From Sulfurimonas sp. HSL3-1 (GTDB taxonomy: Bacteria > Campylobacterota > Campylobacteria > Campylobacterales > Sulfurimonadaceae), in NCBI RefSeq assembly GCF_039645995.1, contig NZ_CP147920.1, forward strand, positions 744,001 to 808,000: a DNA stretch of 64,000 nt, in the 5' to 3' direction. Made by a program: the position numbers and the translations under genes. Shown here one piece after another: positions 1 through 64,000 of the stretch (positions are counted from its first letter, which is position 1; every line of letters starts with the position of its first letter). The notes beneath the pieces are model-generated. The model did no database searches. It was not told the origin of the DNA and worked only from the letters and a program-made list of their open reading frames with translations.

Positions 1-688
1 CGACCATCTCGTTGAAGGCTTTGGCCTGGGCAATGGCGGAGTTGCCCTGGGTGCCGTCGATGATGAGGATCTTGCGGTGCGGGGCACCGGCATGGGCCTT
101 GTCGCAGATGCGGACGATCTTCTTAAGCTCCTCGGAGAGGTTCGTCTGGGTGTGGAGCCGTCCCGCCGTATCGATGATGACATGCTCGAAACCGCGGGCT
201 TTGGCGGACTCGATGGCGTCGTAGGCGACGGCGGAGGGGTCGTGCCCCTGGCGCGAGGAGACGATGGGCACGCCCAGGCGGTCGGCCCAGCGGGTCAGCT
301 GCTCGATGGCCGCGGCACGGAAGGTGTCGGAGGCCCCCAGCAGGACCCGCTCCCCCGCGTTCATGTAGTGCTGTGTCAGCTTGGCGATCGTCGTCGTTTT
401 GCCCGCGCCGTTGACCCCGATGATGAGGTCGACGAAGGGCTTTTCGTGCTCGGGCTTTTCGTAGTTGGCCCAGGCAAGGGTCGCCATCAGCTTCGATTCA
501 AGCTGGTCGCGCGTGACGTCGTCGGCGTAGAGCTCGCGCAGGATGATCTCGATGAGATCGTATTCGACATCGGCTTCGAGGAGAATATCCTCGAGCTCAT
601 CCTTGGGGATACGTTTGCGTTTTTTCGGGGCGACGCTTTTCATCGCCTCCGCGGTCTTCTGCAGCCCTTTTTTGAAAAAACCGAGCAT
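1..688 (-). CDS. ftsY: Signal recognition particle receptor FtsY (3' part beyond window)
   Basis: Membrane-associated SRP GTPase that receives ribosome-nascent chain complexes and passes them to the Sec translocon. The start ATG lies 3 bases after the stop of the upstream thioredoxin gene, so the two are probably co-transcribed. The visible 229 residues begin MLGFFKKGLQ, run through the helical N domain, and enter the G domain with the P-loop GVNGAGKTTT, the DTFRAAA motif and DTAGRLHT. The acidic A domain of the E. coli protein is missing; short FtsY forms are normal in this phylum. The frame is open at the window edge, so the C-terminal end of the G domain is not seen. Assignment is secure. 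Confidence 0.96.
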   Translation of the reverse strand, partial: MLGFFKKGLQKTAEAMKSVAPKKRKRIPKDELEDILLEADVEYDLIEIILRELYADDVTRDQLESKLMATLAWANYEKPEHEKPFVDLIIGVNGAGKTTTIAKLTQHYMNAGERVLLGASDTFRAAAIEQLTRWADRLGVPIVSSRQGHDPSAVAYDAIESAKARGFEHVIIDTAGRLHTQTNLSEELKKIVRICDKAHAGAPHRKILIIDGTQGNSAIAQAKAFNEMV

Positions 689-691
689 TGT

Positions 692-1264
692 CTATTGCGC
701 CTCCGCCAGGGCTTTCAGGTCGGACTCGAGCATCTCTTCGGGAACGAGTCCCGAGTAGTATTTGACGAAACGGCCGTTTTTATAGACCACCATGAGGGGG
801 ATGGGAAAGTCCTGCCCGACGCCGATGGCGCCGGCGACCGCACGGGAGAATTTCTGGTTGTCGGGAGAGTTTACAAGGCTGTACTCAATGCCGATATCCT
901 CCGCGAAACGCCGGTAGTAGGCGTTGTCGTTCCCCTCTTCGATCGTCACACCGATAATTTTGATCTTGCCCGCCAGTTTTTTTTGCAGGCTGCTCAGGTG
1001 CGGGGCCTCGGCACGGCAGGGCGGACACCAGGTGGCGAAGATGTCGTAGACGACCACCGGTTCGGGGACGCCGCTGATCCGGAAGTCCGCGCCGGATTTG
1101 GTCACTTCGTAGGCAGAACCGTTGATGTCGTTGAGCGTGTAAACGGTTTTGGCGATCAGCGCATCCGCGTCGCCGCTCTGCGCGTCTTTGCTGTCGCTGC
1201 AGCCGCCGAGCATCAGCAGCGCGACAAGTGCGGTTATCGTGAACTGTTTTACCATCATTTTCAT
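692..1264 (-). CDS. TlpA-like thioredoxin-fold lipoprotein
   Basis: 190 residues. A signal peptide ends in a lipobox (LGGC, Cys22), so the protein should be a lipid-anchored periplasmic or outer-envelope protein. A TlpA/ResA-type thioredoxin domain follows, with the redox motif WCPPC at residues 79-83 and the cis-proline stretch DFPIPLMVV near residue 155. Proteins of this type reduce periplasmic disulfides, for example during cytochrome c maturation; which partner it serves cannot be read from the sequence. It is the first gene of a two-gene unit with ftsY, and a minus-strand -10 box lies about 25 bases upstream of its start. Confidence 0.88.
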   Translation of the reverse strand: MKMMVKQFTITALVALLMLGGCSDSKDAQSGDADALIAKTVYTLNDINGSAYEVTKSGADFRISGVPEPVVVYDIFATWCPPCRAEAPHLSSLQKKLAGKIKIIGVTIEEGNDNAYYRRFAEDIGIEYSLVNSPDNQKFSRAVAGAIGVGQDFPIPLMVVYKNGRFVKYYSGLVPEEMLESDLKALAEAQ

Positions 1265-1287
1265 ACCTGTTTGTTAAAATGGCCGAT

Positions 1288-1293
1288 ATTATA
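1288..1293 (-). promoter_or_regulatory. -10 box of the tlpA-like/ftsY unit
   Basis: Reads TATAAT on the minus strand, 24 bases upstream of the thioredoxin start codon. There is no clear -35, as is usual for sigma-70 promoters in Campylobacterota. Confidence 0.55.
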
Positions 1294-1355
1294 ACCCATC
1301 TCCGGTAAAGCCCCATTATCCGGGCTGCAGGGGGCGGTTCCAAGCGAGGTGTTTT

Positions 1356-1955
1356 ATGACGAAAGCCGCATTCCGCGACATCTGCCTGAACAAGCAGCGG
1401 TCGGTCTGGGAACATAACCGCCTGGAGCGGGACAAACGGCTCTGCGATGCCCTCTACGCGGAAGTGCGTACAAGCGGCGGGAAAGACATTCTGCTCTTCT
1501 GGCCGCTGGGGAGCGAGCCGGACCTTCGGCCGCTGCTGCACCGGCTGCGCCGGGAGGGGTGGAACGTCTATCTGCCTTTTATGGTCGGTGCAAGCTTCCT
1601 GATGGTACCATTTAGATACCCGATGTTCCGTAAAAATTTTGGGATTTACGAGCCGGGATTCAGTAATAGAAACATTAAAAAGATTGATATAGCTGTGGTG
1701 CCAGCCGTCGGGGTTGACGCACAGGCACGCCGCATCGGATTCGGTAAAGGGATGTACGACCGTTTCTTCGCCCGATTGAACAGAAAACCAAAAACGATCT
1801 TTGTTCAACTCGAAGAGTGTATGACAAACGAGAAAATTTGCGATGATTACGATGTTTCGGCTGATGTGCTATTGACACCGTCGGCCCGCTATGAAGCAGC
1901 GGGGACGATACATGATAAACGAAATACTCTCAGGAGGCGCGATCGCCACTATTAG
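1356..1955 (+). CDS. ygfA: 5-formyltetrahydrofolate cyclo-ligase
   Basis: 199-residue cytosolic enzyme that uses ATP to convert 5-formyl-THF to 5,10-methenyl-THF. The family glycine-rich signature appears as GFGKGMYDRF near residue 129, and the N-terminal KxxLR-like region (FRDICLNKQRS) and LFWPLGSEPDL match the family. The 3' end overlaps the start of rny by 44 bases in another frame, so translation of the two is probably coupled. The second half of the gene is noticeably less GC-rich than its neighbours. Confidence 0.9.
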   Translation: MTKAAFRDICLNKQRSVWEHNRLERDKRLCDALYAEVRTSGGKDILLFWPLGSEPDLRPLLHRLRREGWNVYLPFMVGASFLMVPFRYPMFRKNFGIYEPGFSNRNIKKIDIAVVPAVGVDAQARRIGFGKGMYDRFFARLNRKPKTIFVQLEECMTNEKICDDYDVSADVLLTPSARYEAAGTIHDKRNTLRRRDRHY

Positions 1956-3480
1956 CGGTGTGGTGGGATTTTTCATTTCGAAAAAGATCACGAGTGCTCA
2001 CCTTGATTTTTATACGGAACAGGCGAAAGCCAAAGCCAAAACCATTGAGAAAGAGGCGGAGGCCCTGCTGGTAGGCGCTTCGGAACGGGCGCGCAAAACG
2101 GAAGAACGGGCGGAAAACCGCTACGAGGATGCCGTGCGCCGCGCCGAGCATGACCTCGCCGGGCGCGAGTCGACTATGTCTCGACGCGAAAAGGACCTGG
2201 AGCGTTTTGTCCGCCAGGAGCGCGAGGCGGTCGAGCATGAGCTCAAGGTGGCCGGCAGCAAGCGGCTGGCTGTCGAGCGCCGCGAGAAGGCGCTGATCCA
2301 GCTGCAAAACGATTTTGAGCGCCGTACGGATGAGGCGATCCGTGCCGTTGAACGCAGTGCCGGGATGACGAAGGATGAGGCACGTCAGCTGCTGCTTGCG
2401 CAGGTGGAGGCGCGTTCGCGAGACGAGATCGCCCACATCGTGCGCCGCTACGAGAACGAGGCGAGGGAACAGGCCGAACGCCATGCAAACTTCCTGCTGG
2501 CCCAGGCGACGAGCCGTTTTGCGGGCACCTTCGCCTCGGAGCGCCTGATCAGCGTCGTGCATCTGGACGATGATGAGCTCAAGGGGCGCATTATCGGCAA
2601 GGAAGGGCGCAACATCAAAGCGCTTGAAATGGTGCTCGGCGTCGACATCATCATTGACGAGACCCCCAAGGAGATCGTGGTAAGCAGCTTCAACCTCTAC
2701 CGCCGCGCCATCGCCACGCGGACCCTGGAACTGCTGATCGAGGACGGGCGGATCCAGCCCGCAAGGATCGAGGAGATCCATGCCAAGGTGACGGCGGAGT
2801 ACGAGGAGAAGATCCTGCATGAGGGCGAGGAGGTCGTCTTCGAAACCGGTGTCGGCCCGATGCATCCCGAGCTGATGAAGCTGATCGGGCGGCTGCGCTA
2901 CCGTGCAAGCTATGGTCAGAACGCCCTGGCGCACACCCTCGAAGTCGCCAATATGGCGGGGATCATCGCCGCGGAACTCGGCGGGGACCCGAAGATGGCC
3001 AAACGGGCGGGGCTGCTGCATGATATCGGTAAGGCGCTGACCCATGAGCACGAGGGGAGCCACGTGGATCTGGGGGCCGAAGTATGCCGACGCTATGACG
3101 AGGATACCATCGTCATCAACGCGATCTTCGCCCACCACGGCCAGCAGGAGATGGACTCCATCGAGTGCGCCGCCGTCTGCGCCGCCGACGCCCTCTCCGC
3201 CGCCCGGCCGGGGGCGCGCCGCGAGGTGCTCGAGAGCTTCCTGAAACGGGTGACGGAAATAGAGGAGATCGCGTCGCGCCACCCCGGCGTGCGGCAGGCC
3301 TACGCCATCAACGCCGGCCGGGAGGTCCGTGTCATCGTCAATGCCGAGGTCGTCAGCGACGACGAGACGGCGCTGCTGGCCAAGGAGATCGCCGACGAGA
3401 TCGCCCAGAGTGTGAGCTATCCGGGCGAGATCAAGGTGAACGTCATCCGTGAGCTTCGCAGCGTGGAGTACGCACGCTGA
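1912..3480 (+). CDS. rny: Ribonuclease Y
   Basis: 522-residue membrane-anchored endoribonuclease that starts mRNA decay. An N-terminal membrane helix (about residues 6-24) is followed by a long coiled coil rich in Glu, Arg and Ala (about 30-175), a KH domain (IIGKEGRNIKALE near 227) and an HD domain with the metal-binding HDIGKA near 370. An in-frame ATG 21 bases upstream exists, but the start at 1912 is preceded by a GGGGA ribosome-binding site at good spacing and places the membrane helix at the very N terminus. The start lies inside the end of the folate cyclo-ligase gene. Confidence 0.95.
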   Translation: MINEILSGGAIATISGVVGFFISKKITSAHLDFYTEQAKAKAKTIEKEAEALLVGASERARKTEERAENRYEDAVRRAEHDLAGRESTMSRREKDLERFVRQEREAVEHELKVAGSKRLAVERREKALIQLQNDFERRTDEAIRAVERSAGMTKDEARQLLLAQVEARSRDEIAHIVRRYENEAREQAERHANFLLAQATSRFAGTFASERLISVVHLDDDELKGRIIGKEGRNIKALEMVLGVDIIIDETPKEIVVSSFNLYRRAIATRTLELLIEDGRIQPARIEEIHAKVTAEYEEKILHEGEEVVFETGVGPMHPELMKLIGRLRYRASYGQNALAHTLEVANMAGIIAAELGGDPKMAKRAGLLHDIGKALTHEHEGSHVDLGAEVCRRYDEDTIVINAIFAHHGQQEMDSIECAAVCAADALSAARPGARREVLESFLKRVTEIEEIASRHPGVRQAYAINAGREVRVIVNAEVVSDDETALLAKEIADEIAQSVSYPGEIKVNVIRELRSVEYAR

Positions 3481-3531
3481 AACACGATAACTGTGTCTGT
3501 TTCTTAAACAGAATACGTTCGTAAATAGTGT

Positions 3532-3537
3532 TAGAAT
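3532..3537 (+). promoter_or_regulatory. -10 box before the CZB gene
   Basis: TAGAAT preceded by GTGT, 58 bases upstream of the CZB-protein start, in the 115-bp gap after rny. Confidence 0.45.
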
Positions 3538-3595
3538 GCCCGCTGCATTTTAAGATCGGTTTTTAGAGAACCGAATGACGCCAAGGAACGTATTG

Positions 3596-4051
3596 ATGGA
3601 TAAAGCACAGACGCTTGAACAGCTCAGCGCAGCTAAAAAAGCGCATATCAAATGGGTCAACCGTGCGAAAGCCCTCGTCGGGGGGCTCCCCGTCGAAAAG
3701 GACGCCATTCCCGTCGACAGCACCGACTGCCAGTTCGGCCAGTGGTTTTACGGTGAGGGACAGAAGCTCAATGCGATACCCGGCATGGACCGCCTCAGTA
3801 CGATCGAAACCCTGCACTTTACCCTGCACGATACCTATCTGAAGATTTTCAAACTCTATTTCGGGGAGATGAACCGCTCTTTTTTCAGCAAACTCTTCAA
3901 TATGAAGCCGAAGATATCCGACAGTGATAAGGAGCTGGCAAAGGAGTATTTTCAGCAGCTCGAAGGGGTCTCGAAGCAGCTGCTGGATGAGATCGGTCGG
4001 CTGGAGCGGCGGCTCAACGCGATGAGTGCGGAGAGCTTCGAAGAGAAGTAG
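3596..4051 (+). CDS. Stand-alone CZB (chemoreceptor zinc-binding) domain protein
   Basis: 151 residues. The CZB pattern is complete: an N-terminal His (KAHIKWVNRAK), the Cys in CQFGQWFYGEG, and the two spaced histidines in TLHFTLHDTY. In this family these residues bind one zinc ion, and the domain is usually attached to chemoreceptors or diguanylate cyclases (as in DgcZ). Here it has no other recognisable domain, only a helical tail, so it may act in trans as a zinc- or redox-responsive partner; that role is inference. The ATG at 3596 was chosen over one 21 bases upstream because AGGAA sits at correct spacing. Confidence 0.85.
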   Translation: MDKAQTLEQLSAAKKAHIKWVNRAKALVGGLPVEKDAIPVDSTDCQFGQWFYGEGQKLNAIPGMDRLSTIETLHFTLHDTYLKIFKLYFGEMNRSFFSKLFNMKPKISDSDKELAKEYFQQLEGVSKQLLDEIGRLERRLNAMSAESFEEK

Positions 4052-4058
4052 TCGGGTT

Positions 4059-4634
4059 TTAGTGCTTGACGGTGACGACAACCGCGCCGCGGAGGTCGTT
4101 CATACGGTAGCCCGTCGCTTTGTCTTCGGGGTAGCGTTCGCGGATCGCTTTGGCAAGCTCCGGCAGTTTGTCGATGTCGCCGTGACATTTGAGGCAGGCC
4201 GCTTTGTTGATCAGCAGCGGCTTGTAGTATTTGTAGACACCGTCCCCGACGACTTCGACGACGTCTTCAGGCAGCACGACGCCGTTGGCCTGCAGGGTCT
4301 GGAGGGATTCGAGGATCGCTTTTTCGCTTCCCTGGGGCGCATTGGCCGGGTTGCGGTACTGGAGGCTGATCCGTTTGACGCTGACGTCGGAACCCATGGA
4401 CTGGTCGATGACTTCGGTCAGGGTGTAGGCGTGGTCGCTGCAGAATCCGAAGGCCTCCATCGGGCCGCCGGATTTGAGATGCTTCTGGAGGTTGCCGCCG
4501 AGGCTTTTGAGCAGCGCGGCTGCCGTTTTCTGGCCGGTGGCTTTGACAGCGGCGATCTCCTCGGGTGTGCTCTCATAGGGGTTGGCAAAGAGGGCCGTGG
4601 CCAGCAGGGTCGTAGTTAACAATATTTTTTTCAT
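4059..4634 (-). CDS. DUF3365 (Tll0287-like) haem-binding periplasmic protein
   Basis: 191 residues with a clean signal peptide (cleavage after LFA, about residue 17). It matches the DUF3365 / Tll0287-like pattern: FGFCSDHAYT, VKRISLQYRNPANAP, and a single c-type haem motif CLKCH at residues 147-151. Such proteins are periplasmic haem sensors or small electron carriers, and the domain also occurs as a sensor module in signalling proteins. It is a single gene converging on the CZB gene. Its partner is not evident. Confidence 0.85.
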   Translation of the reverse strand: MKKILLTTTLLATALFANPYESTPEEIAAVKATGQKTAAALLKSLGGNLQKHLKSGGPMEAFGFCSDHAYTLTEVIDQSMGSDVSVKRISLQYRNPANAPQGSEKAILESLQTLQANGVVLPEDVVEVVGDGVYKYYKPLLINKAACLKCHGDIDKLPELAKAIRERYPEDKATGYRMNDLRGAVVVTVKH

Positions 4635-4665
4635 CGATTAATCCTCCAATAATGTGTTTGGCGCC

Positions 4666-4671
4666 ATTCTA
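4666..4671 (-). promoter_or_regulatory. -10 box of the DUF3365 gene
   Basis: TAGAAT on the minus strand about 31 bases upstream of the start codon; a strong ribosome-binding site (GGAGGA) lies between them. Confidence 0.5.
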
Positions 4672-4708
4672 ACGTTTTTTCCGCCAATGCGCGTGCTTCG
4701 TTCGCGAT

Positions 4709-5614
4709 TCAGGTGGCGTAGAGCTGCTCGACTTCCATCTCGTTAATATCGGAATCGTCATAGGGATCGGTATGGATAAAGGGGTGGACCCGGTCGTTGG
4801 GGAAGAGCATCCGCATCATGCTCTCCACCTGGTCGCTGACCTTGTGGGCATCGAGCAGGGAGGTCGCGTCGTCAAAGACGAGATGGACGGAGACAAAGAT
4901 GTCGCTGCCCGCCCGCCGTGTCTGGAGATGGTGGTGACCGTTGATCTTCTGCAGCCGGTTGAGCATGGTCGTGATGCGGGCCGTCTCCTCCTTGGTGAGG
5001 GAAACATCCAGCAGCATCATCAGCCCCTCTTTAAGAATAGGGAAGGCGGAGGTGATCATGTAGATCGCGATCCCGATCCCCAGCAGCGGGTCGATCAGTT
5101 CGAAACCGCTGAAGTGGATGATGCCCAAAGAGAGTAGGATCGCTCCGTTGGTGAAGAGGTCGGTCTTGTAGTGCAGGGCGTCGGCGCGGATGACGAGGTT
5201 GTTGTTCTTTTTCGCGACGTGGTTCAAAAAGAGGACCAGCGCGCCGGTGAGGATGATCGAAAAGAGCATGACACCCATCGAAGCTTCCATGTACTCGATC
5301 GCCCGGGGCGTGATGATCTTGTCGATGGCGCTGTAAAGGATGAAGAGCCCCGAGATGGAGATGATGGTTCCCTCCACGACGGAGGCGACCGCTTCGAGTT
5401 TGCCCAGCCCGAAGTTGAAGTTCTCGTCCGGTTTGCGCTCGGACTGGTGCAGGGCGAAAAAGTTGAAGATGGAGACCGAAAGGTCCAGCAGGGAGTCGAT
5501 CGCGGACGCCAGAACGGCGACGGAGCCGCTAATGATCCCGATGGCCAGTTTGAACAGCACGAGGATACCCGCCGTAGTACTGGAGATTAAGGTCGCTTTT
5601 TTCTCGATACGCAT
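4709..5614 (-). CDS. Cation diffusion facilitator (FieF-type metal efflux pump)
   Basis: 301-residue inner-membrane proton/metal antiporter. Six predicted membrane segments lie in residues 1-205, followed by a cytosolic domain. Metal-binding residues are visible: the DSLLD element in segment 2, and the paired His/Asp of RADALHYKTDL in segment 5. The cytosolic HHHLQTRRAGSDIFVSVHLVFD segment is the usual dimerisation/metal domain. FieF-like members export Fe, Zn, Cd or Mn; the sequence alone does not settle the substrate. It is divergently transcribed from the DUF2231 gene. Confidence 0.93.
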   Translation of the reverse strand: MRIEKKATLISSTTAGILVLFKLAIGIISGSVAVLASAIDSLLDLSVSIFNFFALHQSERKPDENFNFGLGKLEAVASVVEGTIISISGLFILYSAIDKIITPRAIEYMEASMGVMLFSIILTGALVLFLNHVAKKNNNLVIRADALHYKTDLFTNGAILLSLGIIHFSGFELIDPLLGIGIAIYMITSAFPILKEGLMMLLDVSLTKEETARITTMLNRLQKINGHHHLQTRRAGSDIFVSVHLVFDDATSLLDAHKVSDQVESMMRMLFPNDRVHPFIHTDPYDDSDINEMEVEQLYAT

Positions 5615-5621
5615 GAGGCCG

Positions 5622-5645
5622 ATTTTAGCGAAAGATGGCTAAAAT
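5622..5645. promoter_or_regulatory. Divergent -10 boxes between the CDF and DUF2231 genes
   Basis: Two TAAAAT boxes face outwards in a 67-bp intergenic space: positions 5622-5627 read on the minus strand for the cation efflux gene, and 5640-5645 on the plus strand for the DUF2231 gene. The two promoters overlap closely enough to interfere with each other. Confidence 0.5.
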
Positions 5646-5681
5646 GCGTCTCATAAGGGCCAAAGTGAGCAAGGAGTTACA

Positions 5682-6428
5682 ATGCAGTTACCCCAGATTT
5701 CAATTCCACTGACACTACCATTCGAGGTGCCGACGATGGTGCACCCGGTCATCATCCATTTTGCGCTCGTTCTGCCGGTAATCGTCCTGCTGATCGAGCT
5801 GGCGAACCTGGGCTTTAAGCGCCGCGCCCTCAGCCTGACGTCTTTGGGCCTGCTGCTGCTCTCCCTGCTCTTCTTTGTCGCCGCCTACTACACGGGGAAA
5901 GCGGACGGGGGCGAAGCCTTCGACCTGCTCGGTACCGGAGCGCGCGAAGCGCTGGGTGCGCATAAAATGCTGGGGACCTATCTCGTTTATGCGCTGCTGA
6001 TACCGATTGCATTCAAACTGGCGGCGATGCTTCTGGCGCAGAAATGGGCCCGCGGGGCGTTGATCGTGACACTGATCATGCTGATCAGCTTTATGGTCAA
6101 ACAGGGGTATGACGGCGGCGAGTTGGTCTACCGCTACGGCGTCAATGTCGCGGCGGTGACGGAGGCGGAAGAAGCCGCCTCCGATGCGCGCGACGATCTT
6201 GCGGACATGAACGAGACGGTTGCGGAGCAGGCCGCGGAGATCGAAACCCTCAAGGCGCAGATCGCGGTGATGCAGAGCAAGGCCGGCGAGAGCTTCGGAG
6301 AGAAGGTCGACAAGGCGGTGACGGACGCCGTTTCCAAAGTGAAGAAGATCTTCAGCGACGACAACGCTACCAAAGCGGCGCCGCAGGAGGAGAAGGCGCC
6401 CTCATCCGAGGCGAACGGGACCATCTGA
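5682..6428 (+). CDS. DUF2231 membrane protein with C-terminal coiled coil
   Basis: 248 residues. The start of the domain, [22 protein letters not shown], is the hallmark of DUF2231, a four-helix integral membrane domain of unknown function; four hydrophobic segments lie between residues 20 and 130. The remainder (about 155-248) is an acidic coiled coil and a lysine/alanine-rich tail, not part of the usual domain, which may be periplasmic or cytosolic. An AAGGAG ribosome-binding site precedes the ATG. It is followed 2 bases later by cmoB. No function can be assigned. Confidence 0.85.
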
Positions 6429-6430
6429 AC

Positions 6431-7342
6431 GTGACGATCTCACCCCTCGACGCCATCCGTCGCGAGCGCGAAGCGTGGATGGGATGGAAAAACATCGCCC
6501 CGCTGCGTGAAGCACTCGCGGCCCTTCCGGAGATCGAGACCGTCTGCAGCTACGGGGATACAGTCACCCTGACAACGGCAGCAGACGTCGATCCGGCCCA
6601 GGTCGAACGGGTCGCACGGATGCTGATGCCGTGGCGGAAAGGGCCTTTCGAGCTCTTCGGCCTCTTCATCGACACCGAGTGGCAGAGTTTTATGAAATAC
6701 AACCTGCTCCGTCCCCACTTCGATCTGCGGGGGAAACGGGTCGCGGACATCGGCTGCAACAACGGCTACTACCTTTTCCGTATGCAGGAGGATGCCCCGG
6801 CAAAGCTGGTGGGTTTCGACCCCTCTGCACTTTACAAGACCCAGTTCGATTTTATCAACCATTTCGCCAAGACCCAGATCGTCTATGAACTGTTGGGAGT
6901 AGAGCACCTGCCACTGTACGAGGAGAAGTTCGATACGATCTTCTGCCTGGGGGTGCTTTACCACCGCAGTGATCCCGTCGCAATGCTCAAACAGCTTTAT
7001 AAAGGGCTTGACAGCAGCGGGGAGGTCTACCTCGATACCTTTATGATCGACGGGGAAGAGGAGATCTGCCTGACGCCGGCGGGCGCGTACTCGAAGATCC
7101 CCAATATCTATTTCGTCCCGACGATCCCTGCACTGCAGAACTGGTGCCTCCGGGCGGGCTTCACGGGCTTTGAAGTACTGGAGACCTCCGTGACGACACC
7201 GGAGGAGCAGCGCAAAACGGAGTGGATAGAGGGGCAGAGCCTGGAGGACTTCCTGGACCCGGAAGACCCGGCAAAGACCGTCGAGGGGTATCCCGCCCCC
7301 AAACGGGTCTACGTACGACTGACAAAGGAATCAAAAGCATGA
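6431..7342 (+). CDS. cmoB: tRNA U34 carboxymethyltransferase CmoB
   Basis: 303 residues, GTG start 2 bases after the previous stop. CmoB uses carboxy-S-adenosyl-methionine to make 5-carboxymethoxyuridine at the tRNA wobble position. The SAM-fold motif [15 protein letters not shown] (near 108) and the family stretches [22 protein letters not shown] and [12 protein letters not shown] all match. The cmoA gene that makes the cofactor is not in this window. Its last codons overlap the next gene by 4 bases (ATGA). Confidence 0.95.
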
Positions 7343-7722
7343 TTCTCAACACTCACCTGAAGATAGATACCGCGCTCTGCGGAAACGTTATTACCCTGGA
7401 CAAAGGGTATGCGGCGGTGGAGCTGGAGACGACGCCGGCGATGGCGGCGGATGAAAAAGGGCTGGTGCATGGCGGCTTTATTTTCGGCGCGGCCGATTAC
7501 GCGGCGATGGCTGCCGTGAACGAACCGACCGTCGTTTTGGCGGGGAGCAGTTGCCGTTTTTTGGCCCCTTCGAAAGTGGGAGATACGCTCCTTTTCAAGG
7601 CCGAATGCTCCGAGAATGACGGCAAAAAATATCAGATAACGGTTAACGCATATTGCGGCGAAACCAAGGTATTTTCGGGGGAGTTTACGGCCGTAGTACT
7701 GCCCGAGCATGTACTGGGATGA
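7339..7722 (+). CDS. Hotdog-fold thioesterase (PaaI-like)
   Basis: 127-residue small cytosolic protein with the hotdog-fold signature [20 protein letters not shown], the region holding the catalytic residues in PaaI/YbgC-like acyl-CoA thioesterases, followed by [15 protein letters not shown]. Translation is coupled to cmoB through an ATGA overlap. An open frame extends further upstream into cmoB, but the ATG at 7339 is the sensible start. Substrate unknown. Confidence 0.85.
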
Positions 7723-7797
7723 GCGGTTTTTACACAGTTTTTGTATAAAAAATTCAAAAAAGTTGGATTTCCACTAAGTTATTTAATTTTTTGATAG

Positions 7798-7803
7798 TAC
7801 AAT
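7798..7803 (+). promoter_or_regulatory. -10 box before the DUF302 lipoprotein
   Basis: TACAAT in a very AT-rich intergenic stretch, 31 bases upstream of the TTG start. A strong AAGGAG ribosome-binding site follows. Confidence 0.5.
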
Positions 7804-7834
7804 TTTATCACATTGTTAACTAAGGAGTAGTAAG

Positions 7835-8419
7835 TTGAAAAACGTAATGACAGTGATTGCAGCCTTCTTCATCGCGATGATGGTGAGCGGATGTGCGACG
7901 ATGCATATGGGATGGACTGCGGTAACGCAGCAGTATAAACTGGACGACGGCGCAATGGAAGCGTACGACAATATGTTTACGAAAGTTACCGAGTACGGCG
8001 ACCCGGCAAGAGCGATGATGCAAGAGTGGAAAGTCAACGCGGATATTCCGAACGAGGACGTTGCCGAAACGATCAAGTCCCTTGCGGAAGAGTACAACAT
8101 GCGTGTCACGGGTGACATCAAGATGTATACAAAAGACGATGCGAAGCCGGACGAAGTGAAGCATGCGCGTATCTTCTCCCTCTGTAGCCTTCCGATCGCG
8201 AAAGTGTTCCTGAACCACTCCCGTTATTACGGCGGTTTCATGCCGTGTCGTATCATGCTGGTTGAATACGGCAACGGTGACCGCTGGCTTGTCAGTATGG
8301 ATATGACCCTCGCCATCCACGGCGGATACCCGCTGCCGGATGATATGCTCCAGATGGCACTCACCGTCAAAAAAGCGATGGACGAAGTCCCGGCGCGCGC
8401 AGCGATCGGCGATTTCTAA
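7835..8419 (+). CDS. DUF302-domain lipoprotein
   Basis: 194 residues, TTG start chosen because AAGGAG lies 8 bases upstream and the frame then opens with a lipoprotein signal peptide (lipobox VSGC, Cys20). The mature part contains a DUF302-like region: ARIFSLCSLPIAKVFLNHSRYYGGFMP-type sequence followed by YGNGDRWLVSMDM. DUF302 is of unknown biochemical function and is frequent in sulfur-oxidising bacteria. It is monocistronic, bracketed by its own -10 box and a downstream hairpin. Confidence 0.82.
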   Translation: MKNVMTVIAAFFIAMMVSGCATMHMGWTAVTQQYKLDDGAMEAYDNMFTKVTEYGDPARAMMQEWKVNADIPNEDVAETIKSLAEEYNMRVTGDIKMYTKDDAKPDEVKHARIFSLCSLPIAKVFLNHSRYYGGFMPCRIMLVEYGNGDRWLVSMDMTLAIHGGYPLPDDMLQMALTVKKAMDEVPARAAIGDF

Positions 8420-8438
8420 GAAGCCTTTTTCTTACCTC

Positions 8439-8465
8439 GGGGCGTGCTGAGGCACGTCTCACCCC
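8439..8465 (+). terminator. Hairpin after the DUF302 gene
   Basis: CGTGC (8443-8447) pairs with GCACG (8452-8456) across TGAG, extended by outer GGGG/CCCC. There is no T-tract after it, so it may be a weak terminator or an mRNA-stabilising hairpin. Confidence 0.35.
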
Positions 8466-8493
8466 TCCGTAACTCCCCCTAAGCCGTTTTAGC

Positions 8494-8499
8494 TATAAT
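8494..8499 (+). promoter_or_regulatory. -10 box of mutS7
   Basis: Perfect TATAAT preceded by TTTTAGC, 41 bases upstream of the chosen GTG start of mutS7. Confidence 0.6.
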
Positions 8500-8540
8500 C
8501 TTTCCTTACAAAAACAACGTCATTGCAAGGGTTTTATGTC

Positions 8541-11500
8541 GTGTTACACAGCGAGATTGATGCAGTTCTCAACAGCAAAGACCGCCTGCTGACCGAGGTC
8601 TATTTTGACCTGCAGCGCCGTTTCGAGGAGAAATACGGCAGCGATACGGTCGTCTTCATGGAGATCGGTACCTTCTATGAAGTCTACGAGGTCAACAATG
8701 ACGACATGCAGGTGGGCAAGGCCAAGGAGATGGCGGAGCTGCTCAATATCCAGCTGACCAAGAAAAACAAGAACATCCCCGAGAACAGCGTCAAAAACCC
8801 TTTTCTGGCGGGGGTGCCCTCCGTCTCCTTCGAGCGCTACCTGAACCGTCTGATCCAGGAACAACGCTACACGATCATCGTCATCCGCCAAAAGGGGGTG
8901 CCGCCGAAACTCAGCCGCTATATCGGCCAGATCATCTCCCCGGGCACCAACTTCGACCACACCGTCGACAACGACGACAACTACATCGTTTCCCTGCTGA
9001 TCGACCGCCACAGGGAGATCTACAGTGTCGGTTACGCGGCCATCGACGTGACGACGGGAAAAACCTGGCTCTACGAGACCTACGGCACGAGCGAAGACCC
9101 CACCTACGCCCTGGACGAGATCTTTAACCTGCTCAACATCTATCGTACCACGGAGGTGGTGCTGACCTTCCTGGAGGGGGTGGAGAACCAAAAAGAGGTA
9201 ATCCGCTACCTCGAGATCAGCGAGCACTACGCCTACAGCGTCAACCACGAGCGTCCCAAGATCGACTACCAGAACGAGCTGTTCCAGAACGTCTACCAGA
9301 TCCAGTCGCTGCTCTCGCCGATTGAGCACCTCGATCTGGAGCGGCATCCCTTTGTTTCCGAAGCGCTGGCGACGCTGGTGCACTTCGTCATCGAGCACGA
9401 CTACCATATCATCCAGAAGCTTGCCCGCCCGAAGATGATCGATAACACTCGCTATATGTACCTCGGCAACAACGCCCTGGAGCAGCTGGCCGTCCTCTCC
9501 AAAGACCGCAGCGATATGACGCTGCTGAAGCTCATTGACAAGAGCGTCACCGCCATCGGGAAGCGCCTGCTCAAAGAGCGGCTGCTCAACCCGATCCAGG
9601 AGCGCGGCGAGCTCGAACGCCGTTACGGCCTGATCGACCGTGTGATGCCGCACGTACGGATGCTCGGCGATGCCCTGCGGGGGGTCTACGACCTCGAACG
9701 TCTGCACCGCCGGATCGCCCTGGCGCGCCTGCACCCCTTCGAGATGAACTACGTCCACGCCTCGCTCGTCGGCATCCGTGAACTGATGGAGTTCGTCAAA
9801 CGGCACAAGCTCATCAAGACCCCCTTCAGCGAGCAGGAGGTCGATACCTTTATCCGCGACATCGAACAGAGCATCGATCTGGAAGTGTCGCGCCGCTTCA
9901 CCGTCAGCACCGTCGACGACAACTTCCTGCGCCGGGGCGTCGACGTGCAGGTGGACGCGCTGGTGGATGAGAACGCCCGGATGCTGCAGCACTTCGCGAT
10001 CATCATGGATGCGATGGAGCGGATGCTCGGCGAGCAGGGGGCGGCCGCGGGCAGCGGCGGCTACGTCTCCCTGGGCGTCCTGGACAAAGAGGGGCACTAC
10101 ATCTCCATGAGCCGCACCCGCTGGGCGATGATCGAGAAGGAGTTCGCTTCCGGCAGCGTCGACCTGGGGGGCGAGACCGTCTGTTTCAGCGACTTCAGCG
10201 TCAAGCGCCTGACCAACAGTGTTAAGATCACCTCGGAACTGACGGAACAGCTTTCCGACAAGATTATGCGCAACCAGGCGAAGATCGTCGCCCTGGTCAA
10301 GGAGCGTTTCATCGCCCTGCAGCGCACTTTCGAGCGGCGTTATACGCTCCTGTTCGAGCGGATCATTGCCTACGTCGCCGACCTCGACGTCGCCGTCGCC
10401 TCCGCGCGGGCGGCGCAGCAGTACAACTTCGCCTGCCCGACCATCGTCGATGTGCACGAGGACGAGAACTTCCTGCAGCTCATGGCGCTGCGTCACCCGC
10501 TCATCGAGATCCAGGAGCGGCAGGGGGTCTACGTCCCCAACGACATTGTCATGGGCAACCGCGCCTACATGGACCTTCCCTATCCGGAGACCGTGATGCT
10601 CGATCCCGCCGTGCATGACGGGCACGAAGTCAACGGAGTGCTGCTCTACGGCATCAACTCCAGCGGGAAATCCTCCCTGATGAAGAGCATCGGGCTGGCC
10701 GTCTTGATGGCCCAGGCGGGCTTTTACGTGCCGGCGTCGTCGATGAAGTTCTCCCTTTTCGAGTCGCTCTTTACCCGGATCGTCTCCCGGGACAACCTGC
10801 AAAAGGGGCTCTCCACCTTCGCCGTCGAGATGATGGAACTCAAAAACATCTTCAACCGCGCCGGGACACGGTCGCTCATCCTCGGTGACGAGATCTCCCA
10901 CGGCACCGAAACGCTTTCCGGTGTCGCCATCGTCGCGAGCGCGATCATGAAACTGGCGAAGCTGCGTTCCATCTTCCTCTTTGCCACCCACCTGCATCAA
11001 CTGGCATCGATGGAGGAGATGCGGCGGCTGGAGAACGTCGTCGACCTGCACCTGAGCGTGGAGTACGACGAGGCGCTTGACCGTCTGATCTTCAACCGGG
11101 TGCTGCAGCCGGGCAGCGGCTCGAGCGTCTACGGGTTGGAGTTTGCGCGCTCCCTGCATATGGACCAGGAGTTCCTGGAGGCGGCGAACCGCATCCGCAA
11201 GCGCCTCTCCAACGACTTCGACGAACTGGAGCTGCTGGTCAAAAAACGCACCAGCAAGTACAACAAGGACCTCTTTGTTACCACTTGCGTCATCTGCGGG
11301 GCGAAGGCGGAGGATGTGCACCATATCGCCCACCAGGCCAGTGCGGACACCCGCGGCTTCATCGGCCATATGCCCGTCAACCACCGCCACAATCTCATCC
11401 CCCTCTGCCGGGATCACCACCGGGAGATCCATGAGGGAAAACTCGTCGTCAAAGGCTTCGTCATGACCTCCAACGGTCTGGAACTTGACGTCGAGGCTCA

Positions 11501-11615
11501 GTTGGCCAAACCGGCCGTTGTCACCGAGGAAGTACCGGAGATCAACGAAGCCGAAGTACCGGAACCACAGCCCGAAGCACCGGGAAAAGCCTCCATCGAT
11601 ATGGATGATTTTTAA
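8541..11615 (+). CDS. mutS7: MutS7-type DNA mismatch repair protein with C-terminal HNH nuclease domain
   Basis: 1024 residues, larger than classical MutS1. The N-terminal mismatch-recognition motif F-Y-E (residues 45-47, GTFYEVYE) is present. The core and clamp domains lead to an ATPase with Walker [10 protein letters not shown] near 704 and Walker B LILGDE. After the ATPase comes an HNH-type zinc-binding nuclease domain: CVIC (Cys916, Cys919), His927-His928, and CRDHHREIH (Cys956 to His964). This architecture is the MutS7 subfamily known from Sulfurimonas-type bacteria, octocoral mitochondria and giant viruses. Campylobacterota generally lack MutL, so the fused nuclease may replace MutL/MutH incision. 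The GTG start follows AAGGG at 9 bases; a TTG 18 bases upstream is an alternative. Confidence 0.93.
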
Positions 11616-11626
11616 GGGGATTGTCT

Positions 11627-11854
11627 ATGGAGTTCAAGCCGCATTCGCAGGCACAGCTCAAAGCCCTTAGGGTGACAGCGGGAGAGGCCTACATGATCGA
11701 GTATCTGAACAAGGATTACTTCAACGGTGAAGAGACCGTCGAGCGCGGGAGAGGGACGGCCGTCGTGACGGAGCAGGGCATCTTCTTCAATGTCGAAGAC
11801 CCTTACGGGATGGAAAAACTCATCATGCAGGCACGAGTGGTCGTCCGCGGCTGA
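11627..11854 (+). CDS. Small conserved-looking hypothetical protein
   Basis: 75 residues, starting 11 bases after the mutS7 stop behind an AAGGGGA ribosome-binding site (ATG at 11627 preferred over a TTG 6 bases earlier). The sequence is soluble, without signal peptide or membrane segment, and mixes a predicted N-terminal helix (AQLKALRVTAGEAYMIEYLN) with a C-terminal beta-rich half. I do not recognise the family. Its position suggests co-transcription with mutS7; a role in repair would be speculation. Confidence 0.65.
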   Translation: MEFKPHSQAQLKALRVTAGEAYMIEYLNKDYFNGEETVERGRGTAVVTEQGIFFNVEDPYGMEKLIMQARVVVRG

Positions 11855-11884
11855 AGCCGTATGGGGTGTTTGGACCGAAGACGT

Positions 11885-11890
11885 TATAAT
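11885..11890 (+). promoter_or_regulatory. -10 box before the 113-residue lipoprotein
   Basis: Perfect TATAAT, 33 bases upstream of the lipoprotein ATG and followed by an AAGGAG ribosome-binding site. Confidence 0.6.
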
Positions 11891-11923
11891 CCGGTAATTT
11901 GTTTGCCGGACAAGGAGAACAGA

Positions 11924-12265
11924 ATGAAAAAAGTATTGACTATTTTGACCGTAACGCTGATGATGCTTGGCGGCTGTACCCAGGAGACGCAGAACAAGTT
12001 CGGCCATGGGCTGCAGAACTGGACGGGGACCAACGGCGTGCTCGACATCTACAGCGGCGGCAAGCTTGTGATGCGCTTCATCAAGATCGGAAAGATGAGT
12101 ACAGGCAAGGGAACGGACGATGGTTCGCCGCGCCCTTTCCGTTACAGCTACGGCGTACTGGACAGCAACTTCAACTACGAAGTCGACAGCGGCGAGAAGA
12201 AGATCTATTTCGAGGTCAGCGACTATTCGACGGAGTATGTTTTCTATGAGAACCCGAAAGGCTGA
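11924..12265 (+). CDS. Small lipoprotein of unknown function
   Basis: 113 residues with a lipoprotein signal peptide (lipobox LGGC, Cys18). The mature part is short and beta-rich (GVLDIYSGGKLVMRFIKIG, YSYGVLDSNFNYEVDSGEKKIYFEVSDY) with no known motif. The ATG at 11924 was chosen over an upstream in-frame start because AAGGAG sits 7 bases before it and it begins the signal peptide exactly. dapE starts 2 bases after its stop. Confidence 0.8.
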   Translation: MKKVLTILTVTLMMLGGCTQETQNKFGHGLQNWTGTNGVLDIYSGGKLVMRFIKIGKMSTGKGTDDGSPRPFRYSYGVLDSNFNYEVDSGEKKIYFEVSDYSTEYVFYENPKG

Positions 12266-12267
12266 GT

Positions 12268-13362
12268 TTGGACGTCATTGCACTTTTTAAGCACCTGATC
12301 GAACGCAAAAGCGAGACGCCGGACGATGGCGGTATCCTCGATTTCGTCGAGGGGTATCTTGACGGCTATACCGCGGTGCGCATTGACGTCGCCGAGGTGA
12401 AAAACCTCTTTATCTACAAACGTTTCGGCGAGGGGGAACACCTCTGTTTCGCGGGACATGTCGATGTTGTCCCGGCGGGCGAGGGGTGGGAGACGGACCC
12501 CTATACGGCCGTCGAGAAAGAGGGCAAGATCTACGGCCGCGGCGCGCAGGATATGAAAGCCGGCGTCTCGGCATTTCTGCAGGCGGTCAAAGAGACCGAG
12601 GCATTCCGGGGGACGCTTTCACTGTTGCTGACCTCCGACGAGGAGGGCCCCGCGAAACACGGCACCGTGGAACTGCTCAAATGGCTGCAGACGGAGGGGA
12701 TGCTCCCCGATGCCTGCATCGTCGCCGAACCGACCTGCGAAGAGCGGTTCGGTGACGCCATCAAGGTCGGGCGCCGCGGCTCCATCAACGGCGTGATCGA
12801 GAAGCGGGGCAAACAGGGGCATGCCGCCTATCCGGAAAAAGCGAAGAACCCCATCCACAAAGTCGCCCAGGTGCTGCACCACATGGCGGGGGTAAACCTG
12901 GACGAGGGGGACGAATACTTCAGCCCCAGCCAGTTCGTCGTGACCGATATCCGCGCGGGTATGGAGGTGACCAACGTGACCCCGGGTAAGCTGAAGATGA
13001 TGTTCAACGTCCGCAACTCCACAAAAACGGCCAAGGAAGATATCGAGGCCTTTGTCCACCGCTATTTCAAGGAGATGGACTACACCCTGAGCCTGGACCA
13101 GAGCGCGAAGCCCTTCGTCACCGATGCCAACACCCACATCGTCCGCACGATCGATGCGGCGATCGCATCGGTAACGGGGCTGAAGCCCAAGCACTCCACG
13201 GCGGGGGGAACATCTGACGCCCGCTTCATCGCCGAATACGGTATCGACGTCATCGAGTTCGGGGTGCGCAACGACACGATCCACGCCCCGAACGAATGCA
13301 CGACGCCCGAGCAGGTCCGGGGGCTCTGCGACGTCTTTAAGCAGGTGATCGCGACCTACTGA
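12268..13362 (+). CDS. dapE: Succinyl-diaminopimelate desuccinylase
   Basis: 364-residue M20-family zinc enzyme of the lysine/meso-diaminopimelate pathway, which feeds peptidoglycan. Zinc and catalytic residues are visible: FAGHVDVVP (His), RGAQDMKAG (Asp), TSDEEGP (Glu pair), and NDTIHAPNE (His) near the C terminus; the dimerisation domain has GRRGSINGVI and GKQGHAAYP. TTG start 2 bases after the lipoprotein stop, with AAAGGC nearby. Its 3' end overlaps the convergent HATPase-GNAT gene by 7 bases. Confidence 0.95.
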   Translation: MDVIALFKHLIERKSETPDDGGILDFVEGYLDGYTAVRIDVAEVKNLFIYKRFGEGEHLCFAGHVDVVPAGEGWETDPYTAVEKEGKIYGRGAQDMKAGVSAFLQAVKETEAFRGTLSLLLTSDEEGPAKHGTVELLKWLQTEGMLPDACIVAEPTCEERFGDAIKVGRRGSINGVIEKRGKQGHAAYPEKAKNPIHKVAQVLHHMAGVNLDEGDEYFSPSQFVVTDIRAGMEVTNVTPGKLKMMFNVRNSTKTAKEDIEAFVHRYFKEMDYTLSLDQSAKPFVTDANTHIVRTIDAAIASVTGLKPKHSTAGGTSDARFIAEYGIDVIEFGVRNDTIHAPNECTTPEQVRGLCDVFKQVIATY

Positions 13363-14804
13363 ACCTCCGCGCCCGCAGGGGCGACCCTCGCTTCATCGGC
13401 CTGAATATACTCCAGCATCGCCCTGGCGTGCTGCGAATAGCATACCAGCTGCTCCTCGTCGACAAACCGGCTGTTTTTCCGTTGCAGCCGCAGATAATCC
13501 TCATTATGATAGTAACTGAAGAAGACGCCGCTGTAGAAGAAATGGCGGCGGTTGAGCATGGCGACGACCTCGTCGATCTCCTCGATATGGTGAAGGTTGA
13601 TGTCGGCATAGACCATTTCGCAGTGGTCGGTGTGCATCAGGTCGATCAGCTCATCGAGCGCCTCGTCATCGGGCAGCCCCTCGATAATGATGAATCCGAC
13701 ATTGATATAGGGGTTTAAATGGTGCGAAAGGAGCTGCCGGTTGGGATTGGCCGGTCTGCTGGCCGAATTTTCCACCTTCGCGCAGCGGTAGGCGGCTTCA
13801 ATCTGCCCGGCATAACGCTGCGGCGGCAAGCAGTAGCGTTTATGGGTGTCAAAGACGAGAAAACTGATCATCGCTCCGCTGCGCAAGGAAGCCTTGATCT
13901 GGCGTTCGATCTCCGTCTGGGAAGGGACTTCGCCCAGCACGATTGCCGTTTCGCACATACCGTGGGAGAGGTTGGCTCTCTGGCTGTAGGGGTGCAGCAT
14001 CAGCGCTTCGCCGTAGATGGCGTTGAGATGCATCGCCCTGGCGGTGGCGATGATCGTATCGAACATGCGGGTCATGATCCCCATCTTCTTGAATTCCGGG
14101 TCGACGGCGGCGATGGCGATTTCGGCGATTTCGGCGTGGCGGGAGAGCACCAGGGCGAAATGGCCGACAACGCGCACCCCGTAGACGGCGACAATAGAGA
14201 CGACTTCCCGGTCCTGGTTGAGCTGCCGGATCTTGACGGGATCGTAGAACTGGCTCTTGTAGTAGGTGTAGTGGTAGTTTTTATAGATAAGTTGGGCGAT
14301 CCCCTCGGCATCCGACTCATCGAAACGCCGGACATCAAGCCGCTGCAGGATCGTCTCCTTGTCCGGCAGTGCTGTCGAGGTCTTGCCGGTACGGATGTCA
14401 TAGTTATGCTCGAAGGCCTGGATGACGCTGAAACGTTTTCCCCGGTTCTCAAGCATCGTGAACCAGAAACGGTCGACGAGGTCATAGATGCGGTAGAATC
14501 CCTTTTCATGCTGGGTAGTGTGGTCGACTGCCTCGCTCATAAAGGGGGTGAAATCAAAGGGAAGCCCGCTGTCCTCCACATCGATCTGCAACTGCCGCGG
14601 GGTAATAGTAAAACGGACCGTGACATCCATGTTCTCCAGTTTTTCATAGGCGTGTTCGACGACGTTTTCAAGCAACTGGTCGATCGCCTCGGAGAGCTGT
14701 TCAGGGCGGTGTAGTGGCAGCAGTTGCCTCAGGTGTTTGCAGGTGTAGCGCAAGAGGCCGAAGTGGGTTCTGCTGGTGAGGTGGATTTCGATGAGGTCAC
14801 GCAT
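13356..14804 (-). CDS. RsbW/SpoIIAB-like ATPase fused to a GNAT acetyltransferase domain
   Basis: 482 residues. Residues 1-135 look like an anti-sigma-factor type histidine-kinase ATPase: the N-box AIDQLLENVVEHAY and the G1-like DSGLPFDF are clear. A GNAT domain follows at about 150-310 (VRRFDESDAEGIAQLIYKNY, then AVYGVRVVGHFALVL, IAIAAVDPEFKKMGIMTRMF). The last 170 residues form another alpha/beta region (INVGFIIIEGLPDDEALDELIDLM). The combination suggests a regulator that senses a protein partner and acetylates a target. It overlaps the downstream start of dapE's end only, while its start overlaps the M20 gene by 8 bases, so it is co-transcribed with that gene. Target unknown. Confidence 0.75.
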   Translation of the reverse strand: MRDLIEIHLTSRTHFGLLRYTCKHLRQLLPLHRPEQLSEAIDQLLENVVEHAYEKLENMDVTVRFTITPRQLQIDVEDSGLPFDFTPFMSEAVDHTTQHEKGFYRIYDLVDRFWFTMLENRGKRFSVIQAFEHNYDIRTGKTSTALPDKETILQRLDVRRFDESDAEGIAQLIYKNYHYTYYKSQFYDPVKIRQLNQDREVVSIVAVYGVRVVGHFALVLSRHAEIAEIAIAAVDPEFKKMGIMTRMFDTIIATARAMHLNAIYGEALMLHPYSQRANLSHGMCETAIVLGEVPSQTEIERQIKASLRSGAMISFLVFDTHKRYCLPPQRYAGQIEAAYRCAKVENSASRPANPNRQLLSHHLNPYINVGFIIIEGLPDDEALDELIDLMHTDHCEMVYADINLHHIEEIDEVVAMLNRRHFFYSGVFFSYYHNEDYLRLQRKNSRFVDEEQLVCYSQHARAMLEYIQADEARVAPAGAEVQ

Positions 14805-15987
14805 CGTCCATCGCTTTCAGCGCCGCGAGGGCCATGATCTTCATGCCGTAGCGCAGGGCGTCGTCGTCGACATCGAAGCGGGCATTATGCTGGGCGACGC
14901 AGGTCCCTTTTTCCGGATCGCAGCTCCCCAGCCGGAAAAAGGCGCCGGGGACGATCTCGAGGTAGCGCCCGAAGTCCTCCCCGCCCATTACGGGGTCGGC
15001 GAGATCGATGACGTTTGTTTCTTCCAGTACCTCCGAAGCGGCGGCACGGACGATGTCGACCATGGCGTCGTGATTCTGCACCTCGGGAGAGCCGTAACGG
15101 TAGGAGAAGGCGTAGGTGGCGTGCATGGAGTCGCAGATTCCCCTGATAGAGACCTCCATCATCTCGGGGATGGCGTGACGCACATCATGGTTGACGGTCC
15201 GTACCGTACCGCACACCTTGACATGGTCGCAGATGACGTTGGGCGCTTTGCCCCCTTCGACGGTCCCCAGCGAGATGACGGCGGGATGAAGGGGGTCGAT
15301 CCGCCGGGAGACGATATGGTTGAGGGAGTTCACCGCCATCGACATGACGAGGATGGCATCGACCCCTTCGTGGGGGCGGGCGCCGTGCGCACTTTTGCCG
15401 AAGATCTCGATCTCAAAGGTATCGGCAGAGGCGAGCATGACCCCGTATTTGTATCCGATCTGTCCGGTGTTGAGATAGGGGTAGGCGTGCAGCCCGAAGA
15501 TCGCCTTCACGTTCTCGAGGGCCCCGTGGGCGATCATCTGGGCACTGCCCCCCTCGGTGATCTCTTCGGCGGGCTGGAATATGAAACGGAGGTTCTGCCC
15601 GAGGCTGCCTTCAATGCGCTTGAGCGCCAGGGCGGCCCCCAGCAGCACGGCGGTATGGGCATCGTGCCCGCAGGCGTGCATAATGCCCGGGGATTGCGAA
15701 GCATAGGCCCTCTCCGTGCGCTCCTGGATCGGCAGGGCGTCGATGTCGGCCCGCAGGGCGACGAAGGGGGCGTCCTCGTTCACGACGATCTCGGCGATCA
15801 GCCCGTAGTGTTCCTCGAAAGAGCGGACCTGCAGCCCCTCTGCTTCGAGGATCGCCTTGATCATCAGGGTCGTATGCTCTTCCGCGCCTGAGAGTTCGGG
15901 ATGGGCGTGCAGTTCGTGCCGCAGCGTCACGATCCGCTCTTCGATGGCGTCAATCGTTTCGAACAGTGTGGTTTGCCGTGTTTCCAT
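14797..15987 (-). CDS. M20D-family amidohydrolase (hippurate/N-acyl-amino acid hydrolase type)
   Basis: 396-residue cytosolic metallo-amidohydrolase. Typical M20D motifs are present: LRHELHAHPELSG at the N terminus, the metal-binding GIMHACGHDAHTAVLLGAA, QPAEEITEGGSAQM with the catalytic Glu pair, and VMGGEDFGRYL with a late metal ligand near 345. Members hydrolyse N-acyl amino acids, hippurate or indole-amino acid conjugates; N-acetyl-diaminopimelate deacetylation is another possibility but its usual context is absent. It is first in a two-gene minus-strand unit with the HATPase-GNAT gene. Confidence 0.88.
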   Translation of the reverse strand: METRQTTLFETIDAIEERIVTLRHELHAHPELSGAEEHTTLMIKAILEAEGLQVRSFEEHYGLIAEIVVNEDAPFVALRADIDALPIQERTERAYASQSPGIMHACGHDAHTAVLLGAALALKRIEGSLGQNLRFIFQPAEEITEGGSAQMIAHGALENVKAIFGLHAYPYLNTGQIGYKYGVMLASADTFEIEIFGKSAHGARPHEGVDAILVMSMAVNSLNHIVSRRIDPLHPAVISLGTVEGGKAPNVICDHVKVCGTVRTVNHDVRHAIPEMMEVSIRGICDSMHATYAFSYRYGSPEVQNHDAMVDIVRAAASEVLEETNVIDLADPVMGGEDFGRYLEIVPGAFFRLGSCDPEKGTCVAQHNARFDVDDDALRYGMKIMALAALKAMDDA

Positions 15988-16011
15988 GCGTCACCTTCCC
16001 CGTTTGATTTG

Positions 16012-16072
16012 ATTATAGTGCAGTCACATTAAAAGCAATCTTTGGTGCGCCGCGCTTTTCTTATGCTAAAAT
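16012..16072. promoter_or_regulatory. Divergent -10 boxes between the M20D and thiol-protein genes
   Basis: TATAAT reads on the minus strand at 16012-16017, 25 bases before the amidohydrolase start. TAAAAT reads on the plus strand at 16067-16072, 23 bases before the thioredoxin-like gene. Confidence 0.55.
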
Positions 16073-16094
16073 GGACCTACCATAGAGGGGGCTC

Positions 16095-16487
16095 ATGCGC
16101 TATCTGCTGAATATTCTTTTTTTCGCCGCACTGCTCTTAGGCGCCCCGACGGAGTGGGCGAAGAGCCTGGACGATGCCAAACGGATAGCCGCGGCGGAGG
16201 GGAAACTGGTCTATGTGCTGATCACGGAGCCGGGTTGCCGCTGGTGCAAGCGCTTCAAACGTACGACGCTGCACGACCACGGGGTCCGCCGACGGCTCGA
16301 TGAGATGGCCGTCGGGGTGGAGGTGGAGCGCGGCAGCGGCACCTACCCCGATACCCTCAAGGCGCTGATGATTCCGATGCACTATTTTTTAAGTCCCGAT
16401 GAGAGGGTTTTGGTTAAAATGCCGGGCTACTGGAACATAGAGGATTTTATGTCCATACTCGACGATGTGGAAAGGAAACGAAAATAA
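16095..16487 (+). CDS. Secreted thioredoxin-like protein
   Basis: 130 residues with a short signal peptide (about residues 1-17) and a thioredoxin-fold domain carrying a C-x-x-C active site, CRWC (Cys50 region), in the context ITEPGCRWCKRFKR. The cis-proline region is replaced by ALMIPMHYFLSPDE. It resembles DUF255/SoxW-like periplasmic thiol proteins, but the exact group is uncertain. The stop codon and the ridA start share one base (TAATG), so expression is probably coupled. Confidence 0.8.
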   Translation: MRYLLNILFFAALLLGAPTEWAKSLDDAKRIAAAEGKLVYVLITEPGCRWCKRFKRTTLHDHGVRRRLDEMAVGVEVERGSGTYPDTLKALMIPMHYFLSPDERVLVKMPGYWNIEDFMSILDDVERKRK

Positions 16488-16861
16488 TGCAGTTTGTACA
16501 GACGGAAAACGCCCCGGCGGCAATCGGACCCTACTCGCAGGCGGTCAAAGTGAACGGGATGGTCTACACCTCCGGGCAGATCGCGCTGACCCCGGCGGGA
16601 GAGATGCTTGAGAACGATATCACGGTTCAGACGAAGCAGGTACTTGCCAACTTGACGGCGGTGCTTGAAGCGGCGGGCAGCGGCCTGGACAAGGTAATCA
16701 AAACGACGATCTTCCTGGACAGCATGGACGATTTTGCGACGGTGAACGCCATATATGCCGAAGCCTTCGGCGATCATAAGCCGGCGCGTTCGACAGTGGC
16801 GGTCAAAACCCTGCCCAAAAATGCCCTGGTGGAAATAGACGCGATCGCCCTTGCGGATTAA
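16487..16861 (+). CDS. ridA: RidA family reactive intermediate deaminase
   Basis: 124 residues, the normal family length. RidA trimers hydrolyse 2-aminoacrylate and other enamine/imine by-products of PLP enzymes. The N-terminal APAAIGPYSQAVKVNGMVYTSGQI and C-terminal PARSTVAVKTLPKNALVEIDAIA are textbook, including the catalytic-site Arg of PARS. It is translationally coupled to the preceding thiol protein. Confidence 0.96.
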   Translation: MQFVQTENAPAAIGPYSQAVKVNGMVYTSGQIALTPAGEMLENDITVQTKQVLANLTAVLEAAGSGLDKVIKTTIFLDSMDDFATVNAIYAEAFGDHKPARSTVAVKTLPKNALVEIDAIALAD

Positions 16862-16873
16862 AGCCTTTTTGGC

Positions 16874-16879
16874 TATAAT
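16874..16879 (+). promoter_or_regulatory. -10 box upstream of the structured rplU leader region
   Basis: Perfect TATAAT in the context TTTTTGGCTATAATTCGCCC, 13 bases after ridA. A transcript starting near 16886 would read through the two structured elements at 16911-17048 and 17055-17323 before reaching rplU at 17358. Confidence 0.6.
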
Positions 16880-16910
16880 TCGCCCACTAAAAGAACAGGG
16901 ACCTCTCTTG

Positions 16911-17048
16911 AAGACTGAGAGTGTAACCAGAGGAGCGCGCTGAAGTCGCGGCATGCGTGTCGTTGAAAGCGCTCCTCCATCCAGGTGCTAAAAGGCCTGA
17001 TCGGAACTGATTGTCACGTTTTGATGAGTCGGATACACTCTGAGTCTT
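16911..17048 (+). ncRNA. Structured RNA candidate in the ridA-rplU gap
   Basis: A long closing stem pairs 16911-16928 with 17031-17048 (AAGACTGAGAGTGT against ACACTCTGAGTCTT, with two mismatches). Inside it, GAGGAGCGC (16930-16938) pairs perfectly with GCGCTCCTC (16969-16977) around a 30-base loop. A perfect -10 box lies just upstream. Size and closing stem are reminiscent of 6S RNA, but the asymmetric interior does not fit the usual single-rod 6S shape, so no family is claimed. It could be a free small RNA or the 5' part of the rplU leader. Confidence 0.5.
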
Positions 17049-17054
17049 TAAGTT

Positions 17055-17323
17055 AGGGCACCTTTAGAAACTACCTTCGGATCTCAGAGGGTTTTTGAGG
17101 TATGAGGTTTTATTCGTTTTTTGTGAAGGCACAGCTAAAGCTGTGTCAAACGGAAAACGGAGGAAAGATCGTGCCTCAAAAAACATCCCGAAGGGCGTTA
17201 CAGAGAAAGCCACACTCGGCGTTGCCGCTTCTCGACTTGGCTGCGGCCAGGTCTTCGAAGCGTCGCCTTGATTGTGACATTCTCTGTAACGCTGAGACCG
17301 AAGGTAGTTTCTAAAGGTGCCCT
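17055..17323. repeat. 269-bp nested inverted repeat / three-way-junction element before rplU
   Basis: Outer arms 17055-17087 and 17292-17323 are inverted copies: 26 perfect bases plus a further 6 after a one-base bulge. Within them lie two more hairpins. One pairs TTTTTGAGG (17092-17100) with CCTCAAAAA (17174-17182) and contains CACAGCTAAAGCTGTG. The other pairs GCGTTACAGAGAA (17195-17207) with its exact complement at 17280-17292 and continues inward with GGCG/CGCC and GCTTC/GAAGC pairs. As RNA this is a three-way junction; as DNA it resembles a miniature inverted-repeat element, but no target-site duplication is evident. An ATG-started open frame inside (17102-17314) has no protein-like features. 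Confidence 0.7.
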
Positions 17324-17357
17324 GGGGATTCTTTTCTATACATTACAAGGAAATGCT

Positions 17358-17666
17358 ATGTACGCAATCATCAAAAACGGTGGCAAGCAGTATAAAGTGG
17401 AAGAGGGCGATATCCTTCTGCTTGACAAAATGAGCCTTGAGCCGAAAGCAACGCTCGAGATCAAAGAAGTGCTCGCGGTCAACGCCGGTGAGCTGAAAGT
17501 CGGTGCTCCTTTTGTTGACGGTGCGGTTGTGACTGCAGAAGTCATCAACGAAGGCCGCGACAAGAAAGTCACGATCTACAAAAAGCGCCGTCGTAAAGAC
17601 AGCAAGCTCAAGCGCGGTTTCCGCCGCAGTTTCACACGCGTTCGCATCACGAAGATCGCGGCGTAA
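17358..17666 (+). CDS. rplU: 50S ribosomal protein L21
   Basis: 102 residues, standard length. [14 protein letters not shown] at the start and [25 protein letters not shown] at the end are diagnostic. The ATG at 17358 has AAGGA 6 bases upstream; a longer open frame into the upstream structured element is not used. rpmA follows 17 bases later, as in most bacteria. Confidence 0.97.
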
Positions 17667-17683
17667 TCTAGGAGGAGTTCGAT

Positions 17684-17941
17684 ATGGCACACAAGAAAGG
17701 TCAAGGTAGTACACAGAATAACCGCGATTCCGCGGGACGTAGACTTGGTGTGAAGAAATTCGGCGGCGAAGTTGTCAAAGCCGGAAACATCATCGTTCGC
17801 CAGCGTGGTACGAAAGTCCACCCGGGCCAGAACATCGGTATGGGCAAAGACCACACGCTTTACGCGCTGGTTGACGGCATCGTCCAGTTCGAGCGCAAAG
17901 ATAAGACCCGCAAGCAGGTCTCTATCGTCCCGGCTTCCTAA
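17684..17941 (+). CDS. rpmA: 50S ribosomal protein L27
   Basis: 85 residues beginning [28 protein letters not shown], the canonical L27 N terminus that reaches the peptidyl-transferase centre; there is no Firmicutes-type cleaved extension. Preceded by AGGAGG-like Shine-Dalgarno sequence. Part of the rplU-rpmA-obgE unit. Confidence 0.97.
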
Positions 17942-17965
17942 GCCGCTTTTTTAACTACACGCCGC

Positions 17966-17980
17966 CCGAGCTTAGCTCGG
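17966..17980 (+). terminator. Hairpin between rpmA and obgE
   Basis: CCGAGC (17966-17971) pairs with GCTCGG (17975-17980) across TTA. No T-tract follows, so it is more likely an attenuating or mRNA-stabilising hairpin than a complete terminator; obgE lies 98 bases on. Confidence 0.35.
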
Positions 17981-18078
17981 CGCCGCTGCTTTCTATAAGA
18001 ATCACCTTTATTTAACAGTATACTTCTAAACGGATGTCCAAGTCTTCTGTTGAGTGAAGCCCTACAAGGATTTAATGC

Positions 18079-19179
18079 ATGTTTGTCGATCAGATCGAAT
18101 TGGAATTGTCATCAGGGAAAGGCGGCGCCGGCTGTGTAGCGTTCCGCCGCGAGAAATTCGTCGTCAACGGCGGCCCGAACGGCGGGGACGGCGGACGGGG
18201 CGGGGACGTCTGGTTCCGCGTCGACAACAACACCCACACCCTGGCCCATTACCACGGCAAGCATAAGCTGGTGGCGGAAAACGGCCGCCCCGGTCTCGGC
18301 TCGAATATGACGGGCAAGTCTGCAGCGAAGCTCTTTGTGATCGTTCCCCCGGGGACCCAGGTATTCGATGCCGAAAGCGGCGAGCTGCTGATGGACCTGG
18401 TCAGCGAGGGGCAGGAGCAGAAGCTGCTGCAGGGCGGCAAGGGCGGCTTGGGGAACACCCACTTCAAATCCTCGACGAACCAGCGCCCGACCTATGCGCA
18501 GCCGGGTGAACCCGGAGAAACGCGCCGGGTCCGGCTGGAGCTCAAGCTTATCGCCGATGTCGGTCTGGTCGGATTCCCCAACGTCGGTAAATCGACGCTC
18601 ATCTCGACGGTCTCCAATGCGACACCTGAGATCGCGAACTACGAATTTACGACCCTGACACCGAAACTGGGGCAGGTCCGCGTCAACGATTACGAATCTT
18701 TCGTGATGGCGGATATCCCGGGGATCATCGACGGCGCCAGCGAAGGGCGCGGTCTGGGACTGCAGTTCCTGCGCCATATCGAACGGACCAAAACGCTGCT
18801 TTTCATGATCGACCTGGCGTCGTACATGACGATGACCTACCAGTACGAGACGCTGCAGCAGGAGCTGGAACGTTTCAGTGAGATGCTCGCCACACGCGCT
18901 TTCGCCATTGCGCTGACCCGTGTCGACGCCCTCTCCAGAGAGGAAGCCGAGGAGAAGATCGCGGAGATGATGAAGCTGGTGGGGGTGTCCCCGTCGCAGA
19001 AGAGTCGCTACGGATTCGATGACGCCCTGCCGTTTTACGAGCAGGACCTCTCCGACGAATCCCAGAGTTTTGACCGGGAAAAACCCTTCTTCATGGTCCC
19101 GATCTCCTCGGTCGCCCATGAGAACATCAAGCCCCTCAACTTTGCGCTGCATACCCTGGTGGAGATGGAACGCGCGTGA
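18079..19179 (+). CDS. obgE: GTPase Obg (ribosome assembly)
   Basis: 366 residues. The glycine-rich Obg fold occupies residues 1-157 ([27 protein letters not shown]), and the G domain starts with GFPNVGKST at about 165-173, then [16 protein letters not shown]. The C-terminal OCT domain is lacking, as is common here. Obg acts in late 50S subunit assembly and stringent-response control. The last codon overlaps the GTG start of proB by 4 bases. Confidence 0.96.
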
Positions 19180-19946
19180 AACGTATCGTCCTGAAGGTCG
19201 GCAGCGCCGTCCTCACCGAGAACAACCGCATCGCCCGCGACAGGATGCAAAACCTTGTCGACCTTATCGCCCGTCTCAAAGCGCGTTACGAGGTGATCCT
19301 TGTCTCCAGCGGCGCCGTAGCGGCGGGGTATACGGAGCTTAAGCTCGACAAGAGCGTTCTGGCGAACAAGCAGGCGCTCGCGTCCATCGGCCAGCCGCTG
19401 CTGCTCAACCGCTACAAGAAGAAGTTTGAGAAACACGGGATCCTGCCGGCGCAGGTCCTGGTGACGGCGGCCAACTTCTATACGGAGAGCCAGGCGGAAA
19501 AGGCCCGCAACACCATCGACACCCTGATCGAAAACGGGGTCGTGCCGATTATCAACGAAAACGACGCCACCGCCGTCGAGGAGCTGGTCCTGGGCGACAA
19601 CGACCAGCTCTCCGCCTACACGGCGTACCACTTCAACGCCGATCTGCTGGTGATCCTCTCCGACATTAACGCCTATTACGACAAGGACCCGCACTGTCAC
19701 GACGATGCCTGTGTCCGCCCGCTCGTACACGCCATCAAAGCGGAGGAGCTCTCGAAGGAGGTGACGCCGCACAACAGTTTTGCGACCGGGGGCATCGTCA
19801 CCAAACTCAAAGCGGCGCATTTTCTCCTCGAACGGGGCCGCAGCATGTTCCTGGCCAGCGGCTTTGAACTGGAAGACGTCGAGAACTTCCTGCTGCATGA
19901 CACCCAGAGCGGCGGGACGCTCTTCACCCCGGAGGTATCGGCATGA
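19176..19946 (+). CDS. proB: Glutamate 5-kinase, short form without PUA domain
   Basis: 256 residues, GTG start overlapping the obgE stop by 4 bases. ProB phosphorylates L-glutamate in the first step of proline synthesis. The amino-acid-kinase fold is intact ([42 protein letters not shown]-like [10 protein letters not shown]). E. coli ProB is about 370 residues with a C-terminal PUA domain; that domain is absent here, as in other Campylobacterota. fmt overlaps its stop by 4 bases. Confidence 0.95.
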
Positions 19947-20851
19947 AAGTGATCTTTATGGGGACACCGGATTATGCCTCCCGGATCCTGGAAACGCTGA
20001 TCGCTCAGCATGACATCGAGGTCGTCGCCGCTTACACCCAGCCGGACAAGCCCGTGGGTCGGAAAAAGGTACTGACGCCGCCGCCCGTCAAAACGGTGGC
20101 GGAGGCGGCGGGCATCCCCGTCTTTCAGCCCGAGCGTCTCCGCGACGAAGCGACGGTTGAGACGTTGCAAGCGATCCCCTGCGACTATATCGTCGTTGCC
20201 GCCTACGGGCAGATCCTGCCCAAAGCGGTGTTGGCACACGCCCCCTGCATCAACCTTCACGCCTCTATCCTGCCGCAGTACCGCGGCGCGAGTCCCATTC
20301 AGCAGAGCCTTCTGAACGGGGATAAAGAGACCGGCGTGACGGCGATGCTTATGGAAGAGGGGCTTGATACGGGCCCCATTCTTGCCACCCGCCGCATTGC
20401 CATCGGCGACGATGAAACGGTGGGGAGCCTTTTCGAACGGCTGACCGACCTCGCCGCGGACATGACGCCGGAGGTGCTGCGCTCCTATTCGACCCTGACA
20501 CCGGTTCCGCAGAACGACGCCGATGCAAGCCTCTGCAAGAAGATCAGCAAAGCCGACGGCGAAGTCGCCTTTGACGACGCCCGTACCCTCTATAACAAGT
20601 ACCGCGCTTTTACCCCCTGGCCGGGGGTCTATCTCTCCGGAGGCCTCAAACTGACGAAGATGCATCTGGCGGAGGAAGAGGGAAGCTTTGTACCGGGACG
20701 TATTCTTGCCGTTGAGAAATCACAGGTAAAGATCGGCTGCAGCACGGGGGCACTCTGGATCGAGACGGTCCAACCGCCGTCGAAAAAAGCGATGGCGGTC
20801 ATTGACTACCTCAACGGGAAACGGCTCGGTCTTGACGATACGCTGGCTTGA
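19943..20851 (+). CDS. fmt: Methionyl-tRNA formyltransferase
   Basis: 302 residues. Adds a formyl group from 10-formyl-THF to initiator Met-tRNA. Visible motifs: [28 protein letters not shown], the catalytic [18 protein letters not shown] and the C-terminal OB-like domain (PWPGVYL, KLTKMH). It sits in the same order next to birA in Helicobacter. Start overlaps proB by ATGA. Confidence 0.96.
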
Positions 20852-21467
20852 GCGGGTCGATTCCACCCAGCGCTATCTCATCGATCAGCTCAAAAAGGGT
20901 GAGGTTGTGCCGCCATTTGCGGTAGTAGCGGACGTACAGGACGCGGGGCGCGGCAGCCGGGGGAACAGCTGGACGGGTTTGGAGGGGAATCTCTTTTTCT
21001 CTTTTGCCGTCGAACGCAGCGTTTTGCCTGCCGATCTCAAACTTGAATCCTCCTCCATCTATTTTGCCTTTCTGCTCAAAATGGTTCTTGAAGATGCGGG
21101 ATCGGAAGTCTGGCTGAAGTGGCCGAACGATTTTTACATCGGGGAGCAGAAAATCGGCGGAACGATCACGACACTGCGACAAAATAGCCTTGTGTGCGGC
21201 ATCGGGCTCAACTTGAAAAATGCCCCGGAGGGGTTCGCCGCTCTTGACATTGAAATTTCACGAAAAAAGTTATTAGATGATTATTTTTCAAGGGTGGAAG
21301 GATTTCCAAAATGGAAGGAAATCTTCAGACTATACGCGCTAGAATTTGACAAAAGCAGACGGTTCCAAACGCATAATAATCATCATAAATTTTCCTTAGA
21401 AAACGCGGTGTTGTGCGACGATGGATCGGTTATGTGTGACGGGCAAAGGATATACAGCCAGCGATGA
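20832..21467 (+). CDS. birA: Biotin--[acetyl-CoA-carboxylase] ligase, catalytic-only form
   Basis: About 211 residues. Attaches biotin to the acetyl-CoA carboxylase carrier protein. The biotin-ligase motif appears as GRGSRGNSW, followed by [17 protein letters not shown] and CGIGLNL. The N-terminal helix-turn-helix of E. coli BirA is absent, so it is not a repressor. Start is uncertain: the TTG at 20832 overlaps fmt by 20 bases and gives a normal N terminus ([12 protein letters not shown]); no strong ribosome-binding site was found. The second half is clearly more AT-rich than neighbours. Confidence 0.9.
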
Positions 21468-22246
21468 GTGAAGTAATTGTAATCGCCAATCAAAAAGGCG
21501 GGGTAGGCAAGACGACGACTGCGGTAAATCTCGCGGCGTCCCTTGCCGTTGAAGGGAAAAAGGTGCTGCTGATCGATGCCGATCCCCAAGCCAATGCCAC
21601 GACATCGCTGGGATATACCCGTAACGACTACGAGTTCAATATCTACCATGTATTGATCGGGGCAAAGAAGCTCGGCGACATCATCCTGACGACCGAACTG
21701 CCGATGCTGGATCTCGCACCCTCGAACATCGGCCTGGTCGGGGTGGAAAAAGAGTATTACGACTCCAGCCAGAGCAAAGGGCGCGAACTGATCATGAAAA
21801 AGGCGATCGCGCAGGTCAAAGAGCATTATGACTATGTCATTATCGATTCGCCGCCGGCGCTGGGACCGATGACGATCAACGCCCTGAGTGCCTCGAATTC
21901 GGTCATCATCCCGATCCAGTGCGAGTTTTTCGCCCTGGAGGGGCTGGCGCAGCTGCTCAACACGGTACGCCTGATCCGTAAAACGATCAACCCTGCGTTG
22001 GCGATCAAGGGATTCCTGCCGACGATGTACAGTTCCCAGAACAACCTTTCCAAGCAGGTCCTGGCGGACCTGCGCCAGCACTTCAAAGAGAAGCTCTTCA
22101 CCGACGAGATGGACGACTGCATCGTCATCCCGCGCAACGTGAAACTGGCGGAAAGCCCCAGTTTCGGCAAACCCGCGGTCCTGTACGACGGACGTTCCAG
22201 CGGCTCCATGGCGTACCAGAACCTTGCCCAGGCTATCCTGGCGTAA
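21464..22246 (+). CDS. parA: Chromosome partitioning ATPase ParA (Soj)
   Basis: 260 residues. Deviant Walker [17 protein letters not shown] at the N terminus, [11 protein letters not shown], and [12 protein letters not shown] are all present. ParA moves ParB-bound origin regions along the nucleoid. Start overlaps birA by ATGA, and parB follows 3 bases after the stop, giving the phylum-typical fmt-birA-parA-parB-atp order. Confidence 0.97.
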
Positions 22247-22249
22247 CGG

Positions 22250-23101
22250 ATGGGTATGGCAAAAGCGAAATCCCTCGGACGCGGCCTGGGCGAACTGCTC
22301 GGAGAGATCGAAGAAGCCTACGATCACGAAATCCCCAAAAACGCCCAGGTCGTAGAGGTCCCCCTCTCACAGATACGGCCGAACCCTTTCCAGCCCCGGA
22401 AACATTTTGACGAAAAAGCGCTGAGTGAACTGGCCGCTTCTATCAAATCCCACGGCCTGATCCAGCCCATCGTCCTCGTCGAAGACGTCGACGGCTACAT
22501 CCTCGTCGCGGGGGAGCGGCGCTGGCGTGCAAGCAAACTGGCGAAACTGAAGACGATTCGTGCCGTCATCGCCTCCCTGGACGAGGCGCAGATGCGCCAG
22601 CATGCGCTGATCGAAAATATCCAGCGCGAGCAGCTCAACGTCGTCGAACTGGCCCAGGCCTACGAAGAGCTGATCAACCTCCACGGTCTGACCCAGGAGG
22701 AGCTGGCGGCGGTGGTTCATAAAAGCCGCAGCCACATTACTAATACCCTCCGCCTTCTGCAGCTTTCCAAGAAAACCCTCTCCTCGTTGATCGACAGTAC
22801 GATCAGTGCCGGGCATGCCAAGGTCCTCGTCGGGCTGACCGACAAGGAGCAGAAGGTGATGGTTGACTCTATCCACGGCCAGAAGCTTAGTGTCCGCGAG
22901 ACGGAACAGATGGTCAAACGGTTGAAGAGCCGCGGCGAGCATGAAGTACAGGAGAAGCCGAAAGCCCCAGAATACGACCTCGGGGCCGTACGGAACGCCC
23001 TCGCAGACGGCGGGTTTACCGTGGCCTCCGGAACGAACAAAATCACCATCACTTTTCGCGATGAGCAGGAGATTGCCCGTTTTCTGGACATCCTCGGCTG
23101 A
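22250..23101 (+). CDS. parB: Chromosome partitioning protein ParB (Spo0J), CTPase/parS-binding
   Basis: 283 residues. The N-terminal LGRGLGELLGE is the ParA-interacting region. The CTP-binding/ParB domain has IRPNPFQPRKHFDE and LVAGERRWRASK, then ENIQREQLNVVELAQAY and the helix-turn-helix TQEELAAVVHKSRSHITNTLRLL; a short C-terminal dimerisation domain closes the protein. A second ATG two codons in is an alternative start. I looked for a parS palindrome nearby and found none. Confidence 0.96.
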   Translation: MGMAKAKSLGRGLGELLGEIEEAYDHEIPKNAQVVEVPLSQIRPNPFQPRKHFDEKALSELAASIKSHGLIQPIVLVEDVDGYILVAGERRWRASKLAKLKTIRAVIASLDEAQMRQHALIENIQREQLNVVELAQAYEELINLHGLTQEELAAVVHKSRSHITNTLRLLQLSKKTLSSLIDSTISAGHAKVLVGLTDKEQKVMVDSIHGQKLSVRETEQMVKRLKSRGEHEVQEKPKAPEYDLGAVRNALADGGFTVASGTNKITITFRDEQEIARFLDILG

Positions 23102-23204
23102 CCGCTGCATTAATTTGTAACCAAAAAATTTCACCCTTTTGTAATTTTTCTCCTTTTTCGCTTTTTCACCTCCCAACTTAACAGGGTTTTTAATTTATAA
23201 GTTG

Positions 23205-23210
23205 TATAAT
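23205..23210 (+). promoter_or_regulatory. -10 box of the ATP synthase-Tol operon
   Basis: Perfect TATAAT within AAGTTGTATAATCACGC, 22 bases upstream of atpF', in a T-rich 131-bp gap with periodic T-runs upstream in place of a -35 box. Ribosome-binding site AGGAGG follows. It is the only obvious promoter until the pal gene almost 9 kb on. Confidence 0.7.
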
Positions 23211-23232
23211 CACGCAACTTTTAGGAGGTGAT

Positions 23233-23655
23233 ATGTTAGATATTAGTCCACTGCTGCTCATCAGTACAGCTGTTGTCTTCCTTATCCTTATCGCCGTTCT
23301 AAACGGTATGCTCTACAAACCTCTCTTCGCTTTCATGGAAAAACGTGACCAAGACATTCAGAACGATCTGGCGGAAATCGGCTCAAACGACGCCGAAGTC
23401 AGCGCACTGAACGAAACGGCAGATTCCATTATCAGCGAAGCACGTTTGCAAGCGGCTGCGGAACGGGAAAAAGTGATTGCGGATGCAAAAAAAGCGGCGG
23501 AAGCCGCCATCGGTGCCAAGCGTGCTGAGCTGGCCAAAGCCTACGATGCCTTTGAGGCGGAACTTGCGACAGAGCGCGATAACCTCCGCTCAGCGCTTGC
23601 TGCAGAGGTCCCGGCTTACGTCGAGGCTGTTAACGCCAAGATCAGCAAGATATAA
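23233..23655 (+). CDS. atpF': ATP synthase Fo subunit b'
   Basis: 140 residues. One N-terminal membrane helix (LLLISTAVVFLILIAVLNGMLY) then a long alanine/glutamate-rich helix that forms the peripheral stalk. Bacteria with split b and b' stalk subunits include Campylobacterota and phototrophs. It lacks a signal peptide, unlike the following atpF. Start preceded by AGGAGGTGAT. Confidence 0.92.
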   Translation: MLDISPLLLISTAVVFLILIAVLNGMLYKPLFAFMEKRDQDIQNDLAEIGSNDAEVSALNETADSIISEARLQAAAEREKVIADAKKAAEAAIGAKRAELAKAYDAFEAELATERDNLRSALAAEVPAYVEAVNAKISKI

Positions 23656-23661
23656 GGAGAT

Positions 23662-24180
23662 ATGATGAAAAAACTGTTGGTAATGACCCTGTTCGTTTCA
23701 GCATCGCTCTTTGCTTCATCCGGTGCCGAGCACGGTGCGACAGATATTCTTCCGCGTACGGTCAACTTCCTGATCTTCGCCGGAATCCTGTGGTATTTGC
23801 TGGCGAAGCCGGTCAAGGGATTCTTCACCGGTCGTGCCGGTGAAATCGCCGACCGTCTGAACAGCATTCAGGAGAAACTGCGTGCCTCCGAAGCGGAAAA
23901 AACCGCTGCGGAAGCGCGTGTCGAAGAGGCAAAAACCTTTGCGGCAGAACTGACGGCGACAACGGAAAAAGAGAAAGAGGTTCTCAAGAAACAGATTGAA
24001 GTCCAGTCTGCCAATGAGATCGCCGTTCTCGAAAAACAGATGAAAGACAAAGAGGGCCTCGCGGAACGCCAGATGGTGCGCGGCGTCGTTGAAACTGTTC
24101 TTTCAGACGTAACGGCACAGAGTACAGCTTCTCTCGACAAAGAGAAGATGGCTGACATCATTATGAAGAAGGTGGCTTAA
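23662..24180 (+). CDS. atpF: ATP synthase Fo subunit b
   Basis: 172 residues. A signal-peptide-like leader (MMKKLLVMTLFVSASLFASSG) precedes the membrane helix TVNFLIFAGILWYLLAKPVK, which is typical of b subunits in this phylum; then the long charged stalk helix. Starts 6 bases after atpF'; its stop shares a base with the atpH start (TAATG). Confidence 0.93.
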   Translation: MMKKLLVMTLFVSASLFASSGAEHGATDILPRTVNFLIFAGILWYLLAKPVKGFFTGRAGEIADRLNSIQEKLRASEAEKTAAEARVEEAKTFAAELTATTEKEKEVLKKQIEVQSANEIAVLEKQMKDKEGLAERQMVRGVVETVLSDVTAQSTASLDKEKMADIIMKKVA

Positions 24181-24713
24181 TGGAAGCGATGATCGCACAA
24201 CGTTACGTCAAAGCCCTCACTTCCATGATGGATGCCGAGGCTCTTGCCAATACGAAAACCCTTTTTGATGCACTCGCAGACGCTTATAAAGAGAAAGCGT
24301 TTGCCGATATCATCAATGACCCCCAGATTGGCGACGCTGCGAAAGAAGAGCTCCTGCTCGCCATCGTAGCGGGTGCTGACAGCAGCGCAGTGAACAATCT
24401 GATCAAACTGCTGGTCGAGAAAAAGCGCCTGACGGTTATCCCGGCGATTGCGGAGTCACTCCGCCTGACACTGGCAGGGATGAACAAAACCTATGAAGGC
24501 AAGGTCTACAGCAACACGGAGGTTGAAGCATCGACCCTCGCGGCGCTGAGCAGTGACCTGGGTAAAAAGATGGATGCGACGATCACGCTCGCTTTCGTCG
24601 CATCGGATTATGACGGTATCAAAGTTGAAGTGGAGGACCTCGGTGTCGAGGTCAGCCTCTCGAAGAGCCGCATGAACGCTCAACTGGTTGAGCACATCTT
24701 AAAAGCAATTTGA
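24180..24713 (+). CDS. atpH: ATP synthase F1 subunit delta
   Basis: 177 residues. N-terminal helical bundle (IAQRYVKALTSMMDAEAL) and C-terminal region with the family motif (VEVEDLGVEVSLSKSRMNAQLVEHILKAI). It joins the peripheral stalk to the top of F1. Confidence 0.94.
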   Translation: MEAMIAQRYVKALTSMMDAEALANTKTLFDALADAYKEKAFADIINDPQIGDAAKEELLLAIVAGADSSAVNNLIKLLVEKKRLTVIPAIAESLRLTLAGMNKTYEGKVYSNTEVEASTLAALSSDLGKKMDATITLAFVASDYDGIKVEVEDLGVEVSLSKSRMNAQLVEHILKAI

Positions 24714-24734
24714 TCTTGGAAAGGAGATAGCATA

Positions 24735-26252
24735 GTGGTAGCAAAAGTACAAGCAGATGAAATCAGTTCAATTATCAAAGAACGTATTGAAAACTTTGAA
24801 CTGAACGTCGAGATTAATGAAACAGGGAAGATCGTCTCTTACGGAGACGGTGTTGCTCAGGTCTATGGCCTGTCCAATGCAATGGCCGGTGAAATGGTCG
24901 AATTCGAAGACGGGACTCAGGGTCTTGTCCTCAACCTCGAAGAGAGCAGCGTCGGTGTTGTTATCCTCGGTAAAAGCGGTGCACTGCGCGAAGGCATGAG
25001 CGTCAAGCGCCTGGGCAAACTGCTGCGCGTACCGGTCGGTGACGCACTGCTGGGTCGCGTTGTCAACGCCCTGGGTGAGCCTATTGACGGCAAAGGCCCG
25101 ATCGAAGCAACGGAAAACCGTTTCGTCGAAGAGAAAGCACCGGGCATCATGGCACGTAAGTCCGTCCATGAACCGATGGCAACGGGTATCAAGTCTATTG
25201 ACGCCCTCGTGCCGATCGGCCGCGGTCAGCGCGAGCTGATCATCGGTGACCGCCAGACAGGTAAAACCACTGTTGCACTCGACACGATCATCAACCAGAA
25301 AGGCAACGGCGTTGTCTGTATCTACGTTGCTGTCGGTCAGAAAGAGTCTACGGTCGCTCAGGTCGTCCGTCGCCTCGAAGAGCACGGTGCCCTCGAGTAC
25401 ACTATCATCGTTTCCGCGACAGCGTCTGAAGCGGCTGCACTGCAGTTCCTCGCACCGTACACGGGTGTCACGATGGGTGAATACTTCCGTGACAACGCTC
25501 GCCACGGTCTGATCGTTTACGATGACCTTTCCAAGCATGCGGTCGCTTACCGTGAAATGTCCCTGATCCTCCGCCGCCCTCCGGGTCGCGAAGCGTTCCC
25601 GGGTGACGTCTTCTATCTCCACTCCCGCCTCCTCGAGCGTGCTGCGAAGCTCAACGATGAGAAAGGTGCAGGTTCACTGACGGCGCTGCCGATCATTGAA
25701 ACGCAGGCTGGTGACGTTGCGGCATACATCCCGACGAACGTCATCTCCATTACCGACGGACAGATCTTCCTCGAGACTGACCTGTTCAACTCCGGTATCC
25801 GCCCGGCGATCAACGTTGGTCTCTCCGTATCACGCGTCGGTGGTGCTGCACAGATCAAAGCAACCAAGCAGGTTGCCGGTACACTGCGCCTCGACCTGGC
25901 TCAGTACCGCGAACTCCAGGCGTTCGCCCAGTTCGCTTCCGACCTCGACGAAGTCAGCCGCAAGCAGCTCGAGCGTGGTCAGCGCATGGTCGAAGTTCTG
26001 AAGCAGCCGCCGTACTCTCCGCTGACAGCTGAGAAGCAGGCACTGGTCATCTTCGCGGGTAACGAAGGTTACCTCGACGATCTGCCGGCAAGCAGCGTTG
26101 TCAAGTTCGAAGCAGAACTGTATCCGTTCGTGGAAGCTTCTTATCCTCAGATTTTCGAGAACATCCGTTCTACATCCAAAATCGATGATGAGACGAGTGC
26201 ACTGATGAAAAAAGCGATCGAAGAGTTCAAAGCGTCTTTCGTCGCTGAGTAA
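24735..26252 (+). CDS. atpA: ATP synthase F1 subunit alpha
   Basis: 505 residues, GTG start with GGAGAT upstream. Walker A GDRQTGKT near 170, [11 protein letters not shown], and the signature [17 protein letters not shown] are intact. Non-catalytic nucleotide-binding subunit of F1. Codon use in this and the following subunits is clearly biased to highly expressed patterns (CGT/CGC for Arg, GGT for Gly). Confidence 0.98.
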
Positions 26253-26260
26253 GGACCATC

Positions 26261-28559
<2,299 letters not shown>

Positions 28560-28586
28560 TCTTTTTCAGTCCAAAAGGAATAAGTA

Positions 28587-28979
28587 ATGGATACTTTTAA
28601 ACTGGAAGTGATCACGCCGAACGGCCTCATTTTTGATAATGAAGCCGTCGAAGTCACGCTGCCGGGTGAAGAGGGTGAGTTCGGTGTACTGCCGCGCCAC
28701 GCCTCTTTGACTACGCAGCTCAAAGCCGGCGTCATTGACATCGTCACTGCAGAGAAACGCACCGAGTCCATCGTCGTGAACTGGGGTGTGGTTCAGGTGA
28801 CTGAATCGAAAGTGACGGTGCTGGTCGACGGTGCCGTCGCGATCCGCGGTGAAGGCGAAAGCGAAATCGCCAAGGTCCTCGAGGATGCGAAAAAACTCCT
28901 GTCGGATGTTTCGGACTCCAAGATGGCACTGGCTTCGGTCTCAGCCAAGATCGAATCGGCTGCACACAAACTGCTGTAA
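28587..28979 (+). CDS. atpC: ATP synthase F1 subunit epsilon
   Basis: 130 residues. Beta-sandwich domain (FKLEVITPNGLIFDNEAVEVTLPGEEGEFGVLPRH) and a C-terminal helical hairpin that can inhibit ATP hydrolysis. Followed 9 bases later by tolQ, so the ATP synthase and Tol genes are read together. Confidence 0.96.
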   Translation: MDTFKLEVITPNGLIFDNEAVEVTLPGEEGEFGVLPRHASLTTQLKAGVIDIVTAEKRTESIVVNWGVVQVTESKVTVLVDGAVAIRGEGESEIAKVLEDAKKLLSDVSDSKMALASVSAKIESAAHKLL

Positions 28980-28988
28980 GCGACGATC

Positions 28989-29564
28989 ATGTTTGATTCG
29001 CTCAGCGACTACTATCTCAAAAGCAACAGTGTCACCCTCGCGGTCCTGGCACTGCTTGCGCTCTATTTCATCGTTATCAACTGGACCTTTTTCTACCGCT
29101 TTCTTTCACTCAATCGCTGGGTCGACAAAGAGACGGATTCGCTTGAATCGCTTTTGATGGGTGCACAGGGGATTGCAGCAAACTCCTACCTGAACCACTT
29201 TATCAAGAGCAGCAAACGTCTCTCCGCGGAACTCTTCGACCTGGGACTTTTCGCCGGTACGAAAGAAGCAACGAAAGGGTTGGCGATTCTCTCCGTTGTC
29301 GCCTCTACAGCACCGTTTATCGGGCTGTTCGGTACGGTTGTCTCCATCCTTGATACCTTCAACAACATCGGTAGTGCCAGCGGGACGATGGCTGTTATCG
29401 CCGCCGGCGTCTCCGATGCGCTTGTTGCGACGGCGGCGGGGATCTTCGTCGCGATCTTCGCGTACACCTACCACCAGATCCTCAAACGCCGTGCGTACGA
29501 GCTGACAGGGCTGCTGCAGATGCAGCGCGATGCCCTGATGGCGAAAGAGACGGACGCCGCGTGA
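28989..29564 (+). CDS. tolQ: Tol-Pal proton channel protein TolQ (MotA/TolQ/ExbB family)
   Basis: 191 residues, shorter than E. coli TolQ (230). Three membrane segments: near the N terminus (VTLAVLALLALYFIVINWTFF) and two in GLAILSVVASTAPFIGLFGTVVSILDTF...GVSDALVATAAGIFVAIFAYTYH, which is the proton-path signature. With TolR it uses proton motive force to drive outer-membrane constriction. ExbB is an alternative name, but the tolA-tolB-pal context decides for Tol. Confidence 0.93.
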   Translation: MFDSLSDYYLKSNSVTLAVLALLALYFIVINWTFFYRFLSLNRWVDKETDSLESLLMGAQGIAANSYLNHFIKSSKRLSAELFDLGLFAGTKEATKGLAILSVVASTAPFIGLFGTVVSILDTFNNIGSASGTMAVIAAGVSDALVATAAGIFVAIFAYTYHQILKRRAYELTGLLQMQRDALMAKETDAA

Positions 29565-29959
29565 GCGTATTCGACTGGGATGAGCGCCCGGAACTGAACA
29601 TTACGCCCCTCGTGGACGTGATGCTCGTGCTTCTGGCGATCTTGATGGTCATCGCTCCGAACATTGTCTATGAAGAGCTGATCAATCTCCCCCAGGGTTC
29701 GGCACAGCAGCAGATGCAGAAAAAACCCCCGGTACACATTGTCATTACGAAAGAGGGCGTCATTCTCGTCAACAAAGAGAAATTCGACCGTCTCGGGTTC
29801 ATCGACAACTTCTACCGTTTTGCCGAACAGAATCTCGATGCCAAGTCAACGGTGACGATCAGTGCCGACCGTTCACTGGATTACGGAATGGTGATGTCGG
29901 TTCTGGCGGCGGTAAAACAGGCAGGTTTCAGTGAAGTCTCTCTCGCTACCAACGGTTGA
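29561..29959 (+). CDS. tolR: TolR (ExbD family)
   Basis: 132 residues, GTG start overlapping tolQ by 4 bases. One membrane helix with the essential Asp (PELNITPLVDVMLVLLAILMVI) and a periplasmic domain. Partner of TolQ in the proton-driven motor. Its 3' end overlaps the tolA start by 29 bases. Confidence 0.93.
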   Translation: MSVFDWDERPELNITPLVDVMLVLLAILMVIAPNIVYEELINLPQGSAQQQMQKKPPVHIVITKEGVILVNKEKFDRLGFIDNFYRFAEQNLDAKSTVTISADRSLDYGMVMSVLAAVKQAGFSEVSLATNG

Positions 29960-30710
29960 CGACCCCAGGGACTTCTATCTGGGCGGGCTCTATGCCGTTG
30001 TCCTTTTTGTCCTGATCATCCTGCTTTTTTTCCAGCTCCTTCGGGGACTGGACAAAATGCACAGTTACGCTATGACGAAAAGTTCTGCGGTCTCTGTTTC
30101 CCTGGTGGATGTCCCGCTGGTGACTTCAAAACAGAACAATACCCCCAAACCTGTACCCAAACAAGAAGCGGCGCCGGAACCCACCCCCGAGCCTGAAGAG
30201 AGCCCCACGCCTGTTGAGGATATCTCCTCGCTCTTTTCGGATATCCAGACGCAGAAGATCGTGCATACCAAGCGGCTGGACGAGCAGAAAAAGATCGATA
30301 CAAAGCGGCTTGCCAACCTCCAAAAGCGCATTAAAACAACGAAGAAGCGCGACACGACTGCAACGGCTGAGAAGGTCAAGAATCTGAACCTCGTACGCCC
30401 CTCGCAGGAAGCCGGCGGGCAGAGCGCGTCGGGCGGCGCGGAAGTCAATGCGTATTACGCTAAAATACAGGCCACTATCTATGAGAACTTCTTCCCGCCG
30501 GTCAATTCCGAAGGCTCGGTTTCACTGATCCGCATCTGGATTTCGGCCAGCGGCAAGATGACGCGTTTTAAAGTGCTGCGCCCTTCCGGCGAGGCATTTT
30601 TCGACCGGGAGGTCACGCAGCTGGAGCAGCGCCTCCTGCGCGTCAGGTTCGAGAGAAACCCAAAAGGAAATGAGGCCGTGCTGGATGTCAGCCTGGTCTC
30701 CAAGGAGTAA
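29931..30710 (+). CDS. tolA: TolA (TonB C-terminal domain, energy-transducing)
   Basis: 259 residues. N-terminal membrane helix (YAVVLFVLIILLFFQLL, about 22-38), a Pro/Glu-rich then Lys/Arg-rich central region, and a C-terminal TonB-like domain (AYYAKIQATIYENFFPPV, SLIRIWISASGKMTRFKVLRPSGEAFFD). The long poly-alanine helix of E. coli TolA is replaced by a much shorter linker. GTG start lies inside tolR. Links the TolQR motor to TolB/Pal. Confidence 0.88.
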   Translation: MKSLSLPTVDDPRDFYLGGLYAVVLFVLIILLFFQLLRGLDKMHSYAMTKSSAVSVSLVDVPLVTSKQNNTPKPVPKQEAAPEPTPEPEESPTPVEDISSLFSDIQTQKIVHTKRLDEQKKIDTKRLANLQKRIKTTKKRDTTATAEKVKNLNLVRPSQEAGGQSASGGAEVNAYYAKIQATIYENFFPPVNSEGSVSLIRIWISASGKMTRFKVLRPSGEAFFDREVTQLEQRLLRVRFERNPKGNEAVLDVSLVSKE

Positions 30711-30712
30711 CG

Positions 30713-31954
30713 ATGCGTTTTTTCATTGCCATGATGATGAGTGTGACGTTGATGTTCGCCGCCGATGCGACCATTGAAGTAGTAAAAGAAGCCGACAGTC
30801 TTCCTTCCATTGCCGTGGAGGATGCCTCCGTCGATTTCACCGGTACGCCGGCCAAACGTTTTTTCAGACTGCTTTCGAGCGATCTGAACGTCTTGACGCT
30901 CTTCAATGTCGACCACCACTACGCCACGACCCATTTTGATAACGCTTCGATACTGAACCGTGCCATGGATTACACGCTGCGTTTCCGCCTGCGCGACGAC
31001 GATGCCGCTTTTGTCGCCGACATCCGCCTTTTCCAGGACGACAAGGTCGTGATGCAGAAAAGCTACCGGGTGGCCAACACGGGCATGAGCCCCTTTGTGG
31101 CGCACGCGATCGCCTATGACATTAACGATTTCTTCGGCCAGGCGCCGCTGGAGTGGCTCAAGCGCAAGATTATCTTCGCACGTCTCAAAGGGCGTATGGA
31201 GAGCGAAATCGTCATTGCAGACTATACCCTCTCTTATCAGCATGTTATGATCAAAGGAGGACTCAACGTCTTTCCGAAATGGGCGGACGAGGCGCACACC
31301 GCGTTTTATTACACCTCCCTCAGCGGAAACAAACCGACCCTCTTCAAGATCGACGTCCGCACCGGTGCGCGCAATGCGATCATGAGTTCGGACGGGATGC
31401 TGGTCTGCTCCGATGTCAGACGGGACGGACGGGATCTGCTGCTGACAATGGCGCCCAACGGCCAACCCGACATCTACCTCTATGACACCGCCACGAAAAC
31501 GGCCAAGCGGGTCACGACCTACGGCGGCATCGACGTTAACGGGCAGTTTATGAACGACGGCCGTGTCGTCTTTATCTCCAACCGTCTCGGGTATCCGAAT
31601 GTCTTTGCAAAGCGCCCGGGCGAAGCCAAGATCGAACAGCTGGTCTTTTACGGAAAAGACAACTCCGCGTGCAGTGCGCACAACGAATATGTCGTTTACA
31701 AATCCCGTGAAACGAACAATGCCTTCGGTCCGAATACCTTCAACCTCCACCTGATTTCGATGAAGACGGACTTTATCCGCCGCCTGACCGCCACGGGCAT
31801 CAACGAGTTCCCGCGCTTCTCCAATGACGGCGATGCCATCATCTATATCAAAAACTACAAACAGCAAAGTGCCATCGGGGTGATCCGTCTGGCCCAGAAC
31901 AAAAACTTTTTGTTCCCCCTCGCAAGCGGAAAAATCCAGTCTTTGGACTGGTAA
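30713..31954 (+). CDS. tolB: Periplasmic beta-propeller protein TolB
   Basis: 413 residues with a signal peptide (cleavage after MFA). The N-terminal domain is followed by a WD/PD40-type six-bladed propeller; blades are visible as HTAFYYTSLSGNKPTLFKIDVRTGARN, DLLLTMAPNGQPDIYLYDTATKT and GRVVFISNRLGYPNVF. Binds Pal in the periplasm. Starts 2 bases after tolA. Confidence 0.93.
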   Translation: MRFFIAMMMSVTLMFAADATIEVVKEADSLPSIAVEDASVDFTGTPAKRFFRLLSSDLNVLTLFNVDHHYATTHFDNASILNRAMDYTLRFRLRDDDAAFVADIRLFQDDKVVMQKSYRVANTGMSPFVAHAIAYDINDFFGQAPLEWLKRKIIFARLKGRMESEIVIADYTLSYQHVMIKGGLNVFPKWADEAHTAFYYTSLSGNKPTLFKIDVRTGARNAIMSSDGMLVCSDVRRDGRDLLLTMAPNGQPDIYLYDTATKTAKRVTTYGGIDVNGQFMNDGRVVFISNRLGYPNVFAKRPGEAKIEQLVFYGKDNSACSAHNEYVVYKSRETNNAFGPNTFNLHLISMKTDFIRRLTATGINEFPRFSNDGDAIIYIKNYKQQSAIGVIRLAQNKNFLFPLASGKIQSLDW

Positions 31955-32001
31955 TCCGTAAACTTAAAGCAGGTTGCTATATCCTGTTAAGTTTTTTTTG
32001 C

Positions 32002-32007
32002 TAAAAT
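32002..32007 (+). promoter_or_regulatory. -10 box before pal
   Basis: TAAAAT preceded by an eight-base T-run and TTTTGC, 64 bases upstream of pal in the 116-bp tolB-pal gap; gives pal and cpoB an independent promoter. Confidence 0.55.
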
Positions 32008-32070
32008 CTTCTGGATTAATTAATGAACACCCTCGTGAAAGGCTCTGTTCGGACTCCCTAAAGGATTGTG

Positions 32071-32616
32071 ATGAAAAATGTGTTGGTATACAGCAGTGTA
32101 GTTCTGATGTTGTTGGCTGGATGTAGCTCTAAAACACCGGCGATCGATGAGACGCAGACGGGTGCGGAAAGCAGCCAGATGGAGAGTGCGGCGGATGCAG
32201 ATACTGTTGTCGTCGATGAGAATGCAGGTGTCAGCGACAGCACGATCGAGATCGGTGAAGAGACGATGAGCGCACTGGAAAGCCAGATGGACTCCATCTA
32301 CTTCGCTTTCGACAAATTCGATATCAGCATGGAAGCATCTTCGAAGCTCCAGACAAATGCGGCACTGATGCAGGGCAAGGCAGCTGCCTTTAACATCAAA
32401 ATCGAAGGTAACTGTGACGAATGGGGTAGCGACGAGTACAACTTCGCCCTGGGCCTCAAACGCGCAAAAGCCGCCAAAGATGCGCTGGTCGCCGAAGGCG
32501 TAAGCGCCGAACGTATCAGCATGGTCAGCTACGGCGAAAGCAATCCGGTCTGTGTCGAAAAGACACAGGAGTGCTGGGCCAAGAACCGCCGCGACGATTT
32601 CAAACTTCTTCCGTAA
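32071..32616 (+). CDS. pal: Peptidoglycan-associated lipoprotein Pal
   Basis: 181 residues. Lipobox LAGC with Cys18, a flexible acidic linker, then an OmpA-like peptidoglycan-binding domain (YFAFDKFDIS, IEGNCDEWGSDEYNFALGLKRA, VSYGESNPVC). Outer-membrane anchor of the Tol-Pal system. ATG at 32071 preferred over a GTG one codon earlier because AAAGG lies at correct spacing. Confidence 0.95.
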   Translation: MKNVLVYSSVVLMLLAGCSSKTPAIDETQTGAESSQMESAADADTVVVDENAGVSDSTIEIGEETMSALESQMDSIYFAFDKFDISMEASSKLQTNAALMQGKAAAFNIKIEGNCDEWGSDEYNFALGLKRAKAAKDALVAEGVSAERISMVSYGESNPVCVEKTQECWAKNRRDDFKLLP

Positions 32617-32625
32617 TCGGGACAA

Positions 32626-33537
32626 ATGAAACGTCTTTCCCTCCTTCTGGCGGGCGCCTTGCTGCTTCAGCTTCAGGCGTCTGAGCCCTCCGTATTCGGT
32701 GCCGGCAATCTTGACAGCGATTCGCCCTATGGGTTGACTGAATCCGAAAAAAAGATTGTCGAAAACCGGCAGAACCTCAAGAATACCAAACGCAAATCCC
32801 AAGAGAACAGTGCACAGCTTCAGAGCCTGCGCGAACGCATTGACGGGTTGCAGACGATTATCGAAGGGTTGGCGGAAAAAACCCAGGAAAACAAGCTCAA
32901 AGTCACGGAACTGACATCCGGCGAAGACATCGGTGCCCAGCGTGATGCCAAGATCGCGGCACTGGAAGAGGCGGTCCGGGCGGACGAGGCCAATATCGCT
33001 TCGTTGAAGTCGCTCCTGGAGAGCATGGCGACACAGGTGGACGCCATCAACGCCAATTACGTTTCCAAGGATGAGTTCAACGCGCTTGTCGGGGAGATCA
33101 ACGCCTTCAAACGCGATCTGGGCAAAACCCTTAAAAGCGTCAGCGCTCCGGCGGCGGGGGCATCCCTGGAGTCAAAATCGAGCAAGGAGCTTGCCGCCGA
33201 AGCGAAGGCAAGCTATAACAAGCTCTACTTCAAAGATGCCATCCCGATGTACGAGGAGCTGATCCGCCGCAACTACAAACCGGCCTATGCACACTTCATG
33301 ATCGGGGAGATGTGGCACTACCGCAAAGAGTGGTCCAAAGCGCTTTCATATTTCAAGGAGAGCGCGGCCCGTTCTTCGAAAACATCGTTTATGCCGACAC
33401 TGATGCTCCACAGTGCGGAATGTATGATGCATACCGGTGATTCGGCAAACGCGAAAAAGTTTCTCCGGTCACTTATCGCTAAATACCCTGCCTCCGGTGA
33501 AGCAGCGGAAGCAGAACGGCTTCTGAATACTTTGTAG
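32626..33537 (+). CDS. cpoB: Tol-Pal associated TPR protein CpoB/YbgF
   Basis: 303 residues with a signal peptide (cleavage after LQA). Residues about 40-160 form a long coiled coil, and the C-terminal third carries tetratricopeptide repeats (AKASYNKLYFKDAIPMYEELIRR, YAHFMIGEMWHYRKEWSKALSYFKE). CpoB coordinates peptidoglycan synthesis with Tol constriction in E. coli. Starts 9 bases after pal. Confidence 0.88.
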   Translation: MKRLSLLLAGALLLQLQASEPSVFGAGNLDSDSPYGLTESEKKIVENRQNLKNTKRKSQENSAQLQSLRERIDGLQTIIEGLAEKTQENKLKVTELTSGEDIGAQRDAKIAALEEAVRADEANIASLKSLLESMATQVDAINANYVSKDEFNALVGEINAFKRDLGKTLKSVSAPAAGASLESKSSKELAAEAKASYNKLYFKDAIPMYEELIRRNYKPAYAHFMIGEMWHYRKEWSKALSYFKESAARSSKTSFMPTLMLHSAECMMHTGDSANAKKFLRSLIAKYPASGEAAEAERLLNTL

Positions 33538-33541
33538 GCAG

Positions 33542-33572
33542 CTATAGCGCCACTTTTTCAGCCGCGCTATAG
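33542..33572 (+). terminator. Hairpin between cpoB and slyD
   Basis: CTATAGCG (33542-33549) pairs perfectly with CGCTATAG (33565-33572) around a 15-base loop that contains a T-run. No T-tract follows the stem, so termination strength is uncertain. Confidence 0.4.
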
Positions 33573-33583
33573 TTAGATCGGGT

Positions 33584-33589
33584 TAGAAT
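33584..33589 (+). promoter_or_regulatory. -10 box of slyD
   Basis: TAGAAT, 26 bases upstream of the slyD ATG. Confidence 0.5.
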
Positions 33590-33615
33590 CCCTAAATTTT
33601 TGTAAAGGTAATATT

Positions 33616-34134
33616 ATGGCAATCGAAACGAATCAAGTCGTATCCATCCAGTATGAAGTTCAGGCCGACGGCAAGGTCGTTGACTCCAACATCGGCGGTC
33701 AGCCGCTCGTCTTTATGTTCGGCAAGGGACAGATCATTCCGGGCCTCGAAGCGGGTATCCAGGATATGGCAGCAGGCGAAAAGGGCGATGTCCTGGTTAA
33801 AGCCTCTGACGCTTACGGCGACTACAATCCCGAAGCGACTCAGGATGTTCCGAAAGAGCAGTTCGCCGGTATCGATCTTCAAGAAGGCATGACACTCTAC
33901 GGTCAGGGTGAAGACGGCGGTACGGTCCAGGTCGTCGTCAAAGAGATCAAAGACGAGAGCGTTCTTGTCGATTTCAACCATCCGATGGCCGGAAAAGATC
34001 TGATCTTCAGCGTCACGATCAATGAAGTACGTGACGCGACGGCCGATGAAATCGCCAGCGGCGTTCCGGCAGAGAATAAGGTTGATGACAGCTGCTGCGG
34101 AAGTAGCGGCGGACATAGCTGTGGCTGCCACTGA
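33616..34134 (+). CDS. slyD: FKBP-type peptidyl-prolyl isomerase SlyD
   Basis: 172 residues. FKBP domain with an inserted flap: VVSIQYEVQADGKVVDSN, FGKGQIIPGLEAGIQDMAAGEKGDVLV, and VDFNHPMAGKDLIFSVTI are SlyD-type. The C-terminal tail (DDSCCGSSGGHSCGCH) is a short Cys/His-rich metal-binding tail, as in nickel-chaperoning SlyD. Role: cytosolic folding and Ni handling for enzymes such as hydrogenase or urease (inference). The next gene starts inside its 3' end. Confidence 0.95.
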   Translation: MAIETNQVVSIQYEVQADGKVVDSNIGGQPLVFMFGKGQIIPGLEAGIQDMAAGEKGDVLVKASDAYGDYNPEATQDVPKEQFAGIDLQEGMTLYGQGEDGGTVQVVVKEIKDESVLVDFNHPMAGKDLIFSVTINEVRDATADEIASGVPAENKVDDSCCGSSGGHSCGCH

Positions 34135-34885
34135 GTTTCTGGCGGCCTCACACGCTTCGACCGAAGCGCTGCGGACGGCGACTCTCCTCAAGACCCTCCA
34201 GGTCAACGCACTTATCAGCGGACCGAAGGGAACAGGCAAACAGACGCTTGCACGGGTGATCCTGCCCGGCGCGGTCGTGTTGGATGCGCGGGATTTTGAC
34301 AATGTGCTCAATGCGCTTGAAAGCAATGACGAAGTTGTTTTGACGCATATTGAACACTGTCCGAACATTACGCTGCTTTTCGAGCGGGTCAAAACGGAAA
34401 AGCTCCGTCTGATCGCCACGGCATCATCCGAATACCTTTCCGATGCGATCTGGGAGTTCTTCAGCGTCAAGATCGCCCTGCCGCCGCTGCTCGAGCGCCC
34501 GGAGGACGTCGAGCTGCTTGTCAGCCATTTCAATGCCGAGGCGGACCGGATCTTCGACCTCTCCCCCGAGGCTTCTCCCTCCGGTAAAAAACCGGACCTG
34601 AGCGACAACGCCTACTCCCTGCGCAAGCAGATCTATTTCGAGCGCCTGATGGGTGGCGTCAACGAAGCGGAAGTGATACAGGTGATGGAACGTTATTTAC
34701 AGTCGCAGATGGGGTCGCACAACGATTACCGCAAATTCCTGCACCTCTACGAGGTCCCGCTGATCCGTACGGGACTGCGCAAGTTCAAATCGCAGCTGCA
34801 GCTGGCGGAACGCCTGGGTCTCAACCGCAACACCCTGCGCAAAAAGATTGCGGAAAACGAGCAGTTCGGTCTGCTTGAATCATAA
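34085..34885 (+). CDS. Fis-type helix-turn-helix protein with a degenerate AAA-like domain
   Basis: About 266 residues if the ATG at 34085 is used, overlapping slyD by 50 bases; GTG at 34121 is an alternative. A P-loop (ISGPKGTGKQTLARVI) opens a reduced sigma-54-activator-like AAA domain: the PPLLERPEDVELLVSHF stretch resembles the activator sequence with LRERxEDI, but the GAFTGA loop needed to contact sigma-54 is absent. The C terminus is a Fis-family helix-turn-helix (QLAERLGLNRNTLRKKIAE). Probably a DNA-binding regulator that cannot itself open sigma-54 promoters; targets unknown. Confidence 0.75.
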   Translation: MTAAAEVAADIAVAATEFLAASHASTEALRTATLLKTLQVNALISGPKGTGKQTLARVILPGAVVLDARDFDNVLNALESNDEVVLTHIEHCPNITLLFERVKTEKLRLIATASSEYLSDAIWEFFSVKIALPPLLERPEDVELLVSHFNAEADRIFDLSPEASPSGKKPDLSDNAYSLRKQIYFERLMGGVNEAEVIQVMERYLQSQMGSHNDYRKFLHLYEVPLIRTGLRKFKSQLQLAERLGLNRNTLRKKIAENEQFGLLES

Positions 34886-34898
34886 TTCAGGAGGAGAA

Positions 34899-35837
34899 AT
34901 GAGTCAGAAAATCGCGATGGTGTTCCCGGGACAGGGGAGCCAGAGTGTCGGTATGGGCAAGGCGTTCTACGAGGCGTCTGATTATGCAAAAGAGATGGTC
35001 GAGAAGGCCAGCGACCGTATTGGGGTCGATTTCAAAGCGTTGATGTTCGAGGAGAATGCGAAACTCGATCAGACAGCCTATACCCAGCCGGCGATTCTGC
35101 TGGTGTCGATGATGGCTTATAAGCTCTTTCAGGAGGCGCGTCCAACGGCGCCGACACTGCTGCTGGGGCACTCCCTCGGCGAAGTGTCCGCCGTCTGCGC
35201 GAGCGGGGCGATCGATTACCTCGACGCCGTCGAGCTGGTGCACAAGCGCGGCCAGCTGATGCAGGGGGCCTGTGAAGGCGTCGAGGCGGGGATGATGGTC
35301 ATCGTCGGTCTTGACGACGCAGCGGTCGAGACGATCTGTACCGATGCGCGCAACAAAGAGAACAAGCAGGTCTGGCCTGCGAATTACAACCAGGACGGCC
35401 AGCTTGTCGTTGCCGGTCTCAAACCGGACCTTCAGAGCCTCGAAGCAACTTTCAAAGAGGCCGGAGCCAAGCGTGCGCTGCTGCTGAACATGTCGGTCGC
35501 CAGCCACTGCCCGCTGCTCTCCGCCGCACAGGACCCGCTGCGCGCCGAGCTGGAGAAAGTGCTGCACGATCCCTTCGACGCACCGATCATCTCCAACGTC
35601 ACGGCCAAGCCGTACCACACGAAGCAGCAAGCGGTGGAGCTGCTCAGCGAACAGCTGATCTACCCGGTCCGCTACAAACAGTCCGTCGCCGCGATTGCCC
35701 CGGACGTCGACCTCGCCATCGAGTTCGGCAACGGCAAGGTCCTTGCGGGCCTTAACCGCCGCATCGCCAAAGAGATGAAGACCTTGAACGTCTTCGACAT
35801 GGATTCGCTCCAGGCTACCCTCGACGCACTCTCATGA
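34899..35837 (+). CDS. fabD: Malonyl-CoA:ACP transacylase
   Basis: 312 residues, ATG at 34899 behind GGAGGAG. FabD loads malonyl groups onto ACP for fatty-acid synthesis. Motifs: FPGQGSQSVGMG, nucleophile GHSLGEVSA, and the catalytic-His region VASHCPLL. Followed by a 4-base overlap with the nitrilase-family gene. Confidence 0.96.
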   Translation: MSQKIAMVFPGQGSQSVGMGKAFYEASDYAKEMVEKASDRIGVDFKALMFEENAKLDQTAYTQPAILLVSMMAYKLFQEARPTAPTLLLGHSLGEVSAVCASGAIDYLDAVELVHKRGQLMQGACEGVEAGMMVIVGLDDAAVETICTDARNKENKQVWPANYNQDGQLVVAGLKPDLQSLEATFKEAGAKRALLLNMSVASHCPLLSAAQDPLRAELEKVLHDPFDAPIISNVTAKPYHTKQQAVELLSEQLIYPVRYKQSVAAIAPDVDLAIEFGNGKVLAGLNRRIAKEMKTLNVFDMDSLQATLDALS

Positions 35838-36595
35838 CCGTCACACTCGTCCAGAATGCACCCCGGCTGAACCGTACGAACCTTGGGGCGTGCGAAGCGC
35901 TGGCGGCTGCCTATTCCGGACGCAACGACGTCATCGTCTTCCCGGAACTGGCGCTCAACGGCTACCTGCTTCAGGACAAGGTCTTTGAAGATGCCTGGAC
36001 GCTGCCGGAACTGGAACCGCTTGCCAAAGCGAGTCTCGCCTGCGATATCGTCGTCGGTGCGGCCCTCAAAGAGAATGGTCGCACCTACAACACCGCGTGC
36101 TATTTCAGCGGCGGCGAACTGCGTCATCTCCACCGAAAACTGCACCTGCCCAATTACGGGATGTTCGAAGAGGCGCGCTACTTTTTCAGGGGAGAGCGCA
36201 TCGAAGCCTTTGACACGACATACGGTCGGAGTGTCATGCTTGTCTGCGAGGATCTCTGGCGCGCTCAGACAATGGCCGACGTTGCGGCGCTCAAACCGGA
36301 ATTCGTCTATGTGATCGCCAACTCGCCGGCACGGGGTTTCGAGGAGGATGGATTGGCCATAGAGGGGCAGTGGGACGCGCTGCTCAAATCCCTCGCGCAG
36401 CTCTCCAACGCCTACGTCGTTTTCGTCAACCGTGTCGGTTTCGAGGACGGTCTGGGCTTCTGGGGCGGCAGCCGTGTTATCACGCCGCGCGGCGAAGCGG
36501 AAGAGACGCTGCCGCTCTTTGACGAAGCCGTGGTCAGTGTCACCCCGGACCACCGTCTGCATGACGTCGAGAAGTGGCTCGCCAAGATCGACTGA
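35834..36595 (+). CDS. Carbon-nitrogen hydrolase (nitrilase superfamily)
   Basis: 253 residues, start overlapping fabD by ATGA. The Glu-Lys-Cys triad is visible: FPELALNGY (Glu), HRKLHLPNYGMF (Lys) and LVCEDLWR (Cys). The ED-x-W after the Cys and overall length recall the glutaminase domain of NAD+ synthetase or NadE-type/omega-amidase relatives. In Campylobacterota the synthetase NadE is usually a separate short protein, so this could be a stand-alone amidase partner; substrate not determinable. Confidence 0.85.
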   Translation: MTVTLVQNAPRLNRTNLGACEALAAAYSGRNDVIVFPELALNGYLLQDKVFEDAWTLPELEPLAKASLACDIVVGAALKENGRTYNTACYFSGGELRHLHRKLHLPNYGMFEEARYFFRGERIEAFDTTYGRSVMLVCEDLWRAQTMADVAALKPEFVYVIANSPARGFEEDGLAIEGQWDALLKSLAQLSNAYVVFVNRVGFEDGLGFWGGSRVITPRGEAEETLPLFDEAVVSVTPDHRLHDVEKWLAKID

Positions 36596-36669
36596 GACCC
36601 CTTTCCAGACCGCGGCAGCAACGCCGTCGCAGTTTATCCAGAAAACGTACTTCTATTCTCTTCCCCCCG

Positions 36670-37122
36670 CTACGCCATGCCGTGTTCGGTCAGAAACCGG
36701 TGCAGGGCGTTGGCGAAAGCGTGGGCGTCTTTGGGACTGAAGGGTTTCGGCCCTCCGGTGACGACGCCGGTGTCGCGGATCGTCTCCATCAGGTTGCGCA
36801 TCGCAAGGTACTGCTTGATGTTGTCTGCGGTGTAGCGCTCCCCGCGGTGGTCGATGGCATGGGCGGCTTTGGCGAGGACCCGGTCTGCCAGGGGGATATC
36901 CGTCGTGATGACGAGGTCGCCGGGGGAGAGCAGCTCAACGATCCTGTCATCGGCGGCGTCGGCTCCGGCCGCCACGATGACCGTCTTTATCAAGGAAGAG
37001 TCTCCCAGCCGGACGGGTTTGTTCGAGACAAGCACCAGGGGCAGTTTCACCCGTTCGACGGCGCGCACCACGATGGGTTTGAGGAGGTTGGGGAAGGCGT
37101 CCCCGTCGACGAAAATGGTCAC
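36670..37122 (-). CDS. yaiI: YaiI/YqxD family protein (DUF188, PIN-like)
   Basis: 150 residues. TIFVDGDAFPNLLK at the start, VAAGADAADDRIVELLSPGDLVITTDIPLADRVL in the middle, and TDNIKQYLAMRNLMETIR are the DUF188 pattern. A PIN-like fold suggests nuclease activity, but function is not established. Its start overlaps the dbpA stop by 4 bases. Confidence 0.88.
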   Translation of the reverse strand: MTIFVDGDAFPNLLKPIVVRAVERVKLPLVLVSNKPVRLGDSSLIKTVIVAAGADAADDRIVELLSPGDLVITTDIPLADRVLAKAAHAIDHRGERYTADNIKQYLAMRNLMETIRDTGVVTGGPKPFSPKDAHAFANALHRFLTEHGMA

Positions 37123-38498
37123 TGCGCGATCCTCACGCGGAACTTTTTGCCCTTGATCTTGCCGCGGTTCAGCTGCTGCAGGGCGGTGTCGGCGACACCC
37201 TGCTCGACAGCGACGTAGGCCAGGGTGTCATGGACGGCGATGTTGCCCACCGCTTTACCGTCGATGCCGCCGGAGGCACAGAGGGCACCGAGCAGGTCGC
37301 CGGGGCGCAGTTTCTGCTTCCGGCCGCCGTCGATCCGCAGGATGGCGAAATCGGGGAGAAAACGTACGGGGTCAGCCGGGGGGAAACCGGAGGCGTCTTC
37401 GGGGCTGAAAGGCGTCTCGCCGGCTTCGGCCAGCCGTTCGGCGGCCGGCTGCTGCTTGGGGGTAAAGAGCGTCAGGGCCATGCCGGTGCTGCCCGCCCGG
37501 GCCGTACGGCCGACGCGGTGGAGGTAGGTTTCGGGCTTTTCGGGCAGGTCGAAATTGATGACCGCGCCCAGCGCCTTGATATCGAGTCCCCGCGCGGCGA
37601 CGTCCGTCGCGATGAGCAGCCGGATCCCGCCGAGGGCAAAACGCGTCAGGACCTCGGTGCGTTCGCCCTGGCGCAGGTCGCCGTGTAGGACGGCCGCGTC
37701 GTAGCCCTGCTCGGCAAGGGCGATCGCCAACGCATCGCAGCCCGCCTTCGTATTGCAGAAAACGACGGCAGATTCGGGGCTGTAATGACCGAGAAGACGC
37801 ACGAGCGTCCCGACCTTCTCCCCTTTTACCTTGAAGAAATGCTGTGTGAGCGTCACCTCGGAAGCGCTATTCTCGACCTCCACAGTCACAGGATCGCGCA
37901 GCAGCGCGGCAGCGATGGCGGCGATCGTCTCGGGGAAGGTGGCCGAAAAGAGCAGGCTCTGGCGGGAGGAAGTCAGGTGCGAAGCGATCTTCATGATGGC
38001 GTCGTGAAAGCCCAGGTCCAGCATCCTGTCGGCCTCGTCGAGTACCAGGGTATGCACCTTCGAGAGCGAAAGCGTTTTTTTCCCCAGGTGATCGAGGACC
38101 CGCCCCGGGGTGCCCACGACGATGTGCGCTCCGTACTGCAGCGAGTCGCGCTGCGGTGCCAGCGGCACCCCGCCGCAGAGCGTCAGAATTTTGATGTTCG
38201 GCCGGTGGCGGGAGAGGCGTCGCAGCTCTCCGGCCACCTGTTCGGCCAGCTCCCGCGTCGGACAGAGAATAAGCCCCTGAACATCCGATTCATTCTCTGC
38301 GAGCTTCATGATCGTGCCGATCCCGAAGGCGAGGGTCTTACCGCTGCCGGTTTGCGCGCGGACGATGGCGTCTTTGCCTTCAAGCAGCGCCGGAAGGCTC
38401 TGTTCCTGTACGGGGGTCATACGGCGGTAGCCTAGGGCATCCAGGTTCTGCTGCAGTGCTGCGGGCAGGGGAAGAGTGGTAAAAGGTTTGGAGGTCAC
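37119..38498 (-). CDS. dbpA: ATP-dependent RNA helicase DbpA
   Basis: 459 residues. DEAD-box core: Q-motif GYRRMTPVQEQSLP, AQTGSGKT, PTRELAEQ, VLDEADRMLD, FSAT, and HRVGRTARAG. The C-terminal domain (RFLPDFAILRIDGGRKQKLRPGDLLGALC) is the DbpA RNA-binding domain that recognises 23S rRNA hairpin 92, so a role in 50S assembly is likely. First gene of a unit with yaiI. Confidence 0.94.
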   Translation of the reverse strand: MTSKPFTTLPLPAALQQNLDALGYRRMTPVQEQSLPALLEGKDAIVRAQTGSGKTLAFGIGTIMKLAENESDVQGLILCPTRELAEQVAGELRRLSRHRPNIKILTLCGGVPLAPQRDSLQYGAHIVVGTPGRVLDHLGKKTLSLSKVHTLVLDEADRMLDLGFHDAIMKIASHLTSSRQSLLFSATFPETIAAIAAALLRDPVTVEVENSASEVTLTQHFFKVKGEKVGTLVRLLGHYSPESAVVFCNTKAGCDALAIALAEQGYDAAVLHGDLRQGERTEVLTRFALGGIRLLIATDVAARGLDIKALGAVINFDLPEKPETYLHRVGRTARAGSTGMALTLFTPKQQPAAERLAEAGETPFSPEDASGFPPADPVRFLPDFAILRIDGGRKQKLRPGDLLGALCASGGIDGKAVGNIAVHDTLAYVAVEQGVADTALQQLNRGKIKGKKFRVRIAQ

Positions 38499-38606
38499 GG
38501 CGGCTCTTTGTGGCAGAATGCTCCGGGAACTTCTCCCGAAGGCGTTACGCCATTGTAGCGTATTGCGCCCCTGCGTGCATTTTACCGCGCTCTGAAGCTC
38601 TTTGGC

Positions 38607-38612
38607 TATAAT
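38607..38612 (+). promoter_or_regulatory. -10 box of mtnN
   Basis: Perfect TATAAT in TTTGGCTATAATTGCACC, 30 bases upstream of mtnN and divergent from dbpA. Confidence 0.6.
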
Positions 38613-38641
38613 TGCACCAATTTTACGATGCAGGAAAAATG

Positions 38642-39373
38642 ATGAAAATTGCCATTATGGGGGCCATGGTCGAAGAGGTGGAGCCGTTTCTCGACGCGGG
38701 GGAACACGAACCGCTGCTCAAATACTTCAAGAAGCACAACGACGTCGAATATGCCGGGAACCTCTACCACGAGGCCCGTTTCAAAGGGCTTGATATCGTG
38801 CTGGGCTACAGCAAGATCGGCAAGGTGAACGCGGCATTGACCGCCGCGACAATGCTGGAGAAGTTCGGCTGCGAGATGCTGCTTTTCACCGGGGTGGCGG
38901 GTGCCGTGAACCCTGACCTGAAAATCGGTGATCTGATCGCGGCGACGCAGCTGTGCCAGCATGACCTTGACATCACGGCGTTCGGTCACCCGCACGGTTT
39001 TGTGCCCGAAGGCAAGGTCTACGTTGAACCGTCCCGCGAGCTCCTGCATATGGCCAGAAGCGTGGCCGAGGAGAAGGGGATCGAACTCAAAGGGGGGATC
39101 ATCGCGACCGGCGACCAGTTCATCGCAGACGCGGAGCGTAAAGCCTGGATTGAAAAGACCTTCGAGGCGGACGCTATCGAAATGGAGGGGGCGGCCGTTG
39201 CCGTCGTCTGCGATGCGATGCAGGTTCCCTTCTTCGTGCTGCGCGCGATCAGCGACGCCGCAGACTTGGACGCGACGTTCGATTTCGACGAATTCCTGAA
39301 GCACTCATCACAGGTCAGCAGCAGTTTCGTCATGGGGATGCTGGAGAAGATCGCCGCCACCCATGGTCAGTAA
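38642..39373 (+). CDS. mtnN: MTA/SAH nucleosidase (also aminodeoxyfutalosine nucleosidase)
   Basis: 243 residues. Phosphorylase/hydrolase fold with MKIAIMGAMVEEVEP, GYSKIGKVNAA, LLFTGVAGAVNPDL, the catalytic DAIEMEGAAVAVVCD and the general acid in AISDAAD. Cleaves methylthioadenosine and S-adenosylhomocysteine. In this phylum the same enzyme performs the nucleosidase step of the futalosine menaquinone route (known for Helicobacter and Campylobacter homologues). ATG at 38642 fits the AGGAA site better than the ATG one codon earlier. Overlaps the TtcA-like gene by 11 bases. Confidence 0.94.
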   Translation: MKIAIMGAMVEEVEPFLDAGEHEPLLKYFKKHNDVEYAGNLYHEARFKGLDIVLGYSKIGKVNAALTAATMLEKFGCEMLLFTGVAGAVNPDLKIGDLIAATQLCQHDLDITAFGHPHGFVPEGKVYVEPSRELLHMARSVAEEKGIELKGGIIATGDQFIADAERKAWIEKTFEADAIEMEGAAVAVVCDAMQVPFFVLRAISDAADLDATFDFDEFLKHSSQVSSSFVMGMLEKIAATHGQ

Positions 39374-40112
39374 AAAAATCATGCGGCAGCTCGGCCGCAC
39401 CAACGCTGCTTTCAACCTGGTCGAGGAGGGAGACCGTATCCTCGTGGGGCTCTCGGGAGGCAAAGACTCCCTGACCCTCGTGCATGCCATGAAGGAGCAG
39501 CAGCGCCGCGCGCCCTTCAACTTCGAATTGATCGCCGTGACCGTTGCATACGGGATGGGAGAGGATTTTTCCGCGCTGATCGAACACTGCCGCTCTCACG
39601 GCATTGAGCATCACATCCACGATACGAACATCTACGACACGGCCAAGGAGAAAATCCGCAAAAACTCCTCGTACTGCAGTTTTTTCTCGCGGATGCGCCG
39701 CGGGTCGCTTTACAGCGCCGCGGAGAAGTTCGGCTGCAACAAGGTCGCCCTGGGGCACCACCTCGATGACGCAGCCGAAAGCTTTTTTATGAACCTGATC
39801 TACAACGGGCACCTGCGTTCACTCGCCCCGAAGTACCGGGCGGACAACGGCCTCATTGTCATCCGCCCCCTGATCCAGATGCGCGAACGCCAGCTTGCCG
39901 CCGCCGCGCACGACAACGACTGGCCGACCATCGGCGACGAGGCATGCCCCTCCATGCGTTTCGATGTCAAGATGCCCTACGCACGCGCCGAGATGAAGAC
40001 GATGCTCTCGGAGATGGAGGGAAAATACCCCGACCTCTTCACGTCGATCAACGCGGCCTTCGGCCATATCTCCGACGACAGTTTTTTCGATCCGGAACGT
40101 TTCGCGCTCTAG
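39363..40112 (+). CDS. ttcA: TtcA-like PP-loop tRNA thiolation enzyme, one cluster cysteine missing
   Basis: 249 residues. The ATP pyrophosphatase PP-loop LSGGKDSL is intact, as are the TtcA-type stretches NKVALGHHLDDAAESFFMNL and VIRPLIQMRE. TtcA makes 2-thiocytidine at tRNA position 32 with an iron-sulfur cluster held by a C-x-x-C pair and a later Cys. Here the pair reads Cys105-Ser-Phe-Phe108 in front of SRMRRGSLY, so the second Cys is Phe (codon TTC); the later Cys is kept as Cys195 (EACPSM). Either the cluster binds differently or the enzyme belongs to a TtcA-related group with another job. Confidence 0.85.
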   Translation: MVSKKIMRQLGRTNAAFNLVEEGDRILVGLSGGKDSLTLVHAMKEQQRRAPFNFELIAVTVAYGMGEDFSALIEHCRSHGIEHHIHDTNIYDTAKEKIRKNSSYCSFFSRMRRGSLYSAAEKFGCNKVALGHHLDDAAESFFMNLIYNGHLRSLAPKYRADNGLIVIRPLIQMRERQLAAAAHDNDWPTIGDEACPSMRFDVKMPYARAEMKTMLSEMEGKYPDLFTSINAAFGHISDDSFFDPERFAL

Positions 40113-40594
40113 GAGCGTCTGCGGCGGTGATGCCGCCGTACGGAAACGATCCAGAGGCGCTGGACCAGGTAGTAGCCTGCGACTGAAAAGAGGGTAGAGT
40201 AGAAGAGGGCGCCCGTATACAGCGGCACAACGATCGCATCGAAGTTCTGCTCAAACCACTCCAGGCTCATAGCAACGTGTGGCAGATTGTGCATGCCGAG
40301 CAGGAAGCCGCCGGTTTGATACTCGACATAGTAGATAAAAGGCATCGTCGCGGGGTTGGTGATCCAGACCAGGGCAATGGAGAGCGGCAGGTTGAAGCGG
40401 AAAAGCGGCTGCAGCAGCACGATGGCGACCATCTGCGCCGGCATGGGGATAAAGGCGATGAAAAGGCCGACAAGAACGCCTTTTGCAACTGCGTGTCTGT
40501 TCACGCTTAGAAAAGCACGGGGTATTTTATACTTTGCGATGACGTCGGCATACTTTTCATTGAAGCGGCTGCGTTTGAAAAACCGTCGGATCAT
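40109..40594 (-). CDS. DUF2062 membrane protein
   Basis: 161 residues. DUF2062 pattern with several membrane segments: GVLVGLFIAFIPMPAQMVAIVLLQPLFRFN, ALVWITNPATMPFIYYVEYQTGGFLLG and a C-terminal helix. Very basic C-terminal tail (RRHHRRRRS). Function unknown. Converges on the TtcA-like gene with a 4-base overlap. Confidence 0.85.
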   Translation of the reverse strand: MIRRFFKRSRFNEKYADVIAKYKIPRAFLSVNRHAVAKGVLVGLFIAFIPMPAQMVAIVLLQPLFRFNLPLSIALVWITNPATMPFIYYVEYQTGGFLLGMHNLPHVAMSLEWFEQNFDAIVVPLYTGALFYSTLFSVAGYYLVQRLWIVSVRRHHRRRRS

Positions 40595-40621
40595 GCCGTC
40601 ACCCCGTGCAAAAGTCGCAGT

Positions 40622-40692
40622 ATTATAACTGCTTTAACGAAATTGGCTATTAAAACAGGAATAAAATTCGTTTAAATGATAGCCGATATAAT
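40622..40692. promoter_or_regulatory. Divergent -10 boxes between DUF2062 and rhodanese genes
   Basis: TATAAT on the minus strand at 40622-40627 (28 bases before the DUF2062 start) and on the plus strand at 40687-40692 (43 bases before the rhodanese gene). Confidence 0.55.
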
Positions 40693-40734
40693 TTTGCCTA
40701 ATTTTTATAACCTAATGATTTCAAAGGGAAGATA

Positions 40735-41082
40735 ATGTCAAGTCTTAACGTATATCCGGACAAAGAGCTGCTGGAAAACTCCGATATGGTCGTCGTCGAT
40801 ATCCGCACCGAGATGGAGTGGATGCAAACGGGCGTCGTTCCGGGATGTAAAACGGTCACCTTTTTCCAGATGGACGGCAGCTACGACGCGGAAGGCTTTA
40901 TGAAGGCAATGGATGCACTTGGTGGCAAAGAGAAAGAGATCGGCTTCATCTGCCGCACCGGTTCCCGTACGGCGCAGGTCGCCATGTTCATGAAGCAGCA
41001 GGGCTACAACGTCAAGAACCTCGCCGGCGGCGTCATGAAGCTGATGAGCGAGGGATACGAGCTCGTTCCCTACAAGGGCTGA
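40735..41082 (+). CDS. Rhodanese-domain sulfurtransferase
   Basis: 115 residues, one rhodanese domain without signal peptide. VVDIRTEMEWMQTGVVPG and the active-site loop CRTGSRTAQVA (catalytic Cys) are intact, followed by YNVKNLAGGVMKLMSEG. Cytosolic persulfide carrier; single gene, so the sulfur acceptor is unknown. Confidence 0.92.
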   Translation: MSSLNVYPDKELLENSDMVVVDIRTEMEWMQTGVVPGCKTVTFFQMDGSYDAEGFMKAMDALGGKEKEIGFICRTGSRTAQVAMFMKQQGYNVKNLAGGVMKLMSEGYELVPYKG

Positions 41083-41090
41083 TCGCCCGC

Positions 41091-41531
41091 TCAAGCGGAA
41101 ACAAACTCGCTGCGCAGCTCTCCGAAGAGCCGCAGGATACTCTCCTGGTAGGCGGTCACGTCGGGATCGTCCTGGCATGTGAGCAGCGGCTCCAGCTGGT
41201 CCAGATCGATCTTCAGCGCGTAGCGCGGCACGGAACGCAGGTCGCGGATGATATCTTCGACCAGTGCGTCGATGTCGAGCCCATTGTTTTTCAGGACCTT
41301 TTCCACCATCTCCCGCGTCGTCAGTACCAGCGTATTTGAACGGTCCTCGTCGTTGTAGATCTTCATCCCCGCCTCTTTGACGACGTCGAATTCACACTCG
41401 TTCGCTTCGTTGTCGGCCGAGATGAGCGCGGCAAAAAGTTTGGCACGGAATTCAAGCGAGCTGTGGTGATAGAGGAATAGCTCCCGGAACGCGTTGAAGA
41501 GAAAATATTTGAAGCTGAAGCGGATCGCCAT
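41091..41531 (-). CDS. Hypothetical protein
   Basis: 146 residues, ATG at 41531 chosen because AAGGGG lies upstream; an open frame extends further but without a good start. Soluble and helical, with a Phe-rich N terminus (IRFSFKYFLFNAFRELFLYHHSSLEFRAKLFAALISADN) and an acidic remainder. The fold may recall TerB-like domains (AKLFAALISADNEANECEFDVV), but this is only a faint resemblance. Divergent from the ChaN-like gene. Confidence 0.7.
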   Translation of the reverse strand: MAIRFSFKYFLFNAFRELFLYHHSSLEFRAKLFAALISADNEANECEFDVVKEAGMKIYNDEDRSNTLVLTTREMVEKVLKNNGLDIDALVEDIIRDLRSVPRYALKIDLDQLEPLLTCQDDPDVTAYQESILRLFGELRSEFVSA

Positions 41532-41571
41532 CTCGTCGCTACCCCTTAAGGCATTTGGGATATTATACTGC

Positions 41572-42486
41572 ATGCAATATTTCAGGGCACTTTCCCTCGC
41601 CGTTTTTTTCATACTCTTTTCGGGCTGCTCCCACCCCCGGGCCGCATTGCAGCATATCCTGCCGCAGTCGTGCGGCGTTTACGATATGAAACAGGCCGCC
41701 TGTATCGGCGATGCGGAGCTGGTGGCACGCCTTTCGCCCTACCGGGTGCTCTTTGTCGGGGACCATCACTCCAGCGAAGCGATGCACAGACGCTTCGCCG
41801 AAGTGTTGAGCCGCCTGGGAGAAAACGGGCGCCGTCTCCTGCTGGCCAACGAATGGTTTACCCCAGAGGATGATGACCTCCTGTCACGCTACGCGCGCGG
41901 CGCATATGACGGAAACTTCACCGCAGAGATCGGCTGGAAAACGAAAGCGGGCTACCCTTTTTCATCGTACGATCCCATCTATAAAAGCATCGTGGGAGCC
42001 GGGGGGATGCTCTTCGGTGTCAATATGGACAAGTCCTTTCAAAAAGCCGTTTCGGACGGCAATCTGAGCGCCATGTCCGAGGATGAACAAGCGTTCTTCG
42101 AGCATCTCGATCTGAACCTGAGTGCGCACAAGGCGATGCTTGCGCCCTTCTTCGCCCACTGCCACGCGAAGCAGGAGGGTGAAAGCGCGCAGCAGTGCCG
42201 GGAGCGGATGTACCGGGTGCAGGTCGCGTGGGACAGCTATATGGGTGAGCAGAGCGCACGGCTTGCCGCGGAAGAACTGCATTCGGACGAGGAGCTGCTT
42301 GTCGTCTTTGCCGGGGCGTTCCATATGGCTTACGGCCTGGGGATCAACGCCCGCTTCGCCCGCCGCAGCGCCGAGCCTTATGTGACGATCCTTCCCGTAC
42401 CCGCGGGCAGCACCGATGCCGATGTCGGCGAAGCGGATTACCTGCTGTTCTATACCCCCGACGCACCTCCCAAGGAGACAGAATGA
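41572..42486 (+). CDS. ChaN-like haem-binding lipoprotein (DUF399)
   Basis: 304 residues. Short lipoprotein signal peptide with lipobox FSGC (Cys19). The ChaN/EreA-like fold is recognised by VLFVGDHHSSEAMHRRFAEVL, LLANEWFTPEDD and VVFAGAFHMAYGLG; in Campylobacter ChaN these histidines bind cofacial haem at the outer membrane, suggesting iron acquisition. Its start lies only 5 bases after a TATTAT box and has no ribosome-binding site (see findings). The stop overlaps the transporter start by ATGA. Confidence 0.85.
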   Translation: MQYFRALSLAVFFILFSGCSHPRAALQHILPQSCGVYDMKQAACIGDAELVARLSPYRVLFVGDHHSSEAMHRRFAEVLSRLGENGRRLLLANEWFTPEDDDLLSRYARGAYDGNFTAEIGWKTKAGYPFSSYDPIYKSIVGAGGMLFGVNMDKSFQKAVSDGNLSAMSEDEQAFFEHLDLNLSAHKAMLAPFFAHCHAKQEGESAQQCRERMYRVQVAWDSYMGEQSARLAAEELHSDEELLVVFAGAFHMAYGLGINARFARRSAEPYVTILPVPAGSTDADVGEADYLLFYTPDAPPKETE

Positions 42487-43757
42487 CGCGTGAATCGAAG
42501 CGAATCTACGGCTGGGCGCTCTATGACTGGGCCAATTCCGCCTATGCCACCACGGTGATGGCCGGGTTCTTCCCGCTCTTTTTCAAAGCCTTCTACAGCG
42601 CCGATACCGATGCGACGCTCTCAACGGCCCAGCTGGGGGTCGCTAACGCGGTCTCCAGCATCATCGTCGTGCTGTTGGCACCGCTGCTCGGGGCCATCGC
42701 CGACGCCGGCGGCATCCGCAAGCGTTTCTTGCTGCTTTTCGCCTTCCTGGGCATCCTGATGAGCGCCGCGCTCGCCCTGGTCGGAAAGGGGCAGTGGGAG
42801 CTGGCCGCATTTGTCTATGTCCTGGGGAATATCGGTTTTATGGGGTCGAACATTTTTTATGACGCCTTTCTACCCTCGGTCACCTCGGAGGACCGTTTCG
42901 ACAAGGTCTCCGGGCTGGGGTATGCGCTGGGGTATCTTGGCGGCGGGATCCTTTTTGCGCTGAACGTGGCGATGGTGCAGCAGCCCGAGTGGTTCGGGCT
43001 TGCCGATGCGGCGGCAGGGGTGAAAGCCTCTTTTATTTCCGTAGCACTCTGGTGGATGCTCTTCGCACTGCCCTTCGTCCTCTGGGTCAAGGAGAAGCGC
43101 AATACCCGCAAAATCGGTACGGTGACCCTCACGGTGCTCGGCTACCGTCGCCTGATGCGTACATTTCACAAGATCAAGCATCTCAGAGGCCTTTTCCTTT
43201 TCCTCGTCGCCTATTGGTTCTACATCGACGGGGTCGACACGATCATCCGGATGGCCGTCGATTACGGCATGGCAATAGGGTTCGAGGCCGGGGACCTGAT
43301 CAAGGCCCTGCTGCTGGTACAGTTCATCGGGTTCCCGGCGACGATCCTTGTCGCGAAGCTGGCGCAGATGTGGGATACGAAAAAGGCGATCTATCTTACC
43401 CTTGGTTTTTATGTCCTGATCGCCATAATGGCGGCCTTCATGCACGACGTCAGCTCCTTCTACCTGCTCGCGGCGATGATTGCGCTGGTGCAGGGCGGTA
43501 TCCAGGCGATGAGCCGTTCGTACTATTCGAAAATGATCCCCGCGGAGTACGCGGCGGAGTTCTTCGGCTTTTACAATTTCCTCGGAAAGTTCGCCACGGT
43601 TTTGGGGCCGCTGCTTATCGGCGCCGTCGCCCTGGCGACGGAGAGTTCCCGGGCGGGGATCGCTTCGGTCGCGGTCTTTTTCGTGATCGGCGCGGTACTG
43701 CTCTATATGGTCGATGAAAAAGCGGTGGCGGAGGAGGTCAGGGGCGCGATGCGCTAA
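42483..43757 (+). CDS. MFS transporter of the UMF1 (Atg22-like) family
   Basis: 424 residues with 12 predicted membrane segments. RIYGWALYDWANSAYATTVMAGFFPLFFK at the N terminus, FYDAFLPSVTSEDRFDKVSGLGYALGYLGGG and GGIQAMSRSYYSKMIPAEYAAEFFGFYN are the UMF1 signatures. Eukaryotic relatives export amino acids from the vacuole; bacterial substrates are unknown. Coupled to the ChaN-like gene and converging with mutY by 20 bases. Confidence 0.9.
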   Translation: MTRESKRIYGWALYDWANSAYATTVMAGFFPLFFKAFYSADTDATLSTAQLGVANAVSSIIVVLLAPLLGAIADAGGIRKRFLLLFAFLGILMSAALALVGKGQWELAAFVYVLGNIGFMGSNIFYDAFLPSVTSEDRFDKVSGLGYALGYLGGGILFALNVAMVQQPEWFGLADAAAGVKASFISVALWWMLFALPFVLWVKEKRNTRKIGTVTLTVLGYRRLMRTFHKIKHLRGLFLFLVAYWFYIDGVDTIIRMAVDYGMAIGFEAGDLIKALLLVQFIGFPATILVAKLAQMWDTKKAIYLTLGFYVLIAIMAAFMHDVSSFYLLAAMIALVQGGIQAMSRSYYSKMIPAEYAAEFFGFYNFLGKFATVLGPLLIGAVALATESSRAGIASVAVFFVIGAVLLYMVDEKAVAEEVRGAMR

Positions 43758-44694
43758 GCTGCTTCAGCACCTTGTGGTCCGCCCCGCTCAGGGCCAGAGC
43801 GTCGATCTCCTCTCTTTGGAAATAGGTGAGCCCTTCGCGGTGTGCTTCGCAGAGCCAGACCTGCGCTTCGAGCCGGAAGTGCGAATAGACCTGCACGATG
43901 CTTTCGAGCGTTTTCCCCTGCTCGGGCGGCGCTGTTTGTTCATGAAACCCCCAAAGCCCGTGCAGGAATCTTCCTTCGCGCTGTTTTAACCCGTAACGGC
44001 CGTTGTGCCTGTAAACGACGATATGCCGTTCGCGCACCGGGACGCTTTTGCGCTTTTTCGGGGCGGGGTAGTACAGGGGGTCGCCCGCGGCGCCTTTGCA
44101 GGCGCCTTCGAAGGGGCAGGCATCGCATGCTGTACTCTTTGGGAGGCAGAGCGTCGCGCCGATATCCATCATTGCCTGGTTGAATTCAAAAGGGTGTTCG
44201 GGGTCGAAGAGCTTTTCGGCCAGTCGCCAGAGGGTTTTCTCATCGGCCTCCCTGCGGCCGAAGAAACGGTAGAGGATACGCTTGACGTTGGCATCGAGGA
44301 TGGGTACAGGCGCGCCGTAGGCAAACGCGGCGATGGCGTGGGCCGTGCTTTTGCCGATCCCGGGCAGACGGATCAGACCCTCGACGGTTCCGGGCATATA
44401 GGGCGCAGCAAGTTGTGCGGCCCTGTGCAGGTTCTTCGCACGGGTATAGTAGCCCAACCCTTCCCACTGCTTCAATACGTCGTCAAGCGGAGCGCTCGCG
44501 AGGGAGGGGAGCGTCGGAAAGCGCTCGAGAAAGGGGAAATAGAAGCGTTCGAGCACGGTCTTGACCTGGGTCTGTTGCAGCATGATCTCGCTGACCCAGA
44601 TCCGGTAGGGATCATCGGTATTTCGCCACGGAAGGGTATGGCGGCCGTGGTGTTCATACCACTGCAGCAGCCGGTTGTGCAGATCTACATTCAT
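43738..44694 (-). CDS. mutY: A/G-specific adenine DNA glycosylase MutY
   Basis: 318 residues. Removes adenine mispaired with 8-oxoguanine. Helix-hairpin-helix and catalytic Asp region (LIRLPGIGKSTAHAIAAFAYGAPVPILDANVKRI), EIMLQQTQVKTV, and the four-Cys iron-sulfur ligand pattern C-x6-C-x2-C-x5-C in CLPKSTACDACPFEGAC. A short C-terminal NUDIX-like domain follows. ATG at 44694 chosen; the longer frame lacks support. Confidence 0.94.
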   Translation of the reverse strand: MNVDLHNRLLQWYEHHGRHTLPWRNTDDPYRIWVSEIMLQQTQVKTVLERFYFPFLERFPTLPSLASAPLDDVLKQWEGLGYYTRAKNLHRAAQLAAPYMPGTVEGLIRLPGIGKSTAHAIAAFAYGAPVPILDANVKRILYRFFGRREADEKTLWRLAEKLFDPEHPFEFNQAMMDIGATLCLPKSTACDACPFEGACKGAAGDPLYYPAPKKRKSVPVRERHIVVYRHNGRYGLKQREGRFLHGLWGFHEQTAPPEQGKTLESIVQVYSHFRLEAQVWLCEAHREGLTYFQREEIDALALSGADHKVLKQLSASRP

Positions 44695-44701
44695 GGTGCG
44701 G

Positions 44702-44707
44702 ATTATA
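44702..44707 (-). promoter_or_regulatory. -10 box of mutY
   Basis: TATAAT on the minus strand just 7 bases upstream of the mutY ATG, so the transcript would have almost no leader. Confidence 0.45.
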
Positions 44708-44798
44708 GCAGACGCGTGTCGGAATGCAATCGTATAGTGCACTATTTATGTCTGCAATCAAATTGATTTTTCTTATATGAAATTAATTTTCTACGCTC

Positions 44799-44804
44799 TA
44801 TACT
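44799..44804 (+). promoter_or_regulatory. -10 box of the riboswitch/surface-protein transcript
   Basis: TATACT in a very AT-rich stretch (TTTTCTACGCTCTATACTGG), giving a start near 44811 and a leader of about 300 bases before the surface-protein ATG. Confidence 0.5.
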
Positions 44805-44887
44805 GGGAGGTAATGAATAGCTGTTTTTCTCACGGCTTCGCGCTAAAAAGTGAAGGGGAGGCTGTTCAAGGTTGTTTGATTTTTTTG

Positions 44888-44968
44888 TACTGCAAGAAAA
44901 GCCTAACCCGGTGCGAACCGGGGGCGGAAAGCTACGGATCTTCTCGAAGATGGCCGGGTTGCCAAAAG
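44888..44968 (+). promoter_or_regulatory. GEMM-I (cyclic di-GMP class I) riboswitch
   Basis: The first hairpin has stem CCCGGT/ACCGGG (44907-44912, 44917-44922) capped by a GCGA tetraloop of the GNRA type required for receptor docking. It is followed by GGCGGAAAGC, the counterpart of the family's GACGCAAAGC, a second hairpin (44938-44951), and ATGGCCGGGTTGCC, the conserved 3' strand. Aligned to the Vibrio Vc2 aptamer, position 20 is G (44901), A47 is A (44928), and pair 21-46 changes from G-C to C-G (44902-44927), a compensatory change. G at position 20 favours c-di-GMP over cyclic GMP-AMP. Downstream is a large secreted surface protein, the typical GEMM target. Confidence 0.82.
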
Positions 44969-44970
44969 TG

Positions 44971-45020
44971 GGGTAACTCGGTTGAAAAGTCTACTGATTC
45001 ACTCTGTTACCCTCCTTTTT
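44971..45020 (+). terminator. Terminator-like expression platform of the riboswitch
   Basis: GGGTAAC (44971-44977) pairs with GTTACCC (45006-45012), followed by TCC and five Ts (45013-45020). The loop is long (28 bases). Its location immediately after the aptamer suggests c-di-GMP controls premature termination. Direction of control cannot be read from the sequence. Confidence 0.5.
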
Positions 45021-45112
45021 GATTTGAGTACTTCGATGCCTGCCCGTGTCAAACGGGTTTGGATTTGGAACCGCTTCGCAAGAGCGGCTCTATACAACAG
45101 GAGACTCTAAAA

Positions 45113-48100
45113 ATGAAAGCTTCATTTCGAGATGAATGGGGGCTGATCAAGCGCATGCTGGGAGCGGGAGCACTGCTCTTCGCCGCAGCGGCGTCGGCCA
45201 ACATCGGCTATACGCTGGAAGGGTGTCGCTCCACGTCTATTCCCGACGGATATGACCTGGCCGCGAACGACTATGTCTGCCCCGACGGGGCCTATACGAC
45301 CGGTAACCTGAAAGGGTGGGCGGAGCTCGACCTTGTCCCGCACCGGGTGACGATCGAAAACAAGGGGAGCGATCCCCAGAAGTTCACCTTTACCGTCGGC
45401 GGTGACTACCTGTACGCCGAAGGCGGCGATCTGCGCGGGTGGGACTACATTTCCGTATTGACCCTCGATACGGACCTCTCCAACGACATCTGTAAAAATT
45501 GGGCGGAACAGTATCAGGACCAACTGGTTGTCCAGGATCTGCTTATTACACCCGACAATGAAGGTGCCGGGGGGGTCTTTACCACGATCTACCGACAGAT
45601 TTCCGTAGCAGGCGGCGGACCGAGAGACGGGGAGTATGCCGCGAACGGTCTTCCCGGCGGTGCCGTGTGTGTCGCCAACTACTATCAGCGTCTCGCCCTG
45701 GGGTCACACCTCTATTCGGGATCTTCTTTGCAATCCAACCTCTGGGATGCGAACCTGAGCTCTTCCGGCGGCCAGAAACGTGTCCAGCTCCCCGATGTCA
45801 AGGCGGTTGAAACCAGCAAAGACATGACGGCGCGCCAGGCCCAGTCTTTTGGATGGAGCATCTCCAAAAGCGGCCCGGCGACGGTTGAATTCGGCGACAC
45901 CTGTGCGCCGAGCGCCCCTACCAGCAAGCTGGTCGATGTCAACGTGACCTGGACGAAACTGGCGGCTACCCCGGAAGGCACGGTCGGTATCCACACCAAG
46001 ATCTATGTCTCCAACACCGCTTCACGCGAAATCTACGCCAATGTGTCTGATGTCGTCTACTACAGCGGCGGCATGACCAGTGTGCAGCCGGATGCGTGCA
46101 CTCCTTATCTGATGCCGCCAAACTTCTCCGGGGTCGTTTGCGAACACGATGTCATCGTCCCCGAAGATGAGAGCGGCGGACTGTACGATATCGCGACCAT
46201 CGGTTTCGAAGACCCTTACCTTCCTGATGTGCCGATCACGGTTACCCTGGAAGCCACCGCATCCGCATCGGTCCAACCGGGTGACCAGCTCAACACCACG
46301 GCAATCGTCAGAGACCACGAATGGATCGAAAGTACGAACGGACTGATGAGTTTCTCAAGCGGTACATTCACGCCGGGTGATATCGGTGAATACGATGCGC
46401 CGTACGTTTCGGGAACGCCGACGGTCGGCGACGTTAACTGGACCTCTTACACTGTTGAAGACAGCGGCGTGCTGGTCTTCCATAAGACTGTTTATATCGA
46501 CGGTCCGATAATCGCGACCGGTATGCTCAGCGACACCGCGACGATTGTGGGCGACGGGGGCTATACACCTGATCCTGCAACACATGAAATCGCGCTCTCT
46601 GCCGATGCGACCGTGTCGCTGACGATCAATAAAACAATGCCGGACGTGCTTGACGGCAACGACAGCATCGATGTCCTCTTTACCGTCTCCAGAGAGGGGA
46701 TGGATGACATCAACCGCACCCTGACCTTCACGGCGCTCAGCCCGTTGACCCAATCGGTGAAGATAGAAGGTCTGGAACCGGGTTCGTATACCGTAACGGA
46801 AACGGCCCCGACCGGGTTTGAGCCGGAAGTAAGTGCGATTAAACCGGTGACGATCACGCTGCCGTCCTGCGGCGAGTCTGTCACCTTTAACAACCAGCTG
46901 GCCGGCCAACCGGCGGTCAAAGTCATCAAAGTGACCAAACCGGCCGAGATCGAGGGCATCCCGCAAAAAGGCGACTGGAACATGACGCTTTATAAAGAGA
47001 CTGCTCCGGATGTCTGGACGGTTGTGACATCTCTGCTTACCGATCCGAACAGCGCAACGAACGTGCTTGTACCGGAAGGTGAACTCGCAGAGGGTCACTA
47101 CAAAGTCGTCGAAATCATGAAAGACGGCTGGTATATGTCCGATCAATCCGGTGATTGCGACTTCACTGTCGACTATCCGGAAGATCTCTATCGCGCCGAC
47201 TACGAGTGCCAGTTTGAAAATACCAAATACGGTACGGTGATCATCAACAAGCTGACCGTTCCTGCGGGAATGCCGGATTACTTCCACTTCGCCCAGGATC
47301 TCAACGGTTCGTATGATCTGAACCTGACGCATCTTGGGTCGCACACCTTTATGGATGTGATTCCGAAAACCTATACGGTGACGGAAGATGACCCGAAACC
47401 GGAGTATGATCTGATCGGTCTCTCCTGTGTCGAGCTTGACGGCGTGGAGAACAGCTCTACTTCTCTGAGCCAGCGCGAAGCAACGATCGTCGTCGATCCG
47501 GGTGAAACGGTCCAGTGTACCTACACCAACCGCAAGCGTGGTAAGATCGAACTGATCAAACACGAAAACGGCGGTACGACGTACACGCTGAATTGGACCT
47601 TTACGCTCAGCGGAAACGGTCTGAACCTGCTGGATACACCTGATGCGAACGGATTGGTAGACTTTAACGGAGTCTGGCTGGTTCCGGGTGCAAACTATAC
47701 AGTGTGTGAAACGGGTATCCCGGTTGCCTGGGAAAACCTCTGGTACGTTGAAGGTTCTCCGGTCTCTTATGACAATCCTGACTCAGGGGAAGCATCGAAC
47801 GAGAACCACTGCTATACCTTCAGCGTGGAAGCGAATCAGACGATCCACTTCGTCGTAGAGAACAACTATACGCCTCCGGGCGGTGAACCGCGTACGATCG
47901 GCTACTGGAAAAACTGGACGACATGTGACGGCCACGGCAACCAGCAGGAAAAAGCGGAAGCGGCAAACCTTCTGGCAGGCCAAACAGAGGTGTGGCTGGT
48001 CGATTATGTCCTGCCGATCACCCTGGGAAGCTTTGAAGTCGCCAGCTGTGAAGACGCGGTATCCATCCTGGATAAGCGCGATGTCTCCAGCGGCAAGAAG

Positions 48101-48352
48101 CGTGCCGGGGATGCAGCCTACGGTCTGGCGGCGCAGCTCTTGGCGGCCAAGGCCAACTATGCGGCCGGCGCGACCCAGTGTAGCGCCGCAAGCGATGCCA
48201 TTGCTGACGGGGACGCGCTGTTGTCCTCCATCGGCTTCGACGGCACCGGCGGCTACCTCAAAGGCGGTAAGAACGCCGCGGCCCAAAAATCGTTGGCAAC
48301 GTCGATTGCGGGTACGCTCGATGCTTACAACAACGGTGCGCTCTGTCCGTAA
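45113..48352 (+). CDS. Large secreted surface protein with SpaA-like repeats and a GYWKN domain
   Basis: 1079 residues; ATG at 45113 chosen behind CAGGAG. An N-terminal signal sequence (hydrophobic GAGALLFAAAASA, about 15-30) is followed by a unique Cys-containing domain (to about 270), a DUF11-like region (270-500) and at least three SpaA/prealbumin-like repeats: about 500-600 (LEPGSYTVTETAPTGFEPE), 600-708, 709-810 (VIPKTYTVTEDDPKPEYD) and a related one to 925. The end carries a GYWKNW motif near 930 and a C-terminal domain also seen in other surface proteins. No sortase motif or membrane anchor is visible. Probably an adhesin or matrix protein controlled by the upstream riboswitch. Confidence 0.82.
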   Translation: MKASFRDEWGLIKRMLGAGALLFAAAASANIGYTLEGCRSTSIPDGYDLAANDYVCPDGAYTTGNLKGWAELDLVPHRVTIENKGSDPQKFTFTVGGDYLYAEGGDLRGWDYISVLTLDTDLSNDICKNWAEQYQDQLVVQDLLITPDNEGAGGVFTTIYRQISVAGGGPRDGEYAANGLPGGAVCVANYYQRLALGSHLYSGSSLQSNLWDANLSSSGGQKRVQLPDVKAVETSKDMTARQAQSFGWSISKSGPATVEFGDTCAPSAPTSKLVDVNVTWTKLAATPEGTVGIHTKIYVSNTASREIYANVSDVVYYSGGMTSVQPDACTPYLMPPNFSGVVCEHDVIVPEDESGGLYDIATIGFEDPYLPDVPITVTLEATASASVQPGDQLNTTAIVRDHEWIESTNGLMSFSSGTFTPGDIGEYDAPYVSGTPTVGDVNWTSYTVEDSGVLVFHKTVYIDGPIIATGMLSDTATIVGDGGYTPDPATHEIALSADATVSLTINKTMPDVLDGNDSIDVLFTVSREGMDDINRTLTFTALSPLTQSVKIEGLEPGSYTVTETAPTGFEPEVSAIKPVTITLPSCGESVTFNNQLAGQPAVKVIKVTKPAEIEGIPQKGDWNMTLYKETAPDVWTVVTSLLTDPNSATNVLVPEGELAEGHYKVVEIMKDGWYMSDQSGDCDFTVDYPEDLYRADYECQFENTKYGTVIINKLTVPAGMPDYFHFAQDLNGSYDLNLTHLGSHTFMDVIPKTYTVTEDDPKPEYDLIGLSCVELDGVENSSTSLSQREATIVVDPGETVQCTYTNRKRGKIELIKHENGGTTYTLNWTFTLSGNGLNLLDTPDANGLVDFNGVWLVPGANYTVCETGIPVAWENLWYVEGSPVSYDNPDSGEASNENHCYTFSVEANQTIHFVVENNYTPPGGEPRTIGYWKNWTTCDGHGNQQEKAEAANLLAGQTEVWLVDYVLPITLGSFEVASCEDAVSILDKRDVSSGKKRAGDAAYGLAAQLLAAKANYAAGATQCSAASDAIADGDALLSSIGFDGTGGYLKGGKNAAAQKSLATSIAGTLDAYNNGALCP

Positions 48353-48358
48353 CCGTTA

Positions 48359-48381
48359 GGCAAAGGCGCTTCGCCTTTGCC
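48359..48381 (+). terminator. Strong hairpin after the surface-protein gene
   Basis: GGCAAAGGCG pairs perfectly with CGCCTTTGCC across CTT, 6 bases after the stop codon. A T-tract is present only 16 bases later (GTTTTT), so it is a good though imperfect intrinsic terminator. Confidence 0.65.
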
Positions 48382-48473
48382 CTATTAATCTCCCGTTTTT
48401 CATCACATTTCAATCACTTTTACCCATTTTTTTTCTTTTTTGTATGCGATATAGAGAACTGTTTATCAACCTC

Positions 48474-48479
48474 TATTAT
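48474..48479 (+). promoter_or_regulatory. -10 box before the 109-residue secreted protein
   Basis: TATTAT in CCTCTATTATGATATG, 26 bases upstream of the ATG; a ribosome-binding site AAAGGAGAA follows. Confidence 0.5.
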
Positions 48480-48505
48480 GATATGCACCTATTTAAAGGA
48501 GAAGT

Positions 48506-48835
48506 ATGAAAAAGGTTACGATTCTCGCGGCCGCCCTGCTGGCGTCGGCACTCTACGCGGCGCCTTCCGCGGAGCAGCAGCAGGCGGAGGCGATCAAAGC
48601 ACGTCAGGAGGCGATGCTCAAGCAGATCCAGGCGGAGCTCGGTCTCAGCGACAAGCAGACGAAACAGTGGGGCGATATCCATGAACGCTACCTCAAGGCG
48701 CATATGAAACTGCGCGTCGATCAGAACAACGAGATCCAGGCACTGCTCACGGATGAACAGCGTAAAAAGTTCGAAGCGATGCAGCAGCGTTTTCGCGAGC
48801 AGCTGAACAAGCAGATGGGTGCACAAAAAAAGTAA
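48506..48835 (+). CDS. Small secreted helical protein (Spy/LTXXQ-like)
   Basis: 109 residues with a signal peptide cleaved after LYA (about residue 18). The mature part is a Gln/Lys/Glu-rich helical hairpin: LGLSDKQTKQWGDIHERYLKAHMKLR and LLTDEQRKKFEAMQQRFREQL. The repeated L-(S/T)-x-x-Q pattern resembles the LTXXQ motif of Spy/CpxP periplasmic chaperones, but the size is small and the match partial. Monocistronic with its own promoter. Confidence 0.75.
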   Translation: MKKVTILAAALLASALYAAPSAEQQQAEAIKARQEAMLKQIQAELGLSDKQTKQWGDIHERYLKAHMKLRVDQNNEIQALLTDEQRKKFEAMQQRFREQLNKQMGAQKK

Positions 48836-48854
48836 GTGCCCCTCCTGCGCCCGC

Positions 48855-48860
48855 TATAAT
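48855..48860 (+). promoter_or_regulatory. -10 box directly before yigZ
   Basis: Perfect TATAAT only 6 bases from the yigZ ATG; transcription would start about at the start codon. Confidence 0.5.
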
Positions 48861-48866
48861 GGCGTC

Positions 48867-49454
48867 ATGCAAATCCTCAAGACGCCTGTTTCCTCAACCT
48901 ACGAAATCAAACAGTCGAAATTTATCGCCCATCTCGTCCCCTATAAGCTCTTCGATGCAACCCTGCAGCGCCTGCGAGCCGAGCACCCCAAGGGGCGTCA
49001 TTTCGTGACGGCTTTCCGTTTCCTGAATGACCATATGCAGGTCGTCGAGGGGAGCAGCGACGACGGCGAACCGAAAGGGACTTCCGGCAAACCGAGCCTT
49101 GCCGTTTTGGCGGGACATGAGCTGATCGATGCCGCCGTGATCATCGTGCGCTATTTCGGCGGCACGAAGCTGGGGACGGGCGGGTTGGTCCGCGCCTATA
49201 CCCAGGCGGTTTCCGATGCGGTGGCCCTGGCGGAGCTGACCGAGTATATTCCCCAGGAAAAGGCTGCGTTTACCTGCGGCTACAGCGCGGTCTCTCAGGT
49301 GGAATACCTGTTGACGGAGAGCGGTGTGACGGAGGTTGAAAAGGCCTTTGAAGCCACGACGGTGCTCTGGCATGTTTGGGGGGGAGATGAAGCCCTGGAG
49401 ACATTCTTCGCCAGGGCGGGGCGTCTGGTGGAACGCCTGGAGGACGGAAAGTAA
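48867..49454 (+). CDS. yigZ: YigZ/IMPACT family protein
   Basis: 195 residues. UPF0029 (IMPACT N) domain with KQSKFIAHLVPYKL, AFRFLNDHMQVVEGSSDDGEPKGTSGKPSLAVL and VIIVRYFGGTKLGTGGLVRAYTQAVSDA, followed by the C-terminal DUF1949 domain. Conserved but without agreed biochemical role; eukaryotic IMPACT regulates translation. ATG at 48867 chosen; no ribosome-binding site is present, consistent with a leaderless mRNA. Confidence 0.92.
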   Translation: MQILKTPVSSTYEIKQSKFIAHLVPYKLFDATLQRLRAEHPKGRHFVTAFRFLNDHMQVVEGSSDDGEPKGTSGKPSLAVLAGHELIDAAVIIVRYFGGTKLGTGGLVRAYTQAVSDAVALAELTEYIPQEKAAFTCGYSAVSQVEYLLTESGVTEVEKAFEATTVLWHVWGGDEALETFFARAGRLVERLEDGK

Positions 49455-49461
49455 AGGGGCG

Positions 49462-49478
49462 TCGCGGTACTGCCGCGA
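49462..49478. terminator. Hairpin between convergent yigZ and ParA-like genes
   Basis: TCGCGG pairs with CCGCGA in the 29-bp gap between two convergent genes. No T-tract on either strand; possible weak bidirectional terminator. Confidence 0.35.
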
Positions 49479-49483
49479 TGCAA

Positions 49484-50185
49484 TCAGGGGCGGCCCAGGA
49501 CGGACTCGAACATCGCGAAAGCTTTGCGCAGCCAGACCTTGGTGCGCTGGCGCTCCATCAGGCTCAGGTGGGCGGTGCCGTTCTCTTTGAGATTGGCGGC
49601 GGCCCAGAAGCTGAAGGTGTATTTATCGATTTTCTGCATGGTCGGGGCGTGCAGCGCGGGCAGTACCACCTCTTTAAGCGTACCGTTCGCCTCGCTTGAA
49701 ACGGAGGCGATGACGTCGTCGACTTCGGAGAAATCGCTGCCGCGTCCCTCGTTTTTGACGACGGCGCAGGTCATGACGACGCTGTATTTCGGCAGGAATT
49801 TTTTCAGTAGCTGCACGGAATCCTTGCCGCCGTCGACGAGGTACCAGTAGACGATCTCGATCCCCGTCTCTTCACACATCCCAAGAACGTCATTCTCTTC
49901 GATCCAACGGTCAAGGAAACGCTCGGACTGCGCCGGCAGGTCCACCAGAACGTTGATGTCTTTTTCCAGCGCCAGTTCCATGATCTTGTCGCTGCTCTCG
50001 AAAAAGTCCAGGTCGATGGCATCGGTGAACTGCTCGTAGTAGCGGGTGAGTGACGCGTGGGAACGGTCCGCGTCCAGTCCGACAAAAGCGACATCGTTGT
50101 CGATAAAATACTGCGAAAGCAGGCGCGCGAAGACGGACTTGCCGACGCCTCCTTTCTCTCCTCCGATAAAGTGAATCATACTCAT
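49484..50185 (-). CDS. Orphan ParA/MinD-type ATPase
   Basis: 233 residues. Deviant Walker A GGEKGGVGKSVFARLLSQYF near the N terminus, GLDADRSHASLTRYY, and NVLVDLPAQSERFLDRW as Walker B-like region. It resembles mobilisation-type or positioning ParA proteins rather than Soj, and there is no adjacent ParB. ATG at 50185 chosen behind GGAGAG; another ATG lies 15 bases upstream. Could position a membrane or cytoplasmic cargo; cargo unknown. Confidence 0.8.
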   Translation of the reverse strand: MSMIHFIGGEKGGVGKSVFARLLSQYFIDNDVAFVGLDADRSHASLTRYYEQFTDAIDLDFFESSDKIMELALEKDINVLVDLPAQSERFLDRWIEENDVLGMCEETGIEIVYWYLVDGGKDSVQLLKKFLPKYSVVMTCAVVKNEGRGSDFSEVDDVIASVSSEANGTLKEVVLPALHAPTMQKIDKYTFSFWAAANLKENGTAHLSLMERQRTKVWLRKAFAMFESVLGRP

Positions 50186-50356
50186 TGTTTCTCTCTCCAT
50201 ATCATGTGATGTATCACGGATATATTGTGCGCGTATAGTAGCGCTGCGGATATAAATGCGGGCTGTGGATCCGCAGGCAAATCGGAAAATTTCTGAAAGA
50301 TTACACTAGACAGGACGCCTGCAATGCTTCGCCGAAATAACATCCTCCCAAAAGAC

Positions 50357-50845
50357 TCATTGTTGATTTTTGTATCGGGAAAGTTTCGCTTTGACCGTCG
50401 ATGTCGCCTGCTCGAGTATGGACTTGACTTCTTCGAAGCTCGTCGCTTTGTCGGCGTTGAAATCGATAAGCCGATGCTTTGTCCAGCGTGCACGATAGCG
50501 ATCGTCAATCGCAAACCTCACTTCCTGCAGGGCCGGCTGCCGATGGACATAGTGGCCAATCACCTCCACCGAGGCTCTTTCCAACGCGCAATAAAGATCC
50601 AGCTTTTCTGATTGTGCGCAATCGGGCACAGGGGCTTTTCTCCAGGCGCTTTCATTGTGCAGCAGCGCATCCGCCCTACTGAGAATCTCCAAATCGACCG
50701 GCGTAACGCGAACGTCCCTCCGCTCATAATCCGGCAGACCCAAAACGATGCCGTTTTCGGTTTTGTAGACACCGATGACGCCGAAAATGATAAAAGAGCC
50801 CAGGAGCAGGAGAGACAAAAGGGTATAGAGAATGTACTTTTTCAT
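50357..50845 (-). CDS. Hypothetical membrane-anchored protein
   Basis: 162 residues with one N-terminal membrane helix (ILYTLLSLLLLGSFIIFGVIGVY) and a periplasmic remainder containing two Cys (CAQSEKLDLYCALERA) that could form a disulfide. No recognised domain. Between it and the ParA-like gene lie 171 bases without a gene, and no attC-like site. Confidence 0.7.
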   Translation of the reverse strand: MKKYILYTLLSLLLLGSFIIFGVIGVYKTENGIVLGLPDYERRDVRVTPVDLEILSRADALLHNESAWRKAPVPDCAQSEKLDLYCALERASVEVIGHYVHRQPALQEVRFAIDDRYRARWTKHRLIDFNADKATSFEEVKSILEQATSTVKAKLSRYKNQQ

Positions 50846-50944
50846 GAATCGAGCCTTTATCGGACAGCTCCTCTATGCCGACAATGATGGCACATGTGCT
50901 TTTGGCAATTGTACTTCATCTCCCGGAAACGGGCAGGAAATCTC

Positions 50945-51241
50945 CTATTTCATATACCTTTTTGTCAATCGGCAAAAGTCGTAAAAGTCGCTCAGCATCA
51001 AGTAGCGGATTTCGACGTCTTCAAACTTCTTCTTCAAGATGGCATGGCCCTGCAGGTAGAGCTTGACATCGTTTTGGAACTCTTTGGGATATTCAAGTTT
51101 TTCGGCTCCCAAAGAGGAAAAGCAATCCAAAAATTCAAAAAAGAGCGCCGTGACGATCTTCTCTTTTTCCGGTGTCCTGTTTGAGAGAAAGTCCGTTGTC
51201 TCCTCAAATGTCTCGCATATTTTCGTCAAACACGCATTCAT
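50945..51241 (-). CDS. Small hypothetical protein
   Basis: 98 residues, soluble, Phe/Leu-rich and helical (EKEKIVTALFFEFLDCFSSLGAEKLEYPKEF, ILKKKFEDVEIRYLMLSDFYDFCRL). No recognised motif. Codon use is less GC-rich than flanking genes. Confidence that it is expressed is moderate. Confidence 0.55.
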   Translation of the reverse strand: MNACLTKICETFEETTDFLSNRTPEKEKIVTALFFEFLDCFSSLGAEKLEYPKEFQNDVKLYLQGHAILKKKFEDVEIRYLMLSDFYDFCRLTKRYMK

Positions 51242-51328
51242 TTATATCCTCTTTACTCTGGTCTGTCGGAAAGGAAGTACAAAAACTGTACCTGCTGCTG
51301 AAATGCGACATGAAGGAGATCTCTTTTG

Positions 51329-52909
51329 TTATAGATCAGCCCACCCTTCGTCAATAAGCCATAGTGCAATGAGCATCATCAGAAAATAGCACGCCAGCAG
51401 CGTGTCCATGCCTGTCCACTTTAGCGCAACGGTGTGTCCCGCGGTGTAATCGGCCCCCTTCTTGGATGTTTTAAAACGGCTCATCGAAAGCATCCATGCG
51501 CCCGAATAGGCCACGACAAACCCCGTCACGTTCCACCACATCCACATCACTTCCGGGTGGAAAAGCCATAAGAAGAGGTTAACGCCGACGCCGCCAACGA
51601 GGCCGGTCAGTATGGCGCTGCTGCCGATGTGCCTGTGAAGCGCGCCGGCGAGGAAGACGGCCAAAACGGGCCCGTAAAAGGCCGAACCGATCTTGTTGAT
51701 CGCTTCAATGACGGTATCGGCGATCACACCGACCATCAAAGCGAAGAGGATGACGGCGATGCCCCAGAAGAGGGTCGTGATCTGGCTCAGACGGATCTCT
51801 CTCGCTCCCTGGGTGTGCTTCTCTTTCAGGACAAAATCATGCAGCGTAACGGCGGAGAGGGAGTTGAGCGCCGAGTCGATGCTGGACATGGCCGCGGCGA
51901 GAATGGCGGCGATCAGCAGCCCTTTCACCCCTCCCGGAAGGTACGCCAGGATAAACTGGGGGATGAGGTGATCGGGGGAGGAGGCGGCGACACTCGCCTG
52001 GAGTGCACTGTCCTGCAGATAGAGCGTGCCTACGGTAATGCCCATCAACACGTACAGCAGCGTCAGCGGGAACCGCGCAAAGCCGTTGAAGTAGAGGGAG
52101 CGTTTGGCGTCCTCGATGCTCCTGGCGGAGAGTTCCCGCTGCACCTGGCTCTGGTCCGTTCCGTAATAGGCCGTATAGAGAAAAAATCCGCCGAAGAGAA
52201 AGGCCCAAAACGGCATGCCGCCGTCACTGCCGAGCCCCCAGCCAAAATCGAGTGTCTGCAGCCGCGCTTTGGGGAAGGTGTCGACAATGGCCCCGAACCC
52301 GCCAAGGAGATCGACGGCGATGGCGATGGAGACGATGACACCCAGCAGAAGCAGCCCCATCTGGAAGATGTCCGAATAGACAACGGCCCGCATGCCGCCG
52401 AGGGTGTCGTAGATCAGAATGATGAGGCCCATCGTAAGGATGGAGATCCAGAGTTCAAACCCGGTGATACTTTGCATCACGATGGCCGTCGCATACAGAG
52501 CGATACCAGTCCCCAGGGCACGGCTGAGCAGAAAGAGGACGGCAACCGTATTGCGGACGCCGGTGCCGTAGCGCAGCTGCAGGTACTCATAGACACTGAC
52601 AAGCTTCAGCTTCCGAAAGAGCGGTATGAGAAAAATGGACGTTACGATCATGGCCAGGGGCAGGGCCAGCTCGTACTGCAGCCATGTCAGGCCGCCGCCC
52701 TCTTTGACGGCGACAAATGCAGGGATGGAGATAAAGCTGATGGCGGAGCTCTGTGTCGCCATCGTCGAGATGCCCACGGCCCACCACGAGAGCTTGCGGT
52801 CGGCGACATAGTAGTCATCCTGGTCGCGGTTTTCCTGACCGATAAAATAGCCGAAGAGCAGCAGCAGTATAAAATAGGCACCGATAACGTACCAATCTAG
52901 TAAATCCAT
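51329..52909 (-). CDS. Sodium:solute symporter (SSS family)
   Basis: 526 residues with about 13-14 membrane segments. LDWYVIGAYFILLLLFGYFIGQ at the N terminus, DYYVADRKLSWWAVGISTMATQSSAISFISIPA (sodium-site region) and YYGTDQSQVQRELSARS are SSS signatures. Sugar, sialic acid, proline or carboxylate may be carried; the SglT-like pattern leans to sugars, without certainty. Single gene. Confidence 0.92.
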   Translation of the reverse strand: MDLLDWYVIGAYFILLLLFGYFIGQENRDQDDYYVADRKLSWWAVGISTMATQSSAISFISIPAFVAVKEGGGLTWLQYELALPLAMIVTSIFLIPLFRKLKLVSVYEYLQLRYGTGVRNTVAVLFLLSRALGTGIALYATAIVMQSITGFELWISILTMGLIILIYDTLGGMRAVVYSDIFQMGLLLLGVIVSIAIAVDLLGGFGAIVDTFPKARLQTLDFGWGLGSDGGMPFWAFLFGGFFLYTAYYGTDQSQVQRELSARSIEDAKRSLYFNGFARFPLTLLYVLMGITVGTLYLQDSALQASVAASSPDHLIPQFILAYLPGGVKGLLIAAILAAAMSSIDSALNSLSAVTLHDFVLKEKHTQGAREIRLSQITTLFWGIAVILFALMVGVIADTVIEAINKIGSAFYGPVLAVFLAGALHRHIGSSAILTGLVGGVGVNLFLWLFHPEVMWMWWNVTGFVVAYSGAWMLSMSRFKTSKKGADYTAGHTVALKWTGMDTLLACYFLMMLIALWLIDEGWADL

Positions 52910-52978
52910 ACGGTTCCTTTGGCTGCAGCGTTAAAAGATAATGCCCTATTTTTGCCCATTTGTGAAATGCAGCTGCCC

Positions 52979-53689
52979 TCAGTAGATCCCCGGAAACAGG
53001 CGATAGCTTACTTCCTTCGCATAATCGGGGTACCCGGGAAGCTCCTCATGAAGGGTCTTGTCTTCAAGCGCGGTCCGGATCACGGCGATGAGCAACGCCG
53101 CCGCGGCGGGGAGAAGTGTCCAGAGAGAGTTCAGGGCGAGGATGATGCCGGCAAGGGCCAGAAGGTTTCCCGCATAGCCCGGGTGGCGAACGACCCGGTA
53201 AGGGCCGCTGTCGCAGACCGTATGCCCCCGGTCCGTCTGGATACGTACCGTCGTGGAGAAAAAGCGGTTCTCGACGATCGCCCAGGCCGCAAATGCGTAC
53301 CCTAGTGTGATGATAATGAGGCCGAGAACGGTGAGCCATGCCGGCATGAGCGGCGTCCACGCATAACGGTGGTCGAGCCCTGCGACGATGACCAGGGGAA
53401 AAGAGAGGCTAACGGCCATCATCGGAGCAAGAACTTTGTCCCATGGTTTCGCGTTTTTAGCCTTCTCCAGGCTGGCCCTCTCTGCGAGAATGCCCGGATG
53501 CCGTTTTTCCGCCAGGAACCGTCCGCCGACACCGGCAAGAAACAGCAGCACGGAGTAGACCCAGCCCTGCCACCATCCAACATCGCCACCGCAGAGCAGC
53601 AGCACCAGCGGGATGATGAGGTAAAGGAGGATCACGTTGCGCCACAGACGGGGCTGGTTTTTATTTGGATGAACAGTTTTCAATGCCAT
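52979..53689 (-). CDS. Isoprenylcysteine carboxyl methyltransferase-like membrane protein
   Basis: 236 residues with five or so membrane segments. The C-terminal motif YRVVRHPGYAGNLLALAGIILALNS with a following conserved Glu region (ALEDKTLHEELPGYPDYAKEVSYRLFPGIY) is the ICMT/PEMT family fold that binds S-adenosyl-methionine. Substrate in bacteria unknown. It lies just outside the last attC-like site, so it could be either the chromosome flank or a cassette. Confidence 0.85.
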   Translation of the reverse strand: MALKTVHPNKNQPRLWRNVILLYLIIPLVLLLCGGDVGWWQGWVYSVLLFLAGVGGRFLAEKRHPGILAERASLEKAKNAKPWDKVLAPMMAVSLSFPLVIVAGLDHRYAWTPLMPAWLTVLGLIIITLGYAFAAWAIVENRFFSTTVRIQTDRGHTVCDSGPYRVVRHPGYAGNLLALAGIILALNSLWTLLPAAAALLIAVIRTALEDKTLHEELPGYPDYAKEVSYRLFPGIY

Positions 53690-53729
53690 ATCTTTACTCC
53701 GGAATCAGCCATGATTTCAATACGTACGC

Positions 53730-53805
53730 CACCAACGTTTGAACTGCCCCATCAAATGACGCCCGCGCGCTTTTGACGGGGCTTGACCGATTTTCTATGT
53801 TTACA
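53730..53805 (-). repeat. attC-like site (cassette end) after the metallopeptidase gene
   Basis: On the minus strand the site begins with TGTAAAC overlapping the stop codon and ends with AACGTTGGTG. Inner arms GCCCCATCAAA (53746-53756) and TTTTGACGGGGC (53771-53782) pair well. The AACGTT junction before the R' box is shared with the other sites of the array. Confidence 0.65.
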
Positions 53806-54367
53806 AACGGTGGGTTTCTTCCCACAGGCGCTCTTGGCCTACCCTGATGTACCAATCGTCGAATTGGGAACGGTAGTGTTCAAAAGGGTCTTTTAGCTTG
53901 GGACGGGGGTCTTTGCTGAGGGAATATGCCATCCCCTCGGTGAACCATTTTGGAGCCCGTAAAACACTGATCATACCCAATCTTTCATTTTGAAGATGAT
54001 GGATCATTTCGTGCCTTACATAATACCGTTTCCAGGCCCGGGGACCGATAATGATGCCGAAAGTACCCAGGGTGATCGCAGAGCGCCTTCCCAAGCCGAA
54101 CGACTCGGAACAGGCTTCTGAACTGCAAAATACAGTGCGCGGAGCATGTCTGATCCCGCCGACGGAGGTGCCGACGAAGTGCAGCGCTTCATTATACAGA
54201 GCGGTCGCGTCTTCCAGGCGGGAAGCATCGTCCGTGCATATCGCGTCGCTGAAGCACGGAACACCGGCTAGTTCCGGGGCAAGAATCCGAACCGGTTTAT
54301 AGAATGCCCACGTAGAGCTGATAATCACTGCAATGAGCAAGGCGGCTATCGGAACTGCTTTTTTCAT
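53801..54367 (-). CDS. Secreted or membrane-anchored zinc metallopeptidase-like protein
   Basis: 188 residues, N-terminal signal/anchor helix (VPIAALLIAVIISSTWAFY). The zinc motif RHEMIHHLQNE is HExxH, and the downstream WFTEGMAYSLS supplies a Glu as a possible third ligand, the gluzincin arrangement. Two Cys pairs in the mature part suggest disulfides. Similar short peptidase-like proteins are common in mobile cassettes. Substrate unknown. Confidence 0.78.
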   Translation of the reverse strand: MKKAVPIAALLIAVIISSTWAFYKPVRILAPELAGVPCFSDAICTDDASRLEDATALYNEALHFVGTSVGGIRHAPRTVFCSSEACSESFGLGRRSAITLGTFGIIIGPRAWKRYYVRHEMIHHLQNERLGMISVLRAPKWFTEGMAYSLSKDPRPKLKDPFEHYRSQFDDWYIRVGQERLWEETHRL

Positions 54368-54382
54368 ACTCTTACTATATTC

Positions 54383-54409
54383 GTATAACGTAAATGGAGT
54401 CGGTTACGT
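54383..54409 (-). repeat. Possible short attC remnant
   Basis: GTTATAC (R'-like, minus strand of 54383-54389) and ACGTAAC (minus strand of 54403-54409) with a small CGTAA/TTACG hairpin between them. Only 27 bases long, too short for a working attC; may be a degraded site or chance. Confidence 0.3.
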
Positions 54410-54684
54410 CAACCGTTTCGACTTCTCCAGGCGCTGCCCATCAGATAAAATGACCCGATCGACAAGCCCGAAATCAGCAAGGCACCAATACCCATAACGA
54501 TGACTCTGACGATGCTTTTTGGCTCCATGAACAAGTCGTAGACGATGTGACCGGAAAGATATCCGAATGTCACGGCTGCTACAGCCATGAGCAAGACAAT
54601 GAGATATGTAAACACTTTTCTGGGGATGAGCGCTGCAAGGGTCTGGCCGATCAATTCCTCGATAAGAAAATCAATCAATGGCAT
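54409..54684 (-). CDS. Small two-helix membrane protein
   Basis: 91 residues with two hydrophobic segments (VFTYLIVLLMAVAAVTFGYLSGHIVYDLF and VIVMGIGALLISGLSIGSFYLMG). No recognised family. Its start overlaps the end of the SRPBCC gene by 14 bases, so both probably travel as one cassette. Confidence 0.7.
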   Translation of the reverse strand: MPLIDFLIEELIGQTLAALIPRKVFTYLIVLLMAVAAVTFGYLSGHIVYDLFMEPKSIVRVIVMGIGALLISGLSIGSFYLMGSAWRSRNG

Positions 54685-55138
54685 CCCTGCCTGGTTGCGG
54701 ACTTGCCTCTGCCCGCAGTTTCAGGGCCTGATTCATCTCCTCGAACCCGCGTCTGGTGTCGCTGTCCAGACTGGAGCGAAAGAGTCCTACCAGGATGCCG
54801 CTGAAGCGCTCGTTCTGCTGAAAGCGCACCTTGTCCTCGCCGAGCGCTTCGATGACGAATGCATGCTCGCCGTCAAAGAGACCCGGGAACAGAAACCGGC
54901 CCAGCCACCTCAGTTCGCGCCCGGCTTCAGCGGCGAGGACCGCAGGCGAGAAACGCATAGGTTTGCTACCGCTCGGCTGGATCTCGACCTGAAGCCGCTT
55001 ACCCTGGGTTGGGGTGCCCTGTATCGAACGGATGAAAGGATTCCATTGGGGGTATGCAGTGAAATCGGCCAGGATCTCCCATACCCGTTCAGCGGGTGCA
55101 TCAATCTCTATTTCCGTATGTAGTTCGTGGATAGCCAT
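54671..55138 (-). CDS. SRPBCC-fold (START/Bet v1-like) protein
   Basis: 155 residues. HTEIEIDAPAERVWEILADFTAYPQWNPFIRSI is the polyketide-cyclase/SRPBCC signature, with VEIQPSGSKPMRFSPAVLAAEAGRELRWLGRF following. Small ligand-binding fold; widespread and functionally diverse. Co-directional and overlapping with the small membrane-protein gene. Confidence 0.85.
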   Translation of the reverse strand: MAIHELHTEIEIDAPAERVWEILADFTAYPQWNPFIRSIQGTPTQGKRLQVEIQPSGSKPMRFSPAVLAAEAGRELRWLGRFLFPGLFDGEHAFVIEALGEDKVRFQQNERFSGILVGLFRSSLDSDTRRGFEEMNQALKLRAEASPQPGRDAID

Positions 55139-55158
55139 ATGGTTTCTGTGTCAATGAT

Positions 55159-55230
55159 GTTCATCGTTTAAAAGAGCGATCAAAATTCGCATTATAGTCG
55201 GTCACTTGGGATTCGCTGGGAATGTCAAAT
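55159..55230 (-). repeat. Degenerate attC-like site
   Basis: Carries CGTTTAAAAGAGCGATCAAAA on the plus strand, closely matching the L'-R' half of the sites at 56680 and 58085 (CGTTTGACATGAGCAATCAAAA, CGCTTAAAATGAGCAATCAAAA). The other half is poorly conserved. Confidence 0.5.
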
Positions 55231-55500
55231 ATCCATAGCGGTGTAGAACAGGTCATCCGTTCGATTGTCTGTTGCCGTATCATTTTCTTTGTATTTTCTC
55301 AGCAACCATATTTCGAAGACTGCTCCGATCAATGGAACGCCCAATATGACGATGGTTTTGAAAATTTTTGTTCTTCTTGTATAAAGCATTTCTTCCAATA
55401 AAATAGACATGATTGCGCCAATGTCAACAGCTATTACCGTCCAAATGAGAAATAGATAAACACCAGTCATATTATTTCCTAACAATTCAATGGCATTCAT
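55225..55500 (-). CDS. Small membrane protein
   Basis: 91 residues with two membrane helices (MTGVYLFLIWTVIAVDIGAIMSILL and IFKTIVILGVPLIGAVFEIWLL). The second stretch resembles PLDc_N-type small membrane modules, which are often found alone in bacteria, but the match is not secure. Codon use is clearly AT-rich compared with the core genes. Confidence 0.6.
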   Translation of the reverse strand: MNAIELLGNNMTGVYLFLIWTVIAVDIGAIMSILLEEMLYTRRTKIFKTIVILGVPLIGAVFEIWLLRKYKENDTATDNRTDDLFYTAMDI

Positions 55501-55807
55501 TTTAGCAGATTATTGTAAATATGTACATTTTTTTAAACAGACTAAAACGTAATTTATTTCTATTTCTAATAATATACAGATGAACCCTATGGAAATTTGC
55601 CAATGCGGTATCGAGGCGATGGAGACAAAGCGGATAGCCGTGTTATTCGTCAAAAGTGCTGGAAATAATGGATAGTGGTGTATGGGAGGAGGAAAAAATG
55701 CTTTGAAAACCTTCTGATGTGCTGCATACAACAGAGCTTCGTTGACGGGTAGGAGAAGAATCGACAGATCAAGGGCAATAGGTGCAATTCATAGGCTTTT
55801 TATCTGC
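55501..55807. other. Gene-free AT-rich part of the cassette array
   Basis: Between the small membrane-protein gene and the attC site at 55808. A 73-codon open frame on the minus strand (55510-55731) has no ribosome-binding site and no recognisable protein features, so I do not call it. The stretch could hold a decayed gene or a promoter carried by the cassette. Confidence 0.5.
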
Positions 55808-55880
55808 GCTTAACGCTGAGAATGACTCATGAAACGGGCGCAGGCGGGTTACTGATTGGGTTCCACTGAATTTGTTAGGC
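55808..55880 (-). repeat. attC site (best example of the array)
   Basis: On the minus strand it runs from R'' GCCTAAC (55874-55880), directly abutting the stop codon of the upstream gene, to R' GTTAAGC (55808-55814). Both fit the consensus RYYYAAC and GTTRRRY, and they are complementary at 6 of 7 positions. Length 73 bp, in the normal attC range, with imperfect inner arms (CCCAATCAGTAAC against GTTTCATGAGTCATTC). Confidence 0.8.
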
Positions 55881-56135
55881 TCATTTTGCGTTCCATTCGT
55901 AGACGGTAACGATGGATGACTTCGAAGTATGCACCGGGTCACTGAACGCTATGGCCTCGGCCTCTTCAAGACTATCAGCTTTGATCAAATAGGCACCGCC
56001 GCTCTTGTCCGTAAACGGACCGGCAAGTTCAAGTTTTCCTCGTTGTCTCAGGTCATCGAGAAAGGCATAATGCGCATCAATGACCGATGGGTCGAACTGG
56101 GGCGTGCGAAACGTAGTTATAAGGTATCTATACAT
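55881..56135 (-). CDS. YciI-like protein
   Basis: 84 residues, alpha/beta ferredoxin-like fold of the YciI family: YRYLITTFRTPQF, HYAFLDDLRQRGKLELAGPFTDKSGGAYLIKADSLEEAEAIAFSDPV. The His/Asp pair thought to form the YciI active site is partly present (the central His of AHYAFL). Same cassette as the P-loop kinase gene upstream, with no attC between them. Confidence 0.85.
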   Translation of the reverse strand: MYRYLITTFRTPQFDPSVIDAHYAFLDDLRQRGKLELAGPFTDKSGGAYLIKADSLEEAEAIAFSDPVHTSKSSIVTVYEWNAK

Positions 56136-56166
56136 TCAAATTCCTTTTTTTGGTATGTCATTTGGA

Positions 56167-56664
56167 TTAAATATCTCCTGCCAGACGTAGGATATTGAGT
56201 TCCTCGTCCACAGTCGGAGCCTCAAAGAATTGGGTAACATGGTTGAACACCGCTTCATTGTCGAACTGTGCCCGTTCCGGCTGCTCGGTTCGGCGCTTTG
56301 CGATCTGCGTTAGACACTGTGCATTGCTCACGTCGAGAAAGATAAGTTCATGCTCACATGCAGCTTCGGTGCAGAGCTGTTTGAACCACGCTCTCTGCCT
56401 GACCGTATTCGCCGGAAAGTCCATCACCACGTTCGTGCCCGTATTGATGATCTGCAGCACATGCAGTTTCACAAACGGCTTGATCATCTTGGAGAATTTC
56501 AGGTAATCGTCGAATGTGTTGATCTGGCCGGGGTAATGCGATGATAGCCAATCGTCTTCGGAGAGAAGCACCGCATTTTTTTCGGCCGACACGGCTTTTG
56601 ACTTCGTCGATTTTCCGGCTCCCATCTTTCCGCAGAAAAATGTAAGTGTTCCTTTTGGTTTCAT
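56167..56664 (-). CDS. P-loop kinase-like ATPase (AAA_33 / zeta-toxin-like fold)
   Basis: 165 residues. Walker A FCGKMGAGKSTKSKA near residue 11, LSEDDWLSSHYPG after it, and VVMDFPANTVRQRAWFKQL as the second motif; a basic lid RRTEQPERAQFDNEAVFNHVTQFFEAP follows. These features fit small polynucleotide- or phosphotransferase-type kinases widespread in cassettes and plasmids. Substrate unknown. Shares a cassette with the YciI-like gene. Confidence 0.8.
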   Translation of the reverse strand: MKPKGTLTFFCGKMGAGKSTKSKAVSAEKNAVLLSEDDWLSSHYPGQINTFDDYLKFSKMIKPFVKLHVLQIINTGTNVVMDFPANTVRQRAWFKQLCTEAACEHELIFLDVSNAQCLTQIAKRRTEQPERAQFDNEAVFNHVTQFFEAPTVDEELNILRLAGDI

Positions 56665-56679
56665 AATCCCTTCTTTTAT

Positions 56680-56762
56680 GCATAACGTTTGACATGAGCA
56701 ATCAAAAAGCTGCGCGCGAGTTTTTGATCGGTCTCCGATGAGTGGTCAAACCTTTGTTTCAA
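56680..56762 (-). repeat. attC-like site after the phosphatase gene
   Basis: R' GTTATGC (minus strand of 56680-56686) preceded by CAAAC. Strong inner arms GAGCAATCAAAAA (56697-56709) and TTTTTGATCGGTCTC (56721-56735). The R'' box is unclear; TTGAAAC (minus strand of 56756-56762), inside the end of the gene, is the best candidate. Confidence 0.65.
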
Positions 56763-57180
56763 GCTCCATGAGCTTTTTCCAGGCCTTTTTCGGCTTAAAG
56801 CCCTCTGGTGCGATCAGTTTCGCATCCGGCTGATTCAAGACAAGCCTTTTATATTGAAAAACAAACGCAGATGCCCTGTAGTTCATGATGCAGTGAATGA
56901 ATACTTTTTTCTTCTCATCCTGCAATGTTTTCAGAAGATGCAAGAACAGTGTGAATCTCTCTGTTCCCGGGTTTTTCCATGTTATCGGTATGTGAATATA
57001 CATCATCCCGTTTTTCGAAACAATTTTATCCTCTTCTTTCAACGCGCCTTTGTTGTGCATCGCCAGGTTGATGACAACGTCAAAACCGTTCTCTGCAATG
57101 CGCTTGAACTGTTTTTTCGTGGGTTGTCCTGAGGTGGAAATATTGTCGTTGACTTTTATATAGTTGAGTATTGATTCCAT
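56746..57180 (-). CDS. Protein tyrosine phosphatase-like protein (DUF442/beta-lactamase-hydrolase-like type)
   Basis: 144 residues. ISTSGQPTKKQFKRIAENGFDVVINLAM is the N-terminal signature, and the catalytic loop reads HCIMNYRASAF: Cys97-x4-Arg102, the short loop used by this subfamily rather than the classical Cys-x5-Arg. ATG at 57180 chosen behind GGAG; GTG two codons earlier is possible. Cytosolic. Encoded in a single-gene cassette. Confidence 0.85.
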   Translation of the reverse strand: MESILNYIKVNDNISTSGQPTKKQFKRIAENGFDVVINLAMHNKGALKEEDKIVSKNGMMYIHIPITWKNPGTERFTLFLHLLKTLQDEKKKVFIHCIMNYRASAFVFQYKRLVLNQPDAKLIAPEGFKPKKAWKKLMELETKV

Positions 57181-57195
57181 CACCACTCCATTGTA

Positions 57196-57267
57196 GTTAA
57201 ACGTTTAGACTGACCAATGAAAAAGACGTTTGTGCGTTTTTGATTGCTCTTCTCTGCATTGTTATAA
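57196..57267 (-). repeat. attC-like site
   Basis: R'' TTATAAC (minus strand of 57261-57267) and R' GTTTAAC (minus strand of 57196-57202). Inner arms GACCAATGAAAAA and TTTTTGATTGCTC pair well (57213-57225 with 57237-57249). Length 72 bp. Confidence 0.7.
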
Positions 57268-57270
57268 GCT

Positions 57271-57639
57271 CTAAAAAAGCCACTTCAAGATTGTTACAAA
57301 TCCAACGATCATTGAACTTAGAATAAGTGTCATAATGATTGATCCAATAAGCTTGCCAATAAATGTTTCTTTATCTTCATGGTAATAGGATTCATCCACT
57401 AGTTTGACACCTGCAAACTTTCCGAGTTCAAAATCTTCACATTCGCCTTTTTCTAATGCTGTTTGACAGGCCTTAATTAAGTTCTTGAGACTTTCTTCTG
57501 TTCCAACAAGAAAGTCTTCATCTTCTCCTGTCTGTCCATAACCTAGAAATGCATTTTTCTTATTTTTTTCCGGAATAGTGCCTTTGTATTCATCTTCAAC
57601 ATATTCCAAGATCAAACTTTTTTCTTTATCCATCTTCAC
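57271..57639 (-). CDS. Hypothetical tail-anchored protein
   Basis: 122 residues. Soluble acidic N-terminal part (KSLILEYVEDEYKGTIPEKNKKNAFLGYGQTGEDEDFLVG) and one membrane helix at the C terminus (LIGSIIMTLILSSMIVGFVTILKWLF), a tail-anchored layout. No recognised family. AT-rich codon use. One-gene cassette. Confidence 0.65.
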   Translation of the reverse strand: MKMDKEKSLILEYVEDEYKGTIPEKNKKNAFLGYGQTGEDEDFLVGTEESLKNLIKACQTALEKGECEDFELGKFAGVKLVDESYYHEDKETFIGKLIGSIIMTLILSSMIVGFVTILKWLF

Positions 57640-57656
57640 TCTTTTGTATTGTCAGA

Positions 57657-57721
57657 TTTGATCCGTTCAGCTCAAAAACCTGCATGCAGCTTTTTGATTG
57701 CTTTCCCTTGGGGTGTTATAT
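57657..57721 (-). repeat. attC-like site, R' end degenerate
   Basis: R'' ATATAAC (minus strand of 57715-57721) abuts the stop codon of the upstream gene. Inner arms AGCTCAAAAACCTGCATGCAG and its partner CTTTTTGATTGCTTTC form a clear hairpin. The R' box is hard to place. Confidence 0.6.
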
Positions 57722-58063
57722 CTATTCGAGCATAGCGGATATTACGCCATATGCAATAAATAAAACTGGTGAAGCTATCAATCCAAACATGACAATATGA
57801 AAGAGATTGAAATCGGGAAGACTGCTTTTGACTTCTTCAATTTCTGCAGCATACTGATCTTTAACCAAGAGCTTCAAACAAAAGAGTATGAATTGTACAC
57901 CTGTGAGAAATGCAAAAATGCTCATCAATATTGGGTGCGCACTCCAGTGAATTAGAATGATCGGGAATGCTATAAAAGCCCAAAAGATCATATGGACTGG
58001 ATTGAATACAAGCGCATTATTCGGGTCTATGAAAGTTATGATTTTAATGATTTTTTCATCCAT
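57722..58063 (-). CDS. Hypothetical three- to four-helix membrane protein
   Basis: 113 residues with hydrophobic segments MIFWAFIAFPIILIHWSAHPILMSIFAFLTGVQFILFCL and FHIVMFGLIASPVLFIAYGVISAML. No recognised family. AT-rich; its start overlaps nothing. One-gene cassette between two attC-like sites. Confidence 0.65.
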   Translation of the reverse strand: MDEKIIKIITFIDPNNALVFNPVHMIFWAFIAFPIILIHWSAHPILMSIFAFLTGVQFILFCLKLLVKDQYAAEIEEVKSSLPDFNLFHIVMFGLIASPVLFIAYGVISAMLE

Positions 58064-58084
58064 GTAATCTGTTGCCTCCTTACG

Positions 58085-58155
58085 ATATCACGCTTAAAAT
58101 GAGCAATCAAAAAACGCACGTCGGTTTTTGATTGGTCTCCTGTGCCTTGTTGGCA
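58085..58155 (-). repeat. attC-like site
   Basis: R'' TGCCAAC (minus strand of 58149-58155) 6 bases from the stop of the upstream gene, R' GTGATAT (minus strand of 58085-58091). Inner arms GAGCAATCAAAAA (58101-58113) and TTTTTGATTGGTCTC (58125-58139) pair almost perfectly and match the site at 56680. Length 71 bp. Confidence 0.7.
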
Positions 58156-58161
58156 AAAGCG

Positions 58162-58536
58162 CTATGGCAGTACACCGCCTTCTTTCTTGACATAGTGAAT
58201 TCCTTTGTCATCCACAACCGTTTCATATCCAAGCACGGTCCAAACTTGGCAGAAAATAATTTTTCGAACGACATATCTTGCTACTTCTTCATCCGTCACA
58301 TACATGCCAATAAAATTGTTTACTGTCTCGGCACAAAATTCTTTTGATGCGGGCAATTTCTCAAAGCACTGTTCTTTTGTCATATTGCCATCTGTCATTT
58401 CTTTTGCCCTTCGACATATTTGTTCATCATTATCAGAGGCATTTATAATGGACAAAATGATTTCTGATGTCTCCATTGTTTCTGCAATTGCAGCAATAGG
58501 GAGAAGTATGAAAATAAGAAGTGCGACAAAATGCAT
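58162..58536 (-). CDS. Secreted hypothetical protein
   Basis: 124 residues with a signal peptide (cleavage after AIA, about residue 18). Mature part has four Cys and a helical middle (SEIILSIINASDNDEQICRRAKEMTDGNMTKEQCFEKLPASKEFCAETVNNFIGMYV). No recognised family. One-gene cassette. Confidence 0.65.
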   Translation of the reverse strand: MHFVALLIFILLPIAAIAETMETSEIILSIINASDNDEQICRRAKEMTDGNMTKEQCFEKLPASKEFCAETVNNFIGMYVTDEEVARYVVRKIIFCQVWTVLGYETVVDDKGIHYVKKEGGVLP

Positions 58537-58561
58537 CTGGTATCCTTTGAGTTGTGATTTT

Positions 58562-58650
58562 GTTTAACCGCAATCGCCAAAATATTTATGGAATAGGTTG
58601 CTATAGCTTATGACCCGGTATCGTTTTTTGATTTTCAATGCTTGTCAGAT
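58562..58650 (-). repeat. attC-like site, longest of the array
   Basis: R' GTTAAAC (minus strand of 58562-58568) fits the consensus; the R'' candidate ATCTGAC overlaps the stop codon of the 126-residue protein. An arm GAAAATCAAAAAACG is shared with other sites, but the interior pairing is weaker. Length 89 bp. Confidence 0.5.
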
Positions 58651-59025
58651 ATTTGGATGATTAAAGTCATATTCCGTCCACCACTTGATGTTGTATATCT
58701 CTTCATTTTGAGCGAGCACTTTGCTAAGTGCTTTTTGTATTGTCTCAACCGTTTGTGTCGTTGAAATTTTTTTGAAAAGGAATTTTCTAACGTACGGTTT
58801 TCTTGGCTCGATGAAGCAGAGAAAGCCATCGACGTACTCTTTACACTGGCCACAGCCAATCCAAATTGGGAATGCATCATTGCATATTGGAATCGTCCAT
58901 CCCCAATCCTCACTGAAAGGATCCCTGACTTGAACACCTTCCTGCTTCAGCTGTTCGAACAATACAGTCGCAAGTTCTTGAACCGAAGAAACTAGAGTGG
59001 AACGGAACTCTACATGTGTTTCCAT
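58645..59025 (-). CDS. Hypothetical protein
   Basis: 126 residues, soluble. Aromatic-rich (DPFSEDWGWTIPICNDAFPIWIGCGQCKEYVDGFLCFIEPRKPYVRKFLF), with a paired Cys motif CGQC and several Trp residues. Such small Trp-rich proteins often resemble immunity proteins or cassette orphans, but I recognise no family. It is the first gene of the array as read from its probable attI side. Confidence 0.6.
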   Translation of the reverse strand: METHVEFRSTLVSSVQELATVLFEQLKQEGVQVRDPFSEDWGWTIPICNDAFPIWIGCGQCKEYVDGFLCFIEPRKPYVRKFLFKKISTTQTVETIQKALSKVLAQNEEIYNIKWWTEYDFNHPNI

Positions 59026-59268
59026 GCTATTGTCACCCAGCTATTAATCAGTTTACATTTGAAAGTACTATAGAACATCTTTGGTTAGAAAAACCTGGAA
59101 AATAATAACAATATACAATATATTAAATCTTCTAGTGTGCCGTAAAGCAAAAAAGAGTGCAAGGTTTTTATCGAAATAGGGGGATAGATTACTAACTTGT
59201 AGGGCTGCAAGCAGAGTTCCCCATTAAGGACAAGTCATGATTGTGGAGGTGTTAATTTAAAAGAGCAT
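59026..59268. other. AT-rich gap between the cassette array and the EI24 gene
   Basis: About 240 bases with many A/T runs. No ORF, attI, integrase fragment or tRNA was recognised. If an integrase had been lost it would have stood at this side. Confidence 0.5.
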
Positions 59269-59289
59269 CAAAAGCCCTTTGGACTTTTG
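59269..59289 (-). terminator. Terminator of the EI24/YtfJ unit
   Basis: CAAAAGCCC (59269-59277) pairs with GGACTTTTG (59281-59289, one G-T/A-C mismatch) around TTT; on the minus strand a T-rich tail (GCTCTTTT) follows. Also resembles the inner arm of the attC-like sites, so the boundary of the array is not certain. Confidence 0.55.
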
Positions 59290-59303
59290 AAATAGACGGA
59301 AAG

Positions 59304-60161
59304 TTACGAGGGCAGTACGTCCTGAGAGCCGTTCGAGACTTTGTCTGCAGCGCTTTTCGCGGCTGTGGCGCTTTCGTGGTGCGCTTCGACCTCGACACTC
59401 TTGCGGAACATCGAGTGCGTGAGAACGATGACGTTGAAGACGGGGGTGATGTAGGCGGCGAAGGGGACCAACGAGAGCAGGTAGAGCCCGAGGGTCGTCA
59501 TTCTTACTTTCCCGCCGTGGAAGGCCATGATCAGCTTGAAGCGCTCCTTCGTCGTCGTTTCCGAGGCGACGTCGAGCAGGTAGAGCTTGTGGAACAGGTA
59601 GTAAAAGGGGAGGTTGAAGGCGACGAGGTTCAGCATCGGAACGAAATAGAAAGGTGTGAGCACCAAAAAGAGCAGGAGCATAATGACGACATGCTTCAGC
59701 GAGGCGAGGAGGATGCCTGCAATGGAGCCGTGGTGTTCCAGCGGCAGGTGGCTGTAGTGGCGAGCGTGGATCTCACGCACGATATAGGGCGTCAAAAAGC
59801 CGATGATGGCCAGTGCGACGAACATGGCAAGGATGAACGTAGCAATCCCACCGACGGTAAAGACGATGAAACTGACCAGCCAGGAGGTGACGGTGTGCTC
59901 CATCAAGAAGCGCAAAATGGCCGAGCCGCCTTCGACGGTGGTCGTTTCGCTCTGCGTCTCCACCACGCCGTTTTGCTGGGTCTGCTGGTGCTGCTCGACC
60001 TGCAGGGTGCTCTGTTCAAGGGCGTCCAGTCCGGCGCTCGCCGCACCGAAAAAGAGGACGTACATCACGAGCACAGTCCCAATGAAGGGGATGAGGGCAA
60101 ACTGGAGCATCCGCTTCGTAAAAAAGTCGCGGATGCTTACCGACCAGAGCGTTTCGTTCAC
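59304..60161 (-). CDS. EI24/CysZ-like membrane protein
   Basis: 285 residues with four or five membrane segments (FALIPFIGTVLVMYVLFFGA, WLVSFIVFTVGGIATFILAMFVALAIIGFLTPYIV, HVVIMLLLFLVLTPFYFVPMLNLVAFNLPFYYLFHKL). EI24 domain; CysZ relatives move sulfate. In this phylum the gene is common and of unknown substrate. Overlaps the ytfJ stop by 4 bases (ATGA). Confidence 0.88.
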   Translation of the reverse strand: MNETLWSVSIRDFFTKRMLQFALIPFIGTVLVMYVLFFGAASAGLDALEQSTLQVEQHQQTQQNGVVETQSETTTVEGGSAILRFLMEHTVTSWLVSFIVFTVGGIATFILAMFVALAIIGFLTPYIVREIHARHYSHLPLEHHGSIAGILLASLKHVVIMLLLFLVLTPFYFVPMLNLVAFNLPFYYLFHKLYLLDVASETTTKERFKLIMAFHGGKVRMTTLGLYLLSLVPFAAYITPVFNVIVLTHSMFRKSVEVEAHHESATAAKSAADKVSNGSQDVLPS

Positions 60162-60667
60162 ATGTGTTCCTTGATAAGGGAGATGATCTCGTCGAAGCTG
60201 CCCTGCGGCACCTCTCCCTCATAGAGATAGAGGACGTTGCCGCTTTTGTCCGTAATGATGATGTCGGAGTTGTCGTCGGCGACCTTCCAGGCGGAGACCC
60301 CTTTCTTGTGCATATCTTTGACATAGATCGTATCGGGGAACTTCTCCTGCTTCGCTTTGAGCGATTTGGCGATGGCGAAGTTCGGCAGCCAGGTCGCCTC
60401 CATGTTGATGATGGCGACAGAGGCGAAACGGCTGCGGTCGAAGTCTTCGGCCTTCAGGGCGTCGGAGAAGGGGTTGTTGAGGTCTTTCTCGTCCGGGTCG
60501 ACGTAGAAGATGACGTGGACCTTCTCTTTGAGCTCGTCGCTATTCCAAGGGGTACCGTCGACTTTGCCGCCGTCGTCGCCCTGAAGGTTAAGCGCCGGAA
60601 GGGGCTGGCCGGTCTGCAGGGCCATCAGGCTGAGCGTGAGCGCGAAAAGGGAGAGGAGGAGTTTCAT
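60158..60667 (-). CDS. ytfJ: YtfJ-family periplasmic thioredoxin-fold protein
   Basis: 169 residues with a signal peptide (cleavage after LMA). YtfJ pattern: GQPLPALNLQGDDGG, HVIFYVDPDEKDLNNPFSDALKAEDFDRSRFASVAIINM, and KVADDNSDIIITDKSGNVLYLYEG. Thioredoxin-like fold without the CxxC pair. Function unknown. First gene of the unit with the EI24 protein; a minus-strand TAGAAT lies at 60694-60699. Confidence 0.87.
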   Translation of the reverse strand: MKLLLSLFALTLSLMALQTGQPLPALNLQGDDGGKVDGTPWNSDELKEKVHVIFYVDPDEKDLNNPFSDALKAEDFDRSRFASVAIINMEATWLPNFAIAKSLKAKQEKFPDTIYVKDMHKKGVSAWKVADDNSDIIITDKSGNVLYLYEGEVPQGSFDEIISLIKEHM

Positions 60668-60693
60668 AGGGGTCCTTTGCGAGATTTATAAGA

Positions 60694-60699
60694 TTCTAG
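60694..60699 (-). promoter_or_regulatory. -10 box of ytfJ
   Basis: TAGAAT on the minus strand, 27 bases upstream of the ytfJ start codon. Confidence 0.5.
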
Positions 60700-60730
60700 C
60701 ATGGAAAGGCTTGGGATCAAATGCCCTTCT

Positions 60731-61696
60731 TCAGGTCTTGCTCCAGAGTTTTTCGTTGAGCTTCAGTTCCTCGACGATCCCGATGGAGGAGCGCAGGGTG
60801 CGGATGTAGCCCATGGCCTGATCGATGGAGAGCAGCGACGAAAAGACCGTCGGTTCGAAGAGGTCTTTGTCGTAGTCAATGGCGATCATGATCTTCTCGC
60901 CGTTAAAGGAGACGTAAACCTTGCTGCCCGTATCCTTCTTCAGTTTGAGCAGCCGCTGCATCATCGTGTGTGTGAGGATGTAGCGCGCTTCGATCTGGTC
61001 GGTGCCGTAGACGACGAAGGCTTTTTCAAAGGCGGGGTCGTCCATTCTGACGAGCTGGTCCTTGGTGAAGTTGCGCGACTGAAGCATCCCCCCGATAAAG
61101 GAGCCGAAAAGGTTCTCGGCCAGGTCGGGGAGGATGAGGGTGCGGCCTTTGAAGTGTTTGTTGAAGTCCGCGACAATAAAGAGCCCCTGGAAGATCGTGG
61201 ACCAGTGCTCCCGCCCTTTGGAGTCGCGGCTGCGGTGTTCGGCATGGATGTCGGAGAACTGCAGCGAGACGCCGTCGAGGGTACCGCGCACGAGGTCGTT
61301 ACCGCGGAAACGGTCGATGCGCTGCTCAAAGAGGTGGGAGAACTGAAAGAGCGACTGGGGAATGGCCGCATCCGGGGCGTAATGCAGCTCCTTTTCGATC
61401 GCTTCGATCAGGGGCCGGATGATCTTCTCCTTGAACCCGCTGCGGTAGCCGCTGATGAGCCAACGGAAGCCAAACCCGCCGATGGCGGTCGCCCCGACGC
61501 CGACCCAGATGTAAGACTCGTTAAAGCAGTGGCAGCTGTTGTAAATGGCGCCGATGATGAGCAGGGAGAGCGCTCCGAGGATGCCGAAGAGGGTCAAGAC
61601 CTTCTTGCGGACCGCGTTGCGCTCCTGCTCCAGCTCCTGCAGGGAGTCGTAGAGCTCCGTATAGTAGAAATCCGTCAGTTCCGATGCACTTTTCAT
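60731..61696 (-). CDS. DUF3137 membrane protein
   Basis: 321 residues. Two membrane helices near the N terminus (VLTLFGILGALSLLIIGAIY and YIWVGVGATAIGGFGFRWLI) and a large soluble domain with DUF3137 features (FRGNDLVRGTLDGVSLQFSDIHAEHRSRDSKG, FQGLFIVADFNKHFKGRTLILPD). It is regularly paired with LemA, as here (6 bases downstream of lemA). Function unknown. Confidence 0.88.
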   Translation of the reverse strand: MKSASELTDFYYTELYDSLQELEQERNAVRKKVLTLFGILGALSLLIIGAIYNSCHCFNESYIWVGVGATAIGGFGFRWLISGYRSGFKEKIIRPLIEAIEKELHYAPDAAIPQSLFQFSHLFEQRIDRFRGNDLVRGTLDGVSLQFSDIHAEHRSRDSKGREHWSTIFQGLFIVADFNKHFKGRTLILPDLAENLFGSFIGGMLQSRNFTKDQLVRMDDPAFEKAFVVYGTDQIEARYILTHTMMQRLLKLKKDTGSKVYVSFNGEKIMIAIDYDKDLFEPTVFSSLLSIDQAMGYIRTLRSSIGIVEELKLNEKLWSKT

Positions 61697-61702
61697 AAAG
61701 GA

Positions 61703-62257
61703 TTACTGTTTGAAAAGGGCTCCGACATCAACGTTTTTGCGTTCATCCTCGGTAATCTCGAAGACCTGTTTTCGGCGGTAGTTCATCATGTTGGCGAGGA
61801 TGTTCGTCGGGATCATCTCGATGGCGTTGTTGTAGTCCGTCACGGCCTGGTTGTAGGCACGGCGGGCGGCGGAGATTTGGGCTTCGACCTCGGAGAGGGT
61901 GCGCTGCAGGTGCATGATGTTTGTGTTGGCCTTGAGTTCGGGATAGCTCTCCACCGCGACCATGATGCTGCCCAGTGCGGAGGTGATCTGCTTATCCAGC
62001 GCGATCTTCTGTTCGTCGGAAATACCCGGTTTCATTGCCTGGGAACGCAGTTCGGTTACCTTCTCCAAGATCCCCCGCTCGTGCTGCATGTACTGCTGTA
62101 CGGAGCTGACAAGGTTCGGGATGAGGTTGTAGCGTTTCTTCAGCACGGCATCGATCCCGGCAAAGATGTTGTCGACCTGGTTCTTTTTGGCAACAAGGCT
62201 GTTGTACATCAATACGATGATGACGATGACGACGGCGAGGATGATGAGTGCAGTCAT
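61703..62257 (-). CDS. lemA: LemA family protein
   Basis: 184 residues. One N-terminal helix (ALIILAVVIVIIVLMYNSLV) followed by helical LemA domain: NQVDNIFAGIDAVLKKRYNLIPNLVSSVQQYMQHE, and TNIMHLQRTLSEVEAQISAARRAYNQAVTDYNNAIEMIPTNILA. ATG at 62257 chosen because it starts the membrane helix and follows a GGAG site; a longer open frame upstream is unsupported. Forms a unit with the DUF3137 gene. Confidence 0.93.
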   Translation of the reverse strand: MTALIILAVVIVIIVLMYNSLVAKKNQVDNIFAGIDAVLKKRYNLIPNLVSSVQQYMQHERGILEKVTELRSQAMKPGISDEQKIALDKQITSALGSIMVAVESYPELKANTNIMHLQRTLSEVEAQISAARRAYNQAVTDYNNAIEMIPTNILANMMNYRRKQVFEITEDERKNVDVGALFKQ

Positions 62258-62355
62258 GGCGGTACTCCGATGGAAATAATATCGTTTATTGTACTGAAAA
62301 TCGGGCGGGAATCCGCCATAGCGTCGGGATAAGTAAAACACAACGCGTCTACCGC

Positions 62356-62361
62356 TACAAT
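62356..62361 (+). promoter_or_regulatory. -10 box of acyP
   Basis: TACAAT, 19 bases upstream of the acylphosphatase start codon. Confidence 0.45.
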
Positions 62362-62380
62362 AAACAAAAAGGGGGTGCCT

Positions 62381-62650
62381 ATGCAGAGCAGACTATACGC
62401 GATCCGGGGCAGGGTGCAGGGCGTGTGGTACCGTGCAACCATCCAGCAGCTTGCCCAAGCGGCGGGAGTAAGCGGTTACATCCGCAATTGCAGCGACGGC
62501 AGCGTCGAAGCGGCCGTCAGCTGCCCGAACGACGACTGTTTCGATCAGTTTGAACGGCTGCTCTGGGAGGGGTCGCCGCTCAGCGTGGTCGACAACGTCT
62601 CTTATGACATCATCGAAGGGGTGTTCGAAGGGGGATTCGAACAGCGCTAG
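62381..62650 (+). CDS. acyP: Acylphosphatase
   Basis: 89 residues. Catalytic loop GRVQGVWYRATIQQLA with the active-site Arg, and the catalytic Asn in GYIRNCSDGSVEAAV. Hydrolyses acyl phosphates. ATG at 62381; GTG two codons earlier is possible. Its end overlaps the convergent flavoprotein gene by 4 bases. Confidence 0.94.
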   Translation: MQSRLYAIRGRVQGVWYRATIQQLAQAAGVSGYIRNCSDGSVEAAVSCPNDDCFDQFERLLWEGSPLSVVDNVSYDIIEGVFEGGFEQR

Positions 62651-63879
62651 GCGCGGGATGTTCTGGCGGCATGCAGGCCTGCCAGGTAGCCGCTTCCCCA
62701 GGCAAAGTGGAAGTTGAATCCTCCGCGATGTCCGGTAATGTCGATGACTTCCCCGGCAAAATAGAGTCCCTCCGCCTTGCGCGATGCCATCGTCCCCGGG
62801 TCGATCTCCTCCGTGGCGACCCCGCCGCCGGCGACTTCGGCATGCTGGTAGCCGTGGGTGCCGCTCACCGTAAACGGCCACTGTTTGATGATATAGGCGA
62901 TCTTCTTGGCCGTTTTGGCGTTGAGCTCGCCGCAGCGCTGCTCCGCAGAGAGCTTCTGGGCCAGGAGCAGCGGGCGGATCAGTTTGCGCGGCAGCAGCCC
63001 ACCCAGCAGGTCGGCGAGGGTGTCGTCGGGGATCAACTTCGCCATCTGTTCGAGCTGCGCCGCCAGTGACTGCGCGGTAAAACGGGGGAGCAGGTCTACT
63101 TTCAGCGTGACGTATTCAAAATCGCGTAGGGCCCTGGAGACGGCGTGGGAGAGGTCGAGGACGGCAAAGCCGGAGACGCCGTAGCGGGTAAACAGCAAGT
63201 CGCCTTCCTCCTCCTGGAGGGGCTGGTTGTCAACGAACAGCGTCACCCGCGCCGTCGTCTTGGTTCCGGCCATCTTCTCCAGCCCCGAAGCTTCCAGATG
63301 CAGCCCCACCAGAGAGGGGAAGGGGGGGACGATACGGTGGCCGAAATGTTCGGCCATGGTCATCCCGCTTTCGTTGCCGCCCAATTGCGGCGCTGCGGGA
63401 GAGCCTGTCGCGATGATCAGGCGTTCATAACGTCGTGTCTCCTCCCGAACCGACAGGGTAAACATATTTCCTTCTTTTTCGATGCGGGTGACGGTGGCAT
63501 TGTTTTCAAACCGCACCCCCCGGTGCTGTGCCGCCCGGATCAGTGCGGACTGCACGGAACGGGCTTCCTGGCTCATGGGGTAGCACTTCCCGTCCTCTTT
63601 GACTTCCAGCAGCAGCCCGATGCGTTTGCAGAAACGTTCGAACGCGGTGAAGTTCATCGCCTCCAGCGCCGTTGCCGCGAAGGCGGGGGCTTCCCCTTCA
63701 TAATCTTCGATACCGGTCGCGCGGTTGATGATGTTGCAGCGGCCGTTGCCCGAGGCGAGGATTTTCTTGCCGGGTTCGCCGTTCTGCTCGTAAACCGTGA
63801 CCTCTGCACCCGCTTCCGCCGCCGTGATGGCCGCCATCAGTCCCGCGGCGCCGCCGCCGATAATTGCGATCGTACTCAT
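62647..63879 (-). CDS. HI0933/BaiN-like NAD(P)/FAD-dependent oxidoreductase
   Basis: 410 residues. N-terminal FAD-binding motif IGGGAAGLMAAITAAEAGAEVTVYEQN, KILASGNGRCNIINRATG and LIIATGSPAAPQLGGNESGMTMAEHFGH are family signatures; the C-terminal FAD contact GLYFAGEVIDITGHRGGFNFHFAWGSGYLAG is complete. Family function in most bacteria is unclear; BaiN is a bile-acid oxidoreductase. A minus-strand TACAAT lies at 63886-63891. Confidence 0.92.
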   Translation of the reverse strand: MSTIAIIGGGAAGLMAAITAAEAGAEVTVYEQNGEPGKKILASGNGRCNIINRATGIEDYEGEAPAFAATALEAMNFTAFERFCKRIGLLLEVKEDGKCYPMSQEARSVQSALIRAAQHRGVRFENNATVTRIEKEGNMFTLSVREETRRYERLIIATGSPAAPQLGGNESGMTMAEHFGHRIVPPFPSLVGLHLEASGLEKMAGTKTTARVTLFVDNQPLQEEEGDLLFTRYGVSGFAVLDLSHAVSRALRDFEYVTLKVDLLPRFTAQSLAAQLEQMAKLIPDDTLADLLGGLLPRKLIRPLLLAQKLSAEQRCGELNAKTAKKIAYIIKQWPFTVSGTHGYQHAEVAGGGVATEEIDPGTMASRKAEGLYFAGEVIDITGHRGGFNFHFAWGSGYLAGLHAARTSRA

Positions 63880-63885
63880 AAAGGG

Positions 63886-63891
63886 ATTGTA
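63886..63891 (-). promoter_or_regulatory. -10 box of the HI0933-like flavoprotein gene
   Basis: TACAAT on the minus strand, 7 bases upstream of the start codon, which leaves almost no leader; an upstream alternative cannot be excluded. Confidence 0.4.
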
Positions 63892-63952
63892 GTGGCTGTC
63901 GGGTTAGTTTCGGATTAGTCTTGGAAAAGAATAAGGGGAGAAAAAAAGAAAA

Positions 63953-63968
63953 GGCACCCGAGGGTGCC
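63953..63968 (-). terminator. Intrinsic terminator of a minus-strand gene entering from the right
   Basis: GGCACCC (63953-63959) pairs perfectly with GGGTGCC (63962-63968). On the minus strand it is followed by TTTTCTTTTTTT, a good T-tract. Confidence 0.75.
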
Positions 63969-63982
63969 CGAAGGCGGCGGAA

Positions 63983-64000
63983 TTAATTCCAGCCGTCTTT
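63983..64000 (-). CDS. Possible C-terminal end of a gene entering from the right
   Basis: On the minus strand the last codons read K-D-G-W-N then TAA at 63983-63985, 14 bases before the strong terminator at 63953-63968. Only five residues are visible, so identity and even frame are uncertain. Confidence 0.35.
   Translation of the reverse strand, partial: KDGWN

Follow-up and report, generated by a model that had tools for sequence, protein, structure and literature searches.

Results

An integron cassette array lacking its integrase

The region at 53.7–59.0 kb of the window (the window being the whole 64-kb stretch of DNA analysed) is, with little doubt, an integron cassette array without an integrase (CALIN), the remnant of a chromosomal integron, i.e., of a genetic platform that gathers small mobile genes. 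The array has retained its cassette genes and recombination sites, and the gene for the enzyme that would move them is cut to a short stump. Three clear matches and a marginal one to an attC covariance model (R1, see below) are clustered within 2.4 kb, a stump of ~16 codons is all that adjoins them of an integron integrase, and the functional intI of a complete integron is lacking. The initial annotation had already read the region as a CALIN, and this reading is supported by attC model matches above chance and by a gene order that varies in relatives.

Eleven ORFs, all on the minus strand, were found at 53801–59025, most of them without a Pfam family, in agreement with the earlier description of small, co-directional and mostly unknown genes. 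PADLOC detected no defence family among the ten proteins scanned. The region had also been described as clearly more AT-rich than the core genes: this holds at 55–59 kb, where GC content is 0.37–0.46 and the GC3 of the ORFs is 0.27–0.60 vs 0.71–0.84 in the flanking genes, and does not hold at 53.8–55.1 kb, where the ORFs are nearer to host composition (GC3 0.58–0.65).

attC recombination sites

attC-like inverted repeats sit after the stop codons, on the cassette strand. As noted earlier, in several of them the R'' box abuts or overlaps the stop codon: TGA is directly followed by GCCTAAC at 55880, TAG is directly followed by ATATAAC at 57721, and TGA lies within GTTTGAC at 56745–56751. Because Rfam gave no match at E ≤ 1 in 50000–64000, a covariance model, designated R1, was trained only on attC sites adjoining integron integrases in other genera, the genus of the window being left out of the training. 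A search of both strands of the 64-kb window with R1 returned four sites at E ≤ 10, all within the array, and nothing outside it; the E-values are rough, due to a shortened calibration. The best matches were site E (56680..56751; R'' GTTTGAC over the stop, R' GTTATGC; 42.3 bits, E 1.1e-7) and site B (58085..58155, the model match covering 58090–58150; R'' TGCCAAC, R' GTGATAT; 40.1 bits, E 4e-7), followed by site D (57197..57267; R'' TTATAAC, R' GTTTAAC; 26.4 bits, E 0.0012) and site F (55808..55880; R'' GCCTAAC right after TGA, R' GTTAAGC; 16.3 bits, E 0.42), all on the minus strand. Site F, which the initial annotation had singled out as the best, turned out to be the weakest of the four. The layout of R'' RYYYAAC and R' GTTRRRY framing a hairpin with L''/L' arms was found, with single departures, in sites D, E and F, and site B departs from it in its R' box (GTTATAT in G304, a sister species).

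The other four of the eight sites, likewise on the minus strand, look degenerate and were missed by R1 even with filters off. These are site A (58561..58650; R'' ATCTGAC, which is ATCTAAC in G304), site C (57645..57721; R'' ATATAAC right after the stop), site G (55159..55230; R' GATGAAC, which is GTTGAAC in G304) and site H (53730..53805), an attC-like hairpin at the distal end of the array that is absent in G304. Overall, the sites of the window match at 76–91% the attC sites adjoining the intact IntI of G304.

A further signature of cassettes is the closure of the circle, in which the R' at the start of a cassette is complementary to the R'' of the next site. Genus-wide, complementarity at 4/4 variable positions was observed in 17/37 neighbouring pairs vs 3.2% of all pairs, a comparison in which pairs at orthologous loci are counted separately, as if independent, and whose p value is indicative only. 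Inside the window, the R'' of site C is complementary to the R' of site B at 4/4 variable positions, and the closure is 3/4 from D to E and from E to F. A home-made scan for R boxes and hairpins recovered only a few of these sites, its requirement being that the R'' and R' of the same site be complementary. Such complementarity is a property of the free circle and does not apply in the array.

Integrase stump and attI-type leader

The 3' end of an integron integrase gene, ~16 codons with the stop, is preserved at 59240..59290 on the plus strand (reading IVEVLI*KSIKSPLDF*), ending 13 nt from the stop of the EI24 gene. By blastn, positions 59259–59288 are 93% identical to the 3' end of the G304 intI (E 5.5e-6), and the stump aligns with longer intI relics found at the same place in two further species, G191 and G359. 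The expected place of intI, previously thought to hold only the EI24 gene, was thus found to hold the 3' stump as well. The reported lack of intI in the window was otherwise confirmed and extended, since neither the window nor the one-contig genome contained an intact intI above the TIGR02249 cut-off. In the genome, the best TIGR02249 matches reached 58.7 bits against a cut-off of 265. Because the central part of the profile (positions ~181–258) is missing from them, they were rejected as IntI and assigned to other tyrosine recombinases. An intI may exist on a plasmid not covered by the assembly.

Between the stump and the first cassette lies an attI-type leader (type B; 59041..59236, minus strand), whose crossover is expected at 59041^59040. 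It is 80% identical to the leaders heading other arrays, its last 75 nt are 81–88% identical to the other copies, and its core AATGT-N4-T-AAT-AATAG^ is as in the intI-adjacent attI of other genera. The core GTT has been changed to GCT, and the leader R' is not complementary to the first R'' of the array. The leader may have functioned as attI and promoter at this locus. Across the taxonomic family, attI sites converge on a sharp consensus (ATGTTCGTTGAATAAATAG^TTA), by which the attI of chromosomal integrons should be findable from sequence, and many of these sites have no adjoining intI. This consensus includes a TATAAT immediately upstream of the crossover.

Cassette genes and their turnover between relatives

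The array is delimited by two genes on the minus strand, an EI24/CysZ-family gene on the attI side (59304..60161; PF07264, E 4.5e-22), found in the same place in G304, G191 and G359, and a PEMT/ICMT-family gene at the distal side (52979..53689; PF04191, E 2e-11), present in the same three genomes. All cassettes are on the minus strand. Cassette 1 (58645..59025; 126 aa, no family) and cassette 2 (58162..58536; 124 aa, weak NttA similarity below cut-off) have counterparts in G304 at 92% and 98% aa identity, respectively; cassettes 3 (57722..58063; 113 aa) and 4 (57271..57633; 120 aa) have neither a family nor a match in the sister-species loci. Cassette 5 (56746..57180; 144 aa) codes for a DSP-like phosphatase (PF22785, E 6.7e-8). 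Among 379 genomes searched, neither its own genus nor its own family yielded a match, and its nearest relatives (54–70% aa) occur in other families of the order; no R1 site lies near these relatives, whose loci are therefore no proof of travel as a cassette. Cassette 6 carries two genes with no attC site between them, coding for an AAA_33 P-loop kinase (56167..56664; PF13671, E 7.7e-21; 94% aa in G304) and a YCII-family protein (55881..56135; PF03795, E 1.4e-11). Cassette 7 (55225..55500; 91 aa) is 98% identical (aa) in G304 and has a relative, at 37% aa identity, in the 680-kb attC cluster (L106). Three ORFs of host-like composition and uncertain cassette status follow (53801..55138), coding for a polyketide_cyc2-family protein, a 91-aa membrane protein and a 188-aa protein with weak metalloprotease-motif similarity; of the relatives compared, only G304 shares them.

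Array content changes by whole cassettes between relatives. In G304 some cassettes of the window are present at ~90% identity and others are swapped: a GNAT and Asp/Glu racemase pair is inserted at site F, and one different cassette replaces three of those in the window. In G191 and G359, different cassettes lie between the same PEMT and EI24 flanks. In all three comparisons the differences break at or within attC sites; a fixed gene island was rejected on this difference in cassette content. Part of the array is nevertheless ~90% shared with G304, turnover having spared some cassettes.

Discussion

Origin and extent of the array

The evidence is consistent with the following history. An IntI tyrosine recombinase would have acted on two kinds of site, inserting circular cassettes at attI (G^TT at that time, G^CT today; position 59041) and recombining them at attC sites folded into hairpins. 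The outcome would be an array of some seven or eight minus-strand cassettes whose reading starts from the leader. Later, all but the final ~16 codons of the intI beside EI24 would have been lost, and the decay of several attC sites and of the attI core is as expected without the enzyme. The array is presumably now frozen. Since the orthologous second integron of this genome (919.7–922.7 kb) has also lost intI, cassettes in this strain could probably move only with an IntI supplied from outside.

Other explanations were considered. It is highly improbable that the repeats represent ordinary terminator or REP/MITE-like hairpins between unrelated acquired genes: the central stem AATCAAAAA...TTTTTGATT does resemble that of a terminator, and degenerate sites occur, but the full R''-L''-stem-L'-R' layout is matched by a model built from IntI-adjacent arrays, the cassettes show R'/R'' closure, the same sites adjoin an intact IntI in G304 and G252, and Rfam gave no match here. 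Terminators and MITEs were accordingly rejected. An array that never had its own intI, with cassettes brought to this address from elsewhere by an IntI working in trans (through off-target or attG insertion), is also unlikely, to a lesser degree. Such an origin would suit the clusters of this genome that have no intI relic, and a 1079-bp cassette pair shared at 98.5% identity by G304 locus 2 and a non-equivalent locus of G359, against 85–90% for flanks. At the window locus, however, the intI stump is placed precisely between the leader and the EI24 gene, longer relics and an attI leader occur at the same address in G191 and G359, and insertion off target would not supply such a leader.

The remaining question concerns the extent of the array, not its kind. 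As half of the eight sites have degenerated beyond the reach of R1 and the genes at 53.8–55.1 kb are host-like, the distal third may not consist of cassettes. That the integron array is confined to ~55.2–59.0 kb, with host or otherwise acquired genes at 53.8–55.1 kb and a chance hairpin as site H, has a chance only slightly short of even: GC3 is higher in this part, sites G and H gave no model match, and site H is absent in G304; yet these genes sit between the same flanks and are absent from the G191 and G359 loci, and site G of G304 keeps the R' GTTGAAC.

Several arrays in one genome

The window array is one of several in its genome. The one-contig genome, which has no intI, contains at least four further attC clusters. 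No intI relic was found at the clusters at 680, 1176, 1348 and 1437 kb, the last of which includes a 76-bit site. Loci of attI plus array of the same kind recur across the family. Related genomes have several arrays, each headed by its own docking site, and the enzyme is kept by one sister species only: G304 has one intact IntI and ~4 attI cores heading arrays without intI. We tentatively suggest, as a possibility distinctly short of even, that in the genus and part of the family one integrase may serve several attI platforms in trans, the window array being a decaying one. The platforms would be attI/promoter modules of ~85–200 bp, without intI, at conserved addresses, each receiving and expressing an array of its own. 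If attI sites lacking intI do work in trans, the usual model, in which a single integrase goes with a single attI and a single array, would have to be broadened.

Comparison with known systems

The term CALIN is that of Cury et al., as presented in PMC8618304, and the window array shares with the CALINs described there a minimum of two attC sites, small co-directional cassette genes and the lack of a nearby integrase. It differs in that a leader of attI type and a stump of intI persist, and in being one of several in its genome. Loss of intI is one of the routes to CALINs proposed in that source. CALINs are common and their origin is usually guessed; here, intermediate states are visible side by side, from a complete integron (G304 locus 2), through attI with a few intI codons left after deletion and the attC sites kept (G000 locus 2) and an intI with its middle deleted (EI24 locus of G191 and G359), to a stump with a mutated attI (window).

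Within the same phylum, a table in PMC10295459 gives an In0 and a CALIN for Sulfurimonas autotrophica and two CALINs for Sulfurovum sp. NBC37-1. These are likewise integron remnants, detected by IntegronFinder, and in contrast to the present loci they are listed in that table without attI, array comparison or intI relics. Among the papers searched, none reported attI-headed arrays without intI.

A likeness is also offered by the Xanthomonas integron at ilvD and its distant CALINs, as presented in PMC12444791: an ancestral platform has repeatedly lost intI in separate lineages, and further CALINs occur at conserved chromosomal addresses, so that CALINs at such addresses are already known. The account of the distant Xanthomonas CALINs mentions no attI, whereas several of the distant arrays described here start at an attI core. 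As for attG-mediated insertion (Loot et al. 2024, cited in PMC11023631; discussed in PMC12444791), as outlined in these sources, it has in common with the arrangement proposed here that one IntI would place cassettes at many chromosomal sites; unlike attG, the target here would be a 20–25-nt motif shared with the intI-adjacent attI, and the addresses are conserved between species.

Cassette ORFs and attC sites

The window covers positions 744001–808000 in the genome of Sulfurimonas sp. HSL3-1, phylum Campylobacterota (one contig, 2,499,021 bp). This genome was compared with three one-contig genomes of sister species of the same genus, designated G304, G191 and G359. The EI24 protein encoded on the attI side of the array was 96% identical to that of the window in G304, the closest, 88–89% in G191 and G359, and 85% in a Campylobacterales MAG. 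The initial annotation had described at least nine small, mostly unknown, co-directional minus-strand genes, AT-rich relative to the core genes. Indeed, 11 such ORFs, all on the minus strand, were found from 59025 down to 53801, most without a Pfam family (exceptions: DSP-like phosphatase, AAA_33 kinase, YCII and polyketide_cyc2), and the compositional claim was borne out for 55–59 kb, with a G+C of 0.37–0.46 and a GC3 of 0.27–0.60 in the ORFs there versus 0.71–0.84 in the flanking genes. A relative of the 91-aa cassette protein (37%) is encoded at 680 kb in HSL3-1 itself, within the attC cluster of that address (stretch L106, 5148–5333). A sodium:solute symporter gene (51329–52909) adjoins the array and is absent from the same place in G304 (alignment gap 51444–52959), an indel with no obvious tie to the cassettes.

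To avoid circularity, the attC covariance model (R1) was trained exclusively on 16 sites adjoining integron integrases in other genera. Searching the whole window on both strands with this model, as the initial annotation had proposed for attC, gave four matches at E ≤ 10, all within the array and on the cassette (minus) strand, namely site E (56680–56751; 42.3 bits, E 1.1e-7), site B (58090–58150; 40.1 bits, E 4e-7), site D (57197–57267; 26.4 bits, E 0.0012) and site F (55808–55880; 16.3 bits, E 0.42). No additional convincing site was added by R1 with filters off. Sites A, C, G and H, all degenerate, are therefore named only on the basis of where they lie, what remains of their R boxes and how they compare with G304. 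The R' (first bases) and R'' (last box) of a cassette shared one circle and are hence expected to be complementary; when the sites of the whole genus were taken together, adjacent R'/R'' pairs agreed at 4/4 variable positions in 17/37 cases versus 131/4032 for all pairs, a count including pairs from orthologous loci and thus of indicative significance only. Elsewhere in the HSL3-1 genome, R1 located attC clusters at 680, 920, 1176 and 1437 kb, with one weak site each at 1348 kb and at 1705 kb; the sister genomes have clusters at matching addresses.

Cassette turnover between species

The gene order proved not to be fixed among relatives, the cassettes differing in G304, G191 and G359 between the same flanks. 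The EI24 locus is common to G304 and the window at 88–93%; G304 carries a GNAT and Asp/Glu racemase insert at site F, has a single 175-aa cassette replacing the 113-, 120- and 144-aa cassettes of the window, and is devoid of site H. In G191 and G359 the PEMT and EI24 flanks are retained but every cassette gene of the window is missing, and a difference of 2.2 kb between sites distinguishes the two. One pair of cassettes (1079 bp) shows 98.5% identity between G304, where it lies in locus 2 (a second integron address), and G359, where it lies at a different locus; this is well in excess of the 85–90% seen in the flanks.

Integrase remains

No integron integrase (TIGR02249) reaching the cut-off of 265 bits was found in the HSL3-1 genome, the best match scoring 58.7 bits and the best matches leaving profile positions ~181–258 uncovered. 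The IntI of G304 is intact (420 bits); its gene lies 122 kb away from EI24 and is accompanied by an attI and five attC sites; at the orthologous place (locus 2) HSL3-1 retains an attI and three attC sites, intI being deleted save for its first ~36 bp. The G304 integron includes a MazF/MazE-type toxin-antitoxin cassette (L069, 5124–5704), such cassettes being frequent in sedentary integrons, and its locus is flanked by a 50-bp direct repeat (82%; L069, 1848–1897 and 10350–10399).

The earlier statement that the window has no intI, and only EI24 in its expected place, holds for an intact gene; its second part needs amending, as the last ~16 intI codons persist at 59240–59290 (core 59259–59288, 93% identical, E 5.5e-6). 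At the same locus both intI ends are kept in G191, and the 3' end, with an attI leader, in G359. By tblastn and blastn, remains of intI or of the intI-adjacent attI type (attI-A) were detected at two addresses only, the EI24 locus and locus 2. Given the intI remains at the EI24 locus of the window, G191 and G359, the array most likely descends from a complete integron.

attI leaders with and without intI

In six intI-adjacent integrons of other genera, the R'' of the first attC exactly complements a GTT box that lies ~240–270 nt from intI and follows a common core, AATGT-N4-T-N-AATAAATAG. A matrix of this core gave nothing above 10 bits across 50 kb of the window on both strands, and 14–24 bits at the heads of intI-less arrays in the genus. 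A leader of ~200 bp (type B) heads the arrays at EI24 (window and G304), at locus 2 of G359 and at the 1176-kb and 1362-kb loci; its final 75 nt are conserved at 81–97% and the remainder at 62–86%, except for the HSL3-1/G304 pair at 1176 kb (98%). At 1437 kb the conserved flank ends exactly at the attI core, with four different cassettes beyond it in four species. The window core reads GCT where GTT is expected, suggesting that the site has probably lost some or all of its attI activity.

The pattern WTGTNNNNTNAWTWAAKAGTTR was present in 48 of 147 family genomes, at ~60 sites versus ~10 for the reversed pattern. Among 30 of these loci taken for neighbourhood inspection, intI lay within 1.5 kb in six and not in the other 24; at least 10 of the latter had correctly oriented attC downstream, and five of these 10 showed exact closure with the first cassette. 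Some intI-less leaders resemble intI-adjacent ones across the full ~230 nt, as would fit plain intI loss. Others share only the last ~85–92 nt and end abruptly (e.g., 94.6% over 92 nt and no similarity beyond). This would fit either a deletion that went no further because the promoter and attI were under selection, or dissemination of a small module. One very small cassette has no ORF and consists of GTTATCCGCTCRCTRCGYGACCGGATAAC and, after it, a G+C-rich stem (GGGGGCGCGGG...CCCGCGCCCCCGTTA); it recurs across several genera, with up to three copies per array and frequently right next to attI (L073, 10941, 12691 and 19309; L074, 6418; L078, 7494, 6934 and 6046; L117, 4576; L149, 1519; L162, 1519).

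Comparison with known integrons

We hypothesise that one integrase could serve several intI-less attI arrays, as multiple platforms. Integrons have already been reported in Campylobacterota, and proposed CALIN origins summarised (PMC8618304). Xanthomonas shows repeated intI loss, with CALINs at seven conserved loci (PMC12444791), and CALINs are recorded in S. autotrophica and Sulfurovum NBC37-1 (PMC10295459). A search of the literature available without subscription turned up no account of arrays that begin with attI and lack intI. Set against these reports, the feature in the window is a CALIN, unusual in what remains of its integron.
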